A DNA stretch of 39,566 nucleotides. Source: Chloroflexota bacterium. GTDB taxonomy: Bacteria > Chloroflexota > Dehalococcoidia > UBA2247 > RBG-13-53-26. Position 1 is the first letter of the stretch. Every line of letters starts with the position of its first letter. The stretch lies in the NCBI GenBank assembly GCA_016876035.1, contig VGOE01000018.1, positions 1 to 39,566 on the forward strand, written 5' to 3'. Below the pieces are notes generated by a model. The model did not search any database and had not been told where the DNA came from. It worked only from the letters and a program-made list of their open reading frames with translations. The translations under genes were made by a program, and so were the position numbers. Shown piece by piece: positions 1-39,566 of the stretch.

Positions 1-131
1 TTGGAAACAACCAGCGCTGGCCGGCGTTTACCCGTCTCGGCTCCAACAACAGGGTCAAGGTTTACCTCATAAATATCTCCGTATCGGGGGAAACTCGCCT
101 CAGCCATAGGTTTCGGCTCATGCTGGCACAT
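1..131 (-). CDS. mazF: MazF/PemK-type toxin, N-terminal part (cut by window edge)
   Basis: This is the 5' part of a minus-strand gene that runs off the left end of the window. From the ATG at 131, or the in-frame ATG at 107, it reads into RYGDIYEVNLDPVVGAETGK followed by RRPALVVSN. That is the typical N-terminal strand-loop-strand of the MazF/PemK endoribonuclease fold (xGDIxxVxLxPxxGxExxKxRPalVvs). The ATG at 107 gives the usual toxin length before the RYGD motif. It lies just downstream of a MazE/RHH-like antitoxin with a short gap, the usual antitoxin-first order. MazF toxins cleave mRNA at short single-stranded motifs. Only about 44 codons are visible, so intactness cannot be judged. Confidence 0.8.
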   Translation of the reverse strand, partial: MCQHEPKPMAEASFPRYGDIYEVNLDPVVGAETGKRRPALVVS

Positions 132-149
132 GGTCACCTTCTAATCCGG

Positions 150-389
150 TCATCGTGGCCATTCTTCCAGCGTAGCCCTTTCCCATTCCTGATCGACCTC
201 AGCATCCTCTGCTCGCCTTGCCTGATAACCCTCCACCAGGGATTGTCTAAGCTGTTCCTGCTCAAGCTCCTTTAGCTTATCGAGAACGGCCGCAGCAACG
301 AAGGCGCTGCGCTTGCGTTTGCTGACGCGAGCCTTTAATGCCTCAGCCACGTCTTCAGGAACTGTAAAGTTTAGCTTCAAAGTCTTCAT
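150..389 (-). CDS. MazE-like / ribbon-helix-helix antitoxin
   Basis: Small acidic antitoxin of about 79 aa, upstream of and co-oriented with the MazF-like toxin. The N-terminal KLNFTVPEDVAEALKARV reads as one beta-strand followed by an amphipathic helix (ribbon-helix-helix type DNA-binding head). The Glu/Gln-rich C-terminal tail ending in EEWPR is the part that would wrap the toxin. I prefer the ATG at 389 because a GGGGG Shine-Dalgarno (398-402) sits 8 nt upstream. An in-frame GTG at 398 would overlap that site. It is expected to repress its own promoter through the inverted repeats at 411-429. Confidence 0.75.
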   Translation of the reverse strand: MKTLKLNFTVPEDVAEALKARVSKRKRSAFVAAAVLDKLKELEQEQLRQSLVEGYQARRAEDAEVDQEWERATLEEWPR

Positions 390-410
390 GTCTGACACCC
401 CCTTGGTGCT

Positions 411-429
411 CTAAGCTAGTGCTTAGCTT
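411..429. promoter_or_regulatory. Overlapping inverted repeats, putative mazEF operator
   Basis: Two overlapping 6-bp inverted repeats lie directly upstream of the antitoxin gene. CTAAGC/GCTTAG (411-416 and 421-426) are separated by 4 nt. AAGCTA/TAGCTT (413-418 and 424-429) are separated by 5 nt. Position and symmetry suit autoregulatory binding by the antitoxin/toxin complex. A possible minus-strand -10 (TAAGAT) lies about 20 nt further upstream, but no strong -35 is seen. Confidence 0.4.
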
Positions 430-501
430 CAGAAATACCTTCACACATATCTTAAGTGCGTTCAGCCGTGAGCCAATGTCGCAACATTTATGAAATTAGG
501 C

Positions 502-1678
502 ACTAGTGTCCTGTCTCTAAAATACGTTGCACAAACAATTGAAAGAGCGTATGCTTTCGGTAATTCGGAATCGTAGGAGGGACACACCCATGCCGAGAGG
601 TCGCCCGATACCACCGGTGATACTGACGAACGAAGAGTACGTCACCTTGAGACAGTGGGCACGCCGTGCGAAGACGAGTCAGGCTTTGGCGCTTCGGTCC
701 CGGATTATCTTGGAGTGCGGGGGTGGCAAGACCTGCACTGCGGTAGCGCAGGAACTGCGTATCTGCCTGCCGACGGTGAGGAAGTGGCGCACGCGTTTCC
801 TGGAGCGACGCCTTGATGGCCTGCTGGATGAGCCACGTCCGGGTGCGCCGCGTAAGGTCAGCGATGCGGATGTGGAACGGGTGTTGACCCTGACGCTGGA
901 GACTTTGCCCCAGGATGCGACGCACTGGAGCACTCGGTCCATGGCTATGCGTTCGGGCCTGAGTCGTAGCACTATCCATCGCGTGTGGCGAGCCTTCGGG
1001 CTGCAGCCGCATCGCACCGAGACCTTCAAGCTCTCCGGCGATCCCATGTTCATTGAGAAGGTGCGTGACATTGTGGGACTCTACCTTGATCCCCCTGACA
1101 GCGCCATGGTGTTGTGCGTGGACGGGAAGGCCCAAATCCAGGCCCTGGATCGCACTCGCCCCCTTTTGCCCATGCGGCCTGGCCAGGTCGAGCGGCGGAC
1201 TCACGATTATGTGCGCCATGGCACCACGACCTTGTTTGCCGCCCTCGATGCCCGAACAGGGAAGATCATCGGCCGGTGTCTTAGGCGTCACCGTTCGACG
1301 GAGTTCCGTAAGTTTCTCGACACAGTCGCTGTGGCAGTGCCCGCCACCCTGGATGTACATCTCATCATGGACAACTACGGCACTCATAAGACGGCCCTTA
1401 TCCAGCGCTGGCTGGCCAAGCGGCCTCGGTTCCACGTGCACTTCACTCCCACCAGCGCATCGTGACTCAACTTGGTAGAACGCTTCTTCGCAAAGCCTAC
1501 CGAAAAGCAACTGCGCCGGGGTACATATCCCAGCACAGACGCCTTGGAACAGGCCATTTACCACTATCTCCAATCTACCAATGAGAACCCGAAACCATTC
1601 GTTTGGATCAAGACTGCCGATGATATCCTGGCCACCATCTCACGATTTTGTATGCGAACTTCGGAGACAAGACACTAG
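502..1678 (+). mobile_element. IS630-family insertion sequence (degraded)
   Basis: Element of about 1.17 kb with imperfect terminal inverted repeats. The left end begins ACTAGTGTCCTGTCTC (502-). The right end, read on the other strand, begins ACTAGTGTCTTGTCTC (from 1678). They agree at most of the first 22-25 positions. A TA dinucleotide inside CTAG is present at both ends (504-505 and 1676-1677), as expected for IS630/Tc1-mariner elements that duplicate TA. It carries one transposase gene with an internal stop, so it is probably not autonomous. The insertion separates the mazEF module from the metal-enzyme locus. Confidence 0.85.
590..1678 (+). pseudogene. IS630-family transposase, interrupted by in-frame TGA
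   Basis: DDE transposase of the IS630 family. I choose the ATG at 590, preceded by a good GGAGGG site. The N-terminal helix-turn-helix region ([22 protein letters not shown]) is followed by a second winged region ([14 protein letters not shown]). The catalytic core shows VDGK (first Asp) and IMDNYGTHK (second Asp). The frame then hits TGA at 1463-1465 in HFTPTSAS-stop-LNLVERFFA. Family members have W at this point (TSASWLNxVERxF), so a single TGG to TGA change is the simplest explanation. The third catalytic residue (Glu of VERFF) lies after the stop. The downstream part (to 1678) continues in the same frame as KQLRRGTY...ENPKPFVWIK. Confidence 0.85.
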
Positions 1679-1680
1679 TA

Positions 1681-1779
1681 CCGTGTAACAACTGAGATTC
1701 TTCTCCGCCTGCGGCGGACCAGAATGACACCTATGTACGCTATCACCCTGAGCGTAGCGAAGGGTCTCACGCTGCGAAG
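1681..1779 (-). repeat. ~100-bp dispersed repeat, copy A (inverted relative to copy B at 21661-21765)
   Basis: Read on the minus strand this stretch begins CTTCGCAGCGTGAGACCCTT and ends with GAAGAATCTCAGTTGTTACA. Nearly the same sequence occurs on the plus strand at 21661-21765, with scattered substitutions and a few small indels near a GC-rich hairpin. It lies immediately beside the right end of the IS630 element. Spurious small ORFs across both copies encode similar peptides (SQRETLRYAQG), which is a sign of a nucleotide repeat and not of a gene. It resembles the short dispersed non-coding repeats of many anaerobe genomes. Confidence 0.8.
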
Positions 1780-1912
1780 TACTGCAGCTTATTTCCTCGT
1801 CCCCTTTCTCCAGTCTTATAACCATTTGTATACACCCTATCTGTCCCTACTAATAGTAAGTATATCATCGCCCTTTGCAGGCGGTCAAGAGAAAGGGGTA
1901 AAAGGTCTTAAC

Positions 1913-1942
1913 TTGGTTCGGTCTGTGAGTGTGTAGTATACT
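1913..1942 (+). promoter_or_regulatory. Sigma70-type promoter for the AAA-CooC operon
   Basis: TTGGTT (1913-1918), an 18-nt spacer and TATACT (1937-1942) precede the AAA+ ATPase gene. An AGGAGG Shine-Dalgarno follows at 1949-1954, a few bases before the ATG at 1959. Transcription would start only a few nucleotides upstream of the ribosome site, giving a very short leader. Confidence 0.5.
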
Positions 1943-1958
1943 TGAACCAGGAGGATGA

Positions 1959-2996
1959 ATGATTGAAGGACTAAGGGAAACCATCCTGAAGTTCACCGCC
2001 GAGGGCAAGGATATGCTTTCGGTGATTGTCGGGCAGGAAGACACCAAAGAGCGCATTCTTGCCTCGCTGCTTGCTGGCCATCACATACTGATTGAGGGCC
2101 CTCCGGGTGTGGGCAAGACCACTATGGCCAAGCACATTGCTGCGGCGATGCCTCCCATAACTGTGGTTAAGGACTGCCCCTATCACTGCCATCCCGAAAG
2201 ACCTGTCTGCCCCCGGTGCAAGGTAAGAGCCACCGCCGGTGAAAAGCTGGAGGGGGTCACAATTAGCGGCGAGCAGAGATTCGTCCGCTTGCAAGGCTCT
2301 CCTGACCTCACTGCCGAGGACCTTCTGGGAGATATCGATCCCAGCCAGGCCTTCAAATACGGCCCCCAGGACTATCGCGCCTTTGTGCCGGGGAAGCTTC
2401 TCAAGGGAAACAGGGGGATCGTTTTCTTCGATGAGCTGAACAGGGTGACAGAGAAGCTACAGAATGCTCTCCTCCAGGTCCTCGAAGAAGGCATCGCCAC
2501 CATAGGCCCTTACGATGTAGACTACCCAGCCGACTTCGTGATGATCGCCACCATGAATCCCAGGGAGCGGGCTGGGGTAGAAGAGCTTTCCGACGTTCTC
2601 CTGGATAGATTTGATGTGGTCAAGATGAGCTACCCCGAGTCGTTGGAAAGGGAGAAAGAGATAGTCACCAGGTACGGTCTCAGCATGGATGGTGTGGCAG
2701 TACCGCAAAAGGTCCTCGATGCCATAGTTACCCTGGTACGGGCGACGCGCGAAGAGCCCTGGATAAAGGAGATGGACCAGTCAGCCAGCGTCAGAGCCAC
2801 TCTTTCTCTCTATGAGAAGGTGCAGGCCCTGGCCAGGCTGGGCGGTCGCTCTGAGGCGAGCTTGGACGACATCAGAAAGGCGGCTTCCTCTTCTTTAGGC
2901 AGCCGGATCAAGCCCTCTCCAGAATCCAGATTTTACGACGAGCCCTTCGATTTGATCGATGAATTGGTAAAGAATGTTCTAGAGGTACAACAGTGA
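1959..2996 (+). CDS. MoxR/ChlI-like AAA+ ATPase with four-Cys insertion
   Basis: AAA+ ATPase of 345 aa, closest in layout to magnesium-chelatase subunit I and MoxR proteins. Walker A is GPPGVGKTT (residues 47-55), Walker B IVFFDEL (154-160), sensor 1 IATMNP, and the Arg finger region LLDRFD. Between Walker A and Walker B is a four-Cys insertion (Cys73, 77, 84, 87; CPYHC...CPRC) that could bind zinc or an Fe-S cluster. The same motif with identical spacing occurs in the ChlD-like partner at 4475. MoxR/vWA pairs such as CoxD-CoxE and NorQ-NorD are known to activate metalloenzymes. Here the neighbours suggest work on the CODH/ACS-like enzymes. The gene overlaps cooC by 4 nt (GTGA), so the two are translationally coupled. 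No ChlH-type large chelatase subunit is present. Confidence 0.85.
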   Translation: MIEGLRETILKFTAEGKDMLSVIVGQEDTKERILASLLAGHHILIEGPPGVGKTTMAKHIAAAMPPITVVKDCPYHCHPERPVCPRCKVRATAGEKLEGVTISGEQRFVRLQGSPDLTAEDLLGDIDPSQAFKYGPQDYRAFVPGKLLKGNRGIVFFDELNRVTEKLQNALLQVLEEGIATIGPYDVDYPADFVMIATMNPRERAGVEELSDVLLDRFDVVKMSYPESLEREKEIVTRYGLSMDGVAVPQKVLDAIVTLVRATREEPWIKEMDQSASVRATLSLYEKVQALARLGGRSEASLDDIRKAASSSLGSRIKPSPESRFYDEPFDLIDELVKNVLEVQQ

Positions 2997-3754
2997 GCCA
3001 GGGCATTGCTATCGCCGTGTCGGGGAAAGGCGGAGTGGGTAAGACCTTCACATCATCCATGCTGGTCAAGCGACTCTCCGAACACGGTACTGTGCTGGCC
3101 ATAGATGCCGATCCCGATTCCAATCTCCCTGAAGCCCTGGGGGTGACAGCGACCAAAACCGTGGGAGCAGCGCGGGAAGCCATTATCAATGCGCCGGCTC
3201 GCAGCAAGGTGGCCAGCGCCAAGCAGGAATATCTGGAATTATCCATGCACGAAGCCATTGAGGAGTTCCCCCAATTTGACATCGTTGTCATGGGCCGTTC
3301 TGAGGGAGAAGGTTGTTACTGCGCCGTAAATCACGTCATCCGCCAGGTAATAGACAGCCGGGCAAGAGGATATGATTTCACCGTGGTGGACTGTCATGCC
3401 GGGCTGGAGCACCTCAGCCGCCGCACCACCAGGGACGTTGACATTATGCTCATAGTCACTGACATGACGAAGAATGGCATACTGACGGCCAGGAGGATCA
3501 AGGAGCTATCCCAGGAGCTATCTGTCCAGTTCGGGGCCATCCTGGCGGTGATGAACAGGGTGACGGACGAGGGCCGGCCTGACGCGGAGCGAATGGCCAA
3601 GGAAAACGGGCTGGATATTGCCGCCTATATTCCCTATGAACCCCTGGTGGCGCAGTTCGACCTCCAGGGAAAACCGGTGACAGGCATCCCCAGAGAGTCC
3701 CCCGCTTCTCTGGCCATAGACGGCCTTTGCCAGAAGATTCTTAGCTATGCCTGA
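2993..3754 (+). CDS. cooC: CooC-like nickel-insertion ATPase (copy 1)
   Basis: MinD/SIMIBI-class P-loop ATPase of 253 aa. In known CODH systems CooC binds Ni and uses ATP to help deliver it to the C-cluster. The deviant Walker A SGKGGVGKT is at residues 10-18. The switch region AIDADPDSN follows. The CooC-specific metal-binding CxC pair is Cys108 and Cys110 (EGEGCYC). These features separate it from MinD or ParA. Start GTG at 2993 overlaps the stop of the upstream AAA+ gene. A second, divergent copy lies at 30603. Its presence implies that a Ni-containing cluster is still assembled, even though the CODH alpha subunits in this locus lack some C-cluster ligands. Confidence 0.88.
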   Translation: MSQGIAIAVSGKGGVGKTFTSSMLVKRLSEHGTVLAIDADPDSNLPEALGVTATKTVGAAREAIINAPARSKVASAKQEYLELSMHEAIEEFPQFDIVVMGRSEGEGCYCAVNHVIRQVIDSRARGYDFTVVDCHAGLEHLSRRTTRDVDIMLIVTDMTKNGILTARRIKELSQELSVQFGAILAVMNRVTDEGRPDAERMAKENGLDIAAYIPYEPLVAQFDLQGKPVTGIPRESPASLAIDGLCQKILSYA

Positions 3755-3846
3755 GGGCAGATGGTCAAATGAAATCTGCTAAGCCTGTCATTAACTTCGG
3801 CCGAGTTCCGTCTTCGCTTTGATCTCTAGACTAGGTTGTCTCATGG

Positions 3847-3875
3847 TTGAAATTTCGTACTAACTTTAGTACAAT
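3847..3875 (+). promoter_or_regulatory. Consensus promoter overlapped by a palindrome, toxin-antitoxin operator
   Basis: TTGAAA (3847-3852), a 17-nt spacer and TACAAT (3870-3875) make a near-consensus sigma70 promoter. A perfect 7-bp inverted repeat GTACTAA-CT-TTAGTAC (3857-3872) fills the spacer and covers the first half of the -10. It sits just upstream of the antitoxin gene, so it is well placed for autorepression. It also gives the downstream ChlD-like and fmd-like genes a possible second promoter. Confidence 0.65.
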
Positions 3876-3912
3876 ATCCTTTATCTGTGGCTAGGGAGGA
3901 GGTTTTGCCGCC

Positions 3913-4185
3913 ATGACCACGCGTATTGTAACGGTTAGCGAACTCAAGATTAAATTGGCTGCTTTGATGTCTGAACTCGAAGAACGTGGAGTGCCTTTTT
4001 ACATCACGCAGTATGGGAAGCCGAAGGCCGTGCTCGCCCGCTATGACGAATACGAGGCCCTAATCAAGAAGGTGGAGGATTTAGAGGACCTGCTTGCCAT
4101 GAAGGACTCTTTATCGGCTCCAGAAGAGGAAGCGATCGGGTTAGAGGATTATGAACGGCGACGTGCAGCTGGCATACGAAGTTAG
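3913..4185 (+). CDS. Phd/YefM (RelB-like) antitoxin
   Basis: Antitoxin of 90 aa. The N-terminal half (TVSELKIKLAALMSELEERG, then VPFYITQYGKPKAVLARYDEY) matches the Phd/YefM DNA-binding fold, in which a short ExK/L helix is followed by a strand reading 'xITxxGKPxAVLxxxxEY'. The C-terminal tail is acidic and low in complexity, as in toxin-wrapping segments. A strong GGGAGGAGG site precedes the ATG. It overlaps the toxin gene by 35 nt. It lies inside the metal-enzyme operon between cooC and the ChlD-like gene. Confidence 0.85.
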   Translation: MTTRIVTVSELKIKLAALMSELEERGVPFYITQYGKPKAVLARYDEYEALIKKVEDLEDLLAMKDSLSAPEEEAIGLEDYERRRAAGIRS

Positions 4186-4447
4186 CCTTCGCAGCAGGAA
4201 GGTTCAGCGGGAATTGGATAGCCTACAGGAGTCAGATCACCAGCGTATCGTAGCCAGACTTAGAGCCTTAGCAGGTGACCCCAGACCCCACGGATGTGAA
4301 AAGTTATACGATGACATATATCGGGTGAGGGTCGGGAGTTTCCGCATAATCTACCTCATTGATGAAGGAAGCAAGCGTATCGAGGTTGGGGGAATCCGTC
4401 GTCGCAATGAGAGAACCTACAAGGGGTTTGAGGATCTGTTTCGGTGA
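4151..4447 (+). CDS. RelE/ParE-family toxin
   Basis: Small basic protein of 98 aa in the RelE superfamily. Visible family features are the N-terminal SRKVQRELDSL helix, the central GDPRPHGCEKLYDDIYRVRVGSFRIIYLID sheet region (written here in parts: RPHGCEKL, YRVRVGSFRIIYLID) and the C-terminal IRRRNERTYKGF. RelE-type toxins cleave mRNA in the ribosomal A site. The catalytic basic residues are plausibly in the C-terminal RRRNERTYK segment. Translation is likely coupled to the antitoxin by the 35-nt overlap. The stop at 4447 is only 27 nt before the next gene, so the cassette is tightly fitted between operon genes. Confidence 0.85.
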   Translation: MNGDVQLAYEVSLRSRKVQRELDSLQESDHQRIVARLRALAGDPRPHGCEKLYDDIYRVRVGSFRIIYLIDEGSKRIEVGGIRRRNERTYKGFEDLFR

Positions 4448-4474
4448 ACAACCTGGAATTAGAACCTGAAGAAG

Positions 4475-6712
4475 ATGAACGTGGTGTTGGGGCAGATGGT
4501 AAACAGGTTGCTTAGAGAAGAGATTCTGGGCACTTTCAACAGGCTGGGACCGGACAGGTTCAGCCGTCTGGTCTTCGATGGCCTCCAGATAGAGGCAGAG
4601 GAGAGTCAGGCTTTGCTCAGCAGCCTGTGCAGCGGTCATCACCTGTTACTCCTCGGCCCGCCCGGCAGTGGCAAGACCAGTGTGGCCAATAACCTCTCCG
4701 CTATCCTCGGTGACATCGAGGTGGTGGAGGGCTGCCCCCTGCATTGTTCACCCAAAGACGCTTCTTGCCCCTGGTGCCTGGACAGAAAAGCGAGGGGTGA
4801 GACTCTTCGCAGCGCCACCCTGCCTGCAGCCGAGCGGCTGGTGAGGGTACAGGGGAGTGGGGGGCTGACGGTGGAAGACCTGATCGGAGACCTTGATCCT
4901 GAGGCGGCGCTCCAGGAGGGCATCTACTCTCCCAGGGCCTTTCTGCCTGGCAAGCTGCTGAAGGCCAACAGAAGCATATTGCTGCTCGATTTCATTGATA
5001 GGGTCCCCGAAAGAGTCCTCAACGCGGTGATCTATGCCCTCCAGGGCAGCTCCATCTCCATTGGCGTGCTGGAGCAGAAGGTACCCCTGGACACGCTGGT
5101 GGTGGCCACTGGCGGGGAGGCAGCCTTGCGGTCGTTACCCCTGGATTTGATGGACAACTTCGATGTCGTCCGCTTTGGCTACGTCAGCGACTTGGATAAA
5201 CAGAAGGAAATCGTTGCCGGCCACCTCAGACACAGCACAGACAGCCTGGCTGAGCCAGTGATGGAGAAGGCCATCAGGATTGTTGATGAGACAAGGGGGC
5301 ACGATGAGGTGGAACGGGGAGTGGGGACGCGGGGAATGATCAAATACGCCGAGATTCTGGCCCAGCTCCCTCAACTGCAATACCAGTCCGAGGATGAAAT
5401 GCTGTCCGAGGGCGCAGTGGTTTCGCTGCCCCACCGCCTCAAACTGGCTCCTGAGGTTGATCTGCCCGGAAAGAGGGAGCAGATCATCGACCAGGTGGTC
5501 AGCAAGATAACAGGTAAGGAGAAGGCCAAGAAAGACCTGGCCACCTTGACCAAACAGGACGTTCTGGCTCTGGTAGAGGAGATCGTCAAGGAGGAGAAGT
5601 TCAGGAAGCCGCTGAAGTATGGCGCCTTCGATCTCCTGTTGAGGAGGATCAAGCGCTTCCCTGAATCCAAGCTGGCCCAGCTTTACCGGGAGATTGCCAG
5701 CCGTTTGCCAGAGCTTTATCCTGAGCGCTACAAGGCTGACAACCTCGATGCTGAGCTGCTGGCAGAGATCGAGGAGTACAGGAAAGAGAAGGAGAGGATA
5801 GCCAATATTCTTGAGCGAGAGGCGCTGGCCAAGACCCTCAAGTTCCTGGAAGAAGAGGATATCTTGCAGCGCACCAGCAGCGGGTGGACGCTGAGCCAGC
5901 GCGGCATTAACGTCCTCCTGGAGAGGCTGACGCCCAGGTTGGACGAAGGTGCCTACCTCTATGGCTACGGGAGGCACAGCGCCGGCAAGAAGCTGACGCT
6001 GGGGGAGGGCAAGGTGGTGGGTGCCCGGCGGTTCCGTTTTGGCGATAAGTATCGCGATATCTCTTTTCGGGACACCATAAAAGAGGCCATCCGTAATCGG
6101 AGACAGCAAATTACCAGAGAAGACATCATCGTTAGTACCAAAGACATCCGTACCCGGATGGACATAGTCCTGGTCGTAGACCTCTCAGGCACCATGCTTC
6201 AACTGGACAAGTTCTGGTTTGCTAAACAGAGTGCCATTGCCCTGTCGCTGGCTGCCGCCGCCTATAAAGATAGAGTAGCCATAGTCTCATTCTCCAATCT
6301 GGCTGAGGTCGTTGTTGACCTGACCACGAATCCGCATAAGGTGACTCGCCGGGTGCTCGACCTCGATCTACATGAGAACGCCTTCACCAACATTGGCTAC
6401 GGCCTGCTGAAGGCCTGTGAGTTGCTGGAGCACCATCCCAAGGGAAGGGCAAAACAGCACATCATCCTTATCTCTGATGGTGATGCCACCGCCCCTCACC
6501 CCACCCCACAGAAGTACGCCCTCAGGCAAGCTGCCCTGGTAGCCCGCCGTGGCATTACCATATCTTGCATCTGTATCAACCAGCGGTCGGCTGACCCAGA
6601 GCTGATGCGAAGGATTGCCAAGACAGGAAAGGGAAGGATTTATCTTATCGGAGCTGAGGAGTTGCCTGCTGCTTTGCTTGAAGAGGCGGCTGCTGCCCGT
6701 ATTTCGTACTGA
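4475..6712 (+). CDS. ChlD-like protein: degenerate AAA domain plus vWA domain
   Basis: 745-aa protein with the architecture of magnesium/cobalt chelatase subunit D. The N-terminal AAA domain has Walker A GPPGSGKTS (61-69) and the four-Cys motif Cys87, 91, 98, 101 (CPLHC...CPWC), with the same spacing as in the AAA+ protein at 1959. The Walker B Glu is lost (ILLLDF where DE is expected), so this domain may bind but not hydrolyse ATP, as in ChlD/BchD. A charged helical linker follows (about 330-550). The C-terminal vWA domain has a MIDAS DLSGT motif (Asp569, Ser571, Thr573) and SDGD. It probably forms a hetero-oligomer with the 1959 ATPase, acting as a chelatase or metalloenzyme-activating machine. 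ATG 4475 has only a weak GAAG site. GTG 4484 is an in-frame alternative. Confidence 0.85.
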   Translation: MNVVLGQMVNRLLREEILGTFNRLGPDRFSRLVFDGLQIEAEESQALLSSLCSGHHLLLLGPPGSGKTSVANNLSAILGDIEVVEGCPLHCSPKDASCPWCLDRKARGETLRSATLPAAERLVRVQGSGGLTVEDLIGDLDPEAALQEGIYSPRAFLPGKLLKANRSILLLDFIDRVPERVLNAVIYALQGSSISIGVLEQKVPLDTLVVATGGEAALRSLPLDLMDNFDVVRFGYVSDLDKQKEIVAGHLRHSTDSLAEPVMEKAIRIVDETRGHDEVERGVGTRGMIKYAEILAQLPQLQYQSEDEMLSEGAVVSLPHRLKLAPEVDLPGKREQIIDQVVSKITGKEKAKKDLATLTKQDVLALVEEIVKEEKFRKPLKYGAFDLLLRRIKRFPESKLAQLYREIASRLPELYPERYKADNLDAELLAEIEEYRKEKERIANILEREALAKTLKFLEEEDILQRTSSGWTLSQRGINVLLERLTPRLDEGAYLYGYGRHSAGKKLTLGEGKVVGARRFRFGDKYRDISFRDTIKEAIRNRRQQITREDIIVSTKDIRTRMDIVLVVDLSGTMLQLDKFWFAKQSAIALSLAAAAYKDRVAIVSFSNLAEVVVDLTTNPHKVTRRVLDLDLHENAFTNIGYGLLKACELLEHHPKGRAKQHIILISDGDATAPHPTPQKYALRQAALVARRGITISCICINQRSADPELMRRIAKTGKGRIYLIGAEELPAALLEEAAAARISY

Positions 6713-6729
6713 GAAAGTGAGGCCCTGAG

Positions 6730-7956
6730 CTGACTTCCCCAGGTTTTGTCTGCACCGGATGTAGCTGCTTATGCGATGATATTCAGATTGAGATCGAGGA
6801 CGGGCGGCTCGGCAAGATCGAGAATGCCTGTGCCAAGGGAGCAGCCTATCTTCGCTCCGGCGTTAATCCGCAGCGTCGGGCCAGGAGCCTGGTCAAAGGG
6901 CAGAGCGTGTCTGCGGAGGAGGCGGTAGAAGAAGCAGCGCGGCTTCTTTCGAGGGCCAAGAACTGCCTTATCTTCGGGTTTGATAGCTCTACACTGGAGA
7001 CCCAGGCTATTGCTATCGAACTGGCACGAAAACTGGGTGCCGTGATTGATGATGCCTCATCCTTCTCCTGGGGCACTCTACTCGAGAGCCTGCTTCGGGG
7101 CGTATTGCCGACCTGCTCTCTTTCCGAAGTCAAGGACAACGCTGATCTACTCATATACTGGGGCTCTAATCCCCCCCATACTCACCCCAGACACCTTTCG
7201 AAGTTCACCTACTATGCCTATACTGACTACAACCCGGCCGGCTGGTTCCCGAAAGTAAAACTGAGTTGTTTTGAGGTGAGGGACACGGAGCTAAGTGTCA
7301 TGTGCCAGCCCGTCTTCAAGATCAAGCCCGGGGGCGATAGGCATTTCATCAGGGCAGTTCTTGGGGAAGCACCAAGCGGGGCAAAGGATTCGCAGTCCTT
7401 CTTGAAAATGGTGATAGAGTCCCACTTCTGTGTCATATTCTGCGGTGCTGGCCTGAGCTATTCACTCGACGGCGAATTCGGCCCTTTCAGCGACATGGTG
7501 CGACGGTTCAGCCAGGCGATACGAGTGGCAGTCATTCCTATGGTGGCACAGGCAAACCTGCGGGGATTCAGCCAGTCACTGTACGCTCAAACCCAACACG
7601 TGAACCAGGTGAGCTTTGGGGCGGGCATTTCTCATGGGAACGAGTTCTCCTTTGTGGAGCAGGTGAGGAAGGGCCTCGCTGATTGTGTGCTGGTTGTGGG
7701 TTCAGATCCGTTCTCCACCTTGCCGCAATCGCTGATGGGAAATCTTCGGGGCACGAGCATCATTTGCCTTGACCGCTTCTCCACTCCTACGACAACTGCT
7801 GCTGACGTCGTCATAGCGACGGCGCTTCCAGGTCTGGAGTGCGGTGGCTCGATGGCACGAATGGATGGAGACCGTGTGATCCTGGTGGGGCCGAAGAAGG
7901 GAGATTATCCTACTGAAGAGGAAATCCTGAACCAGTTGCTACAGAGGATAGAATGA
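6730..7956 (+). CDS. Formylmethanofuran dehydrogenase subunit B-like (FwdB/FmdB), divergent active site, probable CTG start
   Basis: Molybdopterin-oxidoreductase-type protein of 408 aa when read from the CTG at 6730. In-frame sequence before the first conventional start (GTG 6907) encodes the conserved FwdB N-terminus: VCTGCSCLCDDI, then ENACAKG. This is the [4Fe-4S] ligand set, so the GTG start would cut an essential domain. An in-frame TGA at 6718 limits the start to 6721-6748, where CTG is the only plausible start codon; GTGAGG (6717-6722) is 7 nt upstream. The middle (DLLIYWGSNPPHTHPRH) and C-terminus (ECGGSMARMDGDRV) match FwdB. The expected W/Mo-ligand Cys-His (SVCHGP in the family) reads SSFSWGT, with Ser113 (7066-7068) and Trp114. 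The family reduces CO2 to a formyl group; here the activity may be altered or absent. Confidence 0.85.
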   Translation: MTSPGFVCTGCSCLCDDIQIEIEDGRLGKIENACAKGAAYLRSGVNPQRRARSLVKGQSVSAEEAVEEAARLLSRAKNCLIFGFDSSTLETQAIAIELARKLGAVIDDASSFSWGTLLESLLRGVLPTCSLSEVKDNADLLIYWGSNPPHTHPRHLSKFTYYAYTDYNPAGWFPKVKLSCFEVRDTELSVMCQPVFKIKPGGDRHFIRAVLGEAPSGAKDSQSFLKMVIESHFCVIFCGAGLSYSLDGEFGPFSDMVRRFSQAIRVAVIPMVAQANLRGFSQSLYAQTQHVNQVSFGAGISHGNEFSFVEQVRKGLADCVLVVGSDPFSTLPQSLMGNLRGTSIICLDRFSTPTTTAADVVIATALPGLECGGSMARMDGDRVILVGPKKGDYPTEEEILNQLLQRIE

Positions 7957-8360
7957 TCATGCCCGAGCCTGAAAAAGGTGTCCCTTTAGTCATCGTCACC
8001 TACCAGGATATCTATCAGTGGATCGCCAGGCAGAGGGATGGCTGGGGCGATTCGTATCAGGCACAGTCAGCCACGATCCGGTTGTCGCCCGCCGATTTGA
8101 AGAACCTCGGTCTGAAGGATGGCGATCTGGTTGAGCTGGACAATGAAGCAGGCGCTGTCGTCGTAAAGACTAAGTCCGACCCTGCTTGTGAAGAAGGTAC
8201 GGCGATCATGCCGGCCAGTTTGTACTCTAATCGGCTGGCAAGCTGTGATCCATCGCGTTCACGCTTGCCTAACCTCAAACGAATAGAGGTCATAGCCAGG
8301 CCGACCGGAAAAGGCGTCACGCCGCTCTCAGACCTCTTGGTGAGGAAAACAGTTGCCTAG
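7953..8360 (+). CDS. Formylmethanofuran dehydrogenase subunit D-like (molybdopterin dinucleotide-binding)
   Basis: Protein of 135 aa matching the small beta-barrel domain that closes over the molybdopterin guanine dinucleotide (FwdD/FmdD; C-terminal domain of molybdopterin oxidoreductases). Visible motifs are RLSPADLKNLGLKDGDLVEL and EEGTAIMPASLYSNRL. The latter matches the family sequence in which a cofactor-contacting 'P.S..AN' segment occurs. The start overlaps the FwdB-like stop by 4 nt (ATGA), and a second in-frame ATG lies two codons later. Subunits A, C, F and G of the archaeal enzyme are not in the window, so B and D would form a reduced core with the Fe-S protein that follows. Confidence 0.85.
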   Translation: MIMPEPEKGVPLVIVTYQDIYQWIARQRDGWGDSYQAQSATIRLSPADLKNLGLKDGDLVELDNEAGAVVVKTKSDPACEEGTAIMPASLYSNRLASCDPSRSRLPNLKRIEVIARPTGKGVTPLSDLLVRKTVA

Positions 8361-8850
8361 GAAGAACCTTCAACCGCTCCAGATATATAGGTTGTTGCCG
8401 CGGACGAACTGTAAGCTCTGCGGTTGCCCTACTTGTTATGCCTTCGCCTTCGATCTCATAGGCAGAAATAAGCAACCCAGCGATTGTCCTGAACTCCTGA
8501 AAGACGAGTTCAAGGATTCTTACCGGATACTGAAGGAGCTTCTTGGGGAGGGAGAGCGTATCGAGGGCACCGACCATGTGATAGACAGGTCGAGATGCAC
8601 TGGCTGCGGCGATTGCGTGATAGTTTGCAACAGGGCGCTTACTACGGTTACCTCCGGTGGGCGGCTTACTCAACGCGCCTCGGTGCCTCCAGCGCTCCAG
8701 GTGATCGACGGTAACCTTCAGGTGATAGACTGGTCAAGCTGCAAGCGTTCTGTGCCGGGGCTTGATATTTGCAACTTATGCGCTGAGAAATGTCCCTTCA
8801 GCACACTCGACCTGGTAAAACAAGAGGAAGAAGATAACGAAGAGGACTAA
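8353..8850 (+). CDS. Fe-S protein: CFeSP-type cluster domain plus two ferredoxin-like clusters
   Basis: 165-aa protein with three probable [4Fe-4S] sites. Residues 20-45 (TNCKLCGCPTC ... Cys45) match the PF04060-type domain found at the N-terminus of the corrinoid iron-sulfur protein large subunit. Cys82, 85, 88, 92 (CTGCGDCVIVC) form a classical ferredoxin motif. Cys130, 140, 143, 147 (ending CNLCAEKCP) form a second. The C-terminus is very acidic. Start TTG at 8353 overlaps the stop of the upstream gene, so the three genes from 6730 are coupled. It likely carries electrons for the FwdB/D-like core. Its stop codon overlaps that of the convergent cdhA-like gene. Confidence 0.8.
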   Translation: MPRKNLQPLQIYRLLPRTNCKLCGCPTCYAFAFDLIGRNKQPSDCPELLKDEFKDSYRILKELLGEGERIEGTDHVIDRSRCTGCGDCVIVCNRALTTVTSGGRLTQRASVPPALQVIDGNLQVIDWSSCKRSVPGLDICNLCAEKCPFSTLDLVKQEEEDNEED

Positions 8851-11333
8851 CTGGTCTGTTTCTTGTCCCTGATATGTTTCGGCAACAACCTGCGCAGCCT
8901 ACAGTGATATCGCCCCAGTTCCATGCCATAGCTAGTATTGAACTCTGACAGGGTGAGGAGCTTACCATCCCGATTCCTGGCCCTCTTCACCTTTATTCCT
9001 TCTGTTTCCCAGCCGTGTTCCTCTTGCAGTAATTTGACCATCCGGATCCTGTGTCTTGTGGGTATGTCCAGGTGCGACCTCACCAGAAGATGCCAGTCAT
9101 CGGGTAGTTGCCCATAAAAGAGTCGATATAACTCAACCAGCAGGTCCATGCGGGCAGCCCGCCCCTCCCTCATCTCCGAGGTGCTGAAGAAGGTGCGTGG
9201 CATCATGGTCAGCGCTTCCTCTTTGGTTTCTACGGGGACAATAAGATGTTCCGGAATGGGTTCGGTTTCTCTCTTGGTGCCATCATCGCCGTGGTAAACC
9301 CACCACTTACTGCGGTCATATCTGTTGCCTGGCAAATAGCGGCCCCAGGTCCATCCCGAGGCTGGCCCCATTACCGTTCTGACGCCGAGGCGGGCATAGG
9401 CTGCTGCGGCAGCATACATCCTGTCTGGTAAGGCTCCCCAGATGAGCAGTGCAAAGGTGGTGTAGAGAGAGCCCTCTCCTACCTCCGGGATTCCGCCATA
9501 TAGAGGAATACCGCCGGCAGCACGCGAATACATGTACATGTTGTTTGCCAGAGAGGTGGCGGTACAGCCCCCGCAGTTGATGATGGACCTTGGCTCGATC
9601 GAAGAGGTGTATTGCTCGAAGATATACTTCCCCTTCTTTTCGTTGAAATTGCGAGCTATCTCCCCCGCAGCGCATCCCGCTACGAAGACGATGCAGTTGC
9701 GCCTGGTCAGTTCATTAGCCAGCCAGCCGATGTCATCGCGGTAGGCATCGCCGCAACCCAGGATTACCACGATGCCGGGAGCATTGCCCCAGACCATGGA
9801 GAAAGCCGATTGCAGTATCTCAGTCAGCGGGAGAGGCCCTCTTCCTGCCCGCATGATAAGCTTATCGCTGCTGGCCTTCTTTCTCTCCGCTGCCACTATT
9901 ACGTCGCGCAACGCCACTTTGCCCGGGCAGGCCTCCTCGCACTTGCCGCAGAAATAGCAGCCCTTCTCCACCTCAAAGAAGCCATCCCACTGGGCTTGGC
10001 TAAGCTGCCTGATTGCATTGGGCAAAGGTAGGCTATTGGGACAGGCATCGAAACAAAGATCACAATCGGCCTGGCACTTCTTGGCTTCCTGGATGGCTGA
10101 CTCGTCGGAAAGAATGTAGCTGCCTGCTCTCTTCACCCTCTGGGCCACCTTCACGGCGATCTCACCAGCCTTTTCCACATCCCTCACCCAGGCTGCTTTC
10201 TCCCCCCCGACCAGGGCGTCCGCTATCTTGTCCACAGGGTCGTCTGTTCTGTCAGCCAGATTGCCGACTGATTGTTGACTTACCCAGATAAGCTTGGTCT
10301 GCACCCGCTCTGCCTCCGACAGAAGGTCCAGAGGCATGCAGCCAGCGCTGGCCACAACTACGTCAAACACACCGTTCCTGATAGCCTTTCCCGCCTTTAC
10401 CATGGGGGCGATAATACGGCACCTGTTATAGAATCGGGCTGTATCATCCCCTGCCGGGCCTATTCCGCATATTTCGATCTTCTCTGTCAGGTCGTTCTGT
10501 TTGAGATATTCCACGGCGCACCAAGCTGGCAGGAAGTCGTCACCAGCGAAGGCTATTACTGGTTTACCCGGCTCTATGCTGGCCCATCCACCAGCCAAGT
10601 TAGCCGGTGGAAAGTTGTCCAATTCGTCAATTTTGTGGTTGGCGGCGGAGACGAAGCCGAAACAGGATACCTTCACCATCTCAGCCACTCCCATGGCCAG
10701 CAGCAGGACGGATCCGGCGTGCATTGCCATACCTTCGAAATCCGCTGCCGTGCCCGTACCGGAGTAGCTTGCCTGGAAGAGCCTGGCTAGCTGCGCTTCT
10801 CCATAGGAAAGCACTCTGTCCAGGTCAGCGAGGTTCTTCACGTACATGCCGCTCAAGGTGCCAATAGGCGGGCAGTGGTCAGACATGGTCAGGAGTTCGC
10901 CCATGCTGACAGGTTTGTCTTTGGCCCATACCTTGAGGGCGTAGTTCAGGAGATCGCGGCTGGCTATCATCTGGCTAACGCAGCCACGGCATGCCTTCCT
11001 CAAGCTCAGCCTGCCCTGAAAGGACTCTATTTCCAGTCCGCACTTCCCTTTGCCCTTTCTCAGATGGCAGGGGCCTTGGCCACAATCAGTGCATGCCTCT
11101 TGAAGCTGCGTGTACAGCGGCTGGTATCTCTCAAGCAGAGTGTGATCCCAGTCCGCTATATCTGCGTCATCGGGGAAAATGTTCAACCGTGCCCCAAATT
11201 GAGCATAGCGGCTCTCGACGAAATCCTTTTCCAGAATTTCCGTAACTATATCCTCAATGCCGCGAGGGTCACGTACCACCTGGCTGATATCGACTTCATG
11301 GGGCCCGATATGTGCGATCCTCTTATCTGCCAC
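8847..11333 (-). CDS. cdhA: CODH alpha subunit-like (CdhA), copy 1, atypical C-cluster
   Basis: 828-aa homologue of archaeal CODH/ACS alpha subunit. N-terminal Cys81, 84, 89, 98 and Cys115, 118 (TDCGQGPC, CRGC) correspond to the B/D-cluster region. GKPVIAFAGDD...CGIGPAGDD...ASAGC is the first half of the CODH core. Two ferredoxin motifs follow (Cys420, 424, 427, 431 and 459, 462, 465, 469). The second half of the core has Cys527 (LGCGD), Cys554 (AGCAAG) and Cys590 (NCGGC). Family members have GHN and ICC where this protein has GDD (Asp265) and IGP (Gly292). His and that Cys hold the unique iron of the C-cluster, so it has lost both; Cys332, 527, 554 and 590 remain. GTG start at 11333 has AAGGAG upstream. 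Last gene of the minus-strand operon. Ordinary CO oxidation is doubtful. Confidence 0.85.
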   Translation of the reverse strand: MADKRIAHIGPHEVDISQVVRDPRGIEDIVTEILEKDFVESRYAQFGARLNIFPDDADIADWDHTLLERYQPLYTQLQEACTDCGQGPCHLRKGKGKCGLEIESFQGRLSLRKACRGCVSQMIASRDLLNYALKVWAKDKPVSMGELLTMSDHCPPIGTLSGMYVKNLADLDRVLSYGEAQLARLFQASYSGTGTAADFEGMAMHAGSVLLLAMGVAEMVKVSCFGFVSAANHKIDELDNFPPANLAGGWASIEPGKPVIAFAGDDFLPAWCAVEYLKQNDLTEKIEICGIGPAGDDTARFYNRCRIIAPMVKAGKAIRNGVFDVVVASAGCMPLDLLSEAERVQTKLIWVSQQSVGNLADRTDDPVDKIADALVGGEKAAWVRDVEKAGEIAVKVAQRVKRAGSYILSDESAIQEAKKCQADCDLCFDACPNSLPLPNAIRQLSQAQWDGFFEVEKGCYFCGKCEEACPGKVALRDVIVAAERKKASSDKLIMRAGRGPLPLTEILQSAFSMVWGNAPGIVVILGCGDAYRDDIGWLANELTRRNCIVFVAGCAAGEIARNFNEKKGKYIFEQYTSSIEPRSIINCGGCTATSLANNMYMYSRAAGGIPLYGGIPEVGEGSLYTTFALLIWGALPDRMYAAAAAYARLGVRTVMGPASGWTWGRYLPGNRYDRSKWWVYHGDDGTKRETEPIPEHLIVPVETKEEALTMMPRTFFSTSEMREGRAARMDLLVELYRLFYGQLPDDWHLLVRSHLDIPTRHRIRMVKLLQEEHGWETEGIKVKRARNRDGKLLTLSEFNTSYGMELGRYHCRLRRLLPKHIRDKKQTS

Positions 11334-11375
11334 TATAACACTCCTTGGCAGCGGTCAAAGGAAAATTAAAGCCAG

Positions 11376-11597
11376 TTATCCCAGGAACTCGGTTTCCTTC
11401 ATGCATTTCTCGCATACTTTCAATTTCTGCGCCGCTGACTTCATGGGGCTGGTTATCCTCCCCATCATCCTCTGACCGGGCCTAGTGGATTCGATGCGAA
11501 CCTCCCGGACACACTCGTCACACAGTGCGATGCTGCACTGATGGCACGTCCACTGTGCTTCCTTCTTCTGGCATACAGCACACATTTTTTCTGCCAT
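11376..11597 (-). CDS. Eight-Cys mini-protein between ACS and CODH subunits, copy 1
   Basis: 73-aa protein with four CxxC pairs (Cys6/9, 18/21, 26/29, 62/65). The first six Cys resemble a B-box or double zinc-ribbon (CxxC-x8-CxxC-x4-CxxC). It has a basic middle segment and a C-terminal VCEKCMKE. No function is recognised. It sits 18 nt after cdhC-like copy 1 and 42 nt before cdhA-like copy 1. A clear homologue holds the same position in the second module (15771), so it is a conserved part of the unit and a possible cluster- or metal-handling factor, or a structural link between subunits. Confidence 0.8.
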   Translation of the reverse strand: MAEKMCAVCQKKEAQWTCHQCSIALCDECVREVRIESTRPGQRMMGRITSPMKSAAQKLKVCEKCMKETEFLG

Positions 11598-11615
11598 GGT
11601 TCCCCCGATCTTAGT

Positions 11616-12983
11616 TCAATCATCAGGCCAGTCTTCCCCCGGGAGGGGCAGCTTCAGTGGCTGGGGTTGGCCGTCTTTCCAGAACATCTTCACTATCGGG
11701 TGGCCTCTTTTCACCAGCAGCTCCTTCAACTCCAGGGGGTCTATGGTTTCCTCATCAGTAACAATCTTGTCGTAGACCTCTTCCGGTATGACGTCTGCTA
11801 TTTCCCGCTTGAGTTCGGCTGGCATCCAGACTATGCGATTCCAGCCGCCATCGCCTCGGAGGAAATTCTTGCTGCCCATACCGGCGATGGAAAGCCCTTT
11901 GAACCCGTGGTTCTGCGACCCGCCAGAAATCTGACCTGCCAAAGTGGAGAACTTGATACCGAGCGGCGTCATCTTGGTATAGCGCCGCATAGCTAGACCA
12001 ATGCCATCTACTTCTGGTATGTAGAAGGACGCCGCCTCGAAGCAGCCGCAGTTGGTGGTGGGATACTTTATGCTACTGTAAATATGCACACGCTTCACCA
12101 GATGGTTGCACCTCTCCCATATGGCCTCGTCCACTCCACTGTAGTGTCCCACCTCAGGGTCTAGACATTCGCCCTTGGGAATGGTGAAAACATAGCCCTC
12201 TGGGTCCAGCTCCGCTGTAACCTTGGCGGAATCGTAGCCTATGATGCCGCAGTAAGGCAGAGAGCTGGGTGTGAGAACACAGGCGTGGTTTGGAGCCAGG
12301 GACTTGCATATCGTGCAGCCATAGAAGGTGTCTACATCCTCATCATCGTACAGTTCCTTGGCACTGATGATTTTGAATTTCTCTTTCGCCCATTCCACCA
12401 GCGGGTCTATCATCTCAACGCCACCGACCTCAGGAGCCCCCACAGCCCAGAAGAACGCCACCGCGTCTACCTGGGGAATAAGCGTCTTGGCCGTGGCGTA
12501 GCAGAATTGTGATATCTTGGCAAAGGTAAGCCTGTCAGCAACCTCTTTGTTGATTCGTATCCACAGGCCGTCCGGCGAACCGAAGAGCATGAACCCCTCT
12601 ATCCCTTGCAGCGCTGTCCCTATCTGCCTCGATACATATCCCTGGTGCCCCGGAGTCAATTCCTTGCCATAGACCCTTATGGTGAACCCGCCGGGCAGCG
12701 AAGTGCCAGGCTTGACTTCTGGTATGTCTGGCCCGATCAGTTTCACCTCACCGTCTTTCACCTTCTCCGGGTCTTCCTCAATGTAGAAGATGGAAAACAT
12801 CTTGTAGTCCCACTTCGGCCCACCCAGCTCGAGATGCATGTCAGCCTTCTTGACCTCGCTCAACCATCTCAGGCCCAGTCCGATATCGTCCAGCCCATCC
12901 CACAGATGGTCGAGATCGGTCGGCAACTGGAATATCCTTCCCTGTGGGAGTTTTGTTACTGCTTCTTCCTCTGGAATTGCCAT
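11616..12983 (-). CDS. cdhC: Acetyl-CoA synthase beta subunit-like (CdhC), copy 1
   Basis: 455-aa homologue of the ACS catalytic subunit (CdhC/AcsB C-terminal two-thirds). All A-cluster Cys are visible: Cys223, 226, 235 and 245 (CTIC...NHAC...PYC) with the family spacing 3-9-10 for the [4Fe-4S] cube, and the CGC pair Cys312/314 (TTNCGCFE) for the distal Ni. Conserved GGSQNHGFKG and RIVWMP also match. The residue after Cys226-Lys-Ser is Leu229 (KSLAP), where well-known ACS has QSFAP, which may change the pocket beside the proximal Ni. I choose the ATG at 12983, since the GTG at 12989 overlaps its own GGGGG ribosome site. In known systems ACS joins CO, a methyl group and CoA. No corrinoid protein gene is in the window. 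Confidence 0.88.
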   Translation of the reverse strand: MAIPEEEAVTKLPQGRIFQLPTDLDHLWDGLDDIGLGLRWLSEVKKADMHLELGGPKWDYKMFSIFYIEEDPEKVKDGEVKLIGPDIPEVKPGTSLPGGFTIRVYGKELTPGHQGYVSRQIGTALQGIEGFMLFGSPDGLWIRINKEVADRLTFAKISQFCYATAKTLIPQVDAVAFFWAVGAPEVGGVEMIDPLVEWAKEKFKIISAKELYDDEDVDTFYGCTICKSLAPNHACVLTPSSLPYCGIIGYDSAKVTAELDPEGYVFTIPKGECLDPEVGHYSGVDEAIWERCNHLVKRVHIYSSIKYPTTNCGCFEAASFYIPEVDGIGLAMRRYTKMTPLGIKFSTLAGQISGGSQNHGFKGLSIAGMGSKNFLRGDGGWNRIVWMPAELKREIADVIPEEVYDKIVTDEETIDPLELKELLVKRGHPIVKMFWKDGQPQPLKLPLPGEDWPDD

Positions 12984-13105
12984 TTGCACCCCCTACGTGG
13001 ATCGTTTGCTACCATCTGCCACCAGCTTGCTCTGCTTCGGCCCCATTCACCCCATTTCCCTGAGCCGGTGACCTCATTTCTATGTTCACCTTCAGCCGGA
13101 GAGCT

Positions 13106-15592
13106 CTACTTTTCCGCCGCCCCCCTCAGGCGCAACGGCAACTGACTGCGCAGCCTGGTGTTATAGATGCCTTGCTCCATGCCATAGCTGGCGGCAAATT
13201 CTGACAGGGTCAGAAGCCTGCCATCACGGTGCTTGGCTTTCTTGATCTTCATTCCTTCTGTTTCCCAGCCTTGTTGGGCTGCCAGCAGGTTGACCATGTG
13301 CCTCCTGTGTCTCGGCGGCAGCTCAAAATCTGATCTGACCAGGAGGTGCCAGTCTTCAGGAAGTTGGTTATAGAAGCGCAGGTAATAGTCGATCAGAACC
13401 TCCAGGTGGGTAGCCCGGCTCTCTCTGTAGTCTTTTACAGTCAAGACAGACCTGGCCAGCATGGTTAGTGCTTCCTCTTTAGTTTCCACTGGCACAATTA
13501 GGTGCTCCTTCACTGGTTCAACTTCTCGTCTCTTACCCGTTTCCCCGTGATGTACCCACCACTTGCTCTGGTCATACCTGTTACCAACCAGGTAGCGATT
13601 CCATCCCAGGGATGAAGCCGGGCCCACTATCACCGTTGAGCCCAGACGAGCCCACGCGGCCGCCACAGCGTACATCCTGTCCGGTAGAGCCCCCCACATG
13701 ATAATTGACTGTGCCCCACCAAGACTGATCGAGTCTCCTAGCGGGGCTATGTTGCCATAGAGGTGGATGCCACCAGAAGGGCGGAGCATCAGGTACATCG
13801 GGACTGACTGACAAATGGCAGAGCAACTGCCGCAGTTAACTAGATTCCTTGCTGCACAGGTAGCTGGGTATTGCTGAAAAAGATACTTCCCTTTCGTTTT
13901 GCTGAAGGAGCGGGCCACTTCGGCTCCGGAGCATCCTGCAACGAAAACCATGCAGCCGCCGTTGAGCAATTCATCGGCTATCCAGGCGATCTCTTCTTGG
14001 CGGGCATCGCCGCAGCCGAAGATAGTAACCATGGCGGGGATACTGCCCCAGCCTACAGCAAAAGCCGATTGCAGCAACTCGGTAATCGATATGGGCCCTC
14101 TGCCGGCCCTCATTACGAATTTGTCAGCGCCAGCCTGCTTTCTCTCGGCAGCCACTATGATGTCGCGCAACGGAACCTTGCTGGGGCAGGCGTCTTCACA
14201 GGCACCGCAGAAACTGCAACCCTTCTCTACCTCAAAGAAACCATCCCAGTTACCTTCAGCGAGCTGCCTTACTGCCTTAGATACGGGCAGGCCGACAGGA
14301 CAAACAATGGAACAGATATCACAGTCCTTCTTATGGTTCTTGGCCTGCTTGGTGGCCTCGTCCTCAGCGATGGTATAGTTGCCCCGCCTCTTCACCTTTT
14401 GGGCGAGCTTTACTGCGACTTCCCCTGCCTTCTCTGGGTCCCTGATCCAGGCTGCCTTTTCACCAGCAGCTAAGGCGTCGACTATCTTGTCAACTGGCTC
14501 GTCGGTGCTGTCGGTCAATTCGTCGGTCGCATGATGACCCACCCATATAGCCTTGCTTTCCACCCTGGCTGCCTCAGATAGAAGGTCCAAGGGCAAGCAT
14601 CCCGGACTGATGACCACCACATCGAATACGCCATTCCGAATTGCTTTTGCTGCCCGTACCATTGGGGCGACAATACGACACTTATCGTAGAACCTGGCTA
14701 CATCATCGCCTGCCGCACCTATGCCACATATTTCGATCTGCTCGGTCAGACCATTTTTCTTGGCGTAATCTATGGCACACCATGCCGACAAGAAATCATC
14801 GCCGACAAAGGCTATAACTGGCTTGCCCTTTTCGATGGATGCCCATCCTCCAGCCAGAGCCGCTGGAGGGAACTGTTCCAGTTGGTCGAGTGCCTGGTTT
14901 GCAGCGCTGGGGAAGCCGTAGCAGGAAATCTTCAGCATCTCAGCCACTCCCATGGCAAGCAGCAGGACGGAACCGGCATGCAGTACCATGCTTTCGAAAT
15001 CCACTGCTCTTCCCGTACCTGAGTAACTGGCCTGAAACAGCTTGGCCAGCTGTGCTTCCCCATACGAGAGCGCTTTGTTCACGTCTTTAAGATTCTTTAT
15101 GTATAACCCTGACAGGACGCTTATGGCAGGGGCGCAGTCGGAGATGCTCAGAATGTCCCCCATGCTAACAGGCGTATCTTCCGGCCACCGCTTGAGGGCA
15201 TAGTTCAGCAACTCACGGCTGGCCACCATCTGCGTCATGCAGCCGCGGCATGCCTTTCGTAGGCTCAACCTGCCCTGGAAAGACTCCATATCCAGTCCAC
15301 ACTTTCCCTGGCCTTCCTTCAGATTGCAGGGGCCTGAGCCGCAGTCAGCGCACACCCCCTGGGGGTGCATATACAATGGCGGGCATTTATCCAGCAGAGA
15401 ATAGTCTAACTCCGCTATGTCTGCTGCATCGGGCAGGAGAGTTATCTTTCCCCCGAAATTACTCTGGTGGCCCTCAACAAAGTCGTTCTCCATTATTTCG
15501 ACGACCATGTCTTCCATGCCCCGGGGATCACGCACCACTTCACGGATATCAACTTCCAGGGACCCGACGCGAGCGATTCTCTTATCTTTCAC
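13106..15592 (-). CDS. cdhA: CODH alpha subunit-like (CdhA), copy 2, atypical C-cluster
   Basis: 828-aa paralogue of the 8847 protein, the same length and colinear without indels through at least residue 590. It shares the non-canonical sites: Asp265 for the C-cluster His (GDD) and Gly292 for the Cys of ICC (CGIGAAGDD). Cys332, 527, 554 and 590 are kept. Residue 420 is His where copy 1 has Cys, so the first ferredoxin motif has three Cys plus a His (NHKKDCDIC). The second ferredoxin motif (Cys459, 462, 465, 469) is complete. GTG start at 15592 has a GGAGGG site. It lies 179 nt after mini-protein 2 and 116 nt upstream of cdhC-like copy 1. Many substitutions separate the two copies, so the duplication is not recent. 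Confidence 0.85.
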   Translation of the reverse strand: MKDKRIARVGSLEVDIREVVRDPRGMEDMVVEIMENDFVEGHQSNFGGKITLLPDAADIAELDYSLLDKCPPLYMHPQGVCADCGSGPCNLKEGQGKCGLDMESFQGRLSLRKACRGCMTQMVASRELLNYALKRWPEDTPVSMGDILSISDCAPAISVLSGLYIKNLKDVNKALSYGEAQLAKLFQASYSGTGRAVDFESMVLHAGSVLLLAMGVAEMLKISCYGFPSAANQALDQLEQFPPAALAGGWASIEKGKPVIAFVGDDFLSAWCAIDYAKKNGLTEQIEICGIGAAGDDVARFYDKCRIVAPMVRAAKAIRNGVFDVVVISPGCLPLDLLSEAARVESKAIWVGHHATDELTDSTDEPVDKIVDALAAGEKAAWIRDPEKAGEVAVKLAQKVKRRGNYTIAEDEATKQAKNHKKDCDICSIVCPVGLPVSKAVRQLAEGNWDGFFEVEKGCSFCGACEDACPSKVPLRDIIVAAERKQAGADKFVMRAGRGPISITELLQSAFAVGWGSIPAMVTIFGCGDARQEEIAWIADELLNGGCMVFVAGCSGAEVARSFSKTKGKYLFQQYPATCAARNLVNCGSCSAICQSVPMYLMLRPSGGIHLYGNIAPLGDSISLGGAQSIIMWGALPDRMYAVAAAWARLGSTVIVGPASSLGWNRYLVGNRYDQSKWWVHHGETGKRREVEPVKEHLIVPVETKEEALTMLARSVLTVKDYRESRATHLEVLIDYYLRFYNQLPEDWHLLVRSDFELPPRHRRHMVNLLAAQQGWETEGMKIKKAKHRDGRLLTLSEFAASYGMEQGIYNTRLRSQLPLRLRGAAEK

Positions 15593-15770
15593 AACTCTTT
15601 CCCTCCGATATACCTGTACTCAAGCAATGAAGCGAGCCCAGACCGTTCTGAAACTCGCTTTGTGGACCAGGAGCCGATAGCTCAGGAAAAACCATCGTTA
15701 ATGGAAGACATCTACTTCGACCATTGCCTAACCTGCAGTCGCAGCGAAACAGCCTCGGAGCAACTCCCAC

Positions 15771-15986
15771 TCAGTCAACGAAATCCACTTCCTTCATGCA
15801 CTTCTCACACACCTTCTGCTTTTTCATTCCTGACTTCAAGGGGCTGGTCAGCACACCCAGCACCCGTTGGCCGGGGTTCTCCTTCATCACCTCCCGGACG
15901 CACTCCGCGCACAGCGGAATGCCGCACACGCTGCAAGTCCACTCTACTTCCTTTTTGCGACAGACACCACAGACCTCATCTCCCAT
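15771..15986 (-). CDS. Eight-Cys mini-protein between ACS and CODH subunits, copy 2
   Basis: 71-aa paralogue of the protein at 11376. It keeps the same eight cysteines (CGVC, CSVC, CAEC, CEKC) and the LTSPLKS-like middle, with most other residues changed. That pattern fits selection on metal-binding sites. It starts 15 nt after cdhC-like copy 2 and has a GGAGGTG ribosome site. Its function is unknown. The ACS - mini-protein - CODH order is preserved in both modules. Confidence 0.8.
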   Translation of the reverse strand: MGDEVCGVCRKKEVEWTCSVCGIPLCAECVREVMKENPGQRVLGVLTSPLKSGMKKQKVCEKCMKEVDFVD

Positions 15987-16001
15987 CTTTCACCTCCAAA
16001 G

Positions 16002-17366
16002 CTACTCCTCTGACCAATCTGCCCCTGGCAATGGTACCTTGAGTGGTTGAGGCTCACCATTCTTCCAGAACTTCTCCACTATCGGGTGTTTTTTCTTCTT
16101 GAGAAACTCCTTCAGTTCGATAGGATCAATGGTATCCTCTTCAGTGGCAATCTTGTCGTAGATCTCCTCTGGAATGTATTCTGCTACCTCACGTTTCATG
16201 TCTGCGGGCATCCAGACTATTCTGTTCCAGCCACCATCACCCTTGAGGAAAGTCTTGCTCTGAATGGATCGTACGGATATCCCTTTGTTCCCGTGGTTCT
16301 GCGAGCCGCCGGAAATCATGCCAGCTAGCCGTGAGAACTTGATACCCAGGGGAGTCACACCTATGTACCGGCGTATGGCCAGTCCAAGGCCGTCCACTTC
16401 CGGAATATAGAACGCTGCCCCCTCAAAGCAGCCGCAGTTAGTGGTAGGGTATTTTATGGCACTGAATATGTTGACGTGCTTTACCTGGTGGTTGGACCTC
16501 TCGTAAACAGCCGCATCCACGCCAGTGTAGCTCCCCAGTTCGGCGTTCAAGCACTCGCCTTTGGGCATGGGGAAGATGTAGCCTTCCGGATCCATTTCTA
16601 CTGTCACCTGAGCCGATGTATAGGAAAGGATACCGCAATAGGGTATCTGGCTGGGCGTAATGGCGCACACGTGGTTGGGCGCTAGCGACTTACAAATGGT
16701 GCAGCCATAAAAGATGTCCACATCCTCGTCTTCCATGGTCAAAGCCATCTCCTGGGCTTTCAACCTTTGAATCCCCAGTTTGTAAAGCGGCTCTATAAGT
16801 CCTATGCCACCGACCTCGGGAGCCCCGATTATCCACCGAAACTCCATGGCTTCCACATGAGGGACCACAGTCCTTACGTAGGCATGTAAAATCTGGCATA
16901 ACTTCGGGAAGGTCAGCCTGCCTACCACCGACTTGCTTATTCTCATCCATGGAGCCTGGAAGGTGCCAAAGGCCATATACCCTTCTATACCATGCAGCGA
17001 CATGGCCATCTGACGTTCAATATACTCACGATGTCTCTGACCTATTCCCTTGCCATAGACCTTGATGTCCCAGGCCATAGGGACGGAAGTGCCTGGCTGG
17101 ACCTCATGTATGTCGGGGCCAATCAAGGTCACTATGCCGTTTCTGACCTTCTGCGGGTCTTCAATGATCTCAAGGATGGTATAGCTCTTATACTCCCACT
17201 TTGGCCCAGACAGCTCAATTTGCATGTCGGCCTTCTTCACTTCAGCCACCCATCGTATTCCCAAGCCGATGTCCTTCAGCCCATCCCACAGATGGTCAGG
17301 GTCTGTGGGCAACTGGAACTCTCTGCCTGGTGGCATCTTTACTTCAACATCTTGCCCCAAAGTCAC
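16002..17366 (-). CDS. cdhC: Acetyl-CoA synthase beta subunit-like (CdhC), copy 2
   Basis: 454-aa paralogue of copy 1 with a complete A-cluster set: Cys222, 225, 234 and 244 (CTIC...NHVC...PYC) and Cys311/313 (TTNCGCFE). It also carries KSLAP in place of the usual QSFAP. The N-terminal part (LIGPDIHEVQPGTS ... LHGIEGYMAFG) is the domain shared with the truncated homologue at 29739. GTG start at 17366 has AGGAGG about 8 nt upstream. The C-terminus ends in the same ...LPLPGADWSEE-type acidic tail as copy 1. It is the first gene of the duplicated module in transcription order. Confidence 0.88.
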   Translation of the reverse strand: MTLGQDVEVKMPPGREFQLPTDPDHLWDGLKDIGLGIRWVAEVKKADMQIELSGPKWEYKSYTILEIIEDPQKVRNGIVTLIGPDIHEVQPGTSVPMAWDIKVYGKGIGQRHREYIERQMAMSLHGIEGYMAFGTFQAPWMRISKSVVGRLTFPKLCQILHAYVRTVVPHVEAMEFRWIIGAPEVGGIGLIEPLYKLGIQRLKAQEMALTMEDEDVDIFYGCTICKSLAPNHVCAITPSQIPYCGILSYTSAQVTVEMDPEGYIFPMPKGECLNAELGSYTGVDAAVYERSNHQVKHVNIFSAIKYPTTNCGCFEGAAFYIPEVDGLGLAIRRYIGVTPLGIKFSRLAGMISGGSQNHGNKGISVRSIQSKTFLKGDGGWNRIVWMPADMKREVAEYIPEEIYDKIATEEDTIDPIELKEFLKKKKHPIVEKFWKNGEPQPLKVPLPGADWSEE

Positions 17367-17420
17367 TGTGACCTCCTGTTATGCGCCTTCTCCCTGTTCC
17401 GGCATGGGCTAGCCAATAGA

Positions 17421-17449
17421 AGTATACGTAACTTATGCTGAGAAAAGTC
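17421..17449 (-). promoter_or_regulatory. Possible internal promoter before cdhC-like copy 2
   Basis: On the minus strand TATACT (17426-17421) lies about 55 nt upstream of the GTG start of cdhC-like copy 2. The -35 at 17 nt spacing is GACTTT, which is poor. The 205-nt gap between the SDR gene and cdhC makes a separate promoter reasonable, but support is weak. Confidence 0.3.
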
Positions 17450-17571
17450 AGAACTCCTCAGGAATCGCTTGCCGGGGAGCAAACAAACTCTTTCCCACAT
17501 CTCGCTGGGGCTCACCAGCACAAGCTAGGCCCTCTTTCGGTCTCTCAACCTCTTGCCACTTGGCGAGACTA

Positions 17572-18477
17572 TCACTGAGCCATTATGGTCTTGGGCACCA
17601 TTTTGATCAGTTCCTCTACAGTCCAAGCCCCTTCCTTCTTGTAGTCTCTGTAGAGGCCCTTGTACTCCACTGGAGCCGAGTACACGGCCACCCGCCCACC
17701 ACCACAGCCGATTACCTTGCCGTTTACAATGCTGGCTTCTTCTGTGCAAAGATATGCCACCACCGGGGCTACATACTCCGGTCCAGGCATATTGATCAGT
17801 TCGTCGTAGTAGTCCGGGCTAATCATGCCTGCCTCAAGTCCCGCCTTGAATCTGGCCTTCACTTCGTCGTCCAGCGTCATCCTGGTCGCTGCAATAGGGG
17901 CGATGGCGTTGACAGTTACATTGTACTTCCCAAGTTCTTGTGCAGTGGTGTAGGTCAAACTGACAATCCCCCCTTTGGCAGCGCTGTAGTTGGGCTGCCC
18001 TGGGCTGCCTCGCCAGGCATCAGAGGTGGTACTTACTATTCGGCCCCACTTCTGTTCCCTCATCAATCTAGAGGCGTGGCGGATCATGTTGAACGTCCCC
18101 TTGAGGTGGACGGTGAGCACCGCATCCCATTCTTCTTCTGTCATGTTGAAGACCATGCGGTCACGAAGGATGCCAGCGCAATTGACCAGGATGTCTATCC
18201 GGCCGAAATTATCCACGCAACTCTTTATCATGCGCTCGGCGGCAGCGAAGTCGGTTACCGATTCCGTGCCAGGGATAGCCACGCCCCCAGCCTTCTTGAT
18301 CTCGGCTACTACCTCCGCCGCGGGACCCTTATCAGCCCCCTCCCCCCCCTTGGTCCCGCCCAGGTCGCACACCACTACCTTCGCCCCCTGAGCGGCCAAC
18401 TCTAGAGCCACCGCTCTACCGATACCCCTCCCAGCACCAGTGACCACAGCATTCTTGCCTTCCAGTTTCTTGCTCAT
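17572..18477 (-). CDS. Short-chain dehydrogenase/reductase (hydroxyacyl-CoA dehydrogenase-like)
   Basis: 301-aa SDR. The nucleotide-binding TGAGRGIG is at residues 13-20 (VVTGAGRGIGRAVALELA). NCAG, the catalytic Ser in STTSDAW and the YxxxK motif NYSAAKG are intact, so it should be active with NAD(P). The extra loop after the Rossmann start (GTKGGEGADKGPA) and the long C-terminus (YKGLYRDYKKEGAWT) resemble multifunctional-enzyme type 2 3-hydroxyacyl-CoA dehydrogenases. It lies in the minus-strand operon between the CODH epsilon-like genes and the ACS/CODH modules. That is an unusual partner for CODH/ACS and suggests an acyl-CoA or ketone substrate. A strong AAGGAGGT site precedes the ATG. Confidence 0.85.
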   Translation of the reverse strand: MSKKLEGKNAVVTGAGRGIGRAVALELAAQGAKVVVCDLGGTKGGEGADKGPAAEVVAEIKKAGGVAIPGTESVTDFAAAERMIKSCVDNFGRIDILVNCAGILRDRMVFNMTEEEWDAVLTVHLKGTFNMIRHASRLMREQKWGRIVSTTSDAWRGSPGQPNYSAAKGGIVSLTYTTAQELGKYNVTVNAIAPIAATRMTLDDEVKARFKAGLEAGMISPDYYDELINMPGPEYVAPVVAYLCTEEASIVNGKVIGCGGGRVAVYSAPVEYKGLYRDYKKEGAWTVEELIKMVPKTIMAQ

Positions 18478-18523
18478 GCCTTACCTCCTTATGAACAAAT
18501 AATTTAGTAGCTAAAGTACAGGA

Positions 18524-19093
18524 TTACTCCTCGTCTTCCTCTTCCGCCAGGAGCCTTTCCTGGATGAGATGAGCAGCCCTGGTGCTCATATAAGCGTCGA
18601 AGCTCATCTTACTCATATAGAAATGCTTCTGGAATTCCTTGTCAGATGGTGACCCAATGATGCATATCGTCGTGTGCTCCTCAGGGTTACAGAACCAGAC
18701 TGTCAGCCCCGAGTCTTTCATGGCAAAATACCGCCGACCTTCTTCCTCGGTGAGGAACTCTATCAGCAGGTACTCGTTCGCTGGCGGCAATACCAGTATA
18801 CAATCGACATCGCGCTTGACCGCCCGTATTGCTGCCAGTTGAATGAGTGCCTCAACCGCCTCATCCAGACTTTCGCGCACCAGTCCCACAATCTCGCAAG
18901 TACCACTGGCTGTTTTCCGTTTCGCCCGGAAATCAGGCTGCACAAAACCAATATAGGATGTTGGCTTCAGCTCATAGCCCACTTGTTGCATCAGCCGCTG
19001 CGCCTCATCCAGCAACTCTGAAGCACTGAAAACGTAGTGCCGGAATGCGCCCTGGCTAACTCTATTCTTGATTTTCTCGGCCTGGTTATCCAC
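18524..19093 (-). CDS. Unknown protein in the CODH-like operon
   Basis: 189-aa soluble protein that I do not recognise. Its layout is mixed alpha/beta: an N-terminal helix (SASELLDEAQRLMQQVGYEL), strands around SYIGFVQPDF and GTCEIVGLVRES, a helix with EAVEALIQLAAIRAVKR, then DCILVLPPANEYLLIEFL. The C-terminus is strongly acidic (LLAEEEDEE). There is no signal peptide or membrane segment. It starts with GTG 6 nt after the epsilon-like gene and is followed by the SDR gene at 46 nt. Co-transcription with the CODH epsilon-like subunit suggests an accessory role in the same complex. Confidence 0.7.
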   Translation of the reverse strand: MDNQAEKIKNRVSQGAFRHYVFSASELLDEAQRLMQQVGYELKPTSYIGFVQPDFRAKRKTASGTCEIVGLVRESLDEAVEALIQLAAIRAVKRDVDCILVLPPANEYLLIEFLTEEEGRRYFAMKDSGLTVWFCNPEEHTTICIIGSPSDKEFQKHFYMSKMSFDAYMSTRAAHLIQERLLAEEEDEE

Positions 19094-19099
19094 TTCAGA

Positions 19100-19573
19100 C
19101 TAAGATTTTTCCAGCACCTGGACTAGCGTGGTCAGTTCCTTTTGCCATTCCTTGAAAGAGTTCACGTCAGGTAGAGAATAAGTCGCCGCCTCCACGTAGG
19201 TGCTGCCAAGCGACACACTCTCGGCATCAGAGACGGCAGAGGCCAGGTTTGCAGTCAATATAGGGCTATAGCCCATGAAGACTAGAACCTCAGGTTTGCC
19301 ATCGATGAGGGGGTAATGCCACTCATACCGCATGAAGTTTACCACTTCGGCTGCCCATGCCTTCCCGGTGTCCATCCCTCTGTCCCTCAGACCATTAACC
19401 GTGTTCCCTGTAGCAGCCACAGGCGCTTTTATCTTCCTGGATATCTCCACTACATAATCCAGCAAGCTTTTGCCTTCGAATTCGATCTGATCACATAAAG
19501 CGCCAGCTAGTATTAGCACCTTCTTTTTGCTGCCCAGATATTGGCCTAACCATGATGCGTCTTTAACAGTCAT
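19100..19573 (-). CDS. cdhB: CODH/ACS epsilon subunit-like (CdhB)
   Basis: 157-aa protein with the layout of the archaeal CODH/ACS epsilon subunit, a DHS-like Rossmann fold. Visible are KKVLILAGALC (first strand), a middle PVAATGNTVNGL segment, PEVLVFMGYSPILTANLASAV, and the C-terminal SLPDVNSFKEWQKELTTL, which matches the end of CdhB. In archaea epsilon binds the alpha subunit and may help FAD-linked electron transfer. ATG at 19573 has AAGGAGAGG upstream. It is the first gene of the minus-strand operon. Identity to canonical CdhB is modest, so a diverged role is possible. Confidence 0.65.
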   Translation of the reverse strand: MTVKDASWLGQYLGSKKKVLILAGALCDQIEFEGKSLLDYVVEISRKIKAPVAATGNTVNGLRDRGMDTGKAWAAEVVNFMRYEWHYPLIDGKPEVLVFMGYSPILTANLASAVSDAESVSLGSTYVEAATYSLPDVNSFKEWQKELTTLVQVLEKS

Positions 19574-19753
19574 CTATCCTCTCCTTGCCAGTAGACCCTC
19601 AGAGTTCTTGCACGGGCAGCGTCCTCACGAAAAGTTGCCAGGTCATCCTGACGCCCTATGCCGCAGCCGACAGCGGATTTCGACCTGGTCAGCAACCTAC
19701 TATCTAGATGTTCAGTCTTTCGAATCACTGCCTTTACCTGTCATTCCCTGTTC

Positions 19754-19784
19754 ATTATATTGATCAGCTTCCATGGCAATTCAA
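19754..19784 (-). promoter_or_regulatory. Possible proximal promoter of the CODH-like operon
   Basis: On the minus strand TTGAAT (19784-19779), a 19-nt spacer and a perfect TATAAT (19759-19754). The spacer is longer than ideal. It would give a leader of roughly 175 nt before the epsilon-like gene. Confidence 0.35.
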
Positions 19785-20014
19785 TAGCGATTGAGCAAGT
19801 TGATACTTGGAAGGAAATACGCTTCGAGGACACTCTCGTACCTGCGATATACCTCGATAGAACAATGAGGGCTTGCGGTATACTCAGTTTCCTTCAGTTT
19901 CTGATGCAATCCTTCTTACCAGTATACCCATGTTGTGCCCCTGATAGGCACTCATGTCTCTTCCTAGCTAGTCCAAACACCGAGCTTCAAACTCTAGGCT
20001 TAAACCCTATCTAA

Positions 20015-20044
20015 AGTATAACGATAGGCAGCTTGGGGTGTCAA
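20015..20044 (-). promoter_or_regulatory. Strong distal promoter of the CODH-like operon
   Basis: On the minus strand TTGACA (20044-20039), an 18-nt spacer and TATACT (20020-20015). This is a full-consensus -35 with a five-of-six -10. It points leftward toward the epsilon-SDR-CdhC-CdhA operon. The start would be near 20008, about 435 nt upstream of the first gene, leaving room for leader control. Confidence 0.6.
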
Positions 20045-20146
20045 GCGTGACCTCGGAGGCTGCCTATTGTGGTCCTTCCCCCAAGAGTGACTTTACAAGG
20101 GGAAAAGACGGTGGATACGTGGGTAGACAGGCTCGTTGCAGTGCTC

Positions 20147-20175
20147 TTGCGCACAATTCATCGCTATGATATATT
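20147..20175 (+). promoter_or_regulatory. Possible promoter toward the 20544 gene
   Basis: TTGCGC (20147-20152), a 17-nt spacer and TATATT (20170-20175) on the plus strand. It lies about 370 nt upstream of the ATG at 20544, so the link to that gene is uncertain. Confidence 0.3.
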
Positions 20176-20543
20176 GGCCACTGGGAATAGCGCCAACAGA
20201 ACTGTGACGTGGAAGAGCACAGTCGTCTGTACGGAGATCGAAACATATTGTGTACACGCAAAGCCCATTATGAATGTGAATCCAGACTAATCAGGTATTC
20301 CTGCCAAGGTAGGCTCCCATGTCCGAACCGCTGCTGAGGACCAGACTTCGTATTCCAGCAGTTCCATTGGTGTTAGTGCAGAACGTGTACTCAGGCACTG
20401 GCGCGCTTCAGGCAACTCGGTCTCCTCAAGCTAGTCGAATTCCAGCATCCGGTGCCTGCTTTGCGTGTCCTCAAATTTGCCTTTTGGCAGATGACAGGAC
20501 AGCAGAAAAGAGTGTGAAAAGCAAAGTGAAAAGGGGGTGAATC

Positions 20544-21659
20544 ATGCTTACCAAAAATGACGAGCTTCTGTGTCACCAGATCGTGTCCACCTTTGACCAC
20601 GTGGGAACCAGCGACCCGAAGTGGACGGAAAGGATAGTGGTTTTTGCCTTCGATACTTCGAGCAAGATGAACTTCATGACCGGCCTCGCTCGCTACGCTA
20701 ATCGGAATATCATGGATGCCTATGGCATGGTGACTGTTGATAACAAAACAGCCCACGTTGTCAGGGTTTCTCGTGAGCTGCGTCCCGAAACCGCCGATCT
20801 CAAGGTTGGCCCCTACTCTTACGAGGTTGTTGAGCCATTGAAGAGAATACGGGCAGCCCTTGGTGAGAATGAGTACGGCCTCAGCTTCCAAATAGACTTT
20901 GAGGGGAACTTCCCCCCCTACGAGCAGGTACCCATGTTCTTTCGGTCTCGGGGCAGGGTACGAGAGGACGCCAGACGTTACTATCAGGTGGGCAGGCCGA
21001 GCGGCTGGATCAAAGTCGATGGCAAGACCTATGAGGTCAACAAGGCAAAATGGCGGATAGGCAGAGATCATTCCTGGGGTGTCAGACACGGCTCTGGAGG
21101 GGGTACCTTGCGAGATCCCCTGGCACAGCCAGAGGATGTCCCGCCGGGAGTCCTCTACTGCATGGGCATCTTCGATTTTGAAAAATGGCTGATCCATTTC
21201 GCCGTCAGAGAGGACTCAGAGGGCAAGCCCTGGCATTTCGAAGGCTGGGTGTTTTATCCCTATGGAAGCAAGAAAGAGGGAGAAGTGCTCAACCTGGTAA
21301 GCGTGGAGCATGACTTTCAGTTCCGTTCCGCCCTCAGGATAATAAAATCTGGACGCGTTATCCTTAACGCCGCCGATGGCTCCAAGAGAGAGATTTCGAT
21401 ACGCCCTCTGAGTACCTACTACCCCGCGCCTGCCGGCTATGAGTACTATAAGGATTATATGTCCGGCATTTGGAAGGGACCTTCCTATATAGACGGTTTC
21501 AAACTGGACGTCACTGACCCCGATGTGTTAAGAAAAAGTTGGAATGACCCCCTCACCGAAACATGGTGTGAGGTGCGCTGTGGTGACGAGGTTGGCTACG
21601 GAAACTTCGAGATGTTTTTCGCTGGGAAGTATCCCAGGTACGGATACCAAGGGTACTAG
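20544..21659 (+). CDS. Unknown beta-rich protein (CrtC/DUF7065-like in appearance)
   Basis: 371-aa protein rich in aromatic residues and predicted strands, with no signal peptide. I see no known catalytic motif. The pattern (WTERIVVFAFDT..., then a second half with GVLYCMGIFDFEKWLIHFAV and WHFEGWVFYPYG, then YDYMSGIWKGPSYIDGF-like Trp/Tyr clusters) recalls the two-domain lipocalin-like folds of hydroxyneurosporene-synthase-type and DUF7065-type proteins. I recall such proteins being encoded next to aminoglycoside-phosphotransferase-like genes in lipid or steroid catabolic clusters, and a phosphotransferase-family gene follows here at 21863. The ribosome site is AAGGGGGTG. The function is not assigned. 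Confidence 0.7.
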   Translation: MLTKNDELLCHQIVSTFDHVGTSDPKWTERIVVFAFDTSSKMNFMTGLARYANRNIMDAYGMVTVDNKTAHVVRVSRELRPETADLKVGPYSYEVVEPLKRIRAALGENEYGLSFQIDFEGNFPPYEQVPMFFRSRGRVREDARRYYQVGRPSGWIKVDGKTYEVNKAKWRIGRDHSWGVRHGSGGGTLRDPLAQPEDVPPGVLYCMGIFDFEKWLIHFAVREDSEGKPWHFEGWVFYPYGSKKEGEVLNLVSVEHDFQFRSALRIIKSGRVILNAADGSKREISIRPLSTYYPAPAGYEYYKDYMSGIWKGPSYIDGFKLDVTDPDVLRKSWNDPLTETWCEVRCGDEVGYGNFEMFFAGKYPRYGYQGY

Positions 21660-21660
21660 T

Positions 21661-21765
21661 GCTTCGCAACGTGAGACCCTTCGCTACGCTCAGGGTAACA
21701 GTGTCCATAGGTGTCATTCTGATCCGCCCGCCTGAGGCGGGAGAAGAATCTCGGTTGTTACGCCG
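21661..21765 (+). repeat. ~105-bp dispersed repeat, copy B (inverted relative to copy A at 1681-1779)
   Basis: Plus-strand copy of the repeat that lies inverted at 1681-1779. The shared core CGTGAGACCCTTCGCTACGC is followed by CATAGGTGTCATTCTG and GAAGAATCTC. It contains a perfect GC hairpin CCCGCC-TGA-GGCGGG (about 21727-21741). It begins two bases after the stop codon of the 20544 gene, so it could act as a transcription terminator or mRNA end for that gene. Confidence 0.8.
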
Positions 21766-21862
21766 AACCAGGCCAAAGAGGCAGGCCTACGATATAAGGA
21801 TTTAGCGATGTTATGTAGTCTTGGTTGGTAAGCCTGGGAGAAATCCAGGAAAGGGAGGTACC

Positions 21863-22933
21863 ATGCTTCCACGGGAGGCAAACCTATCGGAAATACAATC
21901 AAAGCTCATACCCTGGTTGCGAAAGAAGATGCCCCAGGCCGAGAACCTATCTATGTCAAGCATGAAACGATCGGAATCCGGGAATTCCACCGAGACTTTT
22001 GTCTTTGACCTGACCTGGGATGAAGCTGGACGAAATCGGTCAGAAGGGATGGTTCTTCGCCGCCCCCCGCAGTCCCCCCTTTTCCCCGACTACGATCTGA
22101 GGAGACAGGTTGGCGTCATGCAGCGTCTACAGGAAACGAACATCCCCGTGCCCAGAGTCTACTGGCTGGAGAGGGACGAGAGCATACTCGGCACCCCTTT
22201 CTACATCATGGGCAAGATAGAGGGGAACGCCCCGGCCGATTACCCGTCTTACCACTCCGTTGGGGTTTACTATGATGCCACTCCCCAGCAGCGGGCAAAG
22301 ATGTGGTGGGGATGTGTAGAAGCCATATCCAAAGTCCACAAGCTTGATTGGAGAAGCCTGGGCTTTTCCTTCCTGGGCGTTCCTAAGGAAGGTATCGGCT
22401 TCCTGGATGGGTTCCTGGACTACTACAAGCGGTACCTCAATTGGGTCAAGGAAGATCCACAAGAACCTCAACCTATCCTGGAGGCAGCACTAGAGTGGCT
22501 TAAGGAAAACCAGTACGCCCCCGAGCGTATAACTCTATGCTGGGGCGATAGCCGAATGTCTAACATCCTTTACGGCCCCGATTTCGAGGTGCGGGCGGTG
22601 CTGGACTGGGAGATATCCTACCTTGCAGACCCCGAATCCGATCTGGGTTGGCTTTTCTTCCTGGAGTGGGCCAACACTGAGTCCACCGGTATCCCCCCTC
22701 TAGAAGGCACCCCTGGAAGAGAAGAGACCATACAGCGCTACGAAGAGCTGACAGGCTGGAAGGTGAGAAACCTCTTCTATAATGAGGTCCTGGCTTGCGT
22801 TAGGCTCGGGGTGACCATGTTTAGGATATACAAGATCCTGAGGAGAGGCGGCATCCCGCTACCGGAGGGCTACGAGTTGAATAATTACGTTACTCAGAGA
22901 CTGGCCAGCCTGCTGGGTTTGCCTCCTCCATGA
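21863..22933 (+). CDS. Phosphotransferase-family protein (APH/ACAD10-like kinase fold)
   Basis: About 356 aa from the ATG at 21863, preceded by GGGAGG. An in-frame TTG at 21821 is less likely. It has the protein-kinase-like fold of the aminoglycoside phosphotransferase family. The segment ITLCWGDSRMSNILYG corresponds to the catalytic loop (usually HGDxxxxN; here the His is Trp but Asp and Asn are kept). AVLDWEISYLADPESDLGW is the metal-binding DxD/E segment. The N-terminal part (GMVLRRPP...QRLQETNIPVPRVYWLE) is the nucleotide-binding lobe. Relatives include the kinase domain of ACAD10/11, which phosphorylates 4-hydroxyacyl-CoAs. This fits a catabolic acyl-CoA setting, but the substrate is unknown. 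Confidence 0.82.
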   Translation: MLPREANLSEIQSKLIPWLRKKMPQAENLSMSSMKRSESGNSTETFVFDLTWDEAGRNRSEGMVLRRPPQSPLFPDYDLRRQVGVMQRLQETNIPVPRVYWLERDESILGTPFYIMGKIEGNAPADYPSYHSVGVYYDATPQQRAKMWWGCVEAISKVHKLDWRSLGFSFLGVPKEGIGFLDGFLDYYKRYLNWVKEDPQEPQPILEAALEWLKENQYAPERITLCWGDSRMSNILYGPDFEVRAVLDWEISYLADPESDLGWLFFLEWANTESTGIPPLEGTPGREETIQRYEELTGWKVRNLFYNEVLACVRLGVTMFRIYKILRRGGIPLPEGYELNNYVTQRLASLLGLPPP

Positions 22934-22970
22934 GCAGACAGGTAACTCAGTAACTGAAAGGAGGGCTCAA

Positions 22971-24178
22971 ATGACACGCAAGGTTAAGATGTCTGCTATC
23001 TGTCTTTTGGTCTTAGTCCTGCTGGTGCCACTTTCCTTGGGTTGCGGGGGCAAAGATGGGAGGGGGTAACTATCACTATAGGCCAGATCACGGATTTTAC
23101 AGGCCCAAGCGCGGCTGCGTGTATCCCCATGCACCAGGCCATTCAGGATTTGGTCAAGTACTACAATGACGAGGAACTGATACCAGGGGCCAAACTGCGG
23201 CTAGTCAGCTATGACACTCGTACCGATCCTTCCAGGTACACGCTTGCCTATGACTGGTGCAAGGAGCGTGGGGCGACCATCATGCTCGCGATGGTCACGG
23301 GGTCCGCGCAGACGATAAGACCCTTTGCGGAGAGAGACGAGATTCCAGTAGCTACCCCCTCATACGACGAGCCCGCAGTAGAGCCTCCGGGATGGGTATT
23401 CGCCTTCTGCGCCGCTTTCAAGCCTCAGGTGAAAACCCTCCTGAAATGGCTCAACGAAAACCACTGGGACTATAAGCAGGGAAGCCCTAAGCTTGGGCAT
23501 TACGATTGGGAGATGCCCATAGCACTGGATACGAAGGACGGAATAAGGGAGTATTGCCAGGATCATCCGGATCAGTTTGACTATGTTGGCAGTTTCATAG
23601 CCCCTATGGGCTCAATGAGCGCTGCTGGTGAGGCGGGGAAGCTGAAAGACTGCGACTATGTCTGGGGGACCATGTTCGGGGGGGCCGTTATTATGAAATC
23701 CTTCTCCGACAGGGGGTATCACACCCAGTTTATCGCCGACTCCGGTAGCTTCGGCTTCTACAAGTTCATGGTGAACCGCGTTGGCTGGGAGACTCTTGAT
23801 GGATACATCACCACCATGACAGCCCCCTGGTTTGACGAAGATAATGCAGCAGTGGCCTTCATCAAAGAAGTCATTAGCAGGTACCGCCCTGGGAAAACTC
23901 CTGAAGATATGGACGGGGCTTACCATGGCTCGTTCTTACTGATGTATTCTATGTTTGAGGTCCTGCGGCAGGCAGTGGAAAAGGTTGGAGCCGAGGATTT
24001 TGATGGCCAGGCCTTCTGCGACGCCGCAGTGAAGTATAGCCTACAAATGGAGGGTTTCCCGCAGTGCTATTTCACTGACACTGTGCGGTATCTGGTACAT
24101 CAGTGCGCCATATATAGATGGAGCGCCGAGGCTCAGGGACTGGTTAAGCTCACCGATTGGCTGCCTTTTGGCGAGTGA
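22971..24178 (+). CDS. Branched-chain-type ABC transporter substrate-binding lipoprotein, frameshifted in the signal region
   Basis: Periplasmic-binding-protein type 1 (LivJ/Leu-Ile-Val-BP class). The mature part reads ITIGQITDFTGP, the usual first strand, then KLRLVSYDTRTDPS and GATIMLAMVTGSAQTI...EIPVATPSYDEP. From the ATG at 22971 (good GGAGGG site) the frame encodes a lipoprotein signal MTRKVKMSAICLLVLVLLVP ending LSLGC, then stops at TAA 23067-23069. The mature domain continues in another frame. Adding one G to the GGGGG run at 23062-23066 would join them as GKDGRGVTITIGQ. This is either an assembly/sequencing slip or a recent inactivation. No permease or ATPase genes are nearby, so it is an orphan binding protein, possibly sensing or importing the aromatic/acyl substrate of the cluster. 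Confidence 0.8.
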
Positions 24179-24308
24179 AACGTGCCGCACTCAAGACAGT
24201 GTTTTCTTAAATGGCAAAACCGGGTGGAATTCTGCTGTGCCAGACGAGGCACGCTGTCGGGACGATAGCACCCCGGGAAGAAGAGATAACAGAAGGAGGT
24301 TTGGCAAC

Positions 24309-24902
24309 ATGTCTTCGAAGAAGTCCAAGGAACGGAATGATTATAGTGGTCCGATACAGGACAGGGTGCCGCTGGAGGAATTCTCAAAAGAGTTCTTGTT
24401 GAAGCTGATGAGGCTATGGGGAGAACTGTGGGAAGCCTTCACGGCTGAGGTGACCAGGATAGGAGCGGAAATGGAAGGAGTCGGGCCAGTCAAGGCCGGG
24501 GAGATGGTAGCCAGAGCTATGGAGACCGTAACCCCTCCGATATTTGCAAGGGTGGCCCAGTTGGCCAAGGTTGATGTGAACACTGTTGAGGGCCGGATGA
24601 AGGCCGGTGGTCTGTGTATGGACAATATGTACGACCACTATCCAGGTCACTATGAAGTAAAGAGTGACAAGGAGGTCATATTGACCTACAGCCGATGCCA
24701 CGTCATGGATAAGAAGACGGTAGGTGACGACATCAACGTTTTGCGCTATGTCTGTCAGTACGTGGAACCTAGATTTGCGATGGCTTATCTGAACTATCCT
24801 GGCGTTCGCAAGATAAACGTGACTATGCTCAAGATACCTGACAGTCTGACACCAAAGCCTGGGGAACCTGTCTGCATTTGGAGGTTTGCATTCGAGGAAT
24901 AG
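24309..24902 (+). CDS. Unknown cytosolic protein
   Basis: 197-aa protein. The ATG at 24309 is chosen because GAAGGAGG lies 8-9 nt upstream; a longer open frame from 24168 has no ribosome site. The N-terminal half is helical (EFLLKLMRLWGELWEAFTAEV). The C-terminal half has strands with three spaced Cys (GGLCMDNMYDHYPGHYEV, YSRCHVMD, LRYVCQYVEP). It is faintly reminiscent of V4R-like or aminothiazoline-carboxylate-hydrolase-like small domains, but I cannot assign it. It lies between the binding-protein and racemase-like genes on the same strand. Confidence 0.65.
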   Translation: MSSKKSKERNDYSGPIQDRVPLEEFSKEFLLKLMRLWGELWEAFTAEVTRIGAEMEGVGPVKAGEMVARAMETVTPPIFARVAQLAKVDVNTVEGRMKAGGLCMDNMYDHYPGHYEVKSDKEVILTYSRCHVMDKKTVGDDINVLRYVCQYVEPRFAMAYLNYPGVRKINVTMLKIPDSLTPKPGEPVCIWRFAFEE

Positions 24903-24986
24903 GCTACCTCAAAGCACATTGAGATCGCGACCATTCGTTTTCACAGAAAATATTGATCGCGAAGAAAGACAGCCGGAGGTGAACAG

Positions 24987-25799
24987 GTGAAAAAGACAAA
25001 CACGAAAATATTGTGGCAGGGCATCTGGACACGCGAGACACCATTCTTTGATGCTGCCCCTATATGGCAAGGGCATATCGAGTTGTTCAAGAGAATAGCC
25101 CGAACAGACACAAGGATTGAGATGAGGTACCCTAAGAGGTCTACCTACTTCACAAGCCACTCTTACCTGGAACTCCTGAACAACGCCGAAGTGGTCAAGG
25201 GAATAATCGAGGGTGAGAAGGAGGGGTTTGATGTTGCGGTGATAGGCTGCGGCAATGACCCTGGATTGCATGAAGCTCGTGAAGCAGTGAGCATACCCGT
25301 GGTGGGGATAACAGAGTCCGCCATGCACCTGGCTTGCCTCCTGGGAGCCAGGTTCGCCACGATAGGCACAGACCGGAAATCCATCCCACTGGTGGAGCGT
25401 AACATCAAGCTATACGGCCTGGAAGGCAGGGCAATAGCTAGGCCAGCGCGGTCATGCGAAGACTACAATACCGAGATTCCGAGATGGTTTGCGTCAGTCG
25501 ACTTCACAAGGCAAAATGTTATCCCTGCTTTCGAAAGGGTAGCTAAGGAGTGCATCGATGATGGCGCAGAGGTAATTGTCACCGCCTGTGGTGCCTTCGC
25601 TGCCTTGACTTTAGCGGGGTACAACAAAGTGACGGGTACGGAAGTTCCGGTGATCGAAAATGTGGCCATCGGTGTTAAGATGGCCGAACTACTGTCAGAC
25701 ATCAGGAAGACCTTGGGCATCTCCACAAGTAAGCAACTTACCTATCAGTCGCTTCTTCCAGCGGAGATGATTGAAGATATAGCAAAACCATTCTTCTAG
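24987..25799 (+). CDS. Asp/Glu/hydantoin racemase-family protein
   Basis: 270-aa protein of the two-Cys aspartate/glutamate racemase superfamily. The two catalytic-type Cys are Cys88 (VAVIGCGNDPGLHEA) and Cys201 (IVTACGAFAAL). The linking motif IPVVGITESAMHLACLLG is typical of hydantoin-racemase and maleate-isomerase-like members. These enzymes abstract an alpha proton with one Cys and return it with the other. The substrate could be an amino acid, hydantoin or 2-substituted acid. The ribosome site is GGAGGTG. It precedes the two HgdB/BcrB-like genes after a 366-nt gap. Confidence 0.82.
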   Translation: MKKTNTKILWQGIWTRETPFFDAAPIWQGHIELFKRIARTDTRIEMRYPKRSTYFTSHSYLELLNNAEVVKGIIEGEKEGFDVAVIGCGNDPGLHEAREAVSIPVVGITESAMHLACLLGARFATIGTDRKSIPLVERNIKLYGLEGRAIARPARSCEDYNTEIPRWFASVDFTRQNVIPAFERVAKECIDDGAEVIVTACGAFAALTLAGYNKVTGTEVPVIENVAIGVKMAELLSDIRKTLGISTSKQLTYQSLLPAEMIEDIAKPFF

Positions 25800-26165
25800 C
25801 GAGGGACAAGACAGACTGTCGCCTAACATGCCGAACACGGTCAAGTTGACAAAGGATGCAATCTGTTCAAGAATGTAATTACAGCGTGTCACTAAAGGAG
25901 GGTACATTAGCAAGCCGGAGCATGTAAATACTTCATGAAGTTGTGGAAAACTACATCGCCGCTCACAGGTCTTTCGATGTACCTTTGCTCGAGGATAGAG
26001 CTAGCCGAACTGTTTGACACCAGGACAGGCATGCCTGCCAGCAAGATCGGTACAAAGCGGCTGGGAGGACGGCCTCAGCCGTGGGACACCAGTGACTACC
26101 TAGCTATCTCCTCATTGCGAGCCAACTCAGCTTAGAAAGAGAGTGCCTTAAAGGGGGAAAATAAA
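25800..26165. other. Intergenic region with one doubtful small ORF
   Basis: About 366 bp between the racemase-like gene and the acyl-CoA reductase/dehydratase-like genes. A 66-codon ORF (25935-26135, MKLWKTTSPL...) has AAGGAGG some 37 nt upstream, too far to serve it, and its product is not recognised. It could be a remnant or a leader peptide. No terminator or strong promoter is clear. Confidence 0.4.
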
Positions 26166-27311
26166 GTGCAAACAAGCATAAAGTCCAGGGCGTTAAAAGA
26201 GTTTGCCGAAGCGACTGCCACCCTCGCCAATCCAGCAGTGGAGGAATGGAAGAGACAGGGGGGAAAGGTGGTGGGATACTTCTGCTCCTATTTCCCAGAG
26301 GAGATTGCCACCGCTGCTGGTTTCCTTCCCTTCCGGATGAGGGCCACAGGCAGCAAAGGGACGGAACTGGCAGACGCGTATCTGAGCAGTATTAACTGTA
26401 GTTTTACCCGTCATTGCTTTAACATGGGGCTGCTGGGCGAGTATGGATTCATTGATGGGGCTGTTTGTCTCAGCACTTGCGACCACGTCCGCCGTGTCTA
26501 CGATAACTGGAAATGGAAGGTAAATACTCCTTTCGTGCACATGATGAGCCTTCCCAAGAAGGTCGAGGAACCGCAGGTGGGTTGGTACCGGGACGAAATG
26601 GTAAACCTCAAGCAGGCCCTGGAGAAGCATTTCAGCGTCAAAATCACTGATGATCGTCTGTGGGAGGCAATAAGGCTCCACAACGAAACGCGACGTCTCC
26701 AGAGACAGCTCTATGAACTGAGAAAAAGGCAAAATCCGCCGATCACCGGCGCTGAAGCGCTATCGGTCATGGTAGCCGGTACTGCCATGCCCAAGCAGCA
26801 ATACAACCTATTGTTGAGAGAGCTACTGGATGAGATAAGCCAGCGGGAGGGCAATGCTGACTACAAGGCGAGACTGATGATATTGGGCGGCATCCTTGAT
26901 GACCCAGGCTACATTGAGGTAATCGAGGAACAGGGTGGCCTGGTGGTCACCGACATGCTGTGCTTTGGCACCAAAATCATGTGGAAGGATGTCCCCGAGG
27001 GGACAGGCGATCCTCTGGCAGCCCTGGCGCAGTACTATATCGCAGAACGCCCTTCCTGCCCGCGAATGTTTGGGGATTATCCCCGAAGGGCTGACTTCGT
27101 CAGGGATATGGTTCGAGAGTTCAAGGTGGACGGAATTATTGGCGAGCGGCTAATCTTTTGCGATCTGTGGGCGCTTGAGCATTACCTGCAGGCCAAGGAG
27201 TCCAAGGCTGGAGGTGTTCCTTATCTAATATTAGATAGGGAGTATCTTCTGGCAGGCATCGGCCAGTTAAGGACAAGGGTCCAGGCATTCCTGGAAACAA
27301 TAAGGAGGTAG
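26166..27311 (+). CDS. HgdB/BcrC-like subunit of 2-hydroxyacyl-CoA dehydratase / benzoyl-CoA reductase family
   Basis: 381-aa member of the 2-hydroxyglutaryl-CoA dehydratase D-component family, which also holds ATP-dependent benzoyl-CoA reductase subunits BcrB/BcrC. Typical features are GGKVVGYFCSYFPEEIATAA, with a Cys before PEE (Cys40), then Cys78, Cys84, Cys101 and Cys105 (CLSTCDHVRRVYDNW). Candidate [4Fe-4S] ligands are among these, and MLCFG is in the C-terminal half. It would pair with the next gene (27315, 3-nt gap) and take electrons from the activator at 28667. GTG start at 26166 has AAAGGGGG upstream. Dehydratase and reductase members cannot be told apart by motif alone. Confidence 0.85.
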   Translation: MQTSIKSRALKEFAEATATLANPAVEEWKRQGGKVVGYFCSYFPEEIATAAGFLPFRMRATGSKGTELADAYLSSINCSFTRHCFNMGLLGEYGFIDGAVCLSTCDHVRRVYDNWKWKVNTPFVHMMSLPKKVEEPQVGWYRDEMVNLKQALEKHFSVKITDDRLWEAIRLHNETRRLQRQLYELRKRQNPPITGAEALSVMVAGTAMPKQQYNLLLRELLDEISQREGNADYKARLMILGGILDDPGYIEVIEEQGGLVVTDMLCFGTKIMWKDVPEGTGDPLAALAQYYIAERPSCPRMFGDYPRRADFVRDMVREFKVDGIIGERLIFCDLWALEHYLQAKESKAGGVPYLILDREYLLAGIGQLRTRVQAFLETIRR

Positions 27312-27314
27312 ACC

Positions 27315-28613
27315 ATGCAGCAGCAGACGTTGCAGGAAAAGCGGCTGGAGAAGCTCCTAAGAGAGCGCGAGATAATCGAGTTGATGGTAAAGGCTTTCAC
27401 GCAGTCTCCAACAGAGGATGACAAGCTGAATACCGATCTGGCCAAAGTGACCCTGGAGCACCACGACAGAATCATAAGGTGTGTTAAGGAGGGTAAGCCC
27501 TTCATCTACAGCTACTACGCCTGCGCGCCAGAGATATACGCCGCTATGGATCTGCCCTGGTACAGCTTTCTGGAGCTCCCGTTCACAGGGGCTCTTTTGC
27601 CCACGCTGCAAGAGGACATCGACGGAAGCGACAAGTTGTTCGCAAACGATCTGTGTACTATCATTAGGGTGGCCGCATATTATATAGAGGCAGATCTTGT
27701 TCCAGTGCCAAATGCGATTGTCGGCCTGATTCACCCCTGCGACGGTACAACGATACTTCACCAGTTAATAGCGTCAAACGAAAACTGGCGCAATGTTCCG
27801 ATGTTCGCCGCTGACCCACCCTACTGGGACGATGAGCGAAGTATTGACTACTATGCTGGGGAACTTAGGCGGATGGTGTCCTTCCTCGAAGAGCATACCG
27901 GGCACAGAATGGACATGGACAGGCTTCGAGAGGTGATAAAGGAAGGCAACAAGCAATTCGAGCTCTGGATGGAGTACAACGAGCTCAGAAGGGCAGTGCC
28001 CTGTCCCCACGGCTATGGCATCGGAATGCAGATGTCCGGCGTGGCTCAGGGATATTATGTCGGTGACCCCAGAGGCACCGCTTGGCTCAGGGACCTCATT
28101 GCTGATGCCGAGAAGTTGGTGCGAGAGAAGAGGGGTAAGGCTCCAAAGGAGAGGATCAGATTATTCTGGTTTGACGTTGTGTCTCTGGAGTTGAGCTTTG
28201 AGCTCTTTCCCTGGTTAGAGCAGGAGTGGGGAGCGGTCATCGTGATGGACATGTTCGGCTACTGCCCATACACGCTGATTGATACCTCTAATGAGGATGC
28301 CATGTTCCGAGGTTTGGCGAAGAGAGCTTTGTTTGATGAGCCAATGATCAGGCAGGCTCGGGGTGTGGCTGAGAACTTCCTGGCTGATATCAGGCGCGTA
28401 ATCAAAGACTACAAAATAGACTGCGTCGTTTGGCCGGGCCACATGGGGCATAAGGATGGGTCGGCCAGCGTTGGCTTGATGAGGGAAACATGCCGCGAGC
28501 TCGGCGTTCCCTTTCTGCATATCGGGATGGACCTCTTCAACAAGAGGTATACCTCGGTAGATGAGATTAAGAACAAGCTATCCCAGTTCTTCACGGCGAT
28601 GGGACTGGGTTAG
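27315..28613 (+). CDS. HgdA/BcrB-like subunit of 2-hydroxyacyl-CoA dehydratase / benzoyl-CoA reductase family
   Basis: 432-aa companion of the 26166 protein. Family features are KPFIYSYYACAPEIYAAMDL (Cys70), NDLCTIIR (Cys114), GLIHPCDGTTILH (Cys142), and a C-terminal CVVWPGHMGHKDGSASVGLM segment. A cluster binding set of three Cys (70, 114, 142) suits this family. The enzyme uses ATP-driven single-electron transfer from the BadF-type activator to reduce an aromatic or 2-hydroxyacyl-CoA thioester. The two subunits are encoded back to back with the activator 53 nt downstream, as in known bcr, bzd and hgd operons. Confidence 0.85.
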   Translation: MQQQTLQEKRLEKLLREREIIELMVKAFTQSPTEDDKLNTDLAKVTLEHHDRIIRCVKEGKPFIYSYYACAPEIYAAMDLPWYSFLELPFTGALLPTLQEDIDGSDKLFANDLCTIIRVAAYYIEADLVPVPNAIVGLIHPCDGTTILHQLIASNENWRNVPMFAADPPYWDDERSIDYYAGELRRMVSFLEEHTGHRMDMDRLREVIKEGNKQFELWMEYNELRRAVPCPHGYGIGMQMSGVAQGYYVGDPRGTAWLRDLIADAEKLVREKRGKAPKERIRLFWFDVVSLELSFELFPWLEQEWGAVIVMDMFGYCPYTLIDTSNEDAMFRGLAKRALFDEPMIRQARGVAENFLADIRRVIKDYKIDCVVWPGHMGHKDGSASVGLMRETCRELGVPFLHIGMDLFNKRYTSVDEIKNKLSQFFTAMGLG

Positions 28614-28666
28614 GGGAGTCTATTGGGATGCATCATCGGGGTGAGAATTAAATGCAAGGAGACGGC

Positions 28667-29455
28667 ATGATCGTTGGAGGCTGCGACATCGGCTCTGCCA
28701 CCGGCAAGGCAGTAATCATGAATAATGGAACAATCGTGTCCTACACTATTATCCCTTCCACCACCAAGCCTGAGTTGACGGCACGCATGGCCATGGATGC
28801 AGCCATCGAAAAAGCTGGCCTATCGTCGTTAGGGAACTTGGGCTACATTGTGGGCACCGGGTACGGCAGGCTCAAAGTTCCTTTCGCTAACGAGAACATC
28901 TCGGAAATAACCTGCCATGCACGAGGCGCCCAATGGCTTTGTCCCACAGTGAGAACAGTGATCGACATCGGCGGCCAGGACTGCAAGGTGACGTCAATCA
29001 GCGACAGCGGCAAGGTCCTGGAATTTGTTATGAATGACCGATGCGCTGCCGGGACAGGGAGGTTTTTCGAGGCTATGGCCAGGGTGCTGAGCTGTGGCCT
29101 TGAAGGGCTGTCAACGCTGTCTCTCCAGGGAAAGAACCCGGCCGTTATCAGCAGCCAGTGCAGCGTCTTTGCCGAGTCCGAAGTCATAACCCTCGTCAAC
29201 GAAGGCGTTGATCTAGCCGACATTGTGGCCGGTCTCCACAACTCGGTAGCCGGCAGGTTGAATTCCATGGTAGGAAAGGTGGGGTTGGTAGAAGACGTGG
29301 CTATCACCGGTGGGTGTGCCAAGAACGAGGGCCTGGTCAAGGCGCTGGAAGCCAAATTGCGCGTCAAGGTAAAGAGGCTACCGGAGGATCCTCAGATTGT
29401 GGGGGCGCTGGGAGCGGCGCTCATAGCCAGGGAGAAACTCGATAAGAAATCGTGA
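28667..29455 (+). CDS. BadF/BcrA/HgdC-type ATPase activator
   Basis: 262-aa ASKHA-fold ATPase. The phosphate-1 motif GGCDIGSATGKAVI is at residues 4-17. The second motif DIGGQDCKV is near 100-108. Cys126 (MNDRCAAGTGRF) and Cys165 (SSQCSVFAESE) are the ligands of the [4Fe-4S] cluster that bridges the homodimer. AITGGCAKNEG is the adenosine motif. It hydrolyses two ATP per electron to reduce the partner at 26166/27315. I prefer the ATG at 28667, with AAGGAG 5 nt upstream, over the ATG at 28652. A single subunit suggests the homodimeric HgdC-like form and not the BcrAD heterodimer. Confidence 0.87.
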   Translation: MIVGGCDIGSATGKAVIMNNGTIVSYTIIPSTTKPELTARMAMDAAIEKAGLSSLGNLGYIVGTGYGRLKVPFANENISEITCHARGAQWLCPTVRTVIDIGGQDCKVTSISDSGKVLEFVMNDRCAAGTGRFFEAMARVLSCGLEGLSTLSLQGKNPAVISSQCSVFAESEVITLVNEGVDLADIVAGLHNSVAGRLNSMVGKVGLVEDVAITGGCAKNEGLVKALEAKLRVKVKRLPEDPQIVGALGAALIAREKLDKKS

Positions 29456-29738
29456 ATTCAATTCCCGTCATTGAACAGGTCATGCCACAGCCGTAAGCCT
29501 ACAGGAATAGAGGCTGAATCTATTGTAGAGCTGCCTCTGTCATTACTGCGAAAGCAGAAATCCAGAAGATATATACGGTGGATTCCGTGTCAAGTGCCCA
29601 ATGGGATGCTGTAGGGTGATTGCCAAGACCAAGACACTACACTGGCTTTGGCCGCCCTTCACTTCTGGCGCGAAATCGGCGAGTGGCCGGATCGTCTGTT
29701 CAGAATAGAAGGCCGAACCTGCCAAGAGAAGGCTGATC

Positions 29739-30527
29739 ATGTCAATCTTTGACGCATATGTCACAAAAATGGCTGAATACCTAGAGGAGATGAAAACGGG
29801 GGGAAGACGCATCAAAGAAGCCAGCCACCGGACAGAAGTCAGCCAGCTATTGGAGGGACTGCCGATTCGGGTTGGCCCAGAAGCGAGTCCCGGGATAATA
29901 CTCCGCGGCGATACCTTCATCGAACTGGGGAACCCGGAGGCAGGCTCTGCCGCCTTCGTTCTATGGACGGATAACCCTTCCTTGATCAGAGATGGCCGTA
30001 TTACCCTCATTGGACCTGACATCCAGGAATCTCCTGGGGCCAGCTTGCCCTTCGGTCAGGTTTTGTTGGTAGCTGGAGAGGGCCTAGGTGAGGCAGAGCA
30101 CCAGGTGCTGGAACAAAGCCAGTACGTGGCCGATCAAATAGAAGGGTACATGATTCGGAGCTCATCTCAGCACATGTGGAGCCGGGTGAGCAAGGACGCC
30201 GCGGCCAAGGGCTTCTCCTTTGAGACACTGGGAAGAGCGCTAATGGCCATCTTCAAGACGGGCGTGCCCAAAGTGCAAGCCGTGGAGGTCGTCTTTGTAA
30301 CCTCAAGTAAAGAGGACGTGCAGCGTCTGGACAGCATTGCCGTGCAGATCCGTAAAATAGCTAAGGACATTGTCGCCAAGGTCTGGAAAGCCAAAGGCTT
30401 TGACATCATGGAGTGCACCTTCGGTTGGGATTGTTCCTCCTGCCCTGACCAGCCTGTATGCGATGATATCAGGGAAATTATCACCGTACGGAAGCAGAAG
30501 GCTAAGAAAGCGGAAGAGGCTGCTTAG
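29739..30527 (+). CDS. ACS-domain protein without A-cluster (CdhC N-terminal-like)
   Basis: 262-aa protein similar to the N-terminal domain of the two CdhC proteins in this window. TLIGPDIQESPGASLPFG aligns with LIGPDIPEVKPGTSLPGG. DQIEGYMIRSSSQHMWSRVS aligns with QGIEGFMLFGSPDGLWIRIN. KVQAVEVVFVT aligns with QVDAVAFFWAV. It then ends before the A-cluster region and instead has a compact Cys set (Cys226, 232, 235, 241; CTFGWDC..C.....C). It therefore cannot do ACS chemistry by itself. The second cooC follows 72 nt downstream. It may be an assembly scaffold, a regulatory subunit or an electron carrier. Some genomes annotate such proteins as CODH beta-subunit family. Confidence 0.75.
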   Translation: MSIFDAYVTKMAEYLEEMKTGGRRIKEASHRTEVSQLLEGLPIRVGPEASPGIILRGDTFIELGNPEAGSAAFVLWTDNPSLIRDGRITLIGPDIQESPGASLPFGQVLLVAGEGLGEAEHQVLEQSQYVADQIEGYMIRSSSQHMWSRVSKDAAAKGFSFETLGRALMAIFKTGVPKVQAVEVVFVTSSKEDVQRLDSIAVQIRKIAKDIVAKVWKAKGFDIMECTFGWDCSSCPDQPVCDDIREIITVRKQKAKKAEEAA

Positions 30528-30602
30528 ACATGATTGGCAGGCGCTGCCGTAGTGGTAGGGCTGCCACATGAAGCAGCTTGAATCTACAGGTTGTGAGTAG
30601 TG

Positions 30603-31400
30603 ATGTCGCAATCTCCTATCCTCAGTAAGCGGCTGGTGGCCGTGTGTGGCAAGGGGGGCACGGGTAAGACGGTATTCGCTGCCATGACCACCAGAGTCCT
30701 TCTGGAGAGCAAGAAAGCGGGTAAACTGCTGCTGATTGACGCCGACCCCGCCATGAACCTACCCAATGTCCTTGGCGTAAGCGTCAAACGGACCATGGGC
30801 CAGGTCCGGGAGGAGATAATCAACACCGCCAGAGGTGGCAGCAAAGCAGAAAAAGCCCAGCTAAGCGACACGCTCGACTATATGGTCCTGGAGGCTCTTA
30901 ATGAGATGGATGACTTCGCCCTGCTGGCCATGGGGCGCACTGAAACACTAGGTTGCTTCTGCCCGGTCAATGACCTTCTGCGCGGGGCCATAGAAACCCT
31001 CTCCCGCAGCTTCGATACCATCATCGTTGACGGAGAGGCCGGCCTGGAGCAACTAAACAGGCAAGTCATGCGCCGCGTGGATACCCTGGTCATCGTTAGC
31101 GACGCTACATCCAGAGGCCTGCGCACCGCAGCTCTGATAAAAGGGATGGTGCAGAACGACAGGGTGATACAATGTGAGAAAATGGGGCTGGTCTTCAACA
31201 GGGTGCAAGGCAGCGAGAAAATTTTGCAACAATTCGCCCAGGAGACCGGCTTGCCGGTTTTCGGCTACATCCCCTATGATGAGACAATCGCTTACCACGA
31301 TCTCCTGGGCAAACCATTGACTGGGGCCCCCACCTCACCCGCCCTGGCCTCAGTCCGCGAAATCGTCCAGGAACGCATCTTCAGCGAACGCTTCGGCTAG
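30603..31400 (+). CDS. cooC: CooC-like nickel-insertion ATPase (copy 2)
   Basis: 265-aa P-loop ATPase paralogous to the 2993 protein. Numbered from the GTG at 30600, the deviant Walker A is CGKGGTGKT (16-24), the switch is LIDADPAMN, and the CooC CxC pair is Cys119/121 (TLGCFCPVN). The in-frame ATG at 30603 is the more likely start. It differs substantially from copy 1, so the two may serve different targets. It is next to the A-cluster-less ACS-domain protein, as copy 1 is next to the ChlI/ChlD-like pair. Confidence 0.87.
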   Translation: MSQSPILSKRLVAVCGKGGTGKTVFAAMTTRVLLESKKAGKLLLIDADPAMNLPNVLGVSVKRTMGQVREEIINTARGGSKAEKAQLSDTLDYMVLEALNEMDDFALLAMGRTETLGCFCPVNDLLRGAIETLSRSFDTIIVDGEAGLEQLNRQVMRRVDTLVIVSDATSRGLRTAALIKGMVQNDRVIQCEKMGLVFNRVQGSEKILQQFAQETGLPVFGYIPYDETIAYHDLLGKPLTGAPTSPALASVREIVQERIFSERFG

Positions 31401-31532
31401 CGAACCAGTAACTCGTTCGCCCGAGAGATATAACGCCGATGAGGAAGTCTCAAGACGGGAATCCGAAGTAAGTGGGGCATTACCACTCTTTGGAACTCTT
31501 TCTATGTAATTCTTAGAACAAAAGGAGGCGCC

Positions 31533-32297
31533 ATGAGTATTCCCAGTTTCTCTGTTAAGGGTAAGGTGACTATTGTCACCGGGGCCAGTCGCGGCATAGG
31601 TAACGCGCTAGCTTTAGGCTTTGCCGAGGCTGGAGCCCCTGTGGTGCTGGTAGCCCGTACCGTCTCTGAACTGGAGGAGACAGCACAACAAATCAAGGCC
31701 AAAGGCGGTGAGGCTCTGGTAGCATCGGCTGATGTTACCAAAAAGGCTCAGGTGGAGGAAATGGTGCAGAAGGCGGTGAAGTGGTTCGGCCGGATAGACG
31801 TGCTGCTTAACGTGGCCGGCGGAGCAGGTACCAGACAACTTAGACCTCCACTGGAGATCTCCGAAGAGTTCTGGGATGAGTTGCAGGAAAGGAATCTCAA
31901 GAGTGTCTTCTTGGTCAATCAGGCCGTGGCCAGAGTGATGGTGGCCCAGCAAAGCGGCAGCATCATCAACATCAGCTCTCTCTCAGGTACGAAACCAGTC
32001 GCTTTAGAGTCCGCCGCGGGCTCCGCCAAGGCCGGTGTAAACCAACTGACTCGGGCCTTTGCTATTGCGTGGGCTCCCTACAATGTCCGCGTCAATGCCA
32101 TTGCGCCTGGTCTGACGCTGACCGCCCGGGCGACGAAAGGCCTTGGCCCTGAGTTAGTGGCAAAGTTCTCCAAAGACATCCCTCTGGGGCGAGCTGCCAA
32201 ACCAGAAGACCACCTTGGCCCGGCAATATTCCTTGCTTCAGACGCCTCATCCTTCATAACGGGGGCCATTATCCCTTCGGATGGCGGCCCTCAATGA
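31533..32297 (+). CDS. SDR-family protein lacking the catalytic Tyr
   Basis: 254-aa classical SDR fold. TGASRGIG is at residues 13-20, the NVAG segment is present and the catalytic Ser is in NISSLSG. The family YxxxK reads AGSAK (in ALESAAGSAKAGVNQ), so Lys is kept but Tyr is Ala. The rest of the C-terminus is normal (PYNVRVNAIAPGLT, ITGAIIPSDGG). The protein may bind NAD(P) without normal reductase chemistry, or use another acid. The ribosome site is AAAGGAGG. It follows cooC copy 2 by about 130 nt and converges with the two-component genes. Confidence 0.85.
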   Translation: MSIPSFSVKGKVTIVTGASRGIGNALALGFAEAGAPVVLVARTVSELEETAQQIKAKGGEALVASADVTKKAQVEEMVQKAVKWFGRIDVLLNVAGGAGTRQLRPPLEISEEFWDELQERNLKSVFLVNQAVARVMVAQQSGSIINISSLSGTKPVALESAAGSAKAGVNQLTRAFAIAWAPYNVRVNAIAPGLTLTARATKGLGPELVAKFSKDIPLGRAAKPEDHLGPAIFLASDASSFITGAIIPSDGGPQ

Positions 32298-32420
32298 GAT
32301 ATTGTAGAAGGCTTTGGGCTGGTTCTGGAACGAGTCAGGACGGAAATGGCGAGAGCTGGTTCCAGGAACACCAGGTTCATGGTAGCAAGTTGAAATGCCT
32401 CTGGTGCCCACTCACGAAGG

Positions 32421-33077
32421 TCACTTATCGGGTGTTACGAAACCTCTCTGGATAGCATAAAGCACCAGTTCAGTCTGAGTATGGAGGCCAAGTTTACTCA
32501 TTAGGTTCTTGCGGTGAGTCTGGGCAGTGCGATGGCTGATGCCTAGTATGTCGGCAATCTGGCTGGTGGTATAGCCCTCGGCCGCCAGGTGAAGTATCTC
32601 ACGCTCTCTCGGTGTCAGTAGCTCTGGTGTTCGCAAAGTCGTCGCCTGAGCAGCACTAACATAGGCCTGAACAGCACGATCGGAGAGAGGAGGGCTGAGA
32701 TAGCGATGTCCAGCGGCAGCTTCTCTAATGGCAGTCACTAGCTCATCAGGCGAACACGATTTAACGACATAGCCCTTGGCTCCTGCCTGTAGTGCCTCAA
32801 CCACATAGGCCTCATCGGTATACATGGACAGTATGACTACGCTGGTGCTCGGCGATCGTTTGCTTGCCTGCCGAGTGACCTCGAGACCATTGAGCTTTGG
32901 CATCATCATGTCGAGCACCAGCACATCTGGTTTCAGACTCTCCAACATATGGATTGCTTCCATCCCATCCTCCGCCTCGCCAACCACGCGGAAGCCAGCC
33001 TTCGTCTCCAACATAATACGAAGACTATGTCTCACGACATGATGATCATCTGCCAGGACTACTGTGATCTGACTCAT
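32421..33077 (-). CDS. NarL/FixJ-type response regulator
   Basis: 218-aa regulator. The receiver domain has the acidic pair Asp10/Asp11 (LADDH), the phospho-acceptor Asp56 (VLVLDMMMPKLNG), a conserved Ser/Thr (VVILSMYTDE) and Lys (KGYVVK). The C-terminal LuxR HTH is LTPREREILHLAAEGYTTSQ, followed by IADILGISHRTAQTHRKNLM. It binds DNA as a dimer after phosphorylation. The start codon overlaps the kinase stop (TGATG), so the pair is coupled. Targets are unknown. The divergent flavoprotein gene at 34783 and nearby catabolic genes are candidates. Confidence 0.92.
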   Translation of the reverse strand: MSQITVVLADDHHVVRHSLRIMLETKAGFRVVGEAEDGMEAIHMLESLKPDVLVLDMMMPKLNGLEVTRQASKRSPSTSVVILSMYTDEAYVVEALQAGAKGYVVKSCSPDELVTAIREAAAGHRYLSPPLSDRAVQAYVSAAQATTLRTPELLTPREREILHLAAEGYTTSQIADILGISHRTAQTHRKNLMSKLGLHTQTELVLYAIQRGFVTPDK

Positions 33078-34579
33078 CAGCCCTCTTTTCTCTTGCGGTG
33101 AGGCACTAACGGGAACTCAGCTATCAACTGTGTGCCAACGCCCGGAATCGAATCGACCACCAGATGACCACCCAACAGGGATGCCCGTTCTTGCATCCCA
33201 GTAATGCCGCTGGCAGCACCACGAACTGATAAGACATGGCCATCAAAGCCCTTGCCACGGTCTTCAATCTGCACTTTCAACTTACCTCTGCCTACCACTA
33301 TTCGCACGTCTGCCGTGCTTACACTGGCATGGCGGGCCACATTGGTGAGACCCTCCTGGACAATACGAAAGACAGCAGTCTCCAGATCCGGCGCAAAACG
33401 TCTATCCAACCCCCTTTGCTTGAAGTTCACACTTATATGTGTTTGAGCTTTGTAATGATCGAAATGTCTCAGTAATGTGGGCATCAGACCCAGGTCGTCC
33501 AGCATCGCCGGCCGCAGTTCCAGCGACAGATCCTTAACCCTGTCCATAAGATCATTGATCAGAGCTTGGGCTTCATCAACACTAGCACGGACATTCCGAG
33601 ATGGCTGATCCGGGATCATTTCCAGCAATAGCCGAAGACCAGTGAGCGATTGGCCGATCTGGTCATGGAGCTCGCGAGCGATGTGTCTCCGCTCCGCTTC
33701 TTGCACCTCAACCAGTCGGGAAGACAATGCCCGCAGCTTCGCTTCGTATCGCTTTCGCTCTGTAATGTTGCGGGTGACCCCAAACGTGCCGATCGGCCTG
33801 CCATCCCTGTCGCGCAAGAAGGCAGTTGTTGCTTCAGCCCATATTGTCCCACCACTCTTGTGGTACATCTCGATCTCCATTGTCCACGACCTGTTGGGAT
33901 CTACGCCGCGCTTGCTTTCCATGGCGAGTTGTTCTCTGATAGCACTGATACCACGCTCCACCGAAGACGGAGTCAAGATTTGCTCCAGCGTCATAGGTAC
34001 CACTTCATTACTGTCGTAGCCTATTATGTTAGCTATCGAATCGGTGAGATAAGTAATACGGATGTTCATATCTTGATCCCATTCTGAAGTCCACAAACCA
34101 TCCGCTACGCTGCTGACCAACAGGCGATAGCGCTCTCCATTTTCTCGTAGAGCTTCCAGCACCCGATTGTATTTAGTCATATCCCACAGAACACACTCGT
34201 ATTCCCGACCGTTTCCAAGGTTAGCACGCTGAACACCAGCAGATAGCAGGCAATCGATTTCCCCCCCGCCTTCCCTCCTGAGTCTCAGGGGTGAGTCTCG
34301 GACAGACCCTGCTCGATCCAACTTTTTCTTAATTCTGTCCCAGGGAGTTGGGTCGAGACACAATTCTCTGATGTTCTTTCCTACCAGGTTTTCACTGCTG
34401 TAGCCAAATAGCTCTGAAGCACGCTCATTCACCCTAAGAAGCTTGCCACATGTGGAGGTGGTAAACACTACGGCAGGACATCTCTCAAAAAGCCTGCGGT
34501 AGTTGTCTTGCATCTCTTGCAGCGGCTCTTTGTTCAGGCTATATTTCAGGGTCTCAGTCGTCCTATGTTTCTGTCCCAT
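33077..34579 (-). CDS. Cytosolic PAS-domain sensor histidine kinase (HisKA_3/NarX-like)
   Basis: 500-aa kinase without membrane segments, so the signal is intracellular. Two PAS domains are seen: one around RLFERCPAVVFTTSTCGKLL near the N-terminus, and one around VADGLWTSEWDQDM...IIGYDSNEV with a PAC tail ending GTFGVTRNITERKRYE. The dimerisation domain carries the phospho-His in RRHIARELHDQIGQSLTGL. The HATPase_c domain has NVARHA (N box), EDRGKGFD (G1) and GITGMQERASLLGG (G2). I choose the ATG at 34579 with GGAGG 6 nt upstream. ATG 34582 and GTG 34594 are alternatives. It is divergent from the flavoprotein gene. Confidence 0.92.
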   Translation of the reverse strand: MGQKHRTTETLKYSLNKEPLQEMQDNYRRLFERCPAVVFTTSTCGKLLRVNERASELFGYSSENLVGKNIRELCLDPTPWDRIKKKLDRAGSVRDSPLRLRREGGGEIDCLLSAGVQRANLGNGREYECVLWDMTKYNRVLEALRENGERYRLLVSSVADGLWTSEWDQDMNIRITYLTDSIANIIGYDSNEVVPMTLEQILTPSSVERGISAIREQLAMESKRGVDPNRSWTMEIEMYHKSGGTIWAEATTAFLRDRDGRPIGTFGVTRNITERKRYEAKLRALSSRLVEVQEAERRHIARELHDQIGQSLTGLRLLLEMIPDQPSRNVRASVDEAQALINDLMDRVKDLSLELRPAMLDDLGLMPTLLRHFDHYKAQTHISVNFKQRGLDRRFAPDLETAVFRIVQEGLTNVARHASVSTADVRIVVGRGKLKVQIEDRGKGFDGHVLSVRGAASGITGMQERASLLGGHLVVDSIPGVGTQLIAEFPLVPHRKRKEG

Positions 34580-34619
34580 CATCAACCTCCACACAATTAT
34601 ACTACCCCAAGCAAGGCGC

Positions 34620-34648
34620 TTGCCTAATGAGCAAGGCCTCGCTATAAT
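34620..34648 (+). promoter_or_regulatory. Promoter toward the 34783 flavoprotein gene
   Basis: TTGCCT (34620-34625), a 17-nt spacer and a perfect TATAAT (34643-34648) on the plus strand, between the divergent kinase and flavoprotein genes. The leader would be about 130 nt. A minus-strand TATAAT (34601-34596) for the kinase lies close by but has no good -35. Confidence 0.5.
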
Positions 34649-34782
34649 GTCGTAAACCTCGACAAGGAGGGTATATCCAGCTCTTCACTGCTGATTTCGA
34701 CCAGTTGTGTCGCTGAGAGGTTTCAGGCCGATTCCAGTCGTCAGAAGGCTTATATTCAACAGAAAGGGATAAGGAGGTTGAC

Positions 34783-36255
34783 ATGGCAAAAGAGTACGAT
34801 GTGATAGTAGTTGGTGCGGGGCCCGGAGGCACCTGTTGTGCTGCCCTACTGGCCAAGAAGGGGTTGAAGGTGCTGCTTCTGGAGAAGAACGCCAACGTGG
34901 GTGGGAAGACGATGGATCAGGTCGTCAAGGGCGCCCACGGCGAGAGATGGGCCACTGCGGGGCTGCCCGCTGTGCGGGGCCCGTTTATCGATGCCTTCAA
35001 GGCCCTCGGAATAGAGTCGAAACTGGATATAGTGGTAAAGCCAATGATGATAAAGTATCGGCATTCCGGCGGGAAATGGATGTCAAATGTCTTCGATCTG
35101 CAAAACGTCGGCGGACAGGACCCAAGTGAGTCTCTGGGGAGCATGGGACTGAATAAGAAAGAGCGCGAGATAGCATTGCAGTTGATGGCGGAATTTTACG
35201 CCATGACGCCGGAGCAGATAGACAAGCTCGACGATACCAGCGTAACGGACTGGTTCGCCCAGCGGCCTGAGATACCTTTGGCTGTTTATCGCTATGTTGC
35301 CTACAGTCTTCAGGTCAACCAGGAAGGCTTGCCTGAGCACATGCCTATGTCTGTGGTGGACAACTATGTGCACCAGACGTCGCAGCCCCTGGGGTACCCC
35401 AAGGGTGGCTACGGCCGCCTGACGGAAGACATGGCTGAGGCGTTCAAGAACTATGGTGGAGAGTTGATCACCCGCACACGGGTGGAGCGGATTCTGGTGG
35501 AGAAGGGGTGGGCTACCGGTGTGCTTACCAGGGGCGGTCTCTTCAGAGCCCCGATAGTGGTGAGCGACGCCGGTATTCAACCGACAGCCCTAAAACTAGT
35601 AGGGGAAGAGCACTTTGACCGTAGCTACGTAGCCTATGTGAAGGGACTCCTCCCCGCTCTGGGGTTTACCGGAGTGCGCTACATCCTCCGAGAACCGGTG
35701 CTACCCTATGCACTGTATCAAATATGGTCTGATGATAGCTGGTGGGACCTCAAGGAGTATCTCAGGATTAAGGCTGGCGGCGCTCCCAAAGATGTCACAG
35801 TAAGCCTGGTGGTCCCCACCAACTACGACCCCAACATGGGGCCGCCGGGGAAACAGGTGGTGGTGTTCGGAACCAATTGCAGCCCCGATACGAGAGATGA
35901 CGCTGTTCTCAAGGCAGTCATCAAGAGGGCAGAGGAGGAAGTGGCAGAGACATTGCCAGAGATAGTACCCGCTATTGAGTACAAGGGCTATGCCGGCCCT
36001 CGCGACGTGGCTGCGCTGTCGCGCGATGAGGCGCTGCCAGGATCGGGTGGAGAGTACGCACTGGCCATGACTATAGGCCAGACGGGCAAGTACAAGCCAT
36101 CAGCCAAGTCACCCATACCTGGTCTGTTCTATGTAGGCTTCGATGCGGGTAGCACCAAGAGATGGCATGGCTCGAACTGTGCGGTTGACTCGGGGATCAA
36201 CGTGGCGGCCATGGTCTATCAGTATTACCTGGGCCGTCAGTTCGTAGGGTGGTAG
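34783..36255 (+). CDS. Phytoene-desaturase-like FAD-dependent oxidoreductase
   Basis: 490-aa flavoprotein of the CrtI/amine-oxidase superfamily. The N-terminal dinucleotide-binding motif VIVVGAGPGGTCCAALLAKK is followed by LLLEKNANVGGKT, which contacts the FAD ribose. The C-terminal FAD motif is GLFYVGFDAGSTKRWHG...AVDSGINVAAMV. The middle substrate domain is long and has no carotenoid-specific signature that I recognise. Carotenoid genes are not nearby, so oxidation or reduction of another lipid-like or alicyclic acyl substrate is as likely. The ribosome site is AAGGAGG. Confidence 0.85.
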   Translation: MAKEYDVIVVGAGPGGTCCAALLAKKGLKVLLLEKNANVGGKTMDQVVKGAHGERWATAGLPAVRGPFIDAFKALGIESKLDIVVKPMMIKYRHSGGKWMSNVFDLQNVGGQDPSESLGSMGLNKKEREIALQLMAEFYAMTPEQIDKLDDTSVTDWFAQRPEIPLAVYRYVAYSLQVNQEGLPEHMPMSVVDNYVHQTSQPLGYPKGGYGRLTEDMAEAFKNYGGELITRTRVERILVEKGWATGVLTRGGLFRAPIVVSDAGIQPTALKLVGEEHFDRSYVAYVKGLLPALGFTGVRYILREPVLPYALYQIWSDDSWWDLKEYLRIKAGGAPKDVTVSLVVPTNYDPNMGPPGKQVVVFGTNCSPDTRDDAVLKAVIKRAEEEVAETLPEIVPAIEYKGYAGPRDVAALSRDEALPGSGGEYALAMTIGQTGKYKPSAKSPIPGLFYVGFDAGSTKRWHGSNCAVDSGINVAAMVYQYYLGRQFVGW

Positions 36256-36430
36256 GTCGGCAAGCGCAAGTCTGCCTCAGTGTCCCGTGCTCATAGACAC
36301 ACATATTCGGTGTGTGAGATTTGCGTGAGTTTTTTGGCCATCTCTGTGAGAATTCGATGACCTCCTGTTGGTAATATTGGCGAAAGTGAAACCAAGCACA
36401 ATGATCGCGTCAACACCGCACATTACGGTA
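36256..36430. other. Start of the intergenic region before the surface-protein gene
   Basis: First part of a 377-nt gap between the flavoprotein and the surface-protein gene. No gene is seen in it. It holds a short self-complementary AT-rich segment near 36300-36330 (ACACACATATTCGGTGTGTG). That segment can fold as an imperfect hairpin and may end flavoprotein transcription. Confidence 0.35.
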
Positions 36431-36458
36431 TTGACATATGTGTCACAGATGGTATAAT
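36431..36458 (+). promoter_or_regulatory. Consensus promoter with an inverted repeat, surface-protein gene
   Basis: A perfect TTGACA (36431-36436), a 16-nt spacer and a perfect TATAAT (36453-36458). The inverted repeat TGACA-TATG-TGTCA (36432-36445) overlaps the -35 and could be an operator. Transcription would start near 36465, giving a leader of about 168 nt. Confidence 0.65.
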
Positions 36459-36506
36459 GGGCGCTAACAGACACTCCTGGGTCCGCAAGGGGTGGGAGAA
36501 AAATTT

Positions 36507-36554
36507 GGGGAAACGAATACCCATAGGCGGGCGGGAAACGAATCGACCCGCGCC
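36507..36554 (+). promoter_or_regulatory. Tandem stem-loops sharing a GGGAAACGAAT loop motif in the 5' leader
   Basis: Within the leader of the surface-protein gene the 11-mer GGGAAACGAAT occurs twice (36508-36518 and 36533-36543). Each copy is followed by a C-rich arm. The first can close as GGG/CCC (36508-36510 with 36520-36522). The second closes as GGCG-CGGG with CCCG-CGCC (36527-36554) and a 2-nt bulge. It does not match the c-di-GMP, cobalamin or other riboswitch consensus that I know. It may be an RNA control element or chance. Confidence 0.35.
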
Positions 36555-36632
36555 AACATTTCTTCCTTGTCTTATTCTGGGATCGCTTGGCAGAAGACGG
36601 TCAAGTCAATTCTAAGAAAAGGGGGCAGAGCA

Positions 36633-39395
36633 ATGGTTAAGGTTACAAAAATCCTCTTGCTGGCAGTCGTTTTGGCGCTTATGGCGTCGCTGGTGGGGTG
36701 GGGGGTGGCGGAGCGGCCGGCGGAGACGTCGGCGCAGCCACCACCTCTGACCATCGTCACCACTTCCCTTCCTGATGGGGCTATTGGCGTCCCGTATTCC
36801 CAGACCCTTCAGGCCTCGGGGGGCACGGGCGTCTACACCTGGGCAAGAGTCTGGGGGATGCTGCCTGCCGGGCTATCGCTTAATTCTGCCACAGGTGTCA
36901 TCTCCGGCACGCCAACCATGGCAGCCACCTTCAGCTTCGTGGTGCAAGTAAAAGATGGCGTCAGCTCGGTAACCAAGGGCCTGTCCATCAAGATTAACCC
37001 CCGTCTCACTACGCTTACTATCACCACAACTTCCCTCCCTAATGGCAATGTTGGCGCTGCCTATTCACAAACGCTGTCCGCCTCTGGCGGCACTGGCAGC
37101 TACACCTGGTCAATAACGGTAGGGTCTCCGCCCCCGGGGCTGGGGATCGATGGCCCCACGGGCGTCATCTCCGGCATGCCAACCACCCCCGGCACATATC
37201 CTTTCACTGTCCAGGTAGCTGATGGCGCCAGCACAGCTACCATGCCTCTATCCATCACCATCAACCCGCAGCTCACTATCACCACCGTCTCGCTGCCAAA
37301 CGGCTATGCGACGGTGCCCTATTCACAAGCTCTGTCTGCCTCGGGCGGCAGTGGCGTCTACAACTGGTCGCTGGCCTCCGGGGTTTTACCCCCCGGGCTG
37401 GGGATCAACGGCACTACGGGCGTGATCTCGGGCACACCGACCACAGTGGGCACATATCCTTTCACTGCCCAGGTAGCTGATGGCATTGGCACCGCCACCC
37501 AGCCGCTATCCATCACCATCAGTGCCGTGCTCCTGGTCACCACCACTTCGCTGCCTGATGGCCACACGGGCGTGGCCTATCTACAAACGCTGTCTGCGTC
37601 AGGTGGCACTGGCGTCTACACCTGGTCAATAACGGTGGGGTCTCTACCCCCAGGGCTGGGGCCACTGACCCCCACGGGCGTCATCTCCGGTACGCCGAAC
37701 ACAGCCGGCACATTCAACTTCACGGTTCAGGTAGCCGATGGGGTAACCACGGCCACCAAGCCACTATCCATCACCATCGATCCACCGCTGATTATCACCA
37801 CCGCTTCACTGCCTGACGGTAATACGAGTGCTCCCTATTCCCAGACCGTCCAGGCCACAGGTGGCACAGGCGTCTACACCTGGTCGATCTCGGCAGGAGC
37901 TTTGCCCCCCGGACTGGGGATTGATGGGGCCACCGGCGTGATCGCGGGAACTCCGACGGCACCTGGTACGTTCAACTTCACGGTTCGCGTAGCTGATGGT
38001 CTTACCACGGCGACCAAGGCGCTATCCATCACCATTGGTGGAGCGCTGACCATCACCACGGCTTCGCTACCTGGGGGGCAAGTCGGCCTTGCCTACTCGC
38101 AGGCCCTTCAGGCTTCGGGGGGCACTGGCAGCTACACCTGGTCAAGAGTCTGGGGGATGCTGCCTGCTGGACTATCGCTTAATTCGGCCACAGGTGTTAT
38201 CTCGGGGATACCGACGATGGTGGCCAGCTTTAGCTTCATCGTGAGGGTGCAAGATGGTGTCAGCTCGGTAACCAAAGGCCTGTCCATCAGGATTTATCCC
38301 CAGCTTGTTATCGCCACCACTTCCCTGCCTGATGGTGACCTCGGCATGGCCTATTCACGGACCCTTCAGGCCTCTGGCGGTACTGGCAGCTACACCTGGT
38401 CGTTGGCGGCTGGTACTCTGCCCCCTGGGCTGGGGATCAGTGCCTCAGGCATCATCTCGGGCATACCAACCGCAGAGGGCACATACAACTTCACTGTTCA
38501 GGTAGCTGATGGTATTGACGCCACCACCAAGGCGCTCTCCATCAAGATCAACCCACAGCTTGTCATCACCACCACTTCGCTTTCCGACGGCAATGTCGGT
38601 ACTCCCTATTCACAGACCCTCCAGGCCTCCGGCGGCAGCGGCAGCTACACCTGGTCAGTAGTGGTGGGGACTCTGCCCCCGGGGCTATCGCTTAATTCCT
38701 TCAGCGGCGTTATCTCTGGGCCTCCGACCTTAGCCGGCACCTTCCTCTTCACTGTACGGGTAAACGACGGTATCGGCACGGTAACCAAGGCCCTGTCCAT
38801 CGAGATCAATCCACAGCTTGTTATCACCACCCCTTCCCCCCTCCCTGTTGGCACTCCGGGCACGTTTTATTCACAGGCTCTGGCAGCCACTGGCGGCGCT
38901 GGCCCTGGCAGCTACACCTGGTCAATACCAGGTGTGGTGACCCTGCCTCCCGGGCTATCGCTCAGTGCCGCGGGCGTCATTTCCGGCACGCCGGACACAC
39001 CCGGCCCATACAACTTCACCGTTCAGGTAGCCGATGGCATCGGAATAGCTACCAAGACCTTCTCGATTACGATCGGAAACTGGGTGACGGTGACCATCAA
39101 CCAGGCAGTGGGTCAACCTGACCCCACCAACACCTCGCCCATCAACTTCACCGTGGTCTTCAGCGAGACGGTGGATGACTTTGAAGATGGCGATGTAACG
39201 CTCGGCGGTACAGCGGGGGCGACTACGGCTGTCGTAACGGGTACTGGGACGACTTACAATGTAGCGGTCAGCGGCATGACCAGCAGTGGCACGGTGATTG
39301 CCATGATCCCTGCCGGTGTGGCCACTGGGGCTAGCGGCCCCAACACACCCTCCACCAGCACCGACAACACCGTGTACTACGATGATGGATGGTGA
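36633..39395 (+). CDS. Secreted protein with nine putative-Ig (He_PIG) repeats and a C-terminal Ig-like domain
   Basis: 920 aa from the ATG at 36633 (AAAAGGGGG upstream). A longer frame from 36492 lacks a ribosome site and would bury the signal peptide. The N-terminus VKVTKILLLAVVLALMASLVG is a Sec signal. Nine repeats of about 86 aa follow, each with the pattern ITTTSLPDG..G..YSQTL.A, SGGTG.YTW, LPPGL.....GVISGTPT, GTF.FTVQVADG, TKALSI.I. These are cadherin/Ig-like folds used in adhesins and surface layers. The end (about 815-920) is a different Ig-like domain with TSPINFTVVFSETVDDFEDG and VAVSGMTSSGTVIAMIPAGV. No anchor, sortase or C-terminal sorting signal follows, and the gene stops just before an IS256-type element. 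The C-terminus may therefore be truncated. Confidence 0.88.
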   Translation: MVKVTKILLLAVVLALMASLVGWGVAERPAETSAQPPPLTIVTTSLPDGAIGVPYSQTLQASGGTGVYTWARVWGMLPAGLSLNSATGVISGTPTMAATFSFVVQVKDGVSSVTKGLSIKINPRLTTLTITTTSLPNGNVGAAYSQTLSASGGTGSYTWSITVGSPPPGLGIDGPTGVISGMPTTPGTYPFTVQVADGASTATMPLSITINPQLTITTVSLPNGYATVPYSQALSASGGSGVYNWSLASGVLPPGLGINGTTGVISGTPTTVGTYPFTAQVADGIGTATQPLSITISAVLLVTTTSLPDGHTGVAYLQTLSASGGTGVYTWSITVGSLPPGLGPLTPTGVISGTPNTAGTFNFTVQVADGVTTATKPLSITIDPPLIITTASLPDGNTSAPYSQTVQATGGTGVYTWSISAGALPPGLGIDGATGVIAGTPTAPGTFNFTVRVADGLTTATKALSITIGGALTITTASLPGGQVGLAYSQALQASGGTGSYTWSRVWGMLPAGLSLNSATGVISGIPTMVASFSFIVRVQDGVSSVTKGLSIRIYPQLVIATTSLPDGDLGMAYSRTLQASGGTGSYTWSLAAGTLPPGLGISASGIISGIPTAEGTYNFTVQVADGIDATTKALSIKINPQLVITTTSLSDGNVGTPYSQTLQASGGSGSYTWSVVVGTLPPGLSLNSFSGVISGPPTLAGTFLFTVRVNDGIGTVTKALSIEINPQLVITTPSPLPVGTPGTFYSQALAATGGAGPGSYTWSIPGVVTLPPGLSLSAAGVISGTPDTPGPYNFTVQVADGIGIATKTFSITIGNWVTVTINQAVGQPDPTNTSPINFTVVFSETVDDFEDGDVTLGGTAGATTAVVTGTGTTYNVAVSGMTSSGTVIAMIPAGVATGASGPNTPSTSTDNTVYYDDGW
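39348..39383 (+). repeat. 36-bp perfect direct repeat, copy 1
   Basis: Last coding stretch of the surface protein (PSTSTDNTVYYD). It is repeated exactly at 39422-39457, 74 bp further on. The second copy is in a different frame from the first and lies outside the annotated gene. Confidence 0.9.
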
Positions 39396-39421
39396 CGGCT
39401 CGGTGTCATCAGCCAATCCTC

Positions 39422-39457
39422 CCCTCCACCAGCACCGACAACACCGTGTACTACGAT
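39422..39457 (+). repeat. 36-bp perfect direct repeat, copy 2
   Basis: Exact second copy of 39348-39383. Read in its own frame it gives STSTDNTVYYDITG and then TAG at 39467. This looks like the end of an Ig-type domain cut off by the adjacent insertion sequence. It suggests duplication, deletion or misassembly at the end of the surface-protein gene. Confidence 0.9.
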
Positions 39458-39471
39458 ATCACGGGGTAGTG

Positions 39472-39566
39472 TCAAGAGAAGTGTGTAAATTGAGGGATAG
39501 GCTTCTCCTTCCAGGTTGAGTTAAGGTGATTGGTAATGCCATAGATGATCCGATCAACACTCTCAG
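39472..39566 (-). CDS. IS256-family (Mutator-type) transposase, C-terminal end (cut by window edge)
   Basis: On the minus strand the last 30 codons of a gene read ESVDRIIYGITNHLNSTWKE then KPIPQFTHFS and a TGA (39474-39472). The pattern 'E..(D/E)RIIY.I...LN..W..KP...FT' is the usual C-terminus of IS256-family transposases. The sequence just outside the stop (TAGTGTCAAGAGAAGTGTGT, 39467-39486, partly overlapping the last codons) probably holds the terminal inverted repeat. The element body lies beyond the window. It probably limits the surface-protein gene on this side. Confidence 0.75.
   Translation of the reverse strand, partial: ESVDRIIYGITNHLNSTWKEKPIPQFTHFS

Follow-up and report, generated by a model that had tools for sequence, protein, structure and literature searches.

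The C-cluster of CO dehydrogenase (CODH) is the textbook catalyst of CO2/CO interconversion, a chemistry for which the ordinary cluster requires its outlying iron. Three described systems are close to the proteins reported here: CdhA, the alpha subunit of archaeal-type CODH/ACS (8riu, 9c0q-t, 3cf4); CODH-V of Carboxydothermus hydrogenoformans, which we take to be CooS-type and without a tie to an ACS paralogue; and the hybrid cluster proteins (HCPs). The C-cluster ligand set is His261, Cys295, Cys333, Cys446, Cys476 and Cys526 (PMC10502027). In CODH-V position 295 is Glu, and the protein has neither a C-cluster nor CODH activity; the cluster ligands of HCPs include the retained His, Glu residues and a persulphurated Cys (PMC10502027).

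The window, a stretch of 39,566 nucleotides of contig VGOE01000018.1 from a member of the Dehalococcoidia (Chloroflexota), encodes two CdhA-like proteins, P0001 and P0002, here called alpha'. Like CdhA, alpha' has the same fold, domain plan and E/F ferredoxin insert, four cubane cysteines, B-cluster cysteines, and epsilon-like and CdhC-like neighbours. Unlike CdhA, with which it shares about 30% identity, it lacks the outlying-iron ligands, the D-cluster cysteines and the relay His. CODH-V too is built on the CODH scaffold and altered at the outlying-iron site, but its residues at the two ligand positions are His and Glu, against Asp or Asn and Gly in alpha'. HCPs belong to the same superfamily and share the cluster Cys positions with alpha', which differs in the Asp or Asn and Gly at those positions and in retaining the CdhA-type insert. 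The pattern of CODH-V and HCPs (His retained, Glu for a Cys ligand) was not found in the alpha' family.

Metal-site residues of the CdhA-like proteins

P0001 and P0002 were both full-length; they share 62% identity with one another and about 31% with the host's ordinary CdhA. Their scores against TIGR00314 (CdhA) were 456.3 and 451.1 bits, respectively, below the curated equivalog cut-off of 781.3 bits. An AlphaFold2 model of P0001, with the family alignment as input, had a mean pLDDT of 90.3 and matched 9c0r_A (CODH alpha of Methanosarcina thermophila) with TM-scores of 0.85/0.93, which supports the fold and does not address the cluster. A CdhA fold with the E/F ferredoxin insert was evident from this model together with the family cysteines.

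The initial annotation had proposed that both proteins lost the two ligands of the outlying iron and kept the four of the cubane. Translation and alignment to solved CdhA (8riu, 9c0q) placed both losses where it had put them. Residues 264–266 (GDD) aligned on GHN, and residues 289–293 (CGIGP in P0001, CGIGA in P0002) on (A/G)-G-(I/L)-C-C, so that both adjacent cysteines of the ICC motif are gone, with Gly292 and Pro/Ala293 in their place. The four cubane cysteines of solved CdhA corresponded to Cys332, Cys527, Cys554 and Cys590 in both proteins.

Residue counts over 33 family members, drawn from Dehalococcoidia, Desulfobacterota, ANME-1 and Alkanophagales and aligned with five ordinary CdhA, showed that the pattern is no product of chance. 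The His column held Asp (17) or Asn (16) in the family versus His in all five ordinary proteins; the Cys column of the outlying iron held Gly in 33/33 versus Cys in 5/5. All cubane columns were Cys in every family member. Further family copies showed the same ligand pattern, with the single exception of L214, which has Phe in the His column. A different His or Cys at the iron positions was also sought in the alignment, and no universal replacement ligand was found among the 33 members: Cys289 was present in 27 and His296 in 19. A hidden substitute His or Cys was rejected on these counts.

The claim that everything else was conserved did not hold. Columns 78 and 82, which we take to be the D-cluster cysteines from motif comparison with CODH structures, lacked Cys in 33/33 members, and columns 121/124/127, presumably the His relay, were for the most part replaced. 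The PHSSKYRR stretch, which on the same grounds we assume to be the His561/Lys563 region, reads PASGWTWGRY or PASSLGWNRY in the window proteins. The active-site Lys and His were lost in the Dehalococcoidia members; many archaeal and Desulfobacterota members retained the Lys in a PxGFKFKR stretch. The E/F cluster cysteines were retained throughout, except Cys459 (30/33), and those of the B-cluster in all 27 of the 33 members that have this domain. Gly292, Gly295, Phe267 and Gly528 were characteristic of the family and unlike ordinary CdhA, as was Asp297 (31/33).

Gene module and ACS-like partner

Neighbourhood clustering placed alpha' in a module with an epsilon-like subunit, an ACS/CdhC-like beta' (ACS'), a 189-aa protein, Fwd-like proteins, an iron-sulphur protein and maturation genes (Table 1). 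The alpha' proteins are not readable alone: the partner ACS, the epsilon-like subunit and the Fwd-like proteins belong to the unit. The neighbourhood was kept across Chloroflexota, Desulfobacterota and Alkanophagales, with an incomplete gene set at some loci, and most genomes of the ANME-1 type had alpha' and ACS' at separate loci. FwdB- and FwdD-like proteins were joined by an FwdA-like protein at some loci, and thiolase or SDR genes adjoined the module at others. The frame of the FwdB-like gene was open upstream of the first ATG/GTG/TTG (6907) and encoded the expected CxxC N-terminus. The homologue in the MAG DeMMO5 retained the Cys-His tungsten ligand. A homologue of the epsilon-like subunit at locus L079 matched TIGR00315 (CdhB) with 4.5e-12, below the cut-off. 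The module showed no corrinoid-protein paralogue, which leaves the methyl or alkyl donor of ACS' unexplained.

Two further features were noted in the surroundings. Within 26166-31400 of the window, a pair of 2-hydroxyacyl-CoA dehydratase genes with an activator gene came before genes for a stand-alone CdhC N-terminal domain protein (29739-30527) and a CooC-like ATPase. Directly next to alpha' at L079 (SURF_34) stood a tandem array of several genes from a single family, related to the Peripla_BP_6 protein of the window (23042-24178).

Table 1. Module features of the window, with ACS' loci of relatives in the last two lines
Feature	Positions	Strand	Basis
P0001, CdhA-like alpha' copy 1, 828 aa	8847..11333	-	translation, alignment, profile search, AlphaFold2
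P0001, lost Fe1 ligand sites	Asp265 10539-10541; Gly292 10458-10460	-	
P0001, cubane cysteines	Cys332 10338-10340; Cys527 9753-9755; Cys554 9672-9674; Cys590 9564-9566	-	
P0002, CdhA-like alpha' copy 2, 828 aa	13106..15592	-	translation, alignment, profile search
P0002, lost Fe1 ligand sites	Asp265 14798-14800; Gly292 14717-14719	-	
P0002, cubane cysteines	Cys332 14597-14599; Cys527 14012-14014; Cys554 13931-13933; Cys590 13823-13825	-	
P0003, ACS/CdhC-like beta', A-cluster motif GCTIC..C..C and NCGCFE intact	11616..12989	-	
P0004, second ACS/CdhC-like beta', A-cluster motif intact	16002..17366	-	
Short-chain dehydrogenase, 3-oxoacyl-ACP reductase-like; same-strand run, recurs near module	17572..18477	-	
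Conserved 189-aa protein, AF2093-like (PD-(D/E)XK-like) fold	18524..19093	-	
CdhB/epsilon-like subunit, 157 aa	19100..19573	-	
Iron-sulphur protein, CdhE-N-terminal-like FeS domain and Fer4	8353..8850	+	
FwdD-like molybdopterin-dinucleotide-binding protein	7953..8360	+	
FwdB-like protein, tungsten-ligand Cys-His (CHG) replaced by Ser-Trp (SWG)	6713..7956	+	
ChlD/VWA-type AAA protein, probable maturation factor	4475..6712	+	
CooC/MinD-like P-loop ATPase, probable Ni-insertion factor	2993..3754	+	
ChlI/MoxR-type AAA ATPase, probable maturation factor	1959..2996	+	
ACS' TGA loci: L074/L111, L100/L145, L157, L158, L159			
ACS' with double TGA	L074:5929-7326; L100:1252-2616		

ACS' was present in all 20 alpha' genomes searched, mostly alongside an ordinary ACS, and this co-occurrence suggests that alpha' and ACS' work together. 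Like CdhC, ACS' has all the A-cluster cysteines, which were invariant or replaced by in-frame TGA, and the window copies P0003 and P0004 passed the TIGR00316 (CdhC) cut-off of 355.95 bits with 361.0 and 356.7 bits. It differs from CdhC in forming its own sequence group, with its own N-terminus and, in most members, APNH, QNHG and GDGG signatures.

A further difference from CdhC lay in the CGC motif. The window copies carry Cys at this motif and no TGA, and in five Desulfobacterota-type MAGs both of its Ni-binding cysteines were TGA in an otherwise open frame (UGU). In each of the five Sec-form ACS' genes a SECIS-like hairpin (TGAGGG...CCCTCA or a close variant) began at the TGA, and TCAGGTTGA was a further stretch common to their loci. 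At one position the Sec forms had Gln CAG where the Cys forms carry mostly Glu GAG, and the hairpin stem is thereby completed. Synonymous-codon identity between divergent Sec forms was 0.70 at the hairpin versus 0.36 downstream and 0.49 upstream, from a small set of 27 codon pairs. Since four of the five genomes had a tRNA-Sec and three had SelB above its cut-off, in a combination that covers all five, each has at least one element of the Sec machinery. A reassigned code was rejected, because TGA terminates other module genes in these lineages, most clearly in L074. The coincidence of in-frame TGA on a conserved Cys, Sec machinery in the genome and TGA otherwise used as a stop points to a candidate A-cluster that apparently has two selenocysteines, with selenium at the nickel site. 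ACS/CdhC is not listed in a 2026 inventory of prokaryotic selenoproteins (PMC13188914), the one source covered by our check for prior reports.

Family spread and the host's ordinary enzymes

In a scan with one genome per species, alpha' occurred in Dehalococcoidia, several Desulfobacterota or 'Deltaproteobacteria', ANME-1, Ca. Alkanophaga and other Alkanophagales; MAGs with the label Methanosarcinales had it too. Of the 58 genomes in the archaeal class to which Alkanophaga belongs, about 22 encoded alpha', and their scores were clearly set apart from those of ordinary CdhA. Members from the two domains of life were 36–40% identical. The family looks rare: among 301 sampled genomes of the host phylum no close homologue was found beyond the host genome, and among 398 genomes of the phylum of DeMMO5 that MAG alone had a clear ACS' member, the other matches scoring 388–401 bits.

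All 20 sampled alpha' members fell into one clade (bootstrap 100/99; the CooS root is a long branch). Because the family is a single clade, P0001 and P0002 share one ancestral loss. The Fe1 ligands were most likely lost only once, in an ancestor of both window paralogues, and the loss has persisted. The earlier argument from the same loss in two paralogues stands as far as selection over decay is concerned, and fails if the two are taken as independent losses.

The host genome (2.53 Mb, draft) encodes an ordinary operon on contig 32, with cdhA (1099 bits; cut-off 781), cdhC, cdhE, cdhD, a methyltransferase gene and a CooC-like ATPase, so the window copies of alpha' are supernumerary. Contig 113 carries a CooS-family gene (L048:1571-3475; 727 bits to TIGR01702); in a single alignment its product had Glu in the Cys295 column (NIETGQE), like CODH-V.

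Separately, a CdhA group from other families of Dehalococcoidia (L009 in genome G130, L010 in G082) had lost all six C-cluster ligands, the cubane cysteines being replaced by N, G, D/E and G/D. It was the sole CdhA-type match in these two genomes.

Possible roles of the alpha' family

Our preferred reading, on which we place roughly even confidence, is that alpha' is no CO dehydrogenase: it would carry a bare cubane and serve ACS', the site of the chemistry, as a redox or electron-transfer partner. P0001 and P0002 would be alpha' subunits of a paralogous CODH/ACS-like complex, composed of alpha', the epsilon-like subunit, ACS-like beta' and the 189-aa protein, together with the Fwd-like redox proteins. 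Since the C-site cannot hold an outlying iron, its cluster would most likely be a plain cubane, [4Fe-4S] (or NiFe3S4), with no interconversion of CO and CO2. Together with the B, E and F clusters, this cubane would relay electrons or act as a redox partner, and alpha' would be a scaffold for ACS', whose Ni A-cluster would make or break the bonds. The ligand pattern, the single clade, the host's ordinary operon, the steady presence of ACS' and the conserved neighbourhood speak for this reading, and CODH-V, which lacks both C-cluster and CODH activity, is a precedent (PMC10502027). Against it, the module shows no corrinoid-protein paralogue, alpha' and ACS' are not neighbours in most ANME-1-type genomes, and the intact electron wire and the Lys of PxGFKFKR would also fit a catalytic C-site.

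The initial annotation had offered a modified cluster or an electron-transfer role, and both are still live. A C-site with new chemistry, on a remodelled cluster (a Ni-cubane or Fe-S-O type) and with a molecule other than CO, is a tentative possibility given that the wire to the site is conserved. The four invariant cysteines, the complete B/E/F wire and the family-conserved residues unlike ordinary CdhA fit such a site, and CODH-V and the HCPs offer a precedent for an Fe-S-O cluster; neither Cys289 nor His296 is universal as a replacement ligand, however, the relay His columns are lost and, in Dehalococcoidia, so is the active-site Lys. That alpha' is still a CO dehydrogenase, with its outlying iron on residues such as Asp265 or Cys289, is improbable. 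Asp in the His column of 17/33 members, the frequency of Cys289 and the CODH fold speak for it; the other 16 members have Asn in this column, Cys289 is missing from some, the relay His and D-cluster are gone, and CODH-V, in which position 295 is Glu, lacks CODH activity (PMC10502027). Decaying duplicates are scarcely credible. Catalytic residues are indeed lost, and the separate Dehalococcoidia CdhA group lacks every C-cluster ligand, but the alpha' frames are open, several genomes keep two copies, the module is conserved, the clade is single and ancient, and the cubane cysteines are invariant despite 36–40% identity between domains. Frameshifts and relaxed selection were not seen across most orthologues, and the few split copies occurred on draft contigs only. 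Decay was rejected on the open frames, the invariant cubane and the single clade.

As to the substrate, a role in anaerobic alkane metabolism, for example in the step from alkyl-CoM to acyl-CoA, would be compatible with the preferred reading and is unlikely. The module is present in Ca. Alkanophaga and other Alkanophagales, in which this step is unexplained (PMC10322722), and thiolase or SDR genes stand beside it at some loci. It is, however, confined to about 22 of the 58 genomes of that archaeal class, and its carriers also include methane oxidisers and bacteria from which alkyl-CoM reductases are not known. An alkane-only role was rejected because the distribution is both too patchy and too broad.

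The alpha' family, common to bacteria and methane- or oil-eating archaea and accompanied by its own version of ACS, is apparently undescribed: no description was found in the literature searched, with most subscription papers and preprints outside the search. At least one recent survey of CODHs left out all sequences in which C-cluster cysteines are mutated (PMC13240472), and surveys that demand these cysteines intact would hide the family. More speculatively, it may represent a second ancient CODH/ACS-like class in Archaea and Bacteria, with a new cubane-only redox cluster in its CODH half and an ACS half, its A-cluster Ni ligated by Cys or by two Sec, that would form or cleave acyl-CoA from a substrate other than CO2-derived CO. 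A conserved branch with cubane and wire kept and the outlying iron given up offers a natural experiment on what that iron contributes and on the abilities of the scaffold in its absence. If true, the partnership with a dedicated ACS and, in some lineages, the apparent selenium ligands to nickel at the A-cluster would be new biochemistry in a very old carbon-fixation enzyme.
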